A DNA stretch of 64,000 nt from Malus domestica. Its lineage: Eukaryota > Streptophyta > Magnoliopsida > Rosales > Rosaceae. The stretch lies in the NCBI RefSeq assembly GCF_042453785.1, contig NC_091669.1, positions 10,366,501-10,430,500 on the forward strand. The letters run 5' to 3'. Positions 1 to 64,000 of this stretch are shown piece by piece. The notes under the pieces are model-generated. The model was given only the letters and a program-made list of their open reading frames with translations, ran no database searches and was not told where the DNA came from. The translations under genes were made by a program, and so were the position numbers. Positions within the stretch are counted from its first letter, which is position 1. Each line of letters starts with the position of its first letter.

Positions 1-1262
1 GTCTTCCTCTCTTTTCCCTCACTCTCTCTTCTTCTCTCGAACACTCTTTCTCTCTTAACTCTCCCTCTCAAACTATCTTTTCTCTGTGAACCATGGGGAA
101 GCTAAGACGAAACCACACCATCACAAATGCTCTTCCTCCTCCAATACTTCTCCTTCATGGACAACTCTCCATGTCGTATGTTCTCACAGTGAAACCCTCG
201 GTTTCACTGATGTTATCGACAAACCATCACCACTGTAACCACCTGACCTTACTATCCCGGCGAGATTATAGCTTCCATAACCCGATCATCACCACTCATT
301 TTGTGTGACTAGAGACAAGGGGTAGAGCCTTTAGCTCGCTCACCTCTCTCTCGTGTCTTTCCTCTGTAAATCTGGCCAAACCACTTCGGTGCCATGTTTT
401 CTAGCAAGAATCTTGCCTTTGTGATGAATGTAGGGCTTCAACGATCCTAAATGATTCCCTTATAATGTTCTTAATGAGATTTAAGTTCATACGTGTGATT
501 TCGTAGAGTTGCTGCATGAAAACACCTTGGGGGAAAGACTTCCCCAGATTTTTGAAAAAAAAAATGGAACTGTGGCCATCTAGGCATTTTTCAGACCAAA
601 TTCTCGACCAACCCTAACCACAATTGGGCTTCCAATAGGTATAGATCGATTCCCTACATTTCTAGCTTTAAGTTGGTTTTTGTATCATCGAATTTGGTTT
701 AGAATCAAGCTCAAAATGAGCTCTTAAAGTCGAGGGAAAAACCTGCAAAAACTACAGGTATCGTGAAGAAGGCGCGTGGGAAGCCACAACGTGGTGGCAC
801 GTGGAGGAACCCGAGGTCCCTCTTTAGGTTTCTCGACGTGCCGAATCCGAATCCGTGTCCGTTTTTTGAAATTCGACAGTTTTAAAATAGTTCCTTTATT
901 AGCCGTACTTTGTACAAAAATGTTTAATTATGTAAGTACATTATATTTATGTAAATGGTTTCATTTCTAAGTGAAATGCATCACAAAGATCTTCGTTGCC
1001 CGCGAGGCGAGTTCGACTCGACGACATGATTTGTGAGTGGGTCTTTTCTTTGATATATACATATATATGTTTAGTTTCCATATATACATCTAATAATGAA
1101 TTTTCTATATGACTGCTGTAATTAAATTAACATTTATAGGAAATGACGTAACGATGAGAATTATGAAATCACTATAAATCTTACGGGATGCCTTAATTAA
1201 ATTTAAGGCTATGAATAATATTATGTTGACTAGAATGATTGGGTCACTGTGGCATGACTATA
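1..1262. other. Repeat-like flank without a recognised gene
   Basis: No convincing coding region is visible; short frames here lack recognisable domains. The pyrimidine-rich start and the far side of the nested block (13593-14290, ending in a GTCGGGGTGTGTCA-like motif) resemble parts of an old LTR element into which the Mutator-like element at 1272 inserted. That outer element is an inference only, since neither of its ends is defined in this window. Confidence 0.3.
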
Positions 1263-1577
1263 TTTATGTTAGGGCAAAAGACTGTTTACTACCCTCATGT
1301 TTCGTGGTTTTCAACATTTAGTACATCAATTTTTTTTCATCCCAAAGTCATACCTAAAGTGTAAATTTTGGGACAGTCTCATACATTTGTTAGTCAAACT
1401 GTTAAGTTTTCAGTTAAGTGATGACGTGGTGCCCATGTGGATAATGACTGGGCGGCACATGTCATCCACATGGAAATTAAAAATAAATTATTTATAAAAT
1501 AAATTTAATAAATTTAAATAATTTATAAATAAAATAAATAAATAAATAAATAACCCCTTCTTCCCCAAATCCCACTC

Positions 1578-2200
1578 GTGCCCACCCTCCCTTTATCCAC
1601 CCCTTCGTCTTCCCCACCCTCTACCCCCTACCCACCGACACCCTTCATTTCCCTGATACCCACACAGCAGAACCCATTTCATCCCCCAATTTTATCAAGA
1701 CACCCAACACCCAATTTTATCAAGCTCCGCCATTTCCGACACCAATCTCCCCACGCGCACCTGAACCCTCCGGTGTTTGAGTCCGACGGCGCCAACCTCT
1801 CCCTCCCTCCTCTTCCCCCGTCGTCCGCTCCCTCGACCTCCCAGCGCAACCCAGAAGAAGAACAAAAAAAAAAACCCAGAAGAAAAAGAAGAAAAAGGAG
1901 GAGGAAGAAGAAGAAAAAAAAAACTGAATCTACAACCCAGAAGAAGAAGAAGAAGGAGGAGGAGGAGGAGGAAGAAGAAGAAAAAAAAAAGGGAAATGCG
2001 GAACCCAATTCGTTCCCCCGAGGAAAAAAAAAACCGAATCTGCAACCCAGATTCGGAGGAAGAAGAAGAAGTAAAACCCAATCCCCAAAACCCAGAAGAA
2101 GAAGAAGGAGGAGGAGGAGGAAGAAGAAAAAAAAAATGAGGAACCAGTTCGGCCCCCCGAGGAAGAAGAAGGAAAAGAAAAAAAAATGATTTTTTTTCAA
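1578..2200. repeat. Low-complexity GAA/AAG purine tracts
   Basis: Runs of gaa, gga and poly-A fill the core of the Mutator-like element. Long open frames on both strands here encode only Lys/Arg/Glu or Phe/Leu/Ser runs and are composition artefacts, not genes. Confidence 0.8.
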
Positions 2201-2430
2201 AAGTTTTTGGCGGGAAAAAAAAAATTTAATACTACCAAAATCCCTTATCTAAAAAAAAAACAAAATCCACGTGGACCCACGTGGCGACCCACTTGGTGCC
2301 GAGTCATTTTCCACATGGGCACCACGTCACAGTTAACGGGAGACTTAACAGTTTGACTAACGGATGTATGAGACTGTCCCAAAATTTACACTTTAGGTAT
2401 GACTCTGGGACGAAAAAAAATTGATGTACT

Positions 2431-3412
2431 TGTGAACACGGAAAATTCCTGAAACGAAAGAGACAAGAACAACGTGCACAAACAAATATTTGTATTTGAT
2501 GATTTTGGGGTTACAATCTCTCTTCTATTTGATCCTCTGATTCAATCTCCGTAAGGTGTGTATTTGTGGATATGCGATTAATCCAAAGGGCCATTGGGCT
2601 TGATCTAAGGATGAACGTTCTTCAAGGGCCGTGGACTTGATCTTGAAGGTGGATTTGAGCAGAACTTCAAAGGGGCTTTTGGGCTTGATCTTTGAAGAAC
2701 AGTGATGAACGGATCTCCAAGGGCTTTTGGGCTTGATCTTGAAGAACAGTGATGAACGGATCTCCAAGGGCTTTTGGGCTTGATCTTGAAGAACGGATCT
2801 TCAAGGGCTTTTGGGCTTGATCTTGAAGAACGGTTGGATGTGTGGATTTGTCGACGTTGTTGATCCAAAGGGCCGTTGGGGCTTGATCTTGGATGAACGG
2901 ATGATGAACGATGGTGCTTTCTTCAAGGGCCGTCGGGGCTTGATCTTGAATTGGTGGATGATTGTTGATCCAAAGGGCCGTTGGGGCTTGATCTTAGGAT
3001 GAACGATGAACGGAGAACACTTTCTTCAAGGGCCGTCGGGGCTTGATCTTGGAAGAACGATGAACGAAGAACGATGAAGGCTTTCTTGATTCTTCGGGAA
3101 CCTGGATGCTTGAGAGCTCCGGAGTTTCAGAGCTTTAGAGCTTCAAGGTGTAATATGAATTGGTTCCCCCCCCTCAAATGAATGAAATGGGCTTGTATTT
3201 ATAGAATTTTCCAAGGCCTAATTTTGAATATAATATTCCAGATGAAATAAGTCGTTTCTGCCAGGTGTTGACACGTGTCCTATTTGATGACTTTTCTAAT
3301 TCATTTCAATTTTCGTTGAGCCACACGCTACGTGTAAAATTTATGTAATACATGAGCGTTGACACTTTGATTTATCGGTCAACATTTATTTACCGAAATT
3401 TCGATGTCTACA
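2431..3412 (-). repeat. 3' LTR of element 1 (982 bp)
   Basis: Matches the right LTR (12633-13530) but is 84 bp longer. The extra length is additional copies of its internal repeat (core CAAGGGCTTTTGGGCTTGATC) around 2700-2830. On the minus strand it starts TGTAGACATCG and ends GTGTTCACA. Confidence 0.92.
2580..3065. repeat. Degenerate short tandem repeats within the LTR
   Basis: Around ten imperfect copies of a 35-60 bp unit with the core AAGGGCCGTNGGGGCTTGATCTTG and spacers rich in ATGAACG. The same core recurs outside the LTR at 3490-3610 and 3895-3970, and in the right LTR. Short frames read through it are repeat artefacts. Confidence 0.8.
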
Positions 3413-4260
3413 AATGCCCCCACTTCAAGGCACGTCGTATACATGTGCTTGTCACGTGTAGGAGATGCGTTTTGAAGTCCCTTATTGTAGATGTCGATCC
3501 AAGGGCCATCGAGGCTTGATCTTGAATTGGGCTGGAGATTTCTTCAAGGGCCGTTAAGGCTGTCTTGAGATTTCTTCAAGGGCCGTCGAGGCTTGATCTT
3601 GAAGGTTGAAATTGGACCACAAGGAGTTTCATGTGGTAGATGATCCTTGGCTTTGGTAGTGGATGAATCGGCACGTATTTTGTTGCACTTGTTGACTTTC
3701 CACAGCTTTGATCTTGAACTGGATTGGAGGACTTTCTGGATTCCTCCAATTGTTGACTTTCCACAGCTTATTCTTGAACTGGGTTGGAGGATTTTCTGGT
3801 TTCCTCCAATTGTTGACTTTCCACAACTTATTCTTGAACTGGATTTGATTCAATGGTGGTAGACACTTGATCTTGAATCGGACTTGTGATTTTCTCAAGG
3901 GCCATCGAGGCTTGATCTTGAATTGGCTGGAAGCTTCTTCAAGGGCCGTTAAGGCTTGATTCTTGAAGGTTGACTCGAACACATGGCAAGCAGGCACGAG
4001 GTGAAGGTGACGACTTGTTGCTTTGTTCAATCTTTCTAATTCACACCTGAGCAGTTTGGTCAACGGTATGATCTTCAAGATTGATGGGCTCTTCTTCCAG
4101 TTGGTGACTTGATCTTTAAGGATTTGATTCAAGGGTGGTGAATCGGCACGTGCAGCCCACAACGCCTAGTAAGTCGACCCAAGAATTTGAGGGTCAAAAC
4201 AAGTTCACCGTCCAGAGTGATTGCAACCCTGATGATATGAGATACTTTTGATTTTGAAGA
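3413..4260. repeat. Element 1 region next to the 3' LTR, with short tandem repeats
   Basis: Begins with the PPT complement (AAATGCCCCCACTTC, 3413-3427). A unit of about 64 bp beginning TTGTTGACTTTCCACAGCTT is repeated between about 3690 and 3845. Part of this (about 4170-4260) matches element 2 near 52800-52870 in reverse, and parts match element 3 near 54580-54800. No gene is supported. Confidence 0.6.
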
Positions 4261-4269
4261 AGTAGCGGA

Positions 4270-4660
4270 TGACTCAGCACGTGCTTTGTTGCACTTGTCT
4301 CCACATGCTTCAAGGTATCATTTTCATTTCCTTTAACTGTTCCTCAGGCAGACGCGGCATCTTCTCGAGTTCTTCATCTCAGACTCCTTCTGCTGAGTTG
4401 ACTGTGCATGCTGCATTCTTCTCTGCTTGTTTCTTCAGGCAGATGTGGCAGCTTCTCGAGTTCCTCAGTTCGGACTCCTTCTGCTGAGTTGACTGTGCAG
4501 ACCGCATTCTTTTCTGCTTGTTTCTTCTGCACGTTGTCTCCACATGCTGCAAGGTATCATTTTCACTTGCCTTTATCTGTTCTTCAGGCAGATGTGGCAG
4601 CTTCTTTGGAAGTACAGCAGCAGTGGGAGACGAGTATTCGAGAGCAGTGCTAGGTAGGCA
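4270..4660. repeat. Imperfect direct repeats in the antisense module
   Basis: Segments with TCAGGCAGATGTGGCAGCTTC and CTGCTGAGTTGACTGTGCA recur two to three times, and the TCTCCACATGCTTCAAGGTATC motif occurs twice. Related sequence lies in element 3 around 54880-54990. Several short frames cross it on both strands, none with a recognised domain. Confidence 0.55.
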
Positions 4661-5059
4661 ATCAGGGAAGGGTTCCAAGCAGTCGGTTCCTTACTCGAGT
4701 TTGAGTGGAGGTTCCGACATATTGTTTTCTTTATCCTTGTCTTTGTAGGTAAGAACAAGGACAAAGAAAAGGACAGGGAGAACGCATGATATGAGATACT
4801 CTTGCTTTTTACCCTGGTGATATGAGATACTTCTGCTTTGGAGTCATTGGCTTGCAGAGGTACCCCAGGGAATAAGGAACACTGAGTGACTCGAGAGGCT
4901 TCGTTGGGAAGGCATTCTCGGAGATGAAGAAAGGTTCTGTATGTCTGCCTTGCTATGAAGGGTGAAGGTGGACAGTTATAGGAAATTCTTTAGTACCTGT
5001 AGAAGTATTATTCTTTTACTCGTGTCGGCAACCAATGCGTGTTTGATCAGTATGGCTTC

Positions 5060-5665
5060 ATGTGTTTTCTTCTTTATCAGAAATCTTCGACAAATTGTCC
5101 GTAATTTTCGTCAAGCTGAGTGTGCATGTGATAGGTGTTGACGAGGCTGAAAAAGACTGGCGCCTCTTCGATATCTGGGATCGGCACTTCGACAAATTGC
5201 CCGCGATTTCCGCAAAGCTGAGTTTGCGCGTGACGGGTGCTGACGAGGCTGAAAAGACTGGCGCCTCTTCGATATCTAGGATTGGCGCTTTAACAAATTG
5301 CCCGTGATTTCCGCAAAGCTGAGTTTGCGTGTGACGGGTGCTAACGCGTCTGGAAAAGCAAGATGCCTCTCCGATTTCTGAGCTTCGCCGAGTGTAGAGG
5401 TTGCATGTGACAGGTGTTGACGCGGCTGAAAAAGACTGGCGCCTCTTCGATAACTGGGATCGGCGCTTCGACAAATTACCCGTGATTTCCGCAAAGCTGA
5501 GTTTGCGTGTGATGGGTGCTGACGTGGCTGAAAAAGACTGGCGCCTCTTCGATATATGGGATCGGCGCTTCGACAAATTGCCCGTGATTTTCGCAAAGCT
5601 GAGTTTGCGTGTGACGGGTGCCGACGCGTCTGGAAAAGCAAGATGCTTCTCCGATTTTTGAATGG
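5060..5665. repeat. Tandem repeats of about 100-120 bp upstream of the antisense ORF
   Basis: About five imperfect copies of a unit containing GCCCGTGATTTCCGCAAAGC, TGACGGGTGCTGACG and GACTGGCGCCTCTTCGATA. The unit stays open on both strands: on the minus strand it gives a long frame (5058-6116) with repeats of about 33 residues (key residues TRKLSFAEITGNLSKRRS). A single related unit is present in element 2 (about 51500-51600). Confidence 0.75.
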
Positions 5666-5719
5666 CCTCTTCGAATTCTGAGCTCGCCTCTTCGATCTCT
5701 GAAATCCCGTCGAGTGCTG

Positions 5720-5734
5720 ATTTTTTATAGAGGC
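5720..5734 (+). promoter_or_regulatory. Putative TATA box of the antisense ORF in element 1
   Basis: TTTTTTATAGAGGC lies about 110-115 bp before the ATG at 5842. The same motif at the same distance precedes the two other copies (minus strand near 51337-51349; plus strand near 55705-55717). Conserved position and orientation make a real core promoter plausible, but no transcript evidence is available here. Confidence 0.5.
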
Positions 5735-5841
5735 ATGCAATTCGTTTCAAAGCACACTTGAATTTTCGCTTGTGAAAACTCCCCTCTTGTACTTCTAAGA
5801 TCTTGATTTGTCCGATCTCTTCTTCCTTCAACACTTTGAAA

Positions 5842-6510
5842 ATGTCTGGACCCTCCGACCGTCGTTTTGATTTGAACCTTGATGAAGAGGTAGTCCCGTC
5901 TTCTCCAGATAACATATGGCGCCCATCCTTCATATCCCCTACTGGTCTTCTTACCGTTGGGGATTCGGTGATGAAGAATGATATGACCGCTGCGGTGGTG
6001 GCCCGGAACCTTGTCACCCCCAAAGATAACAGACTACTTTCTAGGCGATCTGATGAGTTGGCTGTTAAAGAGTCTCTGGCTCTTAGTGTGCAGTGTGCAG
6101 GTTCTGTGTCCAACATGGCCCAACGCCTATTTGCTCGAACCCGTCAAGTTGAATCGTTGGCGGCTGAAGTGTTGAGTCTCAAACAGGAGATTAGGGGGCT
6201 CAAGCATGAGAATAAACAGTTGCATAAGCTCGCACACAACTATGCCATAAACATGAAGAGGAAAATTGACCAGATGCAGGAATCTGATGGTCAGATTTTA
6301 CTTGATCATCGGAGGTTTGTGGGTTTGTTCCAACAACATTTGCCTTCGTCTTCTGGGGCTGTACCGCGTAGTGAAGCTCTGAATGATCAACCTTTGGCTC
6401 CTCTTCTTCCTGGAGTTCCGCCGAGTGGTGAGGCTTCAAACAGTCAACCTCCAGCGCCTCTCATTTCTGGAGCTCTGCCGAGTGGTGAGGCGGCACCTGA
6501 TCGTCCTTGA
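5842..6510 (+). CDS. Antisense accessory protein of element 1: EAR-like motif plus coiled coil (222 aa)
   Basis: Reads against gag of the host element. The start is the ATG at 5842 (MSGPSDRR), because homology with the copy at 50552-51227 begins there; an upstream in-frame ATG at 5803 would add 13 residues that are not conserved. Residues 8-12 are FDLNL, an EAR-like repression motif. Residues about 30-90 are a conserved block with DNIWRPSFISP and MKNDMTAAVVARN. Residues about 100-150 form a leucine-rich heptad region (QVESLAAEVLSLKQEIRGLK) typical of a dimerising coiled coil. The C-terminal 50 residues are Pro/Ser-rich with short repeats (PSGEAxNxQPPAPL). No retroviral domain is present. The near-complete match to element 2 argues that the protein is kept by selection. 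A role in transcription or in particle or RNA binding is possible but unproven. Confidence 0.7.
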   Translation: MSGPSDRRFDLNLDEEVVPSSPDNIWRPSFISPTGLLTVGDSVMKNDMTAAVVARNLVTPKDNRLLSRRSDELAVKESLALSVQCAGSVSNMAQRLFARTRQVESLAAEVLSLKQEIRGLKHENKQLHKLAHNYAINMKRKIDQMQESDGQILLDHRRFVGLFQQHLPSSSGAVPRSEALNDQPLAPLLPGVPPSGEASNSQPPAPLISGALPSGEAAPDRP

Positions 6511-6529
6511 AGATCCCCTCTTGTAAATT

Positions 6530-6778
6530 TGATTTTTTTTTTAAGTATGTATAATGCAAATTTATGTAAAATTTCCAGAAAAAAATAAATAAAAGCGGAC
6601 TTTATTTCTCTCGATGCATTTGTTTATTTTTTTTTTTTTGCCGTAAACATACATATATTATGCACACACACACATACATACATATTAATTTTTTCACATG
6701 GACTGATCCATTCCAAAACCTTTTACCCCTTTTTTTTTTTTTTGCATGGTGCTAGCCACCAAGGATCCACTTACTTCT

Positions 6779-6810
<32 letters not shown>

Positions 6811-7100
6811 TTTTCTTTTTCTGCACATGGTCTTTTTTTTTTTTTTTTTTTTTATTTATATATATATATATATATTTTTTCTTTGCACATGGTGCCTGAA
6901 GCACCATCTATTTTTTATTATTGTACCCTTTTTTTTTTTTTTTCGGTGGTGCTGATCCACCATTCATTTTATTTTATTTTATTTTATTTATTTTATATTT
7001 TATATATTTCTTTCCTTTCTTTCTTTCACGTGGTGAGGCACCACTTTGCTCCACCATCCCATTTTTTTAATATATATTTTTTGTATAAAGTTTGATGATG
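6530..7100. repeat. AT-rich low-complexity stretch with TA microsatellites
   Basis: Poly-T runs, (TA)n around 6781-6801 and 6855-6875, and several short ATGGTGC..GCACCAT motifs. The CACATGGTG/CACCAT motifs resemble those in the 60.1-60.9 kb foldback. No gene. Confidence 0.7.
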
Positions 7101-7494
7101 GGATGGGGAATTTGCAGGGATGAAGCCGAGCAAGGAGGACGGAGAAGATGGTGCTTCGAGCTTCACGACCGGCTAGTCGTTTGACGGCGGTCGTTGAAGT
7201 CATTGGCAGCTGCGAGGCAAGAGACGGAGTAGGTGGAGGTGACCTTGATGTCGGATCCAGCTAGAACCCAGAGCACAGCCACTGAGCACAGCCGCTGCAC
7301 ACCCGTTGTACTGCCACCGAGCACTGCCACTGCGCATCCTTTGCACTGCCAATCGCTGCAAAGGATTATGTTTAAACGGCGGAGATGCTGCCGTTTCGGA
7401 GAGCATAGTCTCCCAATCCTCCAATCCGCCAAGCCCAAGGCCGCACTTCTCGACCCCTCCGTCCTTATCCTTTCAAACTCCACAGCCGCCATAG

Positions 7495-8000
7495 CCAAAG
7501 CTCAAAACTCAAGCTCCTGCATACACACATGCGGATCGGGAAAATCCGCCAAAACGGTTCGCTACCCATTTGGATTCTCACCTGGCTGCCAAATCCGGTT
7601 GAACTGTTCTGAAAATAACGAGATCACACTCGGCAAATTCAGAGTCCAAAACGTGACCCCAAACGCCGTCTTCGTGAACCTCCCTGCAAGATGCAACCGT
7701 CGGTTCGAATCTGTGATCGGACTCTTCGGCCCGACTTGGAACAACAGCCTCCTCCTCCAGAATTGCTCGGCGCCGCAAAACGGCTCCGCCGATTTCGTTC
7801 AGAAGTAGTTCAATTTAGAGAGCTGCAGGTCCAGCGCCGATAACATCAGCTGCCTGTTTCAGCCCCACAACCAGTCAGAAGTTATGCGATTCGAGGACTT
7901 GAGTCGGACCGGGTGCAAGAACTTGTTCGGGTCGATTTCGGTTCAGTCGGATGGGGAGTTGCCGTTCTCGCTGGAGTTCGAAACAGTGGAGTTGGGATGA
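7495..8000 (+). pseudogene. Captured fragment of a wall-associated-kinase-like receptor ectodomain
   Basis: The translation has the Cys-rich GUB_WAK_bind pattern: CIHTCGSG, then RYPFGFSPGCQIRLNC, then LPARCNR and LLLQNCSAP. After an in-frame TAG at 7806 the same frame continues with a second conserved part ending in TGCKNLF and LEFETVELG. This matches the extracellular part of WAKL14/LRK10L-type receptor kinases; no transmembrane segment or kinase domain follows. It lies inside element 1, antisense to gag, and is broken by at least one stop. It is best read as host sequence picked up by the retrotransposon. Sequence upstream (7100-7490) may belong to another fragment but is not recognised. 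Confidence 0.75.
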
Positions 8001-8026
8001 TGGGTCGATGAGAGCAGACGAGATCA

Positions 8027-9529
<1,503 letters not shown>

Positions 9530-9535
<6 letters not shown>

Positions 9536-9632
9536 AACGGCGAAAACGACTTTGTCGTCGTTGTTGCGGAAGTTCGGCCTCGCGGCTCTGGCTCTGATTA
9601 CTTCCATCACTGACTTCTTGTTCACCATGGCT
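9530..9632 (-). pseudogene. Possible captured 5' coding fragment of a PI31-like proteasome regulator
   Basis: On the minus strand an ATG near 9630 opens a frame with MVNKKSVMEVIRARAARPNF, followed by RNNDDKVVFAVHG. This resembles the N-terminus of plant PI31/PTRE1-type proteasome inhibitor proteins (pattern VMxVIRAxRPxFRxxxDKxxFAVH). The match covers only about 33 residues, then sequence switches to the TM9 fragment. The identification is from memory of the family. Confidence 0.5.
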
Positions 9633-9635
9633 GTC

Positions 9636-9890
9636 TCAATCAGTGTGGTTCAAACCGGAGAGGAAGAAGTCGACCCAGGTGGCAATGTCGGAGGGTTTGT
9701 AGAGGACGGCGTGCGATGCCGTTGTCGGTTGGTGCTCTTTTAGCTGCTGCTCGGGCGGGCCACGAGAGTTGGGCTCTTGGCATCTGGGCCTGTGAAATTG
9801 AGGGAGGCCTGGACCTGGAAGAAGAAGAAGCAGACATTTTGGTGAAGGGATAGGCCTGGCATTTGGGTCTTTTGCTGACATTTTGATTTT
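9636..9890 (-). other. Unrecognised coding-like fragment in the captured block
   Basis: GC-richer than its surroundings, like the host fragments beside it. It is open on the minus strand in two frames (one contains HAVLYKPSDIATWVDFFLSG, ending at 9636). I do not recognise the family. It may be a fifth captured exon or the 5' untranslated part of the PI31-like fragment. Confidence 0.35.
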
Positions 9891-10104
9891 TTTTTTTTTT
9901 TTTTTGAAGCTGTAATAAATAAATATATTTTTTTGTAAATACATAAAACATATGTATTTTTTTTTTCTTTAATAAAACATTTTTTTTTATTTTGATATGA
10001 CTGAACTCGAAATTAAATATTCCAGCTGCCTACGTACCCTTTCAAAGAAAGAGATCAAGTCAAAACGTAGTTCAAATACATACATATTTTTGGTATTTTC
10101 TTTT

Positions 10105-10590
10105 TGTGCCGTTTGCAGTTTTAACTCATGCAGACAAGGAGCATTTGGTGCCGTGTTGCAATTTCAGCTCGTGCAGGCAATGAGCGTTGGTGTTGCCTTT
10201 TATGCTCGTGCAGACCAGGCGCGTTGTGCCATGCAGTTTAGGCTCGTGTAGGCGATGAGCCTTGTGTCTTGCAGTTTAGGCTCTTACAGACAAGAAGCTT
10301 TTGGTGCCGTGTTGCAGTTTCAGCTCGTGCAGGCAATGAGTGTTGGTGTCGTTTGCAGTTTCAACTCGTGCAGACAAGGAGCATTTGGTGCCGTGTTGCA
10401 GTTTCAGCTCGTGCAGGCAAGGAGCGTTGGGTTGTCGCATTTTATGCTCGTGCAGACCAGGAGCGTTGGTGTTGCCTTTTATGCTCGTGCAGACCAGGAG
10501 CATTGTGCCATGCAGTTTAGGCTCATGCGGGCGATAAGCCTTGGTTCGTGCAGTTTAGGCTCATGCGAACAAGGAGCTTTGTTGGTTCGT
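10105..10590. repeat. Tandem repeats of about 45-60 bp after gag
   Basis: Ten or so imperfect copies of a unit with TGCAGTTTCAGCTCGTGCAG, then GCAAGGAGCRTTTGGTGCCGTGT or GACCAGGAGCGTTGG. They lie between the gag stop and the captured block. Short frames on both strands are by-products of the repeat. Confidence 0.8.
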
Positions 10591-12554
10591 CAAGCGATCC
10601 TAGATAGGTTTTCCTTGCAATTTTCATAGCAAGGAGTCTTGACCAAGTGATTGAAGAAGTCTTCAGGAAAGAAATCACGCATTGTGATGGGGATGGACGA
10701 TCTATGTGTCGAAATTTCATCATCTTCAACACGTTCATGTTGCTTTGAAGGTTGACAAGAGCTGCTTTGCCCCCTTTCCGATTGGCGGACATGTGGAGAA
10801 GACGTATGCTTCTTGTGCAATTTCTTAGGAGTGACTTGAGTCCATCCTTCAATTTTGCTTGTCTTGGAGGATGCCCCCAGCGGTTGAGGTGAAAACTTTG
10901 AGTCGGAAGAGCCAAAAGTGAAGGTGGTATAGTTTGACTTCACCACATCGTCAAGATCTAGCTCGATGATTCCTTTCTGAGCCAGCTTCATGATGAGATC
11001 TTTCAGCACGAAACATTTTTCTGTCGGATGACTGATGAAGCGGTGGAATTTACAGTATCTTGGACTGTCAGTGCGATTCATCTCTTCTGGCCGTTTGCAC
11101 TCAGGCAAACCAATCACCTTCTTTTCCAGCAAGTCTTCTAACATGGCAACCACATCAGAGTCGGGGAATGGATAAGTCCTCTCCTCAAGCTCCTTCAAAG
11201 TGCGTCTACGCATCTCTTGATCACGAAAAGCTTCGGTTTGAATCGCCTTGCCTCGTGTAGGGATTTTGACGGGAGCTGTGTTGACCGTCATTGCTTCCTT
11301 GGTGGGTTTCCACGTAGTCTTCTCCAACTTTGGCCCAAGAACTTTGTCGTTCTTGTAGTCGGCGATCGGTTCTTTCTTCCCATGATGGGCGATGCTCAAC
11401 TCCATGTCATGGGCGCGAGTGGCCAATTCCTTGAAAGTCCGTGGTTTAATGCCTTGAAGGATGTATTGCAAACCCCATTGCATGCCTTGGATGCACATCT
11501 CGATTGAAGAGGTTTCCGAGAGCCTGTCTTTACAGTCGAGGCTTAGAGTGCGCCATCTGTTGATGTAGTCAATGACTGGCTCGTCTTTCCACTGCTTTGT
11601 GCTTGTTAGCTCTAGCATGCTCACAGTGCGGCGGGTGCTGTAGAAGCGATTGAGGAATTCCCGCTCCAATTGCTCCCAACTGTTGATGGACTCAGGCTCC
11701 AGATCCGTGTACCACTCAAAGGCGTTTCCTTTCAGCGAGCGCACAAACTGCTTGGCGAGGTAGTCCCCTTCGGTTCCTGCGTTGTTGCAAGTTTCAACGA
11801 AGTGGGCAACGTGCTGTTTCGGGTTTCCCTTTCCATCAAATTGCATGAACTTTGGTGGTTGATAACCCCTCGGCATCCTTAAGGCGTCGATCTTCTTTGA
11901 ATACGGCTTCGAGTACAACCCGGAGGTATATGAGCTCCCTTCGTACTGTGCCTTGATGGTGTTGGTGATCATCTCTTGCAGCTGCTGGATAAAAAGAGAT
12001 CCCATGAGTGCCGCTGCTTGGTCTGGCTTCGGCTTCACATCGTTTTTCTCCACCTGAGGCTCATCTTCTTCGTCATCTCTTCTCTTTAGTGGATCATTCT
12101 CTGGGTCGGGGTTCTCGTCGTCCTGTGGCTCCAGTCGGCTGATGAGTGCAGCGATTTGCAAGTCTTTTTCTTCAACAATCCGTGTTAGCCTTGCGATCGC
12201 TTCATTCATTTGAGCCAGTTGTTCTTCAACGGAGGTAACGCCGATAGTCATAACTTGTGCGACCAATAGACGTGACTTTCCTTTAGACATCCAGGATGCT
12301 GATGAAGAACGTCGTTGGCTGCTTTGGGATGTCATCTTGTGTGCCCCAACATCATGCTTCGGTGCCCCCAGCGAGGTCAGGTTGATGACATACTCACACC
12401 TTGGATGCTCCATTTGCTCTTTTAGCGGCACCAATTTTGAAGTGGCATGTTGAGGAGCGGTTGTGGCGCCAATGGATTGTCCGTTTGCGGCAGAAGTGCT
12501 TAGGATCCTTCCCTCAGTGGTTGCAAGAACGGCTTGTCCCTTGCTTGATGCCAT
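10590..12554 (-). CDS. gag: Gag polyprotein of element 1 (about 654 aa)
   Basis: Read on the minus strand. The start is taken as the ATG at 12554 (MASSKGQ), the first after the LTR/PBS; the frame is open further upstream, but that part runs into the LTR. Residues about 90-130 form a heptad region after a Gln-rich stretch, followed by an acidic/basic linker. The Retrotrans_gag domain contains FVRSLKGNAFEWYTDLEPES and WEQLEREFLNRFYSTRRTVS. A Cys/His motif (YCKFHRFISHPTEKC) lies towards the C-terminus. This is structural capsid protein, expected to assemble cytoplasmic particles. The frame is intact although the element lacks pol, which fits a non-autonomous element still supplying gag. Confidence 0.85.
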   Translation of the reverse strand: MASSKGQAVLATTEGRILSTSAANGQSIGATTAPQHATSKLVPLKEQMEHPRCEYVINLTSLGAPKHDVGAHKMTSQSSQRRSSSASWMSKGKSRLLVAQVMTIGVTSVEEQLAQMNEAIARLTRIVEEKDLQIAALISRLEPQDDENPDPENDPLKRRDDEEDEPQVEKNDVKPKPDQAAALMGSLFIQQLQEMITNTIKAQYEGSSYTSGLYSKPYSKKIDALRMPRGYQPPKFMQFDGKGNPKQHVAHFVETCNNAGTEGDYLAKQFVRSLKGNAFEWYTDLEPESINSWEQLEREFLNRFYSTRRTVSMLELTSTKQWKDEPVIDYINRWRTLSLDCKDRLSETSSIEMCIQGMQWGLQYILQGIKPRTFKELATRAHDMELSIAHHGKKEPIADYKNDKVLGPKLEKTTWKPTKEAMTVNTAPVKIPTRGKAIQTEAFRDQEMRRRTLKELEERTYPFPDSDVVAMLEDLLEKKVIGLPECKRPEEMNRTDSPRYCKFHRFISHPTEKCFVLKDLIMKLAQKGIIELDLDDVVKSNYTTFTFGSSDSKFSPQPLGASSKTSKIEGWTQVTPKKLHKKHTSSPHVRQSERGQSSSCQPSKQHERVEDDEISTHRSSIPITMRDFFPEDFFNHLVKTPCYENCKENLSRIA

Positions 12555-12614
12555 TGACTTTGAGGTGTGCTTGGATTCCTTGAACGGAGAAAGAGATGAG
12601 AGGTAGAGATGGTC

Positions 12615-12632
12615 CCATTGGGCGTGCCAATT
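12615..12632 (-). other. Primer-binding site-like sequence of element 1
   Basis: On the minus strand TTGGCACGCCCAATGGGAC starts three bases after the LTR end. The TGG start matches a tRNA CCA end; which tRNA is not determined. Confidence 0.5.
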
Positions 12633-13530
12633 TGTGAACACGGAAAATTCCTGAAACGAAAGAGACAAGAACAACGTGCACAAACAAATATTTGTATTTG
12701 ATGATTTTGGGGTTACAATCTCTCTTCTATTTGATCCTCTGATTCAATCTCCGTAAGGTGTGTATTTGTGGATATGCGATTAATCCAAAGGGCCATTGGG
12801 CTTGATCTAAGGATGAACGTTCTTCAAGGGCCGTGGACTTGATCTTGAAGGTGGATTTGAGCAGATCTTCAAAGGGGCTTTTGGGCTTGATCTTTGAAGA
12901 ACAGTGATGAACGGATCTCCAAGGGCTTTTGGGCTTGATCTTGAAGAACGGTTGGATGTGTGGATTTGTCGACGTTGTTGATCCAAAGGGCCGTTGGGGC
13001 TTGATCTTGGATGAACGGATGATGAACGATGGTGCTTTCTTCAAGGGCCGTCGGGGCTTGATCTTGAATTGGTGGATGATTGTTGATCCAAAGGGCCGTT
13101 GGGGCTTGATCTTAGGATGAACGATGAACGGAGAACACTTTCTTCAAGGGCCGTCGGGGCTTGATCTTGGAAGAACGATGAACGAAGAACGATGAAGGCT
13201 TTCTTGATTCTTCGGGAACCTGGATGCTTGAGAGCTCCGGAGTTTCAGAGCTTTAGAGCTTCAAGGTGTAATATGAATTGGTTCCCCCCCCTCAAATGAA
13301 TGAAATGGGCTTGTATTTATAGAATTTTCCAATGCCTAATTTTGAATATAATATTCCAGATGAAATAAGTCGTTTCTGCCAGGTGTTGACACGTGTCCTA
13401 TTTGATGACTTTTCTAACTCATTTCAATTTTCGTTGAGCCACACGCTACGTGTAAAATTTATGTAATACATGAGCGTTGACACTTTGATTTATCGGTCAA
13501 CATTTATTTACCGAAATTTCGATGTCTACA
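12633..13530 (-). repeat. 5' LTR of element 1 (898 bp)
   Basis: Near-identical to 2431-3412 apart from fewer copies of the internal repeat. A TATAAATA box on the minus strand (13314-13321) is a plausible core promoter for gag transcription. It ends with the TSD at 13531. Confidence 0.9.
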
Positions 13531-13592
13531 GTACTAAATGTTGAAAACCATGAAACATGAGGGTAGTACACAGTCTTTTGCCTTTTATGTTA

Positions 13593-14340
13593 TATGCTCA
13601 TCGTTTGCTGCATCGGTGTTAGTACTCTCCCAGGCCAGGGCCAGTCTTTCACATGTAAATGCACATCACATCGTACGCTCACCTTGGAACCATTGTATGT
13701 GCCAGTCCTGTCCTAGATTGCTATAGGCAATTAGGACTTGTATGTGCTGCGCATAGCACCAGTCTTCACGTGATTGTAATACTATAGCGTATATTATTGT
13801 TACACCCAGTCTTGTTCATGTCAGAATATTATTGTTACAGCCAGTCTTGCATAAATATCTTTGCACTCGATATGATATGTTTGCTTATGCGAGGGGTTAT
13901 TATGTTTTCGAAAAGGTTTTTACGAAACTTTATTTTCAAGCCCACTCACCCTTGTTTTTCGCCACTCCAGGTTTTAATGGCTGAGCTTTCATGTCGATGA
14001 GGATTTCTGGAAAACTGTTGTTGTGGGAATACTACCGACGGTATAATTCCTCTTTTATCTTTATTGTACTTTACTAATGCTCTAACATCACGTGTGAATT
14101 GAGTTCATTCCCGCTCACATGCGTACTCTCACATTTAGGCACTTTAGGTTTAAATTTATTCACATTTTCCACATTACTACACTTTATGGCTTCGTCACTT
14201 TCATGGTGTCGCCCAGCACAACTCGATTCAAAGTTCAAGTGGACATCTCGAGTCGGGGTGTGTCACTTCTGCTTTTGTTTTTTTTATTTAGACTTTTCTA
14301 TCCTTTATCAATATTCCTAACAGTAAATCACATGAGTTAA
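13593..14340. other. Intergenic, probable remnant of an older LTR element
   Basis: No gene. It contains repeated TGTTACA-CCCAGTCTTG phrases near 13795-13855 and ends in a GTCGGGGTGTGTCA motif (about 14256-14270) reminiscent of gypsy LTR ends. This would make the Mutator-like element an insertion into an older retrotransposon, but the partner end is not identified. Confidence 0.3.
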
Positions 14341-15424
14341 ATGTTTTTGTTTTAGGGGCTTTATAGTCTAATTATTTTTGGTGAAACATTGAGACACCAA
14401 ACTTGACTTCTAGCATTCTAATATTATTTTATAAAAATAAAATAAAATCCTTTTTTTAATAATCTAGAATGCACCCATAAGCAATTATTATTACTTTGTT
14501 TTTATCAAAACCCATAAGCAATTTTGAATAATTAAATTGGTAGTGTAAATGAAAGCAAAAAAAAAAAAAAAAAAAAAAACGGTTGAGTCTTTATTGGTAT
14601 TATTGCATCTCTTTTATTATTATATCATTTATGTAGCAGAAGAGGGACTTCAATAAAAAAAAATATAAAGCATGCATAAGGTTTGAGTCTATAGCAGTTA
14701 GAGACCAGGAACCACAACTAAACTAGATTGTATTAAGAATACTGAAAGAGTATTTTTCAGATTGTATTTAAGAAACTAAAAGATTTATTTCCTTTATAAT
14801 AGATTGTATTTAGTACATGAGAAGATGTATTTTCTTTAAGATTGTATGACTTGCAATGTAAAGAATCATGTCCAGTTTACTACAAAGGCACAAGGGATGG
14901 CAAATATGCATCACAGAAATTTCTCAACTCTAGTCCCTCAGGCTCCCCACGCTAGAGGGCTTCAGCCGGGCTATCATGCCCTGTTTGGTCCACTGCCCGA
15001 GCAGCAACCCATAGTGGAGTTGTTCTAACACACAGTCATTGAAATGGTGTTAAAGACACCATTTGTTACGTTAAGGGTACTACATATTTTAGATTATTAT
15101 ATCCATATGCATCTCAAAATAGATCATACCACTTTGGTTTTCAAAATGAGTATAAGGTAGGAATTTTAAATTAGGCTCATATAGTTATGTGATAATTTGG
15201 ATAATAGTCTTAACTAAGTTAAAGCTCCTAGATTTTAGTTAAAGAGGAAATTTTTTTTAGTATATAAAATGGGATTGATCTCGTATCTAAGCTAATTCTT
15301 GCACATGACCAGTTGATCTAGTAGCAATCTTTATTTTGTTAAAAAAAAAAAAAAAATCAAGTTTTGACTCTCACATACTTGAGAATGATCCCTAATACCA
15401 ATAAATTTTATGCCACAATAATAG
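14341..15424. other. Intergenic AT-rich sequence
   Basis: No supported gene. A poly-A run of about 25 lies near 14553-14579 and another of 14 near 15342. The stretch 14920-15030 is GC-richer and repeat-like but has no recognisable product. Confidence 0.5.
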
Positions 15425-15660
15425 GAATCCAGATCCTCGCCAGATCCTCACCGGATTCTCTTTGTGAGGATCTCGGGGATTCGTGAATCGTGTTTGTTCA
15501 TCGTATATCGTGCCGTTAGAAATCATTTTAAATATTTTTATTTAAAATTAAGCATAAACAGTATCTGACAACTGACTGCAGAATGTACGATAAACGGACA
15601 CGATTTACGAATCTTCAGAATCCTCACCAAAAGAATCTGGAGAGAGGATCCTATTGGAAA
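15425..15660. mobile_element. MITE-like foldback, family with ATCGTATAT motif (copy 1)
   Basis: The left part (GATCCTC..CGGATTCTC, GATTCGTGAATCGTGTTTGTTCATCGTA) is mirrored by the right part (TACGATAAACGGACACGATTTACGAATC..GAGAGGATCC) around an AT-rich centre. Related sequence occurs at 18603-18785 and about 22065-22205. Non-autonomous, no coding capacity. Confidence 0.6.
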
Positions 15661-17570
15661 TAATAGGTCATTATGATTTGTTGCGAGGCGAGTGAGTTAA
15701 TCCTCCATTATAAAAGAATCTTTACCAAGTAGATTGTTAGTCCTAACTCATTGCCTGTTATAACCTCATCTATTCTTATAATTCCGGACTAGGATTATCT
15801 CCTGTCCTTTTTCCATCATCTTCTATCCCCTCATCTCACATTCTCTATTTTGTCTTTCTCTTTCTAAAAAAAATTAATATAAAATGTTGACCAAAGGCGG
15901 AGGCAGAAAATATTTTATGAGTGGGCTAGCTAAAAAAATTATCTTAAAATCAGATGTGTTTTTTTGCTACATAGGTATTGTATGCAAAAATTTAAGTTTA
16001 ACTTTTGTATTTGTATGCTTAAAATTTGCTTGGCATGAACTTAATAAGCTTCGCAATCGCAAACTATAAAAATTACAATGAATCATCAAATTTCACTTAT
16101 ATTTAGATTTAAACACAAGAAGAAGATAGAAAACTTGATATCTCAATTATAACCACACAACTAGCACAAAGCAAAACACTAAAAGTAGAAGTAAAAGCAA
16201 TCTTAAAAAAAATTGGTTGAAATGAAACCAATATAAACCCCACTAAATCAAAGCAGAATAATCTTGAACAAAATGACATCACAATTTCCATGGTAATTTT
16301 TATAATTTTAGTTGTGCTAAATACTCACTGTGCTAGTTTCATTAAAAATAATTCTTCTTGCACATTTTTTTTGTCTATTATATACACTATACACCAAAGT
16401 ATATATACATATTGCCACAAACTCTCCCTGGGCTATAGCCCACCGTAATTTTTGGTGTGGCTACGTCATTGATGTTGACGTGGCTTAACCGTAACCGTTT
16501 AAATACGAGGAGAGGGAAAGGAAAGAAAAAAAAAAAGAGGGAGAGAATTCTACTCATATAATTCCACTTATATTTAGTGGAATTGTGATCGATGGAAAAG
16601 TAGTGTGAATAGTATATATTATCTTACATGGGGAAAATAATACCATGAAAAATTAGCAAACTTATGTCAGCTAGCACATTTTCTTGTTCACTTTTTCTAC
16701 TAGTTGATTGGAAATGATTTTCACGCTTTTTTTTTTAGAAAATTGTTATTAACATTTTAAAAAATTTATTTTGTACTCAAAACTTACTATAATTAGAAAG
16801 AAAAATACACTTGTGAGAATTATAGATTAAGATTTTTGGAGTGTTAATAATAGTTTTTATTATTATATATATATATTGTTTATTTCGGTCTCTTAGTTCC
16901 CTTTTGATTTAAAAGGTTGACAATAAGGTGAATCAGGTCAGAAAATGCCAATAACATAACTGTCCCATGGAGTACATAAGAGTTTCATCAGATATAACAA
17001 GCACCATTGTGTTTATTAAACTAAACTATAAACTCACCAAACCAAACCAAAGTCTCGTGGTATAGTTGTTGTGAAATCCACTTTACATTTCTTTTATCTT
17101 TAAGTTCTCTGTTTTCTTTTTCCTCATCTTCATGCTGAAGGATTCAAAGTCTGTTTCTTGTTGGTGTAAACTGCCACTTCGTGGGTTGCTTTTGTGTTAA
17201 AAAGGTCATTGCCACAGAAGAAAAAAGAAATGGTGGCTTTTGGGTACCCTCAGATTGGCGGCCATAGGCGACCGACTAAACCGCCCATCTCGGCGTGCCA
17301 ACATCACTACTCTTTCATTCTTTAGTCGATTAAGACATTTGCCTCTCTCACCTTTGGCATCCATGTTTATAAAGTAATTTGAACAAAATTTCCAATTTGG
17401 CTTTATAGGTTTTTTTTCAAAAGGAAGGTTGAACAGTCCAACCTTCCTTTCTACTTTCTTCAACTGGTCCTATACAATTTGAGGAGTTTGGTCTATGATC
17501 AATGTTTCTCTTTCTAGCACCCTTTAATCAATTTAAATTATAATACAAAATGTAATCTAAGTTATCTGAG
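15661..17570. other. Intergenic AT-rich sequence
   Basis: No gene with recognisable domains. Short frames at 15884-16069, 16109-16291 and 17206-17463 lack domain content or homologous context. A TA-rich run occurs near 16864-16875. Confidence 0.5.
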
Positions 17571-17574
17571 TGCT

Positions 17575-17938
17575 CATAGCGCAAATGGCGTGGTAGTTAG
17601 TAGTTTTTAAAAGCACAATTTGATAGGATTATGGGAGCGTTCATAGCGAGGGTGGCTTGTCTACTCCCGTTTTTCGTTCATCCATTTGGTTTGTTGGCCT
17701 GTAGCAGCGGCTTTGCAATGGTGATGCGGCTGATATGGTGGAAGCGGTTGTTTGCTTTTTTATTTCAGTTCTAGAGTTTTTTGCTTTTTTTCAGTTGTAT
17801 GCACTGCCTCATTTGGGCATATTTCATTGGACATTGCTTGGCAATTTTGAACTCTCCTTTTTAATGGCCCTTGCTATTATATTAATTTTTTTAATGAGAT
17901 TTATTTCGATTGGAAAAAAAAAAAAGAAAAAAAAAACC
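17575..17938 (+). mobile_element. Probable 3' end of a LINE or other poly-A retroposon
   Basis: GC-moderate sequence ending in ..TTTTTAATGAGATTTATTTCGATTGG followed directly by an A-rich tail (17914-17937). This is typical of non-LTR retroposon 3' ends with a decayed coding part. No target duplication was confirmed. Confidence 0.45.
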
Positions 17939-18602
17939 TGTAACGTGCAAAATTATGATAGCCGGTGGAATCGTGTGTTTTGGAAGTATATATGTTTAGC
18001 TGTTTAGTACGACAATTATATGCACAAGGAAATGTTTGGTTTAGATCCTTGTCGAACATAGTCCATTAGAACAAACAAAGATGTTTACAGATTCAAACTA
18101 ATTAAAATTAAACATTCTGGCTTCAACTTTCTATTAAGGTAAAACTTTTCTGATTTAAACTCTACCTACTTTGAATAAATGTTTGTTTCAAACAAAGTTG
18201 GACGGTAATACTGAAACTTATATACAAAACTCCAAGTACCATTTTAATGAAGCATTAAGCGCATCTTAATCATTCCACAATTTGAATGAGTGTGATACCT
18301 ATATATAGAAATCAGGCAACTTGAGTTTAATACCTATAACACTAGTGTGAGTTAAATATATTGGTTTCACACTCAAATTTTTCGGCCCACTATAAGAGTA
18401 TAATTTCAATATGAGTTCAATATATTGGTATCACACTCACTTTTCTCGACATATTGTAAAAGACCTTAACATTTGACACGAGCCATATGATTAAAAAGAC
18501 AATTATCTTTCAATATTATTTTCCAAAAATAACTGACTAACTAGCTATTGGTCTAATTTCTCGAACTTAAAAACATAAATATAATATCCACACATATGGA
18601 AA
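17939..18602. other. Intergenic sequence
   Basis: No gene seen. An imperfect local repeat around 18335-18450 contains two copies of GAGTTnAATATATTGGTnTCACACTCA. Confidence 0.45.
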
Positions 18603-18785
18603 CAGATCCTAGCTAGATCCTTTTCCTAGGGATCCTAGAGATCCCGTGATCTCACCCATTCATCGTATATTGCATGGTCATAAATTATTTCAAAATTTAA
18701 AATTTAACATTAAATATTAATAGTACTAACGAAAACTGACCGCACTATATACGATGAACGGATAAGATCACATGATCATTTTCTC
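18603..18785. mobile_element. MITE-like foldback, ATCGTATAT family (copy 2)
   Basis: GATCCTAGAGATCCCGTGATCTCACCCATTCATCGTATA on the left mirrors TATACGATGAACGGATAAGATCACATGATC on the right, with an AT-rich centre. Same family as 15425-15660. Confidence 0.6.
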
Positions 18786-18901
18786 GCACATATATACATA
18801 CATATATATTTACATATATTCGGAGAATATTTCGAACGGGAAAACATGTGGGAAATCTCTCATGGCAGAAAACAAAGATTTCTTGGAGTAGAATATTTAA
18901 A

Positions 18902-19262
18902 GGGTAAATTACATAGTAGCCCCTCAAGTTTAAGGTCTATTACAACCTCATACAACATCTTTAAAACATTTCACTTTCATACCTCATGTACTATTTTATT
19001 TCAAAATAATATCTCCGTTACATTTTCCATCCATTGATCCGTTAAGCGCTGACGTGGCTGCCACATTTGTGCCACATGGCTGCCAAATGTGTGCCATGTG
19101 GCAAAAATAATAATTTTTGTTTTTTTTTAAAACCTAAATCTTCCAACCAAAAAAAAAAAATCAAAAGCTGAAACCTTATCCCCCCGTCTTCCTCCTCTCT
19201 TCTCCCCGCAACCCCCAAACCTAGAAACCTCCTCCTCCTCTCTTCTTCCCCCTGCAACCCAG

Positions 19263-19301
<39 letters not shown>

Positions 19302-19976
19302 CTTCAGTTCGTCATTCCCCCCCTTCTTTTCCCCTCTCTTCTCCCCCATCTTCATCTTCTTCCCCTGACCCCCTACCTGCAACCCAGAAAGAAAAAGAAA
19401 AAAAAAATTCCAGATCCTATCTACGCTGCCATTGCCGGGTTCGTGAGGTGGGAGGAATGAATGTGGATTTAAGAAGTGAGGGGTGTGTAGAGGAGAGTGG
19501 GGGTGTGTAGAGGAGGGAACGGGGTGGATGCGGAGGGGAGGGATGTGGATTTCTGGGTGAGGTGGGTCGTGGGGGGAGGGTGGGTCGCCGGAGGGGGTGG
19601 AGAGGGTTGACGGGCGGGTGAGGGGGTGGGGTTTTCCTTTCTGGGTTTCTGGTTCGTTGGGGGGGGGGGGAGGGGTTGCTTCCTGGGTTTCTGGTTGGGG
19701 GTGCACAGGGATAGGGTTTTGTTTGAGTATTTTTTTTTTGGGGGGGGGTTAGAAGATTCATGTTTTTTTTAAAAATAAAAAAAAAATTATTATTTTTGCC
19801 ACGTGGCACAAATGTGGCAGCCACGTCAGCACTTAACGGATCAATGGATGGAAAATGTAACGGATGTATTATTTTGAAATAAAATAGTACATGAGGTACG
19901 AAAGTAAAATGTTTTAAAGATATTGTATGGGATTGTAATAGATCTTAAACTTGAGGGGCTACTATGTAATTCACCC
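18902..19976. mobile_element. Mutator-like TIR element 2 (1075 bp)
   Basis: Terminal inverted repeats of about 190 bp: the left begins GGGTAAATTACATAGTAGCC and the right ends GGCTACTATGTAATTCACCC. They are flanked by a perfect 9-bp direct repeat atatttaaa (18893-18901 and 19977-19985). The interior is low complexity (poly-A at 19263-19298, CCT/CTT tracts, G-rich 19480-19750) with no transposase. The 9-bp duplication and long TIRs support Mutator-type transposition in trans. Confidence 0.9.
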
Positions 19977-19985
19977 ATATTTAAA

Positions 19986-21215
19986 TCATAGCCCGCCAAA
20001 CACCACCTTTTTAGCCCTTGCCTAGTTGTTGTGGACTTCTAAGTTCGATTTGGCCGACTTGAGAGAAGAAACTCTTCTCGAAAAAGAAAAAAAAGAAAGA
20101 AAGACGGCAGTCTTATTTGGTCATTGATCACAAATAGAAAGAAAATGAAATGAATGCTTGACTACTTGAATAAACAATCTCTAATATTACAAATAACAGT
20201 TGCGCGTGTTTTTAGAGTTCAAAAATATTTTTTGACATTGTCAATCATTTTAAAAACACTTATAAACAAGCTTGAAAACTCCCTAAACAATTAGTCATGC
20301 AATAAGAAAAACACTATGCTTATATATGCATGGATTGGCCATCTGTGTGGTAGTGTTACCACCCATTTAGTGCAATACCTTAGATTTGAAAATCTAATTG
20401 AGAAGTACCATATTAATGTCCAAAACTTTTTAATTGTTCCTATACTCTCGCAAGTTTCTTCGTCCTTTTCATATTCTCCAAATTCGCGTTCAAATGAAAA
20501 TAAGACGATGGAAGGGAACAACTTCATATATTTCTCAAATTATAAACAAAAAATATCCCTCAAATTCTACTTCCTAGTTCAAAACACATAAAGCATATTT
20601 TTAAGAAAGAAAAAAACCTAGACTCCATATTTTACGCTATATGATTTCATTTAGCTATCACAAAGTACTCTTTTATTTTCTTTAAAAATCCAAATAAAGG
20701 TTAACAATGAAACGAAAAGAAGAAAATGGGGGAGGGTGGAAAAAACTCACTATATTCCGATTTCAAGTCCTCTTTACTCTTGTATGGTAGTTTAGACTTT
20801 AGATAGTAATATATCTCTTGTAATAAAAAATACATACGCACATCTTTTTAGCCACACTCATTTTTATTTAATTATGTTCGTTATGTTTGTTTTATTTATT
20901 TAATTTGAAAAATGAGAATTAAATGAAAATTTTTAAAAGCTAAAAAAAAAGGTGGGTTACTTTTTTTTCCCATAATTAATATTGTAGTAAGAAATTTTAT
21001 GGTATGTGGTGTTTCTAATACCTGTTATGAAGGGAAGATGATATTGACGGTGAATTTTATATTAATGGGAAGGAGACTTTACATCGGCTTATAGGTAAGT
21101 TGGATTTTTTTTTTTATTGTCATTGGCTTTATGGTGAGACTTTAATTTTCTCCATAATATCAGAGCAAAGTTATCACAAGTGTGAAGTCTAATTGCCACA
21201 CGTGCTTCAGGTCAA
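19986..21215. other. Intergenic AT-rich sequence
   Basis: No gene supported. Short overlapping frames on both strands at 20291-20591 have no recognisable domain. Confidence 0.5.
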
Positions 21216-21810
21216 AGGGGGCGTTAAGGGGTTGCAAAAGGTGTAGTTGCACATGGCCCCAAATTTGAAGGGCCCCCCAAAATTTTTGTCACCTAATATT
21301 TATATGTAATATATTCTATATTTAAAATTGCTTTTGTTATGAAATAATGTTCTATATTCAAAAATTGATTTTCTTAACAATTTAAAATCTCATCTTACAC
21401 TTCTTATAAGCGTTATTTTTTTCCTTTCTAAACATAAAAATTTAGAGTACAATAAGATATTTTGAGTGCTAATAATACACCATAAAAGACGGTATTTTTT
21501 CAATATTATTATATAATAATGTTACATATTCAAGTGAAACTTTAAAGTTAGAGTTTTTTGAAGTTTGTTTTCTTGTTTGGTTGTTTAAGATTGAACTGCT
21601 TTTGATTATTTAGTGAACGTTATGTTTGTAGCTCTTTTTACTTATTATTTTAAACTTGCAATCAGTTAGTGTTAAATTTTGTTTTGATTTAAGTGATTGT
21701 TTTCTAGCATCAATAGATTATCCTACATTTTTTAAGAATATCTTAAGGAGTGATGCTTTTATAAATTTCGCACAGGGCTCCCAAAATCTCAGAGACGGCC
21801 CTGCTCCACG
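21216..21810. mobile_element. Possible degraded hAT-like element
   Basis: The left end carries a GGCCCC/GGGCCCCCC phrase and the right end GGGCTCCCAAAATCTCAGAGACGGCCC, a pair of GC-rich termini often seen on non-autonomous hAT relatives. A similar GGGCCGGCTTTGGCCC phrase occurs near 27994. Ends are not exact. Confidence 0.3.
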
Positions 21811-22532
21811 TTACTCCATTTGTGCTGCCCATGTGTTAAAAATGAATTCCACATTGATAGAATAAGGACCTTGTATATGCTTATAAGTAAATTAAACTCT
21901 TTTTGATATTACCAAATAGTTGTATGATGTAACATCCACTTCTTTCATAGTATCAGAGCTTAATTAATTACCAACTAACAATAGATAAAATAGTCAATAG
22001 AAAAAAATAATCAAACTTACTTGTAAGTCGAACTTACATTCTCAAATGTGTCGGCTTGTCGTCAGGATTGAGACTGTCCGTCGTACATGTCAGTTTTTGT
22101 TAGTTACTATTTATATTTAATTTTAAATTTTAAATTTTAAAAGGATTTCTGACTGCACGATATACGATGAACGTTCTTGATCACATGATTCTTAGGATCC
22201 CAGACACGTCACCAGAGCAAAAATTGTCGACACGTCATGTTTCCTAAACACGTGTACGTCACCGATAACCTAAGAAGCATAAAACCCAAGCTGACATGAG
22301 TAGCCACCTGCCTAGTTCCCACATGACCCTTTTGTGTGATGGAATGTTTAACGAAAAGTTCACGGTACTGTTCACTTTAACGAAAAATTACATTTTTACA
22401 CTAAAAAGTCAATCTTGGTACTATTCACTTTACCTTTTATTTTGTTCTTATCATTAAAACTCAAAGTTTTCAAGCCCGCCCTTTTCATTAGTTTTCCTCT
22501 GTGTGATTAGTGACGGGTGGACGAGTGAGGCT
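21811..22532. other. Intergenic sequence with repeat fragments
   Basis: Includes the third copy of the ATCGTATAT MITE (about 22065-22205). It also holds a unit near 22345-22498 with paired phrases (TTTAACGAAAAGTTCACGGTA, GTACTGTTCACTTTAACG, GGTACTATTCACTTTACC) that resembles a dispersed repeat. No gene. Confidence 0.45.
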
Positions 22533-22907
22533 TGGGCTGGTTTGGTATTGCTGTGCTTTAAAAAAAAGCTGCTGTGAGAATAAGCGGCTGTGCTGTGAGA
22601 ATAAGCGGCTGTGAAATAAATCAGCAGAGTGTTTGGTAAACTTTTTTGTAAAAATGCTTTTGGAAAAAAAAAACAGTCTGATAGTGGGTCTTTTCATTAA
22701 AGGAGCACTGTAACTCCGTGTGCTTTGAAAAAAAGCCAGTTTTCCAAAGCTGCAAATAGCAGCTTCAGCTTTTTCCTTTGATTTCAGCTTATTCTCACAG
22801 CAGCTTCCAAAATAAGCCATTTTTTTTCAGTTTACCAAACACCTAAAACCCTCACAGCTTTTTTTCATGGGTGTTTTTTTTTTAAGCACCTCACTCCCAA
22901 ACCAGGT
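22533..22907. mobile_element. hAT-like MITE
   Basis: Imperfect inverted ends (GGGCTGGTTTGG at the left, CCAAACCAGGTC at the right) and internal inverted segments (AGCTGCTGTGAGAATAAGC and GCTTATTCTCACAGCAGCTT). About 375 bp, no coding capacity. No 8-bp target duplication could be confirmed. Confidence 0.65.
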
Positions 22908-23010
22908 CTTACTTACACTAAATTGGAAGCAACTCATGGAATCTATCAAGTTCCTCAACGGTAGCGGTGGAGGACATATATATACAAAATTTGTGAGGGG
23001 AGAGAGGAAG

Positions 23011-23856
23011 ATGAAATTGAGTAGTAGGTTGTGGAGGCCAACAAGAACTGCTTTCTCTTCGAAGATGTCTGCAATTCCGTCCAGAGACTTGTGTTCTGGT
23101 AATTCTTAAAACCCTTAGCCTTCTCTCCATTTTGATAACGATTTCGTTTTCAGTTTTGATTGTTTCGTTACATTTTATTACATAAACATTATCTCATGTT
23201 TATATATCAAGTGTGTGTGTTCAGTTATGTAGGGTTTAAAGTATGCAAAGTATCACGAGTGGGCGAAAGTTGACGAAGGGAAGTTTGGCTACAGTAGGAA
23301 TATCAGACCATGCTCAGGAACATTTAGGTGACATTATTTACGTAGAGCTGCCTGATACTGTTGTTGCAGTTACACAAGCCAGCACTGTTGGAAGTGTTGA
23401 GAGTGTGAAAGCCTCCACCGACATCAAGAGTCCTGTCTCGGGCAACATAATTGAAGTGAACAAAGAGCTTCTTAGCTCTCCAGGTTTGGTAAGTTAAGAA
23501 CATCTTATGCTAATTGTTCCATTACTGTTCAAGCATATTTCTTATATCGGAAACCTCACGAAGTTAAATTTCACCTATAATGAATCGTTCAACTACTAAT
23601 TGCATCGAGATATTTTTTTTAAAACCCTATACCCCAAACTTACTAAATTGAACATCTAGTCAAGTTTAGAACAACGTTCATGATTAATAGTAGACATCTA
23701 GACTTGGAATTTGACAATTATTAATTAATGAATCGTTGCTTAGTTAAACAGTTACTTATTTTTTGTCGGTTACTTGTTGTGATGATACAGGTAAATGGAA
23801 GCCCTTATGAAAAAGGATGGATCACCAAGGTGGAGATGAGTACTCTGAGTGTGTGA
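23011..23856 (+). pseudogene. Glycine cleavage system H-protein pseudogene (three exons)
   Basis: H protein carries the lipoyl arm of the mitochondrial glycine decarboxylase complex. Exon 1 (23011-23098) gives a basic, Ser/Arg-rich presequence (MKLSSRLWRPTRTAFSSKM). Exon 2 (23225-23488) holds GLKYAKYHEWAKVD, DHAQEHLGDIIYVELP and the lipoylation-site context VESVKAS. Exon 3 (23791-23856) gives VNGSPYEKGWITKVEMS and then a stop. Introns have GT-AG ends. Three defects are visible: an in-frame TAG (23230-23232) at the start of exon 2 where relatives have Glu, a one-base frameshift near 23278-23284, and loss of the C-terminal 25 or so residues. Intron retention shows a DNA-level duplicate, not a retrocopy. 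A different splice choice could avoid the stop but not the frameshift. Confidence 0.8.
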
Positions 23857-24504
23857 AGCAGAAGATTCCAAACATTCCAGAAGCTGAAATCAGTTGATTA
23901 CATATCAAAGTTTTTATTTTTTTTCACCAAAAAAAGTCCTTTTGTTGGTAAAACAATGCTTAAAGCTGCTAGATCATAAAATACTTCTGCAATGTTTCAA
24001 CTCTAAATACTTCCCTTTGTTTTTCTATATGCTTTTTTTATTAATTAGCTGTGGGTAGAAACATTGGTTGGAACATTTCAATGTTATCCAACCTTAAAGT
24101 AGTTCTTCGAGTTTGCATCTCAATCATCAAATGTGTATCAATATATGATTTTTTTTTTAAAGGGAGGCAACTGGTAGCAAACTATGATTGGTTATCCACT
24201 CCTTTTGAGGGCTGGAAAGACTCACAAAGGTATTTCAACCTCTTCCTGATCACCAGTCTGGCTTCCACACCAATAGAGCCTCTTTGTGAAGGGACCCAAT
24301 GCCTTGTAACTGATCATACATTCAAGAACCTCTTTTTTCTTCGAAAAATTCACTCACCAGAACTAAAATAAATATTGTGATTTTTCTTATACAAGTGATA
24401 CCTTACTTTGAACTATTCTAAAGTTGCAAAACCCTAAATCTGGAAGAGAATTACTTTCATATCTTGATTCTGGATAGAAACATCGCCCTTCTTCCAATAT
24501 ACAT
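23857..24504. other. Intergenic sequence
   Basis: No gene supported; the 106-residue frame at 24051-24371 has no recognised domain. Confidence 0.45.
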
Positions 24505-24959
24505 TAGTATAAAGGGTTAATATAAGTTTACTACCCTAAAATTTCTTGATTTTTAATATTTGGTACATAAAGTTTTTTTCATTCCAATCTGGTACCTAAA
24601 GTCATAATTATGACATACTTTCATACCTTTACTAAATTTTTCATCAGAACCTCTGTTAACAGATGACGTGACGCTCACATAGACAAGGGTCATATGTAGC
24701 TCACGTGAATATTAAAAGAGTTAAAAATTATTTTTCTCTGCAAACCCAATCCGTCTCCTACCTTACCCCGCCACCCCTACCCCTGCCTCCCTTCTCCCTC
24801 CCTTTTCTCCTATACACCCACCCATCCACTTTCCTCCCTTCTCTCTCTTCCACCCTCTTCACCTCAACCCTTTGCAAAAACCCTAATCCTTAAAATCTGA
24901 GGAACTCGAATCTAAAACCGATCCGGAGCAGCTCCGTTCGCGAGCCACCCGAGGAAAGA

Positions 24960-25200
24960 GAAGGACTAAAGCAGCGATGCAGGTGAGCCACCATGTGCTG
25001 GTGCCATCGCCGTCACTGCCAAAACCCAGAAGCAGACCGTCGGCATTCTCTCATTCCACCAATGTCACGTCCAAGACCGTCCACCTTCACAAGTCCTCAT
25101 TGACTCCAAGATCTCGAAGCTCAAAAACGAGATCTTGAAGTTTAGGAAGAAGATTGCAAGAAATGGAGGGGTAGTTCAACCTCTTCTATCCCTCAAGATC
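24960..25200 (+). other. Unrecognised GC-rich insert in the Pack-MULE
   Basis: Coding-like composition with readable stretches (for example VTAKTQKQTVGILSF in one frame and [20 protein letters not shown] further on), but no uninterrupted frame and no family I can name. Probably a separate captured exon. Confidence 0.3.
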
Positions 25201-25220
25201 TCAACTTGGGATTAGGGGCG

Positions 25221-25530
25221 ACTCTCGATGTCGGTTCGAGCCTTAACGATGCCAAATCGTCACTTATCCTCCGTGAATGCAGCGATTTCAGTCCGACTCG
25301 TTACTTCGTCGAAGAGGTCATCACTTGCTACGATGAGACCAATCTCCACCGCTCCTGGGTTCGGGTACGATTTCTACTCACAATGCCATTTCGATTTGGA
25401 ATTCTTGATTTTTCGTAATTTCATTGATTATTTTTGCTAACTCGGTGGTTTTTATTTCAGGCGGAGGCGACAGCAAGGAGTCCGGAGAAGATGAACACAA
25501 GGTTAGAGAACATGTGTTGGCGGATTTGGA
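25221..25530 (+). pseudogene. Captured 5' fragment of a sucrose-phosphate synthase gene, intron retained
   Basis: The first part reads [18 protein letters not shown] then [20 protein letters not shown] and HRSWVRV, the N-terminal signature of plant sucrose-phosphate synthase. A GT-AG intron follows (about 25369-25460, GTACGATTT..TTTATTTCAG). The next exon gives AEATARSPEKMNTRLENMCW and RIW, again SPS. The enzyme's glucosyltransferase and phosphatase-like domains are absent. It lies wholly within Mutator-like element 3, and the kept intron shows genomic DNA was captured. It may produce transcripts homologous to the real gene but no enzyme. Confidence 0.85.
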
Positions 25531-25939
25531 TTTTGATGTGGGTTTGGTCACTTCGTGGAATTTGAGGGTTTTGACGTGGGATTGAGCTTCTTCAACTCGA
25601 CATTCTTGGTGGAAGTGGAGGTGGGTTTCAAAATCTTGGTTTGGTCCTTGGAGGAAGACAAATTCGGTTTGCAGAGAAAAAGATTTTTTTTAAAATTTTA
25701 ATATCCACGGGGCTCATATTGACATGTGAAGCCCAGTTATTGTCTACATGAATACCACATCGTCAATTAATGAATGTCTGACAGAAAATTTAACGGATAT
25801 ATGAAAGTATTCCAGAATTATGACTTTAGGTATCAGATTGGGACGAAAATAACTTCATATACCAAATGTTAGAAACTAAGAAATTTTAAAGTAGTAATCT
25901 GAAATTAATCCTAATATAAAATATTACTTGTAATAAAAA

Positions 25940-26087
25940 TAAAAATAAAACTTTAATCAAAAGGCTTCCTCCAACCATTTTTTAATTAAAATCTTTCAAC
26001 AACTATTTTGTTTAAAAATAAAACTTAAATCAAAAGGCTTCCTCCAACCATTTTTTAATTAAAATCTTTCAACAACTATTTTGTTTA
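25940..26087. repeat. Direct tandem duplication, unit about 73 bp
   Basis: Two near-identical copies containing AATCAAAAGGCTTCCTCCAA and CTTTCAACAACTATTTTGTT stand head to tail just outside the Pack-MULE. Confidence 0.85.
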
Positions 26088-26378
26088 ACGGTAAGGAGAC
26101 AAACATTAAGAGAACAACCCAAAACAAAAGGCCCACGTAGTCCGCGTTCTTTCCAGCTTAACAAAAAAATCCATTTTCTTTGTCCTAAAAAAAACAAAAT
26201 GCCCACGTGCTGAAGTTGTACACCAAAAATTCCAACAGATACGTTTGCCCCCTTTAAATAATCTTTCATTTTAAAACCATGCCCAACAGTGAACATTTCC
26301 CTTTAAAAAAAACAAAAATGATATTGTTGCCATTTTTTATTTTTTAACAAACAATATTATCTATACTAAACAAGGATG

Positions 26379-26502
26379 TGATTAGCCTCACAATGGACTA
26401 ACAATAATGTGGTTCAAATTTGCATTTGACGAGAATCGAACATAAGATCTTTCACTTACAAATGAAGAGGAATACCACTAGATCGTACTACTAAGTGGCA
26501 TG
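26379..26502 (-). mobile_element. tRNA-derived SINE-like sequence
   Basis: On the minus strand a box-A-like AGTGGTATTCCTCTTCA and a box-B-like ATGTTCGATTCTCG are about 30-40 bp apart, the layout of tRNA-derived SINEs with an internal pol III promoter. The tail region matches GAACCACATTATTG. Confidence 0.5.
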
Positions 26503-26862
26503 CATCAATCATTTAAGAAGATGAGATCCACATGTGTTGATAGGTCTTACCTCTATTCGAAAGATGATACAAATAAATAATAAACATAGCATTACTTAAA
26601 AAAGAATAATATTTGGGTACTAACCAGTCAGTATCCAATTTCACTTTACCATCTACGGGGCCAAATAATTTTAAAACAAGAAAATAACCATTGGTTTAAC
26701 GTGAAGTAGAGCCTAAAACCCTAAAAGTAGGGCCCATTATCTTCTATATATACCTCGGTTTTGATCTGCCGTAATACGCCTTGATTTTTATTTGGACGAA
26801 AAACCCCAAATTCCTCTTCGGTGTGAGTGTATACCAGTAAGAATGAGCAAACGCAAGCAAAC

Positions 26863-27873
26863 ATGGAGGACTCTTTCCGTTTAGTGAACATCCTCACTAG
26901 GTTGCCTGCAAAATCTGTGGTCCGATTCAAGTGCGTCTCGAAACGGTGGTGTTCTATATTATCCGATCAACAATTTGCCAAGTCCCAGTTCAAATTTGCA
27001 TCATCTCAGCACCAAAGGCTCCCCTTCCAGCAGCACTCCTCCTCGTCGGAATGCCTCTCTTTTGACTTGAACCCGGTTTCGTCCTTTGGGGATGTTTCTT
27101 CTGTCAGAAAGCTAACCTTTCCAGTAGAACGCCTGCAAAGCGATCGTGCCAGGCTCCTGGAATCGCACAAGAAACCCCGTAGAGATCATGTCAGGCTATT
27201 GGCGTCGTGCAATGGTTTGGTGTGTTTTACTGTCAACAATCCTGATGATTTGATTGTCTCAAGGTATTATATCTGGAACCCTACAATCGGATTCTTGCAA
27301 AAATTGCCGCAGACAACAAGTTCATCTCCATCGTCAGAAAAGAAAAGGTGTGACCTTAACCATTTCGGTTTTGGTTTCGTGTCGGCCACTGACGAATACA
27401 AATTCTTAACCAGTTATTATCATCGGTCTAATGCCGAGATGGAGATATTCTCATCGAGAACCAACTCTTGGAAAAGAATTGCAGCAGCTGACAAGGGTTT
27501 CGGCCACAGTACTGATATTATAAACGGGGTTCTTTTCAATGAAGCGCTTCATTGGCCCGGCTACTTTAACTGGAAGCAGCAGACTATTGTTGTTTTTTAT
27601 TTGACCAACGAGAAGTTCCCGGTAGTGCCATTACCTATCAAGTTTCAAAGGTCCACTGGCGGCGCTGTTAGTGCCATTCACACGCTTCACTTGTTTTTTT
27701 TCACACTTGATCAACTCCAACGTCTCACGGCGCCGGACGAATCTTATCCCGATAACTGTACCATTTTATGGGATCCTTATGATGTCGGAGAAAATCGATT
27801 CTGGGTCGGGGAGTTTGTTAATCTTAAACCTATACAGCGAGTCACTCACACCATATTCTCTCATGAGTCATGA
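26863..27873 (+). CDS. F-box protein with FBA-type associated domain (336 aa)
   Basis: Single-exon frame. The start is the ATG at 26863 (MEDSFRLV); the open frame extends 12 codons upstream but without an ATG. Residues about 4-45 are the F-box (ILTRLPAKSVVRFKCVSKRW, then ILSDQQFAKSQF), expected to bind SKP1/ASK in an SCF ubiquitin ligase. Residues about 110-320 have the F-box-associated pattern: LLASCNGLVCF, YIWNPTIG, FGFGFVSATDEYK, VEMEIFSSRTNSWK-like and NGVLFNEALHW. This is the CPR1/CPR30-like class. The length is slightly below the usual 370-400, so the C-terminus may be shortened. An upstream TATA-like stretch (TATATATACC near 26743) suits a promoter. The substrate is unknown. Confidence 0.8.
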   Translation: MEDSFRLVNILTRLPAKSVVRFKCVSKRWCSILSDQQFAKSQFKFASSQHQRLPFQQHSSSSECLSFDLNPVSSFGDVSSVRKLTFPVERLQSDRARLLESHKKPRRDHVRLLASCNGLVCFTVNNPDDLIVSRYYIWNPTIGFLQKLPQTTSSSPSSEKKRCDLNHFGFGFVSATDEYKFLTSYYHRSNAEMEIFSSRTNSWKRIAAADKGFGHSTDIINGVLFNEALHWPGYFNWKQQTIVVFYLTNEKFPVVPLPIKFQRSTGGAVSAIHTLHLFFFTLDQLQRLTAPDESYPDNCTILWDPYDVGENRFWVGEFVNLKPIQRVTHTIFSHES

Positions 27874-28676
27874 CCCACATATCAAAATGTTGATCATCCC
27901 AAATTTTTAAATTTCCCTCATTTCTCATTGTTATGGTACGCCGTACACACAAACATCCTCCAGCAACTGTCAAACTATAAGGTCTAACAGCCAGGGCCGG
28001 CTTTGGCCCAGTGCAATCAGGACGACCCCTCGAGGCCCAAAAAGAGGGAGGGGCACCAAAAAAATTTATGTTGGTTCATATATATATATCAGGTTTTGTT
28101 TTGTTTTAGATACAATAAGAAGCCAGAGTGGTTTTGTACAATTTTTGTTTCCTTTCCCACCCAGGTTCAATTCCCACTCTCGCCATAAAAGGAGGTATTT
28201 TGCTCTTTTTTTTTTTTTTTTTTTTTTCATGTCTACTTTAAATAACAAAGAAACAGTAATTAGGTTATTAAATGTGGCATTTCCAATAGTGATCTTTTTT
28301 TTTTTTTTCTGTTTGAATTTATTTGCAAAATCAGGTTTAAGTTTGTCTAAATATAAATTAGGGTTTTTTTTTTATCTATTGATAATCTTTTCATGTTTAA
28401 GTAATAAAGTGTTATTATTTTTTTTTATTGAACAAAATGTTGTTATTGACAATCCAAAAATATCATCCTACACTTCTTTATGTAATTTTTCCCTAGTGAT
28501 TTTATATATTTGGAATGAACCGCAACCTTTCATGAGAGCTCGAAAAAGAAAACAGTAGATGAATTACTATATGTGGCCTTTGGTAGTGGCAATTTTTCGT
28601 TTTCATTTATTGCTGACGTATAAAATTAGAGATTTAAATATGAAAAATTCATTTCAAATGTCTCATAATGTGCACG
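27874..28676. other. Intergenic AT-rich, repeat fragments
   Basis: Contains a GGGCCGGCTTTGGCCC phrase (27994) like a degraded transposon end. The long frame 28145-28558 is Phe/Leu-rich translation of poly-T sequence and not a gene. Confidence 0.45.
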
Positions 28677-28677
28677 T

Positions 28678-28765
28678 GACATGTAGATCAGTTAGTTAAG
28701 AGTGTTCACATTTGCACTCAAGGTCTCTGTTCGAATTTCCTCACCGTAGTTTTGATGAGTTTAAC
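28678..28765 (+). mobile_element. SINE-like fragment
   Basis: GATCAGTTAGTTAAGAGTGTTCAC followed by a box-B-like CTGTTCGAATTTCC; resembles the head of a tRNA-derived SINE. Confidence 0.35.
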
Positions 28766-28779
28766 AAATGTGCACGTGG

Positions 28780-29025
28780 GTTTACAAATTCGCGGATATC
28801 ACTGACCTATATAATCTGAAATGGTCCTGTCACTTTGATAGCATGGTTACATACAAGGAGAGTCTATTTGAGCTTATTAGTGATGATTATCATGGGAATA
28901 GGGAGGTGAAAAGACTCAAAAACTCCCCAACACAAGCACAAGCTGAAAAATACAGATCAATCGAGGATCGAATGGTTGCTCTTAGTTTGTATTCAAATGC
29001 TGCTGGTTTGTTTACTCCTCACTAA
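28780..29025 (+). other. Unrecognised possible gene fragment
   Basis: An open frame with less AT-biased, coding-like composition (ESLFELISDDYHGNREVKRL, then TQAQAEKYRSIEDRM and ALSLYSNAAG). A GT..AG intron could start within GCTG|GTTTG (near 29004) and end at GATGCAG (29053). I cannot name the family, and no start codon or upstream exon is evident, so it may be a relic. Confidence 0.25.
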
Positions 29026-29565
29026 TCTTGGTTGATCTTTTGTTATGATGCAGGAGCCATTATATGAATCGAATATGTTCAGTAGTGACGATTTATGTTG
29101 GACAAAATGCTGTTTCAGTTTTTGACTTAAAAAATGGAGCAAAACCATGCAAATTTATTTCATGGAATTTTTTATTCGTATGAGAATCAACTCATGAGAT
29201 TAATTCCTATAAAATTATAATCAAACACAATTTTTAAGCTCATTTATAGTTTAAGTCACAAAATATTTTAAATATTAGAATTCGGTCAATCATTGGTACC
29301 TTATTTTAAGGAGAGGCCAATGAAGAGAAATTTAAGCACAAATGGTGGATAGAGAATTCCTCTTCATTCAGGATTTGAACCCTCTTCTTTTCTTTTAGTT
29401 TAGATATATTGAGTGTAGTTTATCATATCGTTTGTCAAAACATAAGGGAAATATAGGCAAATTGTATTGATCTTGTTGGTGAATAAAATTGTTTTTATTA
29501 TTTGGACCAAAATAGTCTATCTGTCCAAGGTAACAAACGAGACCTCTAAGGAACTTAGTAGTACA
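29026..29565. other. Intergenic sequence
   Basis: No gene seen. A short SINE-like phrase (GGATTTGAACCCTC) occurs near 29380. Confidence 0.4.
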
Positions 29566-31960
29566 CTAGAAATTTGTACCCTCGCGTTGCTGCGGGATTG
29601 AAAATTATATGAAATATTTTATAGCTTCAATTTTGATAAACAATGTTTGAGTGAAAAACAGAGCATTACGAATGGCAATGCAATTTATATGTAAATTTAT
29701 CATGAACGGAGCAAATTTAGATACTAAAAGAAAGATCTATTTTTTCAAAGTGTAAAGTAGAAGATAATTGTTTATTCAAAAAGTTGAACTAATGATAACT
29801 GCATAATTGACAAATGCAGTATTGAGAGTATACAGTCAAACAAAGCTTGCTACATGCTAAACAATGTTGAAAAACATTATTAGCTTCTTCAATTGTTATA
29901 TACAATGAATGTAAAGCTTGGATACCAGAGTTGTTCCTAGCTTGAGATGTTTCCAAAGAAGGAAAAATTGACATTTTGTTGTAACAAATTCCGGAGTGTC
30001 TTGTACAGTGTGAATACAACTGTAAAAGATAATAAAGACAGCCAATGAATAAAAAATAATATGCATAAAAAGTTCAAAACTGAGTTTTGGTAGAGAGAGT
30101 GGAGAGAGAGAGGTGAAGTCATCTTATAACCGGAGTTCAAATGTATTTTTTTCCTAGGTAGTAATTCGACTTTCTGAAATCAAATATATAAATAAAGTGT
30201 AATCAAAATTTAGTATGAAATGTTAATTAGAAATGTGTTAAAATGGAAGTAGAAAAGATTGAAACTTGCCTAATGTGATGTGTACAATTTTACCATCTGT
30301 TTGTGAAAAATATACTGCTCTGACATGCCATATGTTGATCTTGCCTTCTTAGAAGAGATATTAGTCGTTGATTGCCAGGTAGCTGAAATCTGTATAATAT
30401 GTTTATAAATTATGGGACAAATTATTATGTCAAAGTTGTGTGCTAAAAAGTAATTTATACTTCTATATTGACGCAAGTTATGATTTTAATTTGCATATAC
30501 CTTGGTGGGGTCATTCTGTGTATGAGTTTCTTATTCATCATACATGTTATGTCTGATTCCAAGTTCTGCAGAAAGTCACAAAGAAATGATACATAAAATT
30601 ACTATCGAACTGATGTGGTGATTAATATTTTGGTAGACTGAGATAAACACATACTATAGGTCATAGAAACCAAAACAAACCCAATAACATTACTATTATA
30701 TCATCATTTTGAAACATCAATTATTAAAAATTAAACACGAATGATAGATACGAATTTAAGCAGCGCTCATACATTGAGAAATCTGAATAAATCATAACAG
30801 AGAGAGAGTATGACTTCTTTCCCCTGAGCTGTAAACTGGGCCAGATCAATAGAAGCTGAAGACATTGTAAATTATTCTGTATGTCGCTTGGGACACAAAT
30901 ATCTGTTAAAAAAAGGCAAAAACTAATTACATCTGTTAAGTGTCTAAGAACCATAAACACATGTGTAAGGTTTTGTAGCACAGAATTTTGTACCGTTACA
31001 GCAATTTTATCAAAGTTACATATTATGTCATTCTTATGTTTGAGTGTTATCTTAACAACTTGTTTGACATAAGATTGTTCAATTATCAATAATATTTTTT
31101 TACATGTTTTTAATTCACACCATTAATACTTATCTTCTTGCTTTTTAAATTGTAGAGAAGCTACAAACTTATAATTAGACAGTGAATCTGTCTAGATTGT
31201 ACATAATTAGAGGACCCTAATGATGGAAACATAATTTATACAGAAATTGGGAAGATATCACAATTCTAAAGTGCACATAAAAGCACTTTACCAAATCGGT
31301 GAATTTGTTAACTATATTTTTTTAAAAGCAGAACCAAGAAAAATGTAGTTCATGTGTTCTGTGAATCTGTGATGTGTAAATGTGGTCAGCTAAGTACTGA
31401 CTTTCATGTGACAATATTACATCTTAATTCATTTGAATGTTAATTGAAGATATAGATGTATCAATGCAACAGAAGGACTTCACCTACCTCAAAAATAGTT
31501 GCCCAAAAGCATGTAAATTTTTTAATACATTTGTGCATATATTTAACACTATATAGAAAAACATGCTTTCAAACTAATTTCCAAATGTCAGAACCCAATT
31601 TTACAAAAAGAAAGCATTCGTCGATGAACAACGCGTGGAATCTTTGGAAACAAATGGAAGCAACTGGAACAACACGTGTTGACACGAAAAGGGCAGCGAA
31701 GCAAAAATGAAAACGGATGACAAACACGTGGACTGAAAAGGTAGAATGATTAAAAAACAATCAGAACATAAAAGGAATAAGGGCATGTCCGGGCGCAAAG
31801 TGTTGGTGGAAGGATAAAATGGTCCAAAAAAATCATAACACAAAGGAATAGAACGGCAAAAACGGAAAATCAAGAAGGGCAAAAACGGAAAAACACTGTT
31901 ACTTTCACTGTTCATCAACAGTGTTCCACCCGTTTGGGTTTTAGTATATATAAAATTTCA
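29566..31960 (-). mobile_element. Helitron-like non-autonomous element
   Basis: On the minus strand the 3' end reads CCCGCAGCAACGCGAGGGTACAAATTTCTAG followed by T: a GC-rich short hairpin about 10-12 bp before a terminal CTAG (CTRR), next to an A-T target. The presumed 5' region contains TATATATACTAAAACCC and GGGTGGAACACTGTTGATGAACAGTG (about 31905-31955). The exact 5' base was not fixed. The interior has no Rep/helicase; short frames there are not recognised. Confidence 0.55.
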
Positions 31961-32680
31961 TACAAATCGAAAGTAAGAAAGATCATATCTAGTTCAAAAT
32001 CAGTTACACAAACGATCTAAATCAGTTGATAACATTTCAATGACAAAAAAAAAAATGAAAGCACTTGTACCAATTGGCTGTACCACCAAGGGAGATCGGG
32101 GAGTTGAAAAGTCCGAAATAGCTCAGAGGACAATGCAAAGTGGGTTTTTTATTTTTTGAAAGTTTGATGAACATGTGTGAGATGACAAATTAGAAATTTA
32201 AAAAAATTAAAATGACAATGTGCTTAAAATTACAGTTCAGATGACAACAAAAAAATGAGTGTAAGTTCATATAATATTTTAGATAACCGTCCAAACGTAA
32301 GTAGTTGATTGCCCTGATTGTTAAAGTCTTAATTTTTAACTCATTGCGTCCTGAGTTCAGGTTCTTCCCATCTCTCATCCTTTTTAGTGTAAATTAGTAT
32401 AAATTATTGCTTGTAATAAAATTTTACCGTCCAAGAGATGTTTAATTAATGGAAGAAAATGCATATGGGCCAGCGGCACCAGCTCAACAAGTGAATGACT
32501 GGTGTGTAAACTTGGTCCAGTAAACTGTAAACCATACGAATACAACCAACTTGCTTTTAAGTTGCTGGTTTTCTATCCTCTATATACCTATATAGTTGGA
32601 ATGGAAGCGATGCACCTTATCCACTCTCAGCGAAGACCACCAGATATTCTACAGAATTAGGAAGCGAAAGGAAATCAAAG
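31961..32680. other. Intergenic sequence upstream of the small membrane protein gene
   Basis: No gene. A SINE-like segment (about 32300-32420) ends in GTAATAAAATTTTACCG. The last 100 bp, with CTATATATACCTATATAG (near 32578-32595), are a plausible TATA region for the gene at 32687. Confidence 0.4.
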
Positions 32681-32686
32681 AAAAAC

Positions 32687-32790
32687 ATGGACGGGATACA
32701 ACAACTAGGTCTTCCAGTTCTAGGAATTGTAGCTGCTGCAGCTGTTACCTTCTATGCTGTTAGCTTTCTTGAGCTTAGTGAGGTAACCCT

Positions 32791-32821
<31 letters not shown>

Positions 32822-33061
32822 TCCCAGTCCCAAAATTTAATCTATGTTGTTTTTCTTTTTCTCTAATTATTTGGTGAAATAAATCTGAGTATTTGTACCA
32901 AAATATAAAAATAAATGTTATGTTTTCTTTGGTTGAATCTGCAGAAGTCGTTTAGGGACTTGGACGAGAAAGAATATGGTGAAAGTGGCGGATACAAGCC
33001 ATCTGCGAGCTCTAGGGTAAAGCGCGCCAGAAGAAAAGCTGAAAAACAAGCCAAACGTTGA
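32687..33061 (+). CDS. Small conserved single-pass membrane protein (70 aa, two exons)
   Basis: Exon 1 (32687-32782) encodes 32 residues, of which about 8-28 are a hydrophobic helix (GLPVLGIVAAAAVTFYAVSF). The intron 32783-32944 has GT..AG ends and a CT microsatellite. Exon 2 (32945-33061) begins KSFRDLDEKEYGES and ends with a very basic tail (SRVKRARRKAEKQAKR) before TGA. Start and splice choice give one continuous 70-residue frame. Small plant proteins with a hydrophobic N-terminus, an FRDLDE motif and an Arg/Lys tail exist, but I know no assigned function. The topology is probably a short N-terminus with a cytosolic basic tail. Confidence 0.75.
32796..32824. repeat. (CT)n microsatellite in the intron of the small protein gene
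   Basis: About 13-14 CT units; a likely length-polymorphic marker. Confidence 0.85.
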
Positions 33062-34030
33062 AAGCAAAACAATGTATACAGAGTTTTAATTTCTCTGTAC
33101 ATTCTCAGTAATACTGTGGTTCCGAAGTTGTACAATATTAATTCTATAAGATGTCCTTCCCTTCTCACAACAAATTATTCCTTCTAAATATGATTATCTC
33201 GGTATTATAAAATGGAAATTTTTTTCCTCCTCATTGCATGTCGTTGGAGTCCTTTTTATTTTCAGACAAATCAAATATCCGAGTTGGAGTCGTTCCTTTT
33301 TGCAAACAAATTATATCGGAGTTCCTTTTGCTCAGTATTTAGGGATAGCAAGGTCATAAATAGAGATGAGGAGTCCTCCTACCCTCCCTGGTTCGATATG
33401 GAAAAGGGTTAGCGCATAAACTTTTCTTTTGGTGATTTTAATGAAGTATTTTTGTGCATGTAACAATGTTATAGAATGTAGACAGTGTCGCCATTAGTTT
33501 CTGGTAAGCCTGGACTACTTCGATCTTTGAGAGATCTCTTATATTTAGATTTTGAACTTGATTTATTCCTCTAAGGGTACCAATTTCATCCAGCATCTTG
33601 CATTAGGGAAATGATTTCTGCTCTCATTTTTCTCTTTCTACCGTACTCCCTTCGTTTATACCCGTCGATTCTCTTTATTCAATCTAATAGCTAGAAGAAA
33701 ATAAACAACATAGAGAAAAATGAAGTGCAGACATCAAAGGAGGCGAAACGAGGAACCGATTATCACGAGAACCTGAAATCTTATTTTATATATACATCTT
33801 TCGGAAGTAGGCTGATAAATTTTGTTGTCAACATGATGAGAAGATTCGAACTTGAAATCTCTTCCAACGTTCAAAAGACGAGTACAACTAAACCGACAAC
33901 TGTTGGCGAAGTAGGGCTTTATTCAGAATATCATTCATTTAACAAAAACACAAAGGGGAAAGGATTTTGCTTTTACATGAAAGTCTACATCTTTTTTTCA
34001 CCATCGTCAGATATCAATACATTTACAAGT
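33062..34030. other. Intergenic region between convergent genes
   Basis: Holds the 3' end of the small membrane protein gene and the 3' flank of the GABA transaminase gene, which converge here. A minus-strand SINE-like phrase (AGATTCGAACTTGAAATCTC) lies near 33842. No gene supported. Confidence 0.45.
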
Positions 34031-34035
34031 TGCAA

Positions 34036-37000
34036 CTACTTCTGCTTAGACTTGAGTTCCTTCACATATTCTTCAGTGTCCTTCAATGCTTTCCCATAAA
34101 GGCTTATTAACTGGAAATGAAAACACAGGTTCTGGTTAGCATGTTCGTAAGAAACCTACTCCGAAAACCTTTTCCACGATGCAAGTATTACTCAATTCTA
34201 AGCAAGATTGGAACAAATCGGGAATACCTCGTCAACCTCACTAGGAGTCATAATAAATGGTGGAGACATCATTATGTTATCCCCAGCGACACGTATTAGC
34301 ATCCCATGTTTCTCGCATTGGGCTCCAAAATATGCACCTACCCCTGTGATGCATATCATCAAGGCATAATATTAATAAAGGAAGCTAAGACAGCCCCGAT
34401 ATTACAGAAACAATTGCTTCTGGTCACCACGCCAGTCAATCAGAAAAACCCGCCAGATATCACAAAATAAAACAGCAAATAGCGCAAAAAAAAAAAAAAA
34501 AAAAAAACAGTATACACATCTCAGCACACCAGCCCCATAGTGGTTTGTGCATGTAGTTTCTCTGTCCATACTCCATATAAATAATAATTTCTACTGAACG
34601 TACTGTAAAACAGGTAGGACTATTGAACCGGATCTCTTTGATAGGTTTGGACTGCAATCTTATATGCAAATGTAGCTCAATTATACCCAAAAAATTTCCC
34701 ATAAAAACTATCCATACTAGATGTACTCTATGTCATTTTTCTTTTTAGTGTAAAGATGAGACTTACCCCATTCAGCAGGAAATGGATCATTGGGTGACTT
34801 ATTGTCTGTGAATTCTGTACCAAGGATCAATCCAGTTCCCCGTATCTGCATAACCGACATAAGGAGTGCCATGTTAATATCGTACTGATTGTAGTTTCTC
34901 TTTCTGATTTCTGTAGTGCAAAAATATCAAGTAAAAACATGTACCTCCCCTATGATTGGACTATCAGAGAAGGCTTTTACACCATCTTGAAATCTTGGGG
35001 CAATGCTCCGTACTTGTTCAACAATATTTCTTTCCCTACAAACAAGTGAAATGTTAATTGCCAATTATCAAGATCGGTGGTCAGCATGAGATCAATGCTG
35101 TTTCGTCCAGATTCTAAACATGGTTGGTTTAAATCCTTAAAAGTGGGAACGCAGATAACTTTGCTTTTAATTTGTTTGAACCAAGCAAATAAGAACATAC
35201 TTGTAGATCTTGAGTGTTTCAATTGCAACTGCACAGGCTACGGGGTGTCCAGAATATGTAAACCCGTGAGAAAAAGAACCTGGCACAAAAGAAATCGACT
35301 TGTTCAACAATAATACCTTGGAATGGAATTTGATTAGTTTATAGTACCAACATACCAAGCTTGCTGCTTTGAGAGTGTATGACATCTGAAACTTCAGGGC
35401 TCACAAGAACAGCACCAATTGGCATATATGCAGAAGAAAGAGCCTGGAACATCCAACAACACAGCAATGAGGACACAGATATTTCTGTGGGATGTGAGAG
35501 TGCAGCTCTGTATTTGTAGTTTTGTACATAGTTTCATTTTTACCTTTGCCACAGACACAAGGTCTGGTTTAATGTTGTATTTGTCACACCCATACATGTA
35601 GCCAAGCCTTCCAAAAGCACAGATTACCTTAAGAAGTACAGAAATAAAGCCTAAGCTTAACAACCAACATATAATGAAAGATCAGTTTACATTAAGGAAA
35701 AGAATTCCATATACCTCGTCGGCAATAAATAGAATGTCATATTTCTTCACAACAGCTTGAACCTGCATCAAATAGGAAATGCTTGTCCATTACAAAGATT
35801 GAGAGTGACAGAGTCGTGTCTGTTCTGAATGAAACAACACATTAAAGCTTGCAATCATCCAGTAGCAGTAATTCCCATAATGAATTATATCAACACAAAG
35901 CAGGACAAGTACAAACCAAGTATGGGACGAAGTATGAATCACTTAAAAGATATATTTCAAGCTCATCTCACTGTAGTGGACTTGATAACATGAATCGTTC
36001 AGTGAAAACAACTTATATAATCGGCTTTATAGACACTAACACAGTAGGCCCAACCCAGCTAATAGTACAACAGTTTTAGAATAGCCTATACACATCAGGT
36101 GACAAAACCAAAACGGCATTAAATTTAAAATGAAGCTTGAGCTCAGACACCTATTGTGATAACTAAGTACATCCAGTGAAGCATTTGCAGTACTGTTCAG
36201 TTTGTAACACAATGTGCAAAAGCTCACCTTTTCAAAATAAGTTGCAGGTGGAGTTATAACACCGCCTGCTCCCATGACAGGTTCAGCAATGAACGCAGCA
36301 ATCTGAAAGTAGCAAACACACCAGCTCAAAAACACAAAGTACCCTCGGCATTTCTAGATTTTGAACAATTCACCTGAATAACTTACTGTCTCTGGTCCCT
36401 CTTTGAGGATAAGATTTTCCAAATTGTTGGCTAATCTTGTAGAGAACTCTTCTTCTGTCTCACCTGGCATATATCAAGCTAAAACTTTAATAAAATCAAT
36501 CACAGTTAAATCTCAAAGATTAGATCAGTGTAAAAATAGACCTGGAAGGTGATGGCGCCAATAATGTGGGCAGTCAGTGTGCAATACAAATGGAGCTGGC
36601 AGATCAAACTTTTGATGCAAAGCAGGGAGGCTGTGAAAAAGAATTTAGAGTCAATGGACTGAAGGATGATTTTTCGTGCAAATTTCTCAAGAATATTTAT
36701 CCTACCCAGAAAGACTTGCGGCTATTAAAGTTGAACCATGGTACCTGTTTAGGATGAAAAGGCAACATCAAAGGACTGGTTACAATAACTGAAGCAAATA
36801 AAGAGAAAACAAAAGGAGTTGAGAAAGTTGAACATACGATTTATGTCGAGCTATGAATTTTTTTTTATCTGGGCGTCCAAGTGCATTATTATAATACCAA
36901 ACCAGCTTCACCTACAAAGCAAATATTTCAAATGGTTAAAAAGATCTGTGATAACCAAACTGAATATTAATTTCTATAATATCATTTTTGAACTCCTGAA

Positions 37001-39776
37001 TAAACAAAGCAGTTCAACTGGTTACGTTCACATGAATTGGGTATTCAGGCAACTCAGATATCTTCAAACTTTGCGGAGTTCATAAGCTTTTCAGATTTTG
37101 AATTTTCCTTTGATAATTACATGGAAATCAAATTGAACAAGTATAAATAATTGTTTCATCTAAGATGGAAAAGTGAATTTTGATTGATGTTACATTTTAC
37201 ATACTACCTTTACATGACGCTAAACTTCAACTAATTGTTGAGAGAATAACATTAATCAATTAATACAATGCATTTGGACAAAGTAGCCAAAATTGGAGGA
37301 CTTCGATATCTTTCTTATTGGCATGAAGCGGAACTATGAAATTGGAAACTGTAATCAAATTAATTTCTTCTACAATTGAATCAAACCTGAGTATCATTGG
37401 CTTCAGATCCACTATTAGTAAAGAAGGCTTTTGCCATTTTTGTAGCTGTAAAAGTTTCTAGAAGTTCTTTTGCCAAGTCCTGTAAAAGAAAATATGTTGC
37501 TGAATATCACATGCAGGCATCTTAAGAATGTATCCATTAAACTATGTGGAACAAAAAATAATGAATATAGAATTGCATATTAATATAAAAGAAACTAGGA
37601 AGTAAAGAAACAAAATGAATACCAAAGATGGTCTAGTAGTACGATTCCAAAATGAGTGGTAAAATGGCAAGGTATTCAACTGTTTAGTTGCAGCCGCAAC
37701 CAGTCGAGGTTCATTTCCACCTGCAAGTTTAAACAATAAAAATATTTGAATTCAAGTAATTTATTCAACATATCTACTTTTACACAAATACACATAACAA
37801 ACTTACAATAGTGAGGTCAGGAAAAGCTACAATAAGATAACAGGGGTAGATTAGGATAAAGGCTAATAAAGGAGGTCAAAGATACTAGTGCAAATAGTCA
37901 GATTCAAGAGCAGAGTGCGCAAGAAAGCAGTAAATACAAGGCTAAGAGAGGGCGACGGTATTCTAAGATACTTAATCCACATTTTCACTGCAAAATATAA
38001 GCATACTCGAGACTTCTTACCTTTTTCTATTTCATTTTTTTTAATAGTAATAATAAAAGCTGAGGAATATGAGAAGTTAAGTTTGGTTGTGAGCCATGAC
38101 ACTCCTTAAGAAGTAAAGAGGAAGATGCAAGCTTCAAGCTGAAGAACAAAAATAATGGGAAACAAATCTTTCACACCTAATGCTGTGCACCATAGACCCG
38201 CAAGAGCATCAAGATACTTCTTCCCATTGCTGTCATAAGCATAGCTACCCTGATACCAAGAATGAAAAACGTTCAATGACTTCGAAAAAAATCAACTTTG
38301 AAAATAAGAAGTACATACAATAATATAAACCAGAGTTAATCCTATTTTCACAGAGATACCTCAGACTTTTCTATAATCAAAGGATGCAAATCAGTACTCT
38401 GCCACCCAGGTGTGAAGGGTGCAAGCATATCATGGCCCTTGAACCTGAGAAAATCAATATTTGTCAACAACAAAGCTGTGACAAATTGGATTATATTGTG
38501 CACACACGTAAATGTATAGGCTATTATGCATGTACACTAATTATAATTAATACAGTAAAGATGCAGAACAGCAAATGCATGAAATACACATGATCATATA
38601 CAAAATAAAAGTATCCTGAAAGGGGGATTACTGTGTAGATTGTTGACGATAGAACACCACCTACCCGAGGCCTTTTTCAACAGTTGTTGGTTCTTCCTTT
38701 TGCACAGATGACCCTGTACTATAGGACCGGGCCAGAAAGGGAACCATAAAGAGATGCTCCTGTGGACTTCTAGATACAGCAGCATATTTTGTAGATGAAA
38801 CAAGCTGTAAACAAGAAAGATGGAAATTATTGAAACTTCTCCAAATGTGTAGTGAGTGTGTGTCTAATCATATGTATAAAACTCGCCATCACGAATGGGG
38901 CGTTAACTTGTGAGAAAAATAAACTTTCAATCTTTATGAGCATTTTAGAAGTAACAAAGAAAATGGGAAGGCCATCTCGGCATTAACAAGTAACACTTTA
39001 CGAGACAGGTTATATCAGCCGGTGCAGTTAGTTATATGTTTCACATGTTTCCTGGCTCCAAATACTTAAAACTAAAAATTTGATTTATCTTCCTTTACAA
39101 TATTTACTCAGCAACAAAAAGGCTTTTAGAACTGAATAGGAAAAAGCAAAAATATAGTCATATAGACATAACACGCGCATAAAAGGCACGGCCAGCGATA
39201 AATTTAAGAAACAAACCTAAATTACAACGTTACTTTGAGATACTCAGTTAAAGTCCTTATTTTTTCCCAGCATTTTCTCAGCAACCAAACAGTCAAAAAG
39301 TTCACATGCAAGTAGTGAAGTGGAAAGTCACAGGAGGGATCTCCCCCGCCCCCCCCCCCCCCCCCCCCACTTTTTTTTTTATTAATTATAAGTTGATCCA
39401 CAAAGCCAGGAAGAAACACAAAGCTTCAAGCATTCGGATAAGGCATAAAAAGTCGAAGAAAATCAAAAGGGTAACTGAATTTTAGCTTTTCCAACATTTC
39501 AGCAAAGAAACGTAGACTTCAAGCAGGAAAAGGCATCAACAAACAAACTGATCAAACCAGAAAGATCAAAACTTTATCAAAAATCTACAAAATGAAATGA
39601 TCAAACCAGCAATCATACTCGCACAACTTGTTCTTCAATCTGCGGTTTCCAGAACATATCAATCAGAAAACACATACAGGAAGATGTAATCCAAAAAAAA
39701 AACAAACGGGTATTCGGGATTAAAGATTTGATACCTGGGTTCTGAGATTGGATCGAAGAAAACGGCTGATCCCCAT
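34036..39776 (-). CDS. GABA-T: Gamma-aminobutyrate transaminase, mitochondrial (19 exons, 514 aa)
   Basis: Class III PLP aminotransferase that degrades GABA to succinic semialdehyde (pyruvate/glyoxylate-dependent type in plants). Minus-strand exons: 39776-39735, 38804-38665, 38444-38360, 38249-38177, 37720-37623, 37479-37387, 36911-36838, 36744-36706, 36630-36542, 36463-36387, 36302-36228, 35762-35715, 35627-35544, 35443-35356, 35279-35201, 35035-34945, 34845-34767, 34343-34228, 34110-34036. All junctions keep one open frame with GT-AG introns (1545 coding bases). The start [14 protein letters not shown] and following Arg/Ser-rich residues suit a mitochondrial presequence. Key parts: [21 protein letters not shown] (phosphate binding), [32 protein letters not shown] (pyridine-ring Asp) and the PLP lysine in LVSVAKALSS (Lys codon 35546-35544). 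No defects seen. Confidence 0.93.
39343..39380. repeat. Poly-C / poly-T tract in intron 1 of the transaminase gene
   Basis: A run of about 20-27 C followed by T10. Such tracts are prone to replication slippage and sequencing error. Confidence 0.8.
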
Positions 39777-41536
39777 CTTTTGAAATTACTTTTATCTTCT
39801 GCAGCAAAACATGCAAAGGAGAAGCAGAGAGTTCTTCAGTGACTGAGAGTCTGTGAGTATCTTTGGTGACGGGTCGGTCTTTTCAATACCGAAGCGAAAT
39901 GAACGACGCCGCCAAATGTGTCCAAATACGTTTCAATTACCACATTGCCCGTTACATTTGCCTTTATTATCCAAATCACAAATGCTTAATAATGATGGTG
40001 ATTACAAATATCATCATCATTGACTTCACTCTCATTGCTCAAGCGGGTCATGGGTCGCAAAGATGCCACATTCATTTTGAGTGCAAAAGATTTGATCTCC
40101 TCAAGCGGAGTCATCTTTTTTCTTCAACCCCACCACAAATGTGGGATTTGCTTGTAACAGTTTTTTCTATTCGAACCATACTCTAATATAATATCGTTAC
40201 ATTAAAGAAGATTTGAACTTGAATATTTACACTGTTTAGCTAACTTGCTTACGTTCAGGAAGCTTACGTTCAGGATTACTTTATTTTTACAAAAATAAAA
40301 AAAAATAAAAAAAAAGGTTGAATTGAAATAAAAGTTAGGAAAGGAGGTACAAAGATTTGAAGTATTATTGGAGAAGTTCCCACAATTTCTCCGTGTAAGA
40401 TTTGGAGAATTTATTGAATTCTTCACACCTAAACATGAATATCATAAACTAAAATTGCATTGTAAAAACAAGATTTAAACAAAGATTTGGAACTCCATAT
40501 TTAACCGACTATGTTTTGCGTACTATTTTGAGGAGGTGAAAATCTGCCATAATATGTGGTGGGATACCTCATAAAAATTATTTTCTCCCATTTTATTAAT
40601 GTTTTAAATAGTACTAATAAAAATAATGTAAGTTATGAACACATGATAAAGAACGCAAAAGACGTAAGGCATTAGAATATAAATCAATTATTCATCAGAT
40701 ATTGCATTTTATGTCACAATGACTCAAACATTTGTCATCTTTCCCCATCATTATCTTCTTCAATATCAAAACAATAGGATAGTGGTATCAACACATTTAT
40801 TTTTACTTCTGACTCATTTTTTTTAATTTTCGACCGTCAGGGTCGAATGAATTAAAAAAAATCAACAGTCAAATTAATAAAAGCGTGTGAATAGTAAAAA
40901 TAGTATGCGGATAGCACTATCCAACAAATATGTGCATTTTTCATTTGGTTTCCCTCAAAATATCCGAGGAGCATTTGCATTTTTGTGTTTCATCCTGTTT
41001 CACATTTGCTTTTTGGGGTCAATGTCGCGTTTCATTGTTTTAAGGTTTGTGGTGTTTGATCCGAATGCCCCAACTGCCCGTGCTCGAACAACATATACGA
41101 TAGGGACACAAATGCAAATTCACCCACTCCCTCGTGACATATCAACCTACAACATGTCTCTGTCTCAATCAATTACATACTACTATGCGTTAAACTTTTT
41201 GTGCACAGTAATTTTTTATGTGTTAAACTTTTACGCATTGTAATGTGTTACAAATTTTTACGCATTTTAATGTGTTAGGCGTTAAACGTTCATCTATAGT
41301 AGTGCAACATTTTGTTTAACTTTTGTAACGTGACATTTTCATTCATTGAAGTCTTTCCCGCTCTAGTGGCTCCTGTTTATAACCAAGCACCAAGACAACC
41401 AAAGGAGAATAGTAACATATATTTTTCCATTTGGTTCATGGGATCTGGCAATGAGTCGTTTTATAAAAAATAATGTCACGGAGACTAAATTTATGAACAA
41501 AGTTTTGAAAACTAAAGGATATAGAAATTAATGATT
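39777..41536. other. Intergenic: transaminase promoter side and AT-rich DNA
   Basis: The first few hundred bases after 39776 are the likely 5' UTR and promoter of the minus-strand transaminase gene. The remainder has no supported gene; the 118-residue frame at 40887-41243 is hydrophobic and AT-derived without a domain. A local repeat TGTGTTA-AA(C)TTTT/TACGCATT occurs around 41215-41285. Confidence 0.45.
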
Positions 41537-41541
41537 AGTTT

Positions 41542-42053
41542 TGTTTGTACCATACTTGACCAATCCCGAAACTACCGAGCACCGGCCAACGCTATACTGT
41601 CAAGGACCCAGAAGAGTTCCCCTCCGACCAGGAGGCCAATCACTACTCGACACGTGTCAAGATTAGAAGCCAATCAGAGCGCAGCACGTGTCAACATCAA
41701 GAACCAATCATAACATGACACATGTCAATGTGACAAAGCTACAAGTTTTTCTATAAATAGGGGTCATTCCCCCACAATATTGCCTAATGCCATTTGTGTT
41801 AAATCATTCACAAGAACTCACTAAATTGAGAGCTTGATCCTTTGTACTTGTGTAAGCCCTTCACTACTAATAAGAACTCCTCTACTCCGTGGACGTAGCC
41901 AATCTGGGTGAACCACGTACATCCTGTGTTTGCTTCTCTGTCTCTATTCATTTACGTACTTATCCTCACTAGTGACCGAAGCAACCAAGCGAAGGTCATA
42001 AAACCTGACACTTTCTGTTGTACCAAAGTCCTCGCTGATTTTGTGCATCAACA
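41542..42053 (+). repeat. 5' LTR of element 2 (512 bp)
   Basis: Starts TGTTTGTACC and ends GCATCAACA. TATAAATA at 41752-41759 is a clear TATA box. CACGTGTCAA-type boxes (near 41660 and 41687) could be stress-responsive G-box-like sites. Confidence 0.95.
41752..41759 (+). promoter_or_regulatory. TATA box of the 5' LTR of element 2
   Basis: CTATAAATAGGGG context, about 210 bp into the 512-bp LTR; the same box is at 53613-53620 in the 3' LTR. Confidence 0.7.
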
Positions 42054-42072
42054 TTTGGCGCCGTCTGTGGGA
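42054..42072 (+). other. Primer-binding site of element 2
   Basis: TTTGGCGCCGTCTGTGGGA directly follows the LTR; TGGCGCC matches a tRNA 3' CCA end. This phrase is typical of plant Ty3/gypsy elements. Confidence 0.75.
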
Positions 42073-42159
42073 ACGACACTTATTCCTACTCTCTTCAGCT
42101 GTGTCAAGCTGGTTTCTATCATTCGTACACTTTCTTTTGACCAGGCATCCCTCTCCAAC

Positions 42160-43086
42160 ATGGGAAGCGAAGGAAGCCACAGCACACAGAATGACACCCC
42201 CCTTGCACATAGTGCGAAGCAACGAAAGAAGGAAGGAAAACGAGTTCTTCTTCAAGCTAAAGTCGATGAGTTGGAAGCTCAGAACAACAAGATAGCAATG
42301 AGGAATGAGGTCCTCCAGGAGCAATATGAGAAGCTCTTCGAGACACTCCACGAAGCTAGGCAAGCTCAGACACGCGAGCTTGTTGCCCCCGTGGAAGTCA
42401 ACCATCAACTGGGTGCCCTCCAACATGGAGGGTCACATGCATTCGACATAGATATCCCTGATAGGGAACAGATTACCCCTCGACTTGATAATCAACATGA
42501 GGCTTCTCTTAACCCAGTTGCTTCGACCCGAACCATGAGAAGTGGAGGGAGACACCTCTTTGCTGAAGGGGCAGAAGGATCGAAAGCCGTCTTTCGCGAT
42601 TGTCGGGATTTCCTGAAGCAACGTCGAGAGAATTCCATCCATATAAGCTCAAAGATCAATGACCCAAGGATTTCTGAGAGACTCGGTCCCCTGCCACGGC
42701 CCGAGCCGGCCACCAATTTGGGGAAGGGGCAACAAGTCCTAGAGAGACATGAGGGTACAGGGGACTTAGAGGTGTTCCGACAGACATACCCTGGAAGCCA
42801 GTACAACGAGTCCAGGGAAAAATCACATGCCCTTGATCAAACCTTCCTAATTCCAAGAGGAGATGGAGATTTACGAAAGAAAGCTCCAGTGGCACATAAC
42901 TCCGCTCAGGATCCCCTTGTCCTACAACTTCTTGAGGAAGTAAACAAGTTGAAGGCTGAACGTCAGGCTGAAATACTTGACTGGAACCAACCCAGGCCTG
43001 GCCCTCTTACAAGGAGGATCCTCAACACCCCCCTTCAAGCAAAGACAAAGCAAAAGCTTGGCTTGCAACTTTATACTGGAAAATAG
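42160..43086 (+). pseudogene. gag: Gag N-terminal part of element 2, ended by an in-frame TAG
   Basis: The ATG at 42160 (MGSEGSHSTQ) is the first good start after the PBS; the open frame runs back into the LTR but that part is non-coding. Residues about 30-75 are a coiled coil (LLQAKVDELEAQNNKIAMRN). A basic, disordered linker follows with RDFLKQRRENS and a Leu/Lys heptad near the end (LQLLEEVNKLKAERQ). TAG at 43084-43086 stops it after LQLYTGK; the same frame continues immediately with DPIEHLNLFEST and the capsid domain. So this is one gag gene broken by a single stop or relying on readthrough. Confidence 0.8.
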
Positions 43087-44694
43087 GACCCGATTGAGCA
43101 CCTTAACCTCTTTGAGTCCACCATGGCATACCGGATGCACACCGACGAAGAGCGATGTCTTCTCTTCCCCTCCACCCTCTCTGGCGGAGCTCTAAATTGG
43201 TATTGTCGTCTTACACCTGAGACGGTAGACTCATTTGAGGAATTGAGGAAACTATTTGTTTCCCAACACATTTTCCAAACCGATCGCTTGCACTCTGCAG
43301 ATGACCTGTACACTATCCGCCAGAAGCCAGACGAGTCATTACGTATGTATGCTGGCCGCTTCAGCCATGAATACTCCCGGTGTGCCGAGGCAGACGACAA
43401 GACTGCCCTCAAAGCCTTCACGGCAGGCCTACGTGATTGTTTCTTTAAATACATGATCAATGCCAATACTTGGAAGACTTACTCTGAGGTGATGGCGCAG
43501 GCTTATAACCATGCCTCCGCCGAGGCAAAGACATATCAGGAGAAACCCCCTACAACCATCCTTTATCAACAAGTGGGAGGTGGAAGCCAGACTCACCTAA
43601 ATGAGAAGACCTCGACTTTCCAAACAGCAGTGGCACCTCCCCATGCCTTGCATAATGCTTCGCCGAATCAACAGACATATCAATTTCAAGGCAAGAGGAA
43701 GGATTTCCATCCTCACCACTCTCATTTCAGTAAAAAGAGTAAGGGACACTATCCCGATAACCAAGGGTATCGCCACAATAACGCTCGCCCCCAGGCAGTC
43801 AATGCAGTGGGTCAAACCCGCGTCAAGATACCCCCTACCCCAAGGTATGAGACATACACGCCCTTGAATGCCACATGCGCGGCCATTTACCCCAGCATAG
43901 CTCACCTGATACCAAAGCCAAAGCCGAGGCACCCAGATTACACGCCCCCGAATAACGCGGGCATGTTTTGTTGCTACCATGAGCATAACGGCCATGATAG
44001 CGAGAAATGTATCATCCTCCGTGATCGTATTGAAGCTTTGGCACGAGAAGGAAAAATTGATCAATTCCTCCTTCACCCTCAAAGGGATAACCGTAACCAA
44101 CGCCAGGTGAATGTCATATATTCCATAAGCGGCGGCACACCCATATCTGAATCTTCCAATAGGGCCATGAAAAACAGTGAACGAATTATGAGGCCTGGTC
44201 ACCAAGTGTTTCACGTGGAAGACATCAGGGGAGGGAAGTATCAAAAGCCTAACTGGGATCCGATATGTTTCTACCCTGAGGAAGAAAGAGGCATCATCTA
44301 CCCTCATAACGACCCATTGATCGTGGAGGCTCACATAGCCAACTTTGATGTTCGACGAATCCTCGTAGACACAGGGGCTTCGGTCAATATCATGTTTGCC
44401 GAAGCTTTCAGGGCACTCAGTGTAGCTGAACACTTGCTCGATCGCTCGATTTCTCCTCTGATAAGCTTCTCCGGTGATATCGTGCAACCCTTAGGGAGCA
44501 TACATTTACCCTTTACTATTGGTACAGGCCCTTACACGGCTACCATTACCACTAACTTCCTAGTGGTTGACTGCCCAACGGCATACAATGTCATCTTTGG
44601 GCGCACAGGCATCAATGATCTCAAGGCTATGGTATCCACGCATATGCTGTTGATGAAATTTCCAACCCCCCATGGCAACGGCTACATCAGATGA
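43087..44694 (+). pseudogene. gag-pro: Gag capsid part and aspartic protease of element 2, ended by an in-frame TGA
   Basis: In frame with the upstream gag part (distance a multiple of three). The Retrotrans_gag domain contains LSGGALNWYCRLTPETVDSF and FVSQHIFQTDR. A zinc-knuckle-like Cys/His motif (CCYHEHNGHDSEKC, about 43975-44010) follows a Gln/His-rich stretch. The aspartic protease has the catalytic LVDTGASVNIMF (44361-44396) and the second strand YNVIFGRTGIN. It stops at TGA (44692-44694) after GNGYIR, and the pol frame continues without a shift. Confidence 0.85.
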
Positions 44695-47600
44695 GATCAG
44701 CTTAGTGCACGATCATGTTACAACACTTCAGTTAAGCAACAACACTTGCCCGGACCCAAGGAAACCCTGTCTGTACATGACCAAGTCACAAAGACCAGCC
44801 TAGATGAAGCGAACTTGGATCTTCCTGATAGCAACAATCAACCCGATGATCCTCGAGATGACTCTTTCACCCAGCAAGCCCAACCTGCTGAAGAGTTGGA
44901 GAAGGTACCTATCTCAAGAGATTATCCAGATCGCATGGTGAAGATTGGCACCACATTGTCACCACCCCTTCGGTTAGCATTGATATCTTTTTTGAAAGAG
45001 AACACTGAAGTCTTCGCCTGGTCATACGAGGACATGCCAGGCATCTCTCCCGATGTCATCTGTCATCGTTTGAGTATTGACCCCAAGATCAAGCCGGTGA
45101 GACAGAAGCGAAGATCTTATGACGCTGAACGATACGAGGCAATGAAAGCAGAAGTTGAAAAACTCAAAGGCATAGGCTTTGTCCGCGAAGTCAATTACCC
45201 GACATGGGTAGCAAATGTGGTCCTTGTTAAGAAAAATTCGACCAAAGAAAGTCTTTTGCTTCAAAAGGTCTTGTGGAGAATGTGTGTTGACTACACCGAC
45301 CTAAACAAAGGGTGTCCGAAAGATAGCTTCCCTCTTCCTCTTATTGACAGACTTATAGACTCTACGGCCGGGTGTGAACTCCTGAGCTTCATGGATGCTT
45401 ACTCAGGATACAACCAAATCCTCATGAACCCTTCGGATCAAGAACACACAGCCTTCACTACCGACAGAGGACTATACTGCTATAAAGTCATGCATTTCGG
45501 CCTAAAGAATGCAGGAGCGACTTATCAGAGACTAGTCAACTCAATGTTCGCCGAGCAGATTGGGAAGAGCATGGAAGTTTACGTTGATGATATGTTAGTC
45601 AAGAGCAAACATGCTGACCAACACATCACCAACCTATCTGAAACTTTCACTATTTTGAAGAGGTATCGAATGAGGTTAAACCCCAACAAATGTGCCTTCG
45701 GCGTAGGCTCTGGCAAATTCTTAGGTTTCATGATTAGCCAACGAGGCATTGAAGCTAATCCCGAGAAGATCAAAGCAATCCTCGACATGAAGGAACCGGT
45801 AACTTTAAAGGACATCCAGAGCCTTACTGGCAAGGTGGCAGCCTTAACCAGGTTCATTTCTAAGGCCACAGACAAATGTGCTCCCTTTTTTAAAGCACTT
45901 AAGGGAAGTAGGAAGTACATTACATGGACTGATGAATGTGCCGAGGCATTCAAAAACCTCAAGGAGTACATGAGTAAAGCCCCTCTACTCTCCAAGCCCG
46001 AGGTAGGAGACATTCTCATTATCTACCTATCGGTATCAGCTTCAGTCGTAAGTTCCGTTCTCATTCGAAAGGATGGGAATATTGAGCGACCTGTCTACTA
46101 CGCTAGCAAAGCCTTACAAGATGCGGAGACACGGTACTCTAACATTGAGAAATTGGCTCTGGCATTGGTCATGTCTGCTCGAAAACTCCGCCCTTACTTC
46201 CAAGCGCACTCCATCATCGTGCTTACAAATTATCCTCTTCGACAGATACTCCAAAGTCCTGACACTTCAGGGCGAATGATCAAATGGGCAATAGCGTTGG
46301 GTGAGTTTGACATCTCCTACCAACCAAAGCCAGCTGAGAAGGGCCAAGCAGTGGCAGACTTCATTGCCGACTTCACATATCCGGTTGACATTGCTTCTAC
46401 ACCTGAAGCAGTGGCTTCATTACCCCCGGAAGCTCAGAAGATAGAACCAACAACCCCAGCATGGAGTCTGTATGTTGATGGCTCATCCAACCAACAGGGC
46501 TGTGGAGCGGGACTAGTCTTGACTACACCCGACAAAGTAGCAATGGAGTATGCTCTTCGTTTCAAATTCAAGGCATCAAATAATGAGGCCGAGTATGAAG
46601 CCTTTCTAGCAGGATTACGTTTGGCCAAACACCTCGGGGTTAAACAAATTGATATTTTCAGTGACTCCCAATTGGTGGTCAACCAGGTTACCAACAACTT
46701 TGATGCTAAGGACAGCTCCATGGCAGCATATCTTGCACAAACACAACTTTTGCTCAAGCACTTCCACTACCAGATCACCCAAGTTCCTCGAGCGGCAAAC
46801 AGTCATGCAGACGCCCTGGCTCGCCTCGCCTCGGCTGTGGAAGACAAGATTGGAAGAAAAATCCATGTCGAACTGTTGGCAACACCAAGCACCATGGCCG
46901 CAGAAGTATGCAACTTACAACAGGGGGATAGTTGGATCACCCCGATCTATAATTTCCTTGCTCATGGCATCCTCCCAAATGATAAAGTCCAGGCTAAGCA
47001 AATTCGATACAAGTCTACCCGCTACCTGATCATCAATGATCAACTCTATAAGCGAGGTTTTAGCCTGCCATACTTAAGGTGTCTTACGCCTGCCGAGGCG
47101 GAAATCGTCATTCGGGAAATACATGAGGGAGTCTGTGGAGATCATGCTGGATCTCGGTCCCTAGCACACAAGACTTTTCGCCAAGGATATTACTGGCCAA
47201 CACTCCACCAAGATGCCATCAAAGTATCCCGCTCATGTGACAAATGTCAACGATATGCGGCTATTCCTCATTCCCCTCCAGAGCCTCTTACTCCTATGAT
47301 CAGCCCTTGGCCCTTCGCCCAGTGGGGACTTGATTTGATCGGCCCAATGCCGGCAGGGAAGGGCAAAGTCTGTTACGCAGTCGTTGCAGTGGACTACTTC
47401 ACAAAGTGGGCCGAAGTAGAACCCTTGGCAACCATTACTGAGGCAAAGATAGAAGACTTCGTGTGGAAGAACATCCTTTGTAGATTCGGCATTCCCAATG
47501 CGATAGTCACTGACAATGGGCGACAGTTTGACAACAAGAGGTTCAGGTTGTTCTGCTCTAAGTTCAACATCAACTTATGCTTTGCCTCTCCAGCTCATCC

Positions 47601-48168
47601 CCAGTCTAATGGACAAGTTGAGGCCATCAACAAAATAATCAAGCGCACTTTGAAAACCAGCTTGGACAAAGCTAAAGGCTGTTGGCCAGAATTTGTACCC
47701 CAAGTTCTTTGGTCATATCGCACTTCATATCGGACTTCAACAGGAGAAACTCCATTCTCACTTGCCTTTGGCACAGAGGCGGTTGTCCCTGTTGAGCTCG
47801 AGCAAGCAACATTCCGAGTCCAGAACTACATTCAAAGTGAAAATGACAAACAACTCACCCTCAACTTGGATTTAGTCGAGGAACACAGAAACCAAGCTCA
47901 CTTGAGGAATGTCGCCTACAAGCAGCGCATCTCCAACTATTATGACTCTAGGGTCAAGCCTCGTTCTTTCAAAATAGGAGACTGGGTCTTAAAGAAAAGA
48001 TTACTCTGCGACAGAGTCCCGAGTGAAGGCACACTTAGTCCAAACTGGGATGGACCGTATGAAGTCATTGGCATCAGTCGCCCTGGCTCTTACACACTTA
48101 GAAGCTCCGATGGCAAGACCCTTGGCCATCCATGGAACGCTGATCACTTGAAGTACTACTACAAATAG
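44695..48168 (+). CDS. pol: Pol of element 2: reverse transcriptase, two RNase H domains, integrase
   Basis: Continuous open frame in phase with gag-pro after the TGA; translation must come from readthrough or from protein supplied by another copy. RT: VNYPTWVANVVLVKK, LPLIDRLIDS, FMDAYSGYNQI and the catalytic VYVDDML (45577-45597). RNase H: PVYYASKALQDAETRYSNIE. A second, archaeal-type RNase H starts at WSLYVDGSSNQQGCGAG (46461) and runs to ANSHADALARLAS. Integrase: the zinc-binding HH-CC region (HEGVCGDHAG..CDKCQRY, 47125-47250), then catalytic D (DLIGPMPAG), D (IVTDNGRQFDN) and E (NGQVEAINKI). No chromodomain. No stop is seen inside pol. Confidence 0.93.
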   Translation, partial: DQLSARSCYNTSVKQQHLPGPKETLSVHDQVTKTSLDEANLDLPDSNNQPDDPRDDSFTQQAQPAEELEKVPISRDYPDRMVKIGTTLSPPLRLALISFLKENTEVFAWSYEDMPGISPDVICHRLSIDPKIKPVRQKRRSYDAERYEAMKAEVEKLKGIGFVREVNYPTWVANVVLVKKNSTKESLLLQKVLWRMCVDYTDLNKGCPKDSFPLPLIDRLIDSTAGCELLSFMDAYSGYNQILMNPSDQEHTAFTTDRGLYCYKVMHFGLKNAGATYQRLVNSMFAEQIGKSMEVYVDDMLVKSKHADQHITNLSETFTILKRYRMRLNPNKCAFGVGSGKFLGFMISQRGIEANPEKIKAILDMKEPVTLKDIQSLTGKVAALTRFISKATDKCAPFFKALKGSRKYITWTDECAEAFKNLKEYMSKAPLLSKPEVGDILIIYLSVSASVVSSVLIRKDGNIERPVYYASKALQDAETRYSNIEKLALALVMSARKLRPYFQAHSIIVLTNYPLRQILQSPDTSGRMIKWAIALGEFDISYQPKPAEKGQAVADFIADFTYPVDIASTPEAVASLPPEAQKIEPTTPAWSLYVDGSSNQQGCGAGLVLTTPDKVAMEYALRFKFKASNNEAEYEAFLAGLRLAKHLGVKQIDIFSDSQLVVNQVTNNFDAKDSSMAAYLAQTQLLLKHFHYQITQVPRAANSHADALARLASAVEDKIGRKIHVELLATPSTMAAEVCNLQQGDSWITPIYNFLAHGILPNDKVQAKQIRYKSTRYLIINDQLYKRGFSLPYLRCLTPAEAEIVIREIHEGVCGDHAGSRSLAHKTFRQGYYWPTLHQDAIKVSRSCDKCQRYAAIPHSPPEPLTPMISPWPFAQWGLDLIGPMPAGKGKVCYAVVAVDYFTKWAEVEPLATITEAKIEDFVWKNILCRFGIPNAIVTDNGRQFDNKRFRLFCSKFNINLCFASPAHPQSNGQVEAINKIIKRTLKTSLDKAKGCWPEFVPQVLWSYRTSYRTSTGETPFSLAFGTEAVVPVELEQATFRVQNYIQSENDKQLTLNLDLVEEHRNQAHLRNVAYKQRISNYYDSRVKPRSFKIGDWVLKKRLLCDRVPSEGTLSPNWDGPYEVIGISRPGSYTLRSSDGKTLGHPWNADHLKYYYK

Positions 48169-48379
48169 ACTCACGATGTACAAGTGTTGAGCTATAGCCG
48201 TTCGACATCCTATGTAATGAAGGCCATTTGGCAATGAATTCAATAAAGAGGTAATTTAGCCAACTCAGCCCTCACTCTTTTACATTCATAGCAAGCGATG
48301 CCGGAACCCTTCTCAATCAGAAAGCAATCCGTCTTCCACAGTCACTACAAAACAAGCAAATGAAGACCGTGTCAAGCGC

Positions 48380-48382
<3 letters not shown>

Positions 48383-48419
<37 letters not shown>
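48383..48419. repeat. Poly-A tract downstream of pol
   Basis: About 37 consecutive A between pol and the minisatellite; unstable in replication and assembly. Confidence 0.85.
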
Positions 48420-48420
<1 letters not shown>

Positions 48421-48800
48421 AGCTTCATCCAAAAAGCTTCACCCGAAAAGCTTCACCTCCAAAGCTTCACCCACAAAGCTTCACCTAAAAAGCTTCACCC
48501 AAAAAGCTTCACCCGAAAAGCTTCACCTCCAAAGCTTCACCCACAAAGCTTCACCTAAAAAGCTTCACCCACAAAGCTTCACCCAAAAAAAAACTTCACC
48601 CGAAAAGCTTCACTTAAAAAAGCTTCACCTACAAAGCTTCACCTAAAAAAGCTTCACCTAGAAAGCTCCATCTACATACTTTCACCATCAAAGCTTCACC
48701 ATCAAAGCTTCACCTAGAAAGCTTCATCTACAAAGCTTAACCATCAAAGCTTCACCTAGAAAGCTTCAACACCAAAGCTTCACCTACAAAGCTTCAACAC
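48420..48800. repeat. AGCTTCACC minisatellite, unit about 12 bp
   Basis: About 30 imperfect copies of AAAGCTTCACCY with short variations (Caaa, Gaaa, Taga). Each unit contains a HindIII-like AAGCTT palindrome. Not CRISPR: no unique spacers. Stray copies of the motif reappear near 50370. Confidence 0.9.
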
Positions 48801-49205
48801 AAAACCTTGCTCCAAATAAACAAATTTTGTTCACAAAACCCAAGATGCCCTTGAACTTGTACAAAAACACTTGGGTAAACATAAACATTTTTTGTTTTAC
48901 ACCCACAAGGGCCCAAAATTTTCCTTCTTATTTATTCACTTAAATATGTTCCCAAACATATTATAATAGATCCAACAACAAGCCAAAGTCCCAAGTTTCA
49001 TAATGGACAAAAGTACAAGCAATTCATCAATAATGAAGGTGCTACAAAAATTGGAATCTGCCCCAAAATAGAAATCCAACCCAAGAGACTTTTTCTCTCT
49101 CTCCCTCTTCCGCCTCCTTTCATCTATCAAATTTCTGCAACCTCTGCTCTTCTCCAATGGAGCTGAATTTTAGACACCCTATAGTTCTTGAGCATATGAA
49201 CAACT
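48801..49205. other. Element 2 region without a recognised gene
   Basis: Between the minisatellite and the 181-bp repeats; a 73-residue minus-strand frame (48936-49157) has no domain. Confidence 0.5.
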
Positions 49206-49960
49206 TTCAAGAAGGAACCATTTCTGTTTGAGCGACGGAAATTACAGTGTTGAAGCTCCAAACATGATAGTCGGCTTCTTGCAGATTTCGAAGCTGTTGT
49301 GATGTTTCGAAGATCTGGAAATATTTAACCGTTAGTTCATCCTGAATTTTTGATATGTTATGAAAGAGTCGATGAGGAACAACTTCAATGAAGAAAGCAT
49401 ACCGATCTGAACAAGAGAAAATGGAGTTTCAAAGCTCACAACAAATCTGACGGGTTGACAGAAAAATAATAACCAGTCATTCATCATACCTGGATTTCTG
49501 GAGTTATACTGCTCCGAGGGATCTCAAATTTGGATATGTTGTAGTTCACAAGCTGAGGAACAACTTCAATGAAGAAAGCATGCTGATCTGAGCAAGAGAA
49601 AATAGAGTTTCAAAGCTCACAACAAATCTGACGGGTTGACAGACAAATGATAAACAGTCACTCATCATACCTGGATTTCTGGAGTTATACTGCTCCGAGG
49701 GACCTCAAATTTGGATATGTTGTAGTTCACAAGTTAAGGAACAACTTCGATGAAGAAAGTATGTTGATCTGAACAAGAGAAAATGGAGTTTCGAAGCTCA
49801 CAACAAGTCTGACGGATTAACAGAACATTGATGAACAGTTACTCATCATACTTGAATTTCGGAAGTTGTACTACTCCGATGGATCTCAAATTTGGATATG
49901 TTGTAGTTCACAAGATAAGGAAAAACTTTCATGAAGACGACTTTGCAATCTGAGCTATAG
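49206..49960. repeat. 181-bp tandem repeats in element 2
   Basis: About four copies of a 180-181 bp unit containing CTGGATTTCTGGAGTTATAC, GATCTCAAATTTGGATATG, GTTGTAGTTCACAAG and GTTTCAAAGCTCACAACAAA. Two central copies (about 49389-49750) are nearly identical and the flanking ones are more diverged. The Tat lineage is known for satellite-like tandem repeats in its 3' untranslated region. Confidence 0.85.
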
Positions 49961-50214
49961 AGAAAGGTGTTATCTTGCATCCACTCAGGCTGATTAGTGG
50001 AAACGAAAAGCAATTCCACCAAAGAAAAGATGAAAAAGAGAGAAAAGCTACTAATTGCACTTGATCTTGTCTAGTCAATAGCATGCAGCATCAAACACAC
50101 AAAAGTTGGAAATATTTTTAGATAAAGCATATACGAATGTGTGACATCGAAACAAGGATTCGTTACTTTGACAAATTAGTAACACGCGAGACACCTCATT
50201 CGGCAACTCTCTTC

Positions 50215-50360
50215 GCCTGAAGACTTGGGGGACTCCCACCATATGCTACTGCACCTTCATACTCGGCAGTCTCACAACCACTCAGTGACTTGGATTTTTC
50301 AAGTCTCCAACCGAGAAGTTTTCCTCACTCGGGAAATTAAGGGAACACTACCTCAAACTA
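50215..50360 (+). other. Vestigial 3'-end-like segment (purine-tract copy)
   Basis: GACTTGGGGGACTCC..CTCCAACCGAGAAGTTTTCCTCACTCGGGAAATTAAGGGAACAC resembles the segment just before the real 3' LTR (53128-53402) but no LTR follows. This suggests the 50.4-53.1 kb module was inserted next to a duplicated 3' end. Confidence 0.45.
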
Positions 50361-50551
50361 CATGCTTCACTCACAAAGCTTCAACAATACAGGTTTCAAC
50401 AAAAGCAAAAATTCAAAGAACTTTATGAAGAAGGCTTTGGTGTATTTAACACAATATGTTGAAATGAAGCAAATCTTATTTATTAATATTTTCGATAAGC
50501 CACAAATATGTACATATACATGAGTCAAAATAAACAAACAAAAGGGAGCCT

Positions 50552-51227
50552 TCACAAAGGTTGCTTAGGGGAAGTCTCAGCAGTCGGTAGAGCCCCAGAA
50601 AGAGAAAGCACCGGAGGGTGGTTATCCGGAGCCTCAGTACTTGACAAAACCCCAGAAGGAGGAGGCATTGGAGGTTCATCATTTGAAGCTTCATTACCAG
50701 GTACAACCCTAGAGGACGAAGGCAATAAATGCCTTTGGAACAAACCCACAAACCGCTGATGATCAAGTAAAACCTTACCATCAGATTCCTTCATCTGGTC
50801 AAGCTTCCTCTTCATGTTTGTAGCATAGTCATGGGCGAGCCGGTGCAACTGCTTATTCTCATGCTTGAGCCCTCTAATCTCCTGTTTGAGACTCATCACT
50901 TCAGCAGCCAATGATTCAACTTGGCGGGTTCTAGCAAATAGGCGTTGGGCCATATTAGACACAGAACCTGCACACTGAACACTAAGAGCCAGAGAGTCCT
51001 TAACAGCCAACTCATCAGACCGTTTGGAAAGTAGTCTGTTATCTTTGGGAGTGAGAAGGTTCCTGGCCACCACTGCAGCGGTCATATCATTCTTCATCAC
51101 AGAATCCCCAACGGTAAGAGGACCAGTAGGGGATATGAAGGATGGGCGCCATATGTTGTCTGGAGAAGGCGTGGCTGTCTCTTCTCCAAGGTTCAAGTCA
51201 AAACGACGGTCGGAGGGTCCAGACATT
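50552..51227 (-). CDS. Antisense accessory protein of element 2: EAR-like motif plus coiled coil (224 aa)
   Basis: Runs against gag-pol, between pol and the 3' LTR. Start ATG at 51227 (MSGPSDRR); the open frame has one further in-frame ATG two codons upstream. The N-terminus has FDLNLGEE (EAR-like DLNL). A conserved block follows (SPDNIWRPSFISPTGPLTVG, then MKNDMTAAVVARNLLTPKDN), then AGSVSNMAQRLFARTRQVES, a leucine heptad coiled coil (LAAEVMSLKQEIRGLKHENK) and a Pro/Ser-rich tail with ~30-residue repeats. Near-identical in its first 170 residues to the protein at 5842-6510 in a different element. A TATA box lies about 110-115 bp upstream. Function unknown; no RT-related domain. Confidence 0.72.
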
Positions 51228-51336
51228 TTCAAATGTGTTGAAGAAGGAAGAGGTCAGACAAATCAAGATCTTAGAAGTGCAAGAAATGAGCTTCTACTGG
51301 TAGAGATTCAAGTGTGCTGTGGAACTTAATGCCAGC

Positions 51337-51349
51337 CTCTATAAAAATC
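51337..51349 (-). promoter_or_regulatory. Putative TATA box of the antisense ORF in element 2
   Basis: The plus strand reads CCTCTATAAAAATC, so the minus strand has TTTTTATAGAGG about 110-115 bp before the ATG; same motif and spacing as the copies in elements 1 and 3. Confidence 0.5.
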
Positions 51350-53127
51350 TGCACTCGACGGAGCTTCAGAAATCGATGAGGCGTTTGCTTTCTCAAAAGC
51401 TGGGCTGCTCAGAGACCACGAGGGCCGATCTCAGAAATCGAAGAGGCGTTTGCTTTCTCAAAAGCTGGGCTGCTCAGAGACCACGAGGGCCGATCTCAGA
51501 AATCGAAGAAGCACCTGCTTTTTCAGCCTCGTCAGCACCTGTCACATGCACACTCAGCTTTGCGGAAATTACGGGCAATCTGTCGAAGATTTCTGGTGAA
51601 GTAGAAAGCACGTGAATCTTACTGTTCAATCACCGCTCTCCATATGCACCATCAACTCCTCGGGTACCATATATAACTTTGTCAAAGATCTCTGACAAAG
51701 TTTAGGCACGAGAATTTCGAAGTTCCAGCTACCCTACTATTACCCATAAGGGTAAAGGAACAGCACCACTGCTTGACAACTGGAAAGTCCCTATGTGTGT
51801 CGACCTCCGTGTTTTGCGGCAAGACAGGTTGGCAAGAACGTCCAACCTTTACTCACATTCGAGAAAAGACTCCCAACATAATTACTTTCTCAAAAACCGG
51901 AGTAGCACCGCTTTCCGAATCTCGAGAGTCAGATCCTCGACGGGATTGCTTGTTCGAAAACCGAAGAGGCACAACTCTCAGAACTTCGAGAGCCAGATTT
52001 CCTTAGATAAAGCTTGTCTGTAATCTTCACACGTAATATCAGCTTTCCAGATACCACATACCACTTTTTCAAAGTGCTCTGACAAAATTAAAACACGTGA
52101 AGCTGGCAGCTCCCACTACATTGCTGTGACCAAGAAGGGTAAAGGAATAACATTACTACTTGTTATTGGGAAATCCCTATATACATTGACCTCCCTCCTC
52201 AACGGACAGGCAAACCTGCAAAAATGCTCAACCCTTTCTCGCATTCGAAAAGGCACCCTCAACATAACCTCTCGAAATACTCAGCTTTATTTCCCCCCGA
52301 TAATACTTCAGCAAATAAGCCACACCAAGAACAAGAGTATCTCATATCATCAGGGTCGAAAGCAAGAGTATCCCATATCATGCTTTCTCCCTGTCTTTGT
52401 CTTTGTCCTTGTCCACACCTGCAGGACAAGGAGAAAGAGAGCAGTCAGTCGGAACCTGAAATCAAACCTCCAATTTGGAACTGACTGCCTGGAGCCTTTG
52501 CCTGGTTGCTTACTTAGCATTGCTCTCGAGTACTCATCCTCAACTGCTGTCAAGGTCACGAATTCCACCGGCAAATACCTCATGACAGTTGATCAGATAT
52601 TGGCTCTTTACACTGAAGCTGCCAAGCGTGGATGAGTCACTATGAGGGAATGTTCTGAAGGACCATTTAAATGCAAAGGTTGCACACCACTTCTGCCATG
52701 CAAAAGATTGAAGCAGAAGGTTCAACGGTGAGCTGAAACAGATCACTACAGCACGACACCTTTCCATACCACATTCATTATTCCGTCAACAGCAAAAGTA
52801 TCCCATATCATCAAGGTCGAACGTACTCTAGATTTGATGGACTTGTTTTGACCCTCAAATTTTTGAGTCGGCCTTATACTCTGAAGGGCACCAGAAAACC
52901 CTCCAGCACAGTTCAAGAATAAGCATGTGGAAAGTTACTTCTTCAAAAGCAAAAGTATCTCATATCATCTCTTATCCATTTGCTTCTCCTTATCCTGGCA
53001 GTTGAATGAGAGACAAGGAGAATGAGAACAATCAACCGGAAGCCGAAGTCAAACCTCTGATCCTGGGTTGCTTACTTGGAAGTTTGACTGCTTACCTTGT
53101 CTGTCACCTCTTTCGGCAGATCTCCTA
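51350..53127 (-). repeat. Rest of the shared antisense module in element 2
   Basis: Reverse-complement homology with element 1 (about 4170-5720). Examples: AGCCTCGTCAGCACCTGTCA and CTTTGCGGAAATTACGGG match the repeats near 5100-5400; CATATCATCAGGGTCGAA and GACCCTCAAATTTTTGAGTC match 4180-4260. It holds a local duplication (51370-51500, GAAATCGAAGAGGCGTTTGC) and several short frames without recognised domains. Confidence 0.65.
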
Positions 53128-53389
53128 GCTCGGCGACTTGGGGGACTCCTACTATAGGGTTTGTATCACACTTGACTAAGCCCGAAACTACAACTAAGCT
53201 TCAAGTGAAATTGATACATTACCTTGTGCGTCAACATCAGCTAAATACACCATTCCCAGATGGAGGAAAGGTACTTCCAGAGAAGGGCAGATGAAGATCA
53301 GACCACACTTCGGTACTTAGAAGTTTCGTGATTACTCAAGGGATTGGATCTTGCAAGTCCCCAACCGAGGAGTTTCCTTCACTCGGGAA

Positions 53390-53402
53390 CTTAGGGGAGC
53401 AC
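53390..53402 (+). other. Polypurine tract of element 2
   Basis: ACTTAGGGGAGCAC directly precedes the 3' LTR start TGTTTGTACC. Confidence 0.6.
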
Positions 53403-53914
53403 TGTTTGTACCATACTTGACCAATCCCGAAACTACCGAGCACCGGCCAACGCTATACTGTCAAGGACCCAGAAGAGTTCCCCTCCGACCAGGAGGCCAA
53501 TCACTACTCGACACGTGTCAAGATTAGAAGCCAATCAGAGCGCAGCACGTGTCAACATCAAGAACCAATCATAACATGACACATGTCAATGTGACAAAGC
53601 TACAAGTTTTTCTATAAATAGGGGTCATTCCCCCACAATATTGCCTAATGCCATTTGTGTTAAATCATTCACAAGAACTCACTAAATTGAGAGCTTGATC
53701 CTTTGTACTTGTGTAAGCCCTTCACTACTAATAAGAACTCCTCTACTCCGTGGACGTAGCCAATCTGGGTGAACCACGTACATCCTGTGTTTGCTTCTCT
53801 GTCTCTATTCATTTACGTACTTATCCTCACTAGTGACCGAAGCAACCAAGCGAAGGTCATAAAACCTGACACTTTCTGTTGTACCAAAGTCCTCGCTGAT
53901 TTTGTGCATCAACA
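53403..53914 (+). repeat. 3' LTR of element 2 (512 bp)
   Basis: Reads the same as 41542-42053 base for base as far as I can check; followed by the TSD agttt. Confidence 0.95.
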
Positions 53915-54101
53915 AGTTTATTACTTACACGTCGATAAACATGTTTATTCTTATTGGTGACATATCATTTAGTTTGTAAATTTAGTCTCTAAATTTCTTC
54001 CTAGCATTACCCTTTTAGAAAAGCCTTCTGGTCCATTTTTCTATATTTCTAGCAAACGTCCAAGCCTGATAATGGAGTTATTTGATGGGGTTAATATAAA
54101 C

Positions 54102-54463
54102 TGTTGTAAAATCGATAGTGTGTTTAGTGGAATAAAAGAAACAAGACACAAAATTTACGAGGTTCCTCTACAGTCAGTGTGACTAGAGTACGTCTTCAGG
54201 GCAGCAGTGGTGCTTTCATTATAATTTGGAATAATAAGAGTACAAAGATAACTCTCTCTATTATCTCCTCTCTTTTTCTCTCTTCCTCTTCCTTCTTCTC
54301 TCTCTACCATGAGTCACTTACCTATGTTTGGTGTGTTTTGCATTTATATAGAAAACATGAGTCGTAGGGAGTAAGCTTTGGCAAATAGCGAAAGACAACC
54401 TTTATTCCCACTTGTAGCTTAGTGGATTAGTGGCCAGCGTGGACATCCACCATATTTACAACA
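54102..54463 (-). repeat. 3' LTR of element 3 (362 bp)
   Basis: TGTTGTAAAATCGATAGTG..CCATATTTACAACA. Differs from the right LTR at a modest number of positions, so this insertion is older than element 2. Confidence 0.88.
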
Positions 54464-54839
54464 CTCCCCTTTGGATGGCCACAAGTCTTCGATTGACTCG
54501 TTAAAATCTTGATCTATCTTGGATGCTCCTCCTGATTTCAAATCATTTAGGCTGATCGTTGATCATTCTGCTTCAGTCTCTTAGCGATAAGAGTTGCCGA
54601 AAGAGATGCTTTACTTATTGTTAACTTTCCACAGGCTTGTTCTTGAACTGGGTTAGAGAGCCTTCTGCTAGACTTACCCCAAAGGTCTGAATTTACTCTT
54701 TTTATCTTGAGCGGAATTTGATTCAAGGGTGGTGGACACTTGATCTTGAATCGAACTTGTGATTTCTTCAAGGGCTTCGAGGTTTGATCTTGAATGAAAT
54801 TGGACCATGAGGAGCTTCACGTGGCAAGTGATCTTCGGT

Positions 54840-55827
54840 TTTGTCGGGGATGAATCAACACGTGTTTGTTGCGCTTGTCTCTGCATGCTTCAATGTATCA
54901 TTTTCACTTGCCTTACTTGTTCCCCTTGCATAAGTAGTATTTTCCCTGCTTTTCCCCCATGCATGTATGGCATCTTCTCTTGCAGTATTTACCTTCTGAT
55001 ACAGGAGTGGAATGCAACCCTTGCATTTGGATGGTTCGTCACTTCTTGGTGACTGGAGACCCAGCTCCAACAACAGTTGAAGATGGCTACTCGAGAGCAA
55101 TACTAAGTAAGCAATCAGGAAAGGTTCCAGGCAGTTGGTTCTAGGCAATAGGTTCCTTACCGGAAGTTTGAGTGGAGGTTCCAACATATTGCTTTCTTTA
55201 TCCTTGTCTTTACAGGTAAGAACAAGGACAAAGGAAAGGATAGGGAGATTTCATGATATGAGATATTTTTGCTCTCGTCCCTGAAGATATGAGATACTCT
55301 TGCTTTGGTGTGACTTGTTTTGAAGAGGCATTCTCGGAGAGGAAGAAAACTGAGTATTTTGAGATGCTTTGTTGAAGATGCATTCTCAGATATGAGGAAG
55401 AGTTAGGTATTCTTGCAGATCTGCCTTGTTATGGAGAACGGAGATCGACATATATAGAGATTTTTCAGTAGCAGGTAGTGGTGTTGTGCCTTTACTCTTG
55501 TCAGCAACTGTGGTGTAATTAGAACAGTAAGATTTACGCGTTTTCAACTTTGTTAGAGATCTTTGACAAAGTTGCACGCGATATCCAAAAAAGCTGAGAT
55601 TGCGTCCGAAAAATGCCAACGAACTTTATTCAGGAAAATTTGACTTTGGAAATTTGAAGAGCAGTGCCTCTTTGATCTCTGAACGAGTGGCTCTGTTGCC
55701 TCTTCTTTTATAGAGACATCAATTGTGTTTAAGAGTATGATCAGAAAGTTGCTGCCTGTAGAAATTTCCTCCTTCTTACACTTCTGAAATTTTACTTGAC
55801 CTTCTTTTTCCTTCATCATTTCTGAAA
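54840..55827 (+). repeat. 5' part of the shared antisense module in element 3
   Basis: Direct homology with element 1 positions about 4270-5840: CATGCTTCAATGTATCATTTTCACTTGCC, then GAGGTTCCAACATATTG..CTTTATCCTTGTCTTTACAGGTAAGAACAAGGACAAAG, then ATATGAGATACTCTTGC. The tandem repeats seen at 5060-5665 are almost absent. No independent gene. Confidence 0.65.
55705..55717 (+). promoter_or_regulatory. Putative TATA box of the antisense ORF in element 3
   Basis: CTTTTATAGAGACA about 110-115 bp before the ATG at 55828; third instance of the conserved motif and spacing. Confidence 0.45.
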
Positions 55828-56253
55828 ATGACTTGCCCATCTAACATTTGCTTAGATTTGAGTCTTAGGAGTGATACGTTCGAGCAGCGTCAGGATAATA
55901 TATGGTGTCCGTTCTTCTTATCTTCTAATTGTCCTCTTACGGTTGGGAACTTTGTGATGAAGAATAACATAACTGCTACTGTGGTAGCTAGGAATTTTCT
56001 CACTCCAAAGGATAATAAGATCCTTTCAAAATGGTCTGATGAGTCGGTTGTTCAAGACTTACTGGCTCTCAGTGTTCAGTGTGTGGGCTCTGTATCCAAT
56101 ATGGGTCAACGCTTACTTGCTCAAACTCGCCAAGTTGAATCATTGATGGATGAGGTGGCAAGTCTTAAACAAGATATCAGATGGCTCAAGCACAAGAATA
56201 GAGTGTTAAACGTACTTGTAAATAATTACTTGAGGTTCGTTACTAGATTTTGA
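55828..56253 (+). pseudogene. Shortened antisense accessory ORF of element 3 (141 aa)
   Basis: Homologous to the ORFs at 5842 and 50552. The N-terminus has CLDLSLRS, so an LxLxL/EAR-like motif is kept although surrounding residues changed. It continues with DNIWCPFFLS, MKNNITATVVARNFLTPKDN and the coiled coil (QVESLMDEVASLKQDIRWLK). It stops at 56251-56253; the sequence just behind it still encodes the Pro/Ser tail (VPHNQSPVPPLSG and EASHEQHL to a stop at 56377-56379). So the middle part (residues about 142-175 of the others) was lost by deletion or frameshift. It is antisense to the copia remnants, as in the gypsy elements. More diverged than the other two copies. Confidence 0.6.
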
Positions 56254-56464
56254 AAGCAACTGATGCCTTCCCCTTTTGTTGTTTTGCCAAGTACTAGGGT
56301 GCCACATAATCAATCTCCAGTGCCTCCCCTTTCTGGGGTATTTCCGAGTAATGAGGCTTCACATGAGCAACATTTGTAAAGGCTTCATCCTGTTTGTTTG
56401 TTTTAACTCATGTGTATGTACATATTTGTAATTTCTCGGATATATTAATAGATAAGATTGATTT

Positions 56465-56600
56465 CATTCAATGTATTCTGCTAAATACAATAAAGCATAT
56501 ACTTCACTAAAATATGGTACTTCTGGACCAAATATTAATTTATCTTTACCCTTACGGAGATAAATGATCATTCTTAGTGTCGACATTATTTGAGTATTTA
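56465..56600 (-). pseudogene. Copia RT remnant (second copy)
   Basis: The minus strand encodes GPEVPYFSEVYALLYLAEY, matching the SSEVPHLSAIGALLYLAQF segment of the RT fragment at 59497-60054. Confidence 0.55.
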
Positions 56601-57985
56601 ACTCATAATCTTCAATCTATATGATTCTTTAATATCATAAACATTATGAATGAGATTTGTGTTGGCATATTGTTCAATCTGCAGTTCGAGACAATATTTC
56701 TTTCAACACTTTATATTATTTCTAAACTCTTCGAGAGTTTCAATTCAACTCTTCAGGAGTTCTAATTTAATATCATCAACTTCTTGCAAGAGATTTTAGT
56801 ATGTTGCAACAATATCATAATGATAGTACTCACTACGGCAATTTATACCATCCATTGTTATTGAGTACATATTTTATGCTTTACCCTTCCGGGGTTTACT
56901 TCAAGCAATTTGAATCCTTCAAGGATTTTCTACACTTCATGACACATTTTCTTTTGGAATTTATACAGAGTAATTTGCTCCCATGTATACTTGAGGGATT
57001 TACTTATGGAGATATGAAGTGGGCGACTCACAACCCTTCGTATATAATTCTCCATTCATATGAACTTGTTTACAAGAGTATAATTTCAGGTTTCAATACC
57101 TTGTGTCATATCATTTGAGTGTATTTCACTGTATTACAAATGCCCAATGTAACCTCCTTGGTTCAACATGTTTTGGATATTTGTATTATATTCAAATATA
57201 TAGGTCCATTTTTTCAAGTTCGTACATGGAATTGCCTTTCTCCATTTTTGGCCAATAATTTTGTTGACGAAAAAGAACGAGACTCAATATCAACACAGCT
57301 CATTGATGAATTTAGTAGCTACTTATAAAAACCAAAAATACCATTGGTTATCATCAATCTGTGATCCTATATTCTCATATGCATGTGCATGCATAAAAGC
57401 TTTTTATTTCTTTGGATATCCATTACCTCTTCAAGGGCATTACACTATCTCTTCTAAAATAGTCGTAATTTAGAGAATGTGGATCATAACCTCTTCTAGA
57501 GCGTTATAGAGCTTGGATTTTAATCTCCACTTCCGGGAGTTGAGTCATTGGAACCTATATGTCTATCATGCTCCATGCATGCGACATCAATATTCCCATG
57601 TCCGTGGATTGTCCTTCCTGGAACGTGTATCCATGCGACGACTGTCATGCTTCTGGCATGCAAAAATTATGCTTCGGGAATGCAATAGTTTAGTAGTGTC
57701 ATATTCTTCTTCTTTCGAATGAATGAACCTTTTGAGTCTAAGGGTCTGCCACGCTTCAGGTGTGCAACGGATAAATCATTTACTGCCATATTATTTTGTC
57801 CAACAGAGACATCAATTCTTGTAGGCACATTTGCAGCAAGTATATATGATTTCATCACTTTCGTTGCATCATTCAATTATTCTTACTTCATTTTCATATT
57901 GATTGCTTCGTGAATCAAAATAAGACAAATTATCTTCGTTCTTCTGGAACGGTCTTTTCTTATAATTATTCTAGAATGATATTTT
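56601..57985. other. Element 3 interior without a recognised gene
   Basis: AT-rich, with short repeated phrases (CTTCAGGAGTT, CTTCCGGGAGTT, TCTGGAACGGT/TCTGGAACAATG). Several frames of 60-105 residues lack domains. Probably copia untranslated or interdomain sequence. Confidence 0.45.
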
Positions 57986-57989
57986 CTCT

Positions 57990-58430
57990 TCGTTCTTCTG
58001 GAACAATGTTATTTTTTCCCCTTAATGGCGGGAAAACTGTCTTATCAAAATCATAGTCCGCAAATCATGCGGTAAATATATCCCCAATCAAAGGTTCCAA
58101 ATATTGAATGATAGATGGTGATCAACATCAATGCCTAATCAGCGATGATGCCTTATTTCAGTACATTGTGGCAGTGCAATAGGCACATAGATAACACAAC
58201 CAAAAACTCGTAAATGTTTAATGTTTGACTGGTGCCTAAACACGAGTTGTACTGAGAAATATCGATGGTTGGTAACTGGTCTCAACCAAACTTAATAGTG
58301 AATTATGTAAAATAACATGTCCCCATGTCAAAACTGGCAATTTCGTTTTCATGAGTAGAGCGCGGGTAATCAATTTCATCATCTTAATAAATGCTTCTGC
58401 TAAACCATTTTGAGTATGGACATAAGGAAC
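57990..58430 (-). pseudogene. Copia integrase remnant
   Basis: The minus strand carries HTQNGLAEAFIKMMKLITRA and LLMKTKLPVLTWGHVIL, then the SPSIIQYLEPLIGDIF and FADYDFDKTVFPPL segments of copia integrase and its C-terminal extension, separated by stops and shifts. The catalytic Glu region (GLAE) is visible; the two Asp are not. Clearly non-functional. Confidence 0.75.
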
Positions 58431-58689
58431 TTCTGGTCCTTATTAAATAGTCTGTAGACTGAGACTCTTATGACTTTTATTACAATTAAGTTGAGGCACT
58501 GTGGCACTTCAAACTTACAATACTCATCAAGGAATTTCATGTCCTGATCTTCAAGATTAAGGGACTTCATACCTAATCTTTTTGCGTGATGGAACTTCCA
58601 ATCATTTTATATGATGAGGATCAAGAAACTCCAATATCTGATCTGATCAAGAAACTATAGGCCCTATATATACTTATCGTAACAAAAGG

Positions 58690-59025
58690 TAAGTACAATA
58701 AATAAATTAAAGCAATAGGCGGTAATTCCAGCCATAGTAAATAAATTGCATTTAAGTAAATAAAGCTTGTGACAAGGGTTTTAATCCAGCACCATTCACA
58801 TAAATCAAAACTTAAAGCAGTAGACGGTAAAACCGTCCATGATAAATAAATTGGTTTAAAGTAAATAGAACTTGTGACATGGGCTTTAAACCAACACCAT
58901 GCACATAAATATCAAAGCTTTAAAGCAAAGGGTAATAATTTTACCCACTGTAAATAAATTGTTGTAAATAAATAGAACTTGTGAAAGTGTTTTAAGCCAA
59001 CCCCATTCACATAAATAAATAAATA
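58690..59025. repeat. Tandem repeat, three units of about 115 bp
   Basis: Each unit has AAAGCARTAGRCGGTAA, CATRRTAAATAAATTG, AACTTGTGACA(A/T)GGG and ACCATTCACATAAAT. It lies downstream of the RT/RNase H fragment in the minus-strand sense. Confidence 0.85.
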
Positions 59026-59059
59026 TATATATATATATATTCTTCTTTCTTTTCAGTAT

Positions 59060-59242
59060 CAGTTGCCTCGTTAAAACCTTGCTTGGAAAAACCTAGTGGG
59101 AAAAAAACCATAGCAAAGGAAAAACAGTACAACTTTACCTGAATGGTGTTGAGCATGCTTATGTTGCCTCGTTAAAACCTTGATAGGAAAAACCCAATGG
59201 GAAAAAATCTTAATCGAAGGAAAAATAGTACAACATGCATGT
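59060..59242. repeat. Duplicated copia 3' segment
   Basis: Two copies of GTTGCCTCGTTAAAACCTTG followed by GGAAAAACCYARTGGGAAAAA about 100 bp apart, then the GCTCCCCCTGAA phrase. This arrangement is common near copia 3' ends in plants. Confidence 0.7.
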
Positions 59243-59309
59243 ATCATGAATGCTCCCCCTGAACTATATTCCTCCTGATTCCGCATTCTTCAAATTTGTA
59301 AGCCGATGT

Positions 59310-60075
59310 AATGTAATTCCCTGCACTACTTCTGAAATGTGCACTTTGGTAGAGATTTGGTGAACAAGTTTGCTAAATTTTCATTGGAACGAATTTGTTT
59401 GACTTCAATAACTTTACCCTTCCGAAGTTCATGTGCACTGAAAAATCTTGGAGATATGTGTTTAGTCTTATCACCTTTGATGAATCCTTCCTTCATTTAG
59501 GCGACACAAGCTGCATTATCTTCATGGATGATAGTTGGAGTGTCTGTCTTTGAAGGTAAACCACATGAATTCCGGATGTGATTGATCATTGATCTTAACC
59601 AAGAACATTCACGACTTGCTTCATGTAAAGCAATTATTTCCGAGTAATTGGAAGATGTAGCAACTAGCATTTGCTTCTTTGATCGCCATGAAATTGCAGT
59701 ATCTCCATTAGTGAACACATATCTATTTTGTGAGCGGGCTTTATGCGGATCAGAGAGAAAACCAGCATATGCGTAACCAACAAGGATTTGTTCATTTGTG
59801 GGCTTGTCTGAGTAGAAGAGACCCATATCTGTTGTCCCATGAAGGTATCGTAGAACATCTTTGACTCAATTCCAATGACGAATTGTTAGAGCAAAGCTAT
59901 ACCCGGCTAACAAGTTAACTGAAAAAGCTATATCTGGTCTAGTAAATTGTGCTAAATATAATAAAGCACCTATTGCGCTCAAATGTGGTACTTCTGAACT
60001 AAGGACCAGTTCATCATCTTCTTTTGGACGAAATTGATCTTTCTTAATGTCCAAAGAACGAACGACTATTGGGGT
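59310..60075 (-). pseudogene. Copia reverse transcriptase C-terminus and RNase H fragment
   Basis: Minus-strand frames 60054-59866 and 59826-59497 join across a frameshift and an early stop near 59866-59870. Recognisable parts are KPTNEQILVGYAYAGFLSDP, TGDTAISW-like NGDTAISWRSKKQMLVATSS, YSEIIALHEASRECSWLRSM and IHEDNAACVA: the RNase H block of Ty1/copia pol. The catalytic RT YVDD part is not present; the upstream portion is cut off by the foldback at 60078. Confidence 0.85.
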
Positions 60076-60077
60076 GC

Positions 60078-60925
60078 TAGCCTTATTGGATTGAATTGGC
60101 TTTGTGTGACCTCCACAACAACCCAGATGGCCCTGAGTTTGAGACTAGTACAGACAGACAAATAAGAAAAAGGAAGGAGGGATTATGGAATGGTGTTTCA
60201 AGCAACGTGTGAAAAAGAATTGGAAAGGTGGAATTTTGGTGTATGATGTTGAGACAAAAGGAGAAAAGGACAAAGGTTTCTGATGATGCATTGCACCATC
60301 TAAATAAAAATAAATAAATAAAAAAAGGGGCAATGGGGCCATTTTGGAATGGTGTGTAGCATCATGTGAAAAAAGGAATAAAAGCAAAGTTCTTGAATGG
60401 TGCACAGCACCATGTGAAAAAATGAATAAGAAAATAATAAAATAAAAAAAGGTAAAGGTTTTTGGATGGTTGGTGTTACACCATCTGAAAAGAAAGAAGA
60501 ATTTTGCTTATTCATTTTTTTAGATGCTGTAACACCATCCATCCAAAAACCTTTACCTTTTTTTATTTTTTTATTTTCTTATTCATTTTTTCACATGGTG
60601 TTGTGCACCATTCAAGAATTTTGCTTTTATTCCTTTTTTCACATGATGCTACACACCATTCCAAAATAGCCCCATTTCCCTTTTTTTTTTAATTATTATT
60701 TAGATGGTGCAATGCATCATCAGAAACCTTTGTCCTTTTCTCCTTTTGTCTCAACATCATACACAAAAATTCCACATTTCCAATCCTTTTTCACACGGTG
60801 CTTGAAACACCATTCCATAATCTCTCCTTCCTTTTTCTTATTTGTCTGTCTGTACTAGTCTCAAACCCAGGGCCATCTGGGTTGTTGTGGAGGTCACACA
60901 AAGCCAATTCAATCCAATAAGGCTA
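60078..60925. mobile_element. 848-bp foldback: long inverted repeat with about 411-bp arms
   Basis: Left arm 60078-60488 and right arm 60515-60925 are reverse complements with few mismatches. The outer ends are TAGCCTTATTGGATTGAATT and AATTCAATCCAATAAGGCTA; the inner ends are GGATGGTTGGTGTTACACCATC and GATGCTGTAACACCATCCATCC; the loop is only about 26 bp. The arms contain four short ATGGTGC-type palindromes with AT-rich spacers. No coding capacity; frames in it are mirror artefacts. It is inserted in the copia RT remnant and would form a near-perfect RNA hairpin if transcribed. Confidence 0.88.
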
Positions 60926-61395
60926 CCAGAAACTAACGTTGTTCTTGCATGGCCCAGAGAACATGGCGTCGCAAAGCAAGAACTTCCCTATAGGGACATA
61001 GATGACAGCGGAGTTGATGGAGGTATAAGAGAATGAGCCCTATGTGGAGTCAGTCCTGCCATCACCATCTCAGACAACCGAGTATTCATGGGAGTTCTCG
61101 AGATCTATCAAAAACGACGCGGTCTGGGTTTCCAAGTCTGATGAGATTTTTCTGGATCTTTGGAAACCAATTGTCAAGTACCAGTTTTCTCATCTCGTGA
61201 CGACTTCAGGTCGTTGTAAATTTCAATTCTCACTGGAATTTGGTGGGGCGCTTCAGACGTAGTGGGAGAGATGAAAATGGACATACCTTTTATTCTGTGA
61301 GATTTTGGCTAGCAGAGGTGGGAGGTAGGTAATGCTTCACCGGATTTATGGCGTTATGCCTTCCACTGACATGAGAGCTTCTCGTGCTGATAAGG
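60926..61395. other. Unrecognised coding-like segment next to the 5' LTR of element 3
   Basis: GC-richer than its surroundings. Plus-strand frames include TNVVLAWPREHGVAKQELPY and TEYSWEFSRSIKNDAVWVSK, followed by EIFLDLWKPIVKYQFSHLV, a protein-like pattern I cannot assign. It may be a captured host fragment or copia leader sequence. On the minus strand CCTTATCAGCACGAGAAGC beside the LTR (61395-61377) could be the primer-binding site. Confidence 0.3.
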
Positions 61396-61756
61396 TGTTG
61401 TAAAATCGACAGTGTGTGTAGTGGAATAAAAGAAACAAACACAAAATTTACGAGGTTCCTCTACAGTCAGTGTGACTGGAGTACGTTCTCGGGGCAGCAG
61501 TGGTGCTTTTATTATAATTTTGAATAATAGGAGTACAAAGATAACTCTCTCTATTATCTCCTCTCCTTTTCTCTCTTCCTCTTCCTTCTTCTCTCTCTAC
61601 CGTGAGTCACTTACCTATGTTTGGTGTGTGTTGCATTTATATAGAAAACATGAGTTGTAGGGAGTAAGCTTTGGCAGACAACGAAAGACAACATTTATTC
61701 CCACTTGTAGCTTAGTGGATTAGTGGCCAGCGTGGACATCCACCATATTTACAACA
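61396..61756 (-). repeat. 5' LTR of element 3 (361 bp)
   Basis: TGTTGTAAAATCGACAGTG..CCATATTTACAACA; a TATATAAATGC box on the minus strand lies near 61634-61645. Followed by the TSD taaac. Confidence 0.88.
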
Positions 61757-61761
61757 TAAAC

Positions 61762-63008
61762 AATATAATTAAACAAAAATTATATATGAGAGCATTAAAC
61801 AACATTATCATGTGGATAATCTAAAATATAACCAAAGTTTAAAATCTTATCGAAACTGTTGAAATTTTCGTTGAAATATCAAAAAAAGTAAGAATCGATA
61901 TGGAAAATGGGGTGAAATACAAACTTCATCATATATGAGCAAAATATAGGAAAATCAATGAAGATCGATGATATTTACCGATTCACTACAGAAATTTTTT
62001 CGAAACCAACTACATATTTCGAACTTTTGAATTTTTTTTGAGAAATTTTTCTTTAAATGCGACTAAATCTGAATGAGTTGATATACCAACCGTTGCAAGT
62101 TTCCATAATTTCCATCGAAGTAAATCCATATCAATATCAACATCGATATTTTCATAAATTTGTTGAGGTGGGAGATTCGAATGTGAAATCCTATCCAATA
62201 CTAAGTGGCCATATTTTTTAATAATCGAACAATGTCATATCATAAACTCTCGTAAATCCTTTTCAAAACATAAAAACACTTGTAAATCATCCTTAATTTT
62301 GTCAAAGCCAATGGAACTTGCTGAAAATTATTTATCACACGTTGTATATTGGTACTTTAAAATTTTCATTTAACACTCCTCGTATTTTTCTTTCTAAATA
62401 TAGAAAGTTTAGAGTGCTAAATGAAAATTTTGAAGTGCTAATAACAATTATCTTTCTATAAATCATTATATTTTGGGTTAAGCAAAGAAGATGGCAAAAG
62501 AATGGGAGGAATCTGCATTTGCCTTGGAATAGAATTGTAATTGTTGAAATGAATGCAACAAAATATTGTAAAATTAAATGAAACGCAAATGTTCTAATTA
62601 TGTTGAGAATAAATTTGAGCACTGGTTCTAACACAATGGTCGAATTGCAGTCCTGGTCTACCAAAAATGATCAAATTGCAGTGTTGGTTTAAAAATAAAA
62701 AAATATTTGAAGTATTTGAATTAACTATTAGAATTTGTTTTCTTCAACACATACTGCATCACAAGTTCAAATCCTCCCTTCTCTAGTGTAACTTAGTGCG
62801 TAGAATATCGTTTTTTTTAATGAAAACTAAATGTATCCCAGATCAAACGGACAAAAATTATCAAGGATTTTGCTTACTCATATATTTTAAAAAATGTCTC
62901 ATTTGAAAGTATTATAAAATGATTGAAAGCTCTTGATGAAAAATATTTTTAATTATCTTTATTAATTAATAAAACATTCATTGTCAGCCAAAATTCTATG
63001 AAATTAAC
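61762..63008. other. Intergenic AT-rich sequence
   Basis: No gene supported. A MITE-like stem may lie around 62340-62450 (GCACTTTAAAATTTTCATTTAACACTC / GAGTGCTAAATGAAAATTTTGAAGTGC). Confidence 0.45.
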
Positions 63009-63109
63009 AGTTTTGTAACATCCCACATTGTCCAGGGGAGTGATCCTTAGATGTATATTCTCATCCCTACCTAGCACGAGGCCTTTTGGGAGCTCACTGA
63101 CTTCGGGTT

Positions 63110-63205
63110 CTGTAGGAACTCCGAAATTAAGCGAGGAGGATGCCAGAGCACTCCCAAGATGGGTGACCCATTGGAAAGTTGCTTGTGAGTTCCCAGAAAC
63201 AAAAT
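63110..63205 (+). other. 5S rRNA-derived segment in the left Cassandra LTR
   Basis: GAACTCCGAAATTAAGCGAG, then AGAGCACTCCCAAGATGGGTGACCCATTGG, then GTTCCCAGAAACAAAATCG: the 3' half of 5S rRNA with its internal pol III control region (boxes A/IE/C) recognisable. Not a functional ribosomal gene. Confidence 0.8.
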
Positions 63206-63463
63206 CGTGAGGGCGTGGTCGGGGCCCAAAGCGGACAATATTGTGCTACGGTAGTGGAGCTGGCTCGGGAAGTGATCCGCCCTGGGCCGGGATGTGACAA
63301 TTGGTATCAGAGCCTAACCCTGGCCGTGATGTGCCGTCGAGGACGTCGGGCCCTAAGGGGGGTGGATTGTAAAATCCCACATCGCCCAAGAGAGTGATCC
63401 TTAAATGTATATTCTCATCCCTACCTAGCGCGAGGCTTTTTTTGGGCTCACTGGCTTCGGGTT

Positions 63464-63560
63464 CCGTAGGAACTTCGAAGTTAAGCGAGAAGGAGGCCAG
63501 AGCACTCCCAGGATGGGTGACCCACTGGGAAGTTGCTCGTGAGTTCCCAGAAACAAAACC
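63464..63560 (+). other. 5S rRNA-derived segment in the right Cassandra LTR
   Basis: GAACTTCGAAGTTAAGCGAG, then CACTCCCAGGATGGGTGACCCACTGGGAAG. It keeps AAGTTAAGCG, GGATGGGTGACC and CTGGGAAG exactly as in plant 5S rRNA, more faithfully than the left copy. Confidence 0.8.
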
Positions 63561-63658
63561 GTAACGGCGTGGTCGGGGCCCAAAGCGGACAATATCGTGC
63601 TACAGTGGTGGAGCGGGGCCGGGAAGTGATCCGCCCCAGGCGGGGATTTGACAAGTTT

Positions 63659-64000
63659 AACCATCTAATTAAAACAAAACATGAATAAGAAATATGGGGT
63701 AGAAATGTAATTTCACATAACCAAATTTTGCTTTTTTTTTTCAAAACCTCATCTACATGTAATTCTAACATATCTCTAATTAAAATAAAATAAAATAAAA
63801 ATTTCCTACTCGCACATTCTCTATTACTCTCTTCCTCTCTCCTTCTATTTCAAAAACAAAAATAAAAAAATTTCTCACACACTTTATGTGTGCCCATATG
63901 CTAGTAAAAAATAATTGAAGTGCATTTTGAAATAAGCTTGATTATGGTATACAACACTTCAAGTGTATTTTTAAAATTTAATTACATTTTTAATACGAAC
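63659..64000. other. Intergenic AT-rich sequence
   Basis: No gene seen; (TAAAA)n near 63780-63800. Confidence 0.5.

Follow-up and report, generated by a model that had tools for sequence, protein, structure and literature searches.

As judged by sequence comparison, an antisense open reading frame (ORF) that recurs in LTR retrotransposons of apple is a real, selected accessory gene of a known kind. Within the window, the 64,000-nucleotide stretch of Malus domestica DNA that we analyzed, three LTR elements (E1, E2, and E3) carry homologous copies on the 3′ LTR side, with a frame that has been under purifying selection, a leucine zipper pattern, and a conserved upstream octamer. The arrangement itself is not new, since antisense ORFs at such a position are already a known trait of Retand elements, usually with a TRP28 domain (PMC11963269). 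What sets the apple ORF apart from known Retand antisense ORFs is its protein family, in which TRP28 was not found, and the presence of one copy in a copia-like frame.

Three elements and their antisense ORFs

Element E2 (41542..53914, plus strand; TSD AGTTT) has LTRs (41542-42053 and 53403-53914) that are identical at 512 of 512 positions. Its gag ORF (43123..44694, plus strand; Retrotrans_gag, E = 8e-15) is followed by a pol ORF (44746..48168, plus strand) that encodes, in order, RT, RNase H, a second RNase H, and integrase (RT_RNaseH at residues 424-521, RVT_3 at 578-694, and integrase zinc-binding at 784-837). Because the second RNase H sits between RNase H and integrase, which is the Ogre/Retand order of the Tat clade (PMC6317226), we assigned E2 to the Tat lineage. 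The interval from pol to the E2 antisense ORF contains tandem arrays with 14/42-bp and 181-bp units (48421-48803 and 49371-49937); such arrays are present in about half of recent Retand elements (PMC11963269).

For E1 (2431..13530; TSD GTACT), the minus-strand orientation was taken from its gag ORF (10590-12683, Retrotrans_gag). A Pfam scan of the three frames of E1's own strand found no pol domain at E ≤ 0.1. Where pol would be, E1 contains captured pieces of host genes (8087-9725, minus strand), which include a DELLA N-terminus (in 9639-9968, minus strand; E = 2e-5), Endomembrane protein 70 in two frames (8267-9407, minus strand; E = 5e-64 and 3e-51), and, continuous with the latter, a protein kinase (8087-8263, minus strand; E = 3e-18). 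Element E3 (54102..61756; TSD TAAAC), oriented on the minus strand by its copia-like pol remnants, is framed by an LTR pair with a K2P divergence of 0.049 over 361 sites. All three TSDs are 5 bp long and were read by eye at the element edges.

In E2, the antisense ORF (50552..51226, minus strand) lies between the end of pol at 48168 and the start of the 3′ LTR at 53403. It is intact and encodes 224 aa; counted from its first ATG it begins at 51226 (51232 with a TTG start), one nucleotide short of the 51227 first given for it. The E1 ORF (5842..6510, plus strand; 222 aa) is also intact, and sits between gag plus the captured host-gene pieces and the LTR. The E3 ORF (55828..56253, plus strand) is a pseudogene, cut by a stop at 56251-56253 and with a 22-residue deletion in the helix; homology continues to 56358. 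A tblastn search of the window (E ≤ 1e-3) with the E2 protein as query matched, besides itself, two places (225 aa at 78.7% identity, E = 2e-114; 201 aa at 51.2%, E = 5e-58). Thus the recovered ORFs, the TSD-bounded elements, and the tblastn matches bear out the initial annotation of three LTR elements with homologous antisense ORFs. Its further statement, that the ORF lies between the coding region and the 3′ LTR and runs opposite to the element, is right about direction and the 3′ LTR side in all three cases, but in E1 no pol was found.

Over aligned codons, E1 and E2 are 79% identical (222 codons), E1 and E3 56% (176), and E2 and E3 57% (176). The identity between the E1 and E2 proteins is uneven, reaching 88% in the core (aligned codons 16-170) and 46% in the tail, so that their description as near-identical does not hold. 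The three elements share a second stretch, which is located between the antisense ORF and the 3′ LTR (51964-52550 in E2, 4615-5094 in E1, and 55068-55570 in E3), where E3 has about 72% DNA identity with E1 and E2, and a 215-nt part of E1 is 81% identical to E2. In E2 this stretch holds a 169-aa sense ORF without a Pfam match.

Along its full length, the E2 product is 100% identical to P0002, a protein of Malus domestica. Three protein searches listed the best 120 of 2075, of 698, and of 1512 matches; the 2075 are protein clusters matching at E ≤ 0.01, and the largest cluster among the best 120 of them has 2492 member sequences. Relatives also occur in Pyrus among the matches listed, and two subfamilies can be told apart by their N-termini, MSGPSD..FDLN[LF] (E1 and E2) and M.[CN]PSN.CLDLSL (E3 and Pyrus proteins). 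Several Pyrus relatives (P0148, P0158, P0167, P0227, P0236, and others) carry the label S ribonuclease or S2-RNase in their source, and appear to be misannotated retrotransposon ORFs. Scans of viral contigs found no relatives of the ORF. HODOR, described as a high-copy apple repeat (PMC13334179), might be the same element as E1.

Antisense ORFs are present in nearly all recent Retand clusters surveyed in PMC11963269, whose main text does not name Malus, and have been reviewed, with gene23 of Grande among them, by Vicient and Casacuberta 2020 (PMC7264820). In Neumann et al. 2019 (PMC6317226), extra ORFs are highly diverse and TRP28 occurs in 23% of Retand elements. The eORF-3′R class of the same study resembles the apple gene as an extra ORF in the 3′ part, in reverse orientation, in the OTA/Tat clade; at 224 codons, however, the apple ORF falls under that study's cut-off of at least 250 codons. 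In the open-licence literature that we searched, titles and the openings of abstracts name neither the apple protein family nor any antisense ORF common to gypsy and copia elements.

Purifying selection and the leucine zipper

Comparisons of the copies showed that the ORF frame has been under purifying selection. By the NG86 method, dN/dS between E1 and E2 was 0.34 (222 codons), the aligned codons 16-170 giving 0.19 and the tail 0.70; comparisons with E3 gave 0.27 (E2/E3) and 0.28 (E1/E3). The YN00 ratios were 0.42 for E1/E2, which is a weaker constraint than the NG86 value, 0.26 for the E1/E2 core, 0.18 for E2/E3, and 0.22 for E1/E3. In ungapped blocks dN/dS was 0.20 (E1/E2) and 0.18 (E2/E3), and in both block comparisons the ORF frame was the sole one of the six frames free of stops. 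We then redistributed the observed substitutions randomly among like bases, with 5000 draws per direction. Nonsynonymous codons numbered 19 between E1 and E2, against 33-34 expected on average, and 29 between E2 and E3, against about 42 expected; in each of the four directions, 0 of 5000 draws were as conservative as the observed sequences. The ratios of 0.34 and 0.27, together with this result, support the earlier suggestion of a selected accessory gene rather than neutral copies. Selection could act mainly on source copies. A chance ORF is ruled out by homology and selection.

A sense-strand ORF of E1 (5058-6116, minus strand; 352 aa) overlaps with both the antisense ORF and the tandem array upstream of it. 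We rejected it as the real gene: over 103 codons of E2 its frame is interrupted by one stop, and it is more weakly conserved. In this frame, the best of the three on the opposite strand, 147 of 5000 placements were as low as observed, a residual conservation that is expected when codon positions are mirrored between the strands.

To describe the protein we aligned 84 rows, two from the window and 82 chosen among 282 fetched relatives. Conservation is best at residues 49-144 and least at 177-224; the first 16 residues also rank among the less conserved. The leucine zipper pattern is nearly invariant: the heptad positions V103, L106, V110, L113, I117, L120, N124, and L127 are kept in 81-84 of the 84 rows, and the Asn in the middle falls on an a position, a feature of parallel dimeric zippers. 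AlphaFold2, run on the same alignment, predicted one long helix at 70-167, in which confidence is mostly high (pLDDT up to 98 in 10-residue blocks), preceded by two short helices at 47-57 and 60-66, with low confidence elsewhere (mean pLDDT 66 and pTM 0.32 overall). A lone long helix in a predicted model says little; it agrees with the coiled coil that had been proposed from the sequence. The tail of the 224-aa E2 product is rich in Pro and Ser. The N-terminal DLNL/DLSL motif described as EAR-like is present in all three window copies, but it varies across the family: of 84 rows, 30 contain LxLxL, 37 a DLN[LFV]-like form alone, and 17 neither.

None of the three ORF proteins matched a Pfam family at its cut-off, and the relatives gave weak matches to coiled-coil families (best E = 0.0003). 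A bZIP match was found neither for the three ORFs nor among the families listed for the 84 relatives. We therefore rejected a bZIP transcription factor, of which the zipper is present, but not a basic region or a Pfam bZIP match. In these comparisons the proteins thus appear to form a family without a match to a described domain.

The copia-like frame of E3

Element E3 looks framed like a copia element. Its antisense ORF belongs to a module (54617..56496, minus strand) that is homologous piecewise to the 3′ ends of E1 and E2, and the module abuts a copia-like RT/RNase H piece (56464..56586, minus strand). A second piece with RNase H and a pol end (59200..60144, minus strand) contains four in-frame stops, the last of which is perhaps the end of pol. 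This second piece had no Pfam match, and we take it to be copia-like RNase H from its plain motifs. The integrase/RT-like piece of E3 is presumably copia-like as well; for the region 57200-58420, Pfam gave a single weak match to SH3_retrovirus (E = 0.005), which falls short of the cut-off for that family. The pieces at 56464-56586 and 59200-60144 match each other with a score of 91, whereas shuffled sequences averaged 24 and none of 200 scored that high; at the protein level they are 48% identical over 27 aa (E = 0.001). Searched against the PDB, the copia-like piece had one match, at chance level (E = 0.47), and no relatives of the piece were found in the viral contigs scanned.

The ends of E3 were also compared. 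Its LTR has no similarity to the E1 LTR (a score reached in 36 of 100 shuffles) and weak similarity to the E2 LTR (2 of 100). Just inside the 5′ LTR stands CCTTATCAGCACGAG, which appears to fit a half tRNA-Ile primer binding site; ARAGORN found no tRNA genes in the window for comparison. Half-tRNA primers are used only in Ty1/copia elements, with half tRNA-Ile in Bianca (PMC6317226).

The homology between E2 and E3 extends about 40 nt into the E3 copia-like piece, and at the module edge of E2 this stretch occupies 50422..50460 (plus strand); none of 1000 shuffled flanks scored as high. E1 lacks the stretch. When the E2 edge was compared directly with the other copia-like copy, the match was weak (4 of 200 shuffles as high, and 24 of 1000 in a second run). 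Since E2 shares about 40 nt of the copia/module junction with E3, the junction seems older than the split between the E2 and E3 modules. The strongest sign of exchange between retroelement superfamilies is this shared junction. The stretch is a short one, however, and belongs in E3 to a decayed mosaic; the evidence for exchange is suggestive but thin. That the Tat lineage of E2 received the antisense gene together with a copia-like scrap is possible, though we consider it rather unlikely.

The E3 module may instead have come from a one-off rearrangement, in which case the sharing between superfamilies would have no wider meaning, and we give this explanation a little under an even chance. In its favor, the window contains a single E3-like element, which is decayed and mosaic, with the copia-like RNase H piece upstream of the integrase/RT-like piece and an 854-bp fold-back between the RNase H piece and the 5′ LTR. 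(The fold-back, at 60075-60928, is 93% self-complementary.) The junction common to E2 and E3 argues against a single event, as does an apple protein (P0121) that is 94% identical to the E3 ORF and has the same 22-residue deletion without the stop. The E3 lineage may thus have further copies; P0121 could also be an allele in another apple. A nested insertion of a gypsy element into E3, which the initial annotation had raised, is disfavored, because no E1- or E2-like LTR stretch flanks the module and E2 shares part of the junction. The exchange between gypsy and copia elements that it proposed has in its favor the copia-like signs of E3 and the junction shared with E2.

In PMC6317226, the extra-ORF groups number 314 in gypsy and 45 in copia elements, and the available part of that text mentions no group common to both superfamilies. 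Unlike the Retand TRP28 ORFs, the apple family also has a member inside a copia-like frame. Should the copia link prove true, the junction would be a marked site for tracing gene exchange between superfamilies, and an accessory gene spreading between them would be a shared regulator or a shared parasite of retrotransposons.

The upstream octamer and possible functions

A TATA-like octamer, TTATAGAG, is conserved upstream of the ATG, at 118 nt in E2 (51337..51344, minus strand), 117 nt in E1 (5725..5732, plus strand), and 120 nt in E3 (55708..55715, plus strand). The octamer occurs five times in the window, both strands taken together, and three of the five occurrences are those at −117, −118, and −120 of the three ORFs. 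Compared without gaps, the 60 nt immediately upstream of the ATG agree at only 20 of 60 positions (E1/E2) and 23 of 60 (E1/E3), in a region with indels; with gaps, blocks of similarity extend through the region upstream of the ATG. The upstream region common to E1 and E2 contains units of E1's 101-102-bp tandem array. The octamer could have been kept just because the whole module is homologous.

We propose that the ORF is a conserved antisense accessory gene of the Tat-lineage Ty3/gypsy elements of apple, with its own promoter and a zipper protein that regulates in trans, and we rate this proposal as evenly balanced. In this scheme the gene, an extra ORF in the 3′ part and reverse orientation of Tat elements of apple and its relatives, would be transcribed from a promoter about 120 nt upstream of the ATG. 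The small protein would pair through its leucine zipper, act in the nucleus, and regulate the element in trans, for example as a repressor of the LTR promoter or of a host factor, via the N-terminal DLNL/LxLxL stretch. We infer the role of a dimeric regulator from these features. Against repression, the EAR-like motif is missing in 17 of 84 rows and residues 1-16 are less conserved.

The outline would be comparable to gene23 of maize Grande or to antisense HBZ of HTLV-1, which carries a zipper. By description alone, gene23 is likewise an antisense accessory gene near the 3′ LTR; it has antisense transcription from its own promoter and a nuclear protein (PMC7264820), whereas its apple counterpart is known from sequence. 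HBZ is also an antisense gene product and nuclear (PMC11963269), but we claim no homology, and the apple protein has no bZIP match. The function of such antisense ORFs is stated as unknown in PMC11963269 and PMC7264820.

Alternatively, the protein may act in the particle or pre-integration complex, for example in nuclear entry or RNA packaging, and not in transcription. E1 has gag and the antisense gene, and no pol domain was found there, so that the two stand together; a role as a retroviral accessory protein is discussed in PMC7264820. An antisense transcript would be needed all the same, and nothing in the sequence links the protein to gag, which makes this role improbable. We think it similarly doubtful that the apple protein is a shortened relative of the Retand TRP28 antisense protein that has lost its domain. 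It has the same position and orientation as the TRP28 ORFs, which occur in all but two of 63 Retand clusters (PMC11963269), but differs in being a 224-aa protein with a zipper helix and Pro/Ser tail. TRP28 identity was rejected: no PF04195 match came from the three ORF proteins or from the E2 pol-to-LTR region, scanned in all three antisense frames and two of the sense frames, and none was among the 25 families, out of 138, that were listed for the 84 relatives. Least probable is that the antisense RNA rather than the protein matters, by pairing with genomic RNA and feeding small-RNA silencing or element control, a role that is proposed for antisense ORFs in PMC7264820 and fits the conserved octamer, but would leave the selection on amino acid sequence unexplained, unless both roles coexist.

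The gene, which encodes a short, strongly selected zipper protein and has a conserved TATA-like site upstream, offers a compact test case for element control by such proteins, being present both in the intact-looking E2 and in E1, which has gag and no pol found. Elsewhere in the window, a 348-aa ORF (26827-27873, plus strand) has an F-box domain (E = 4e-7), and two 288-bp direct repeats at 63013-63654, whose starts are 354 bp apart, are 88% alike.
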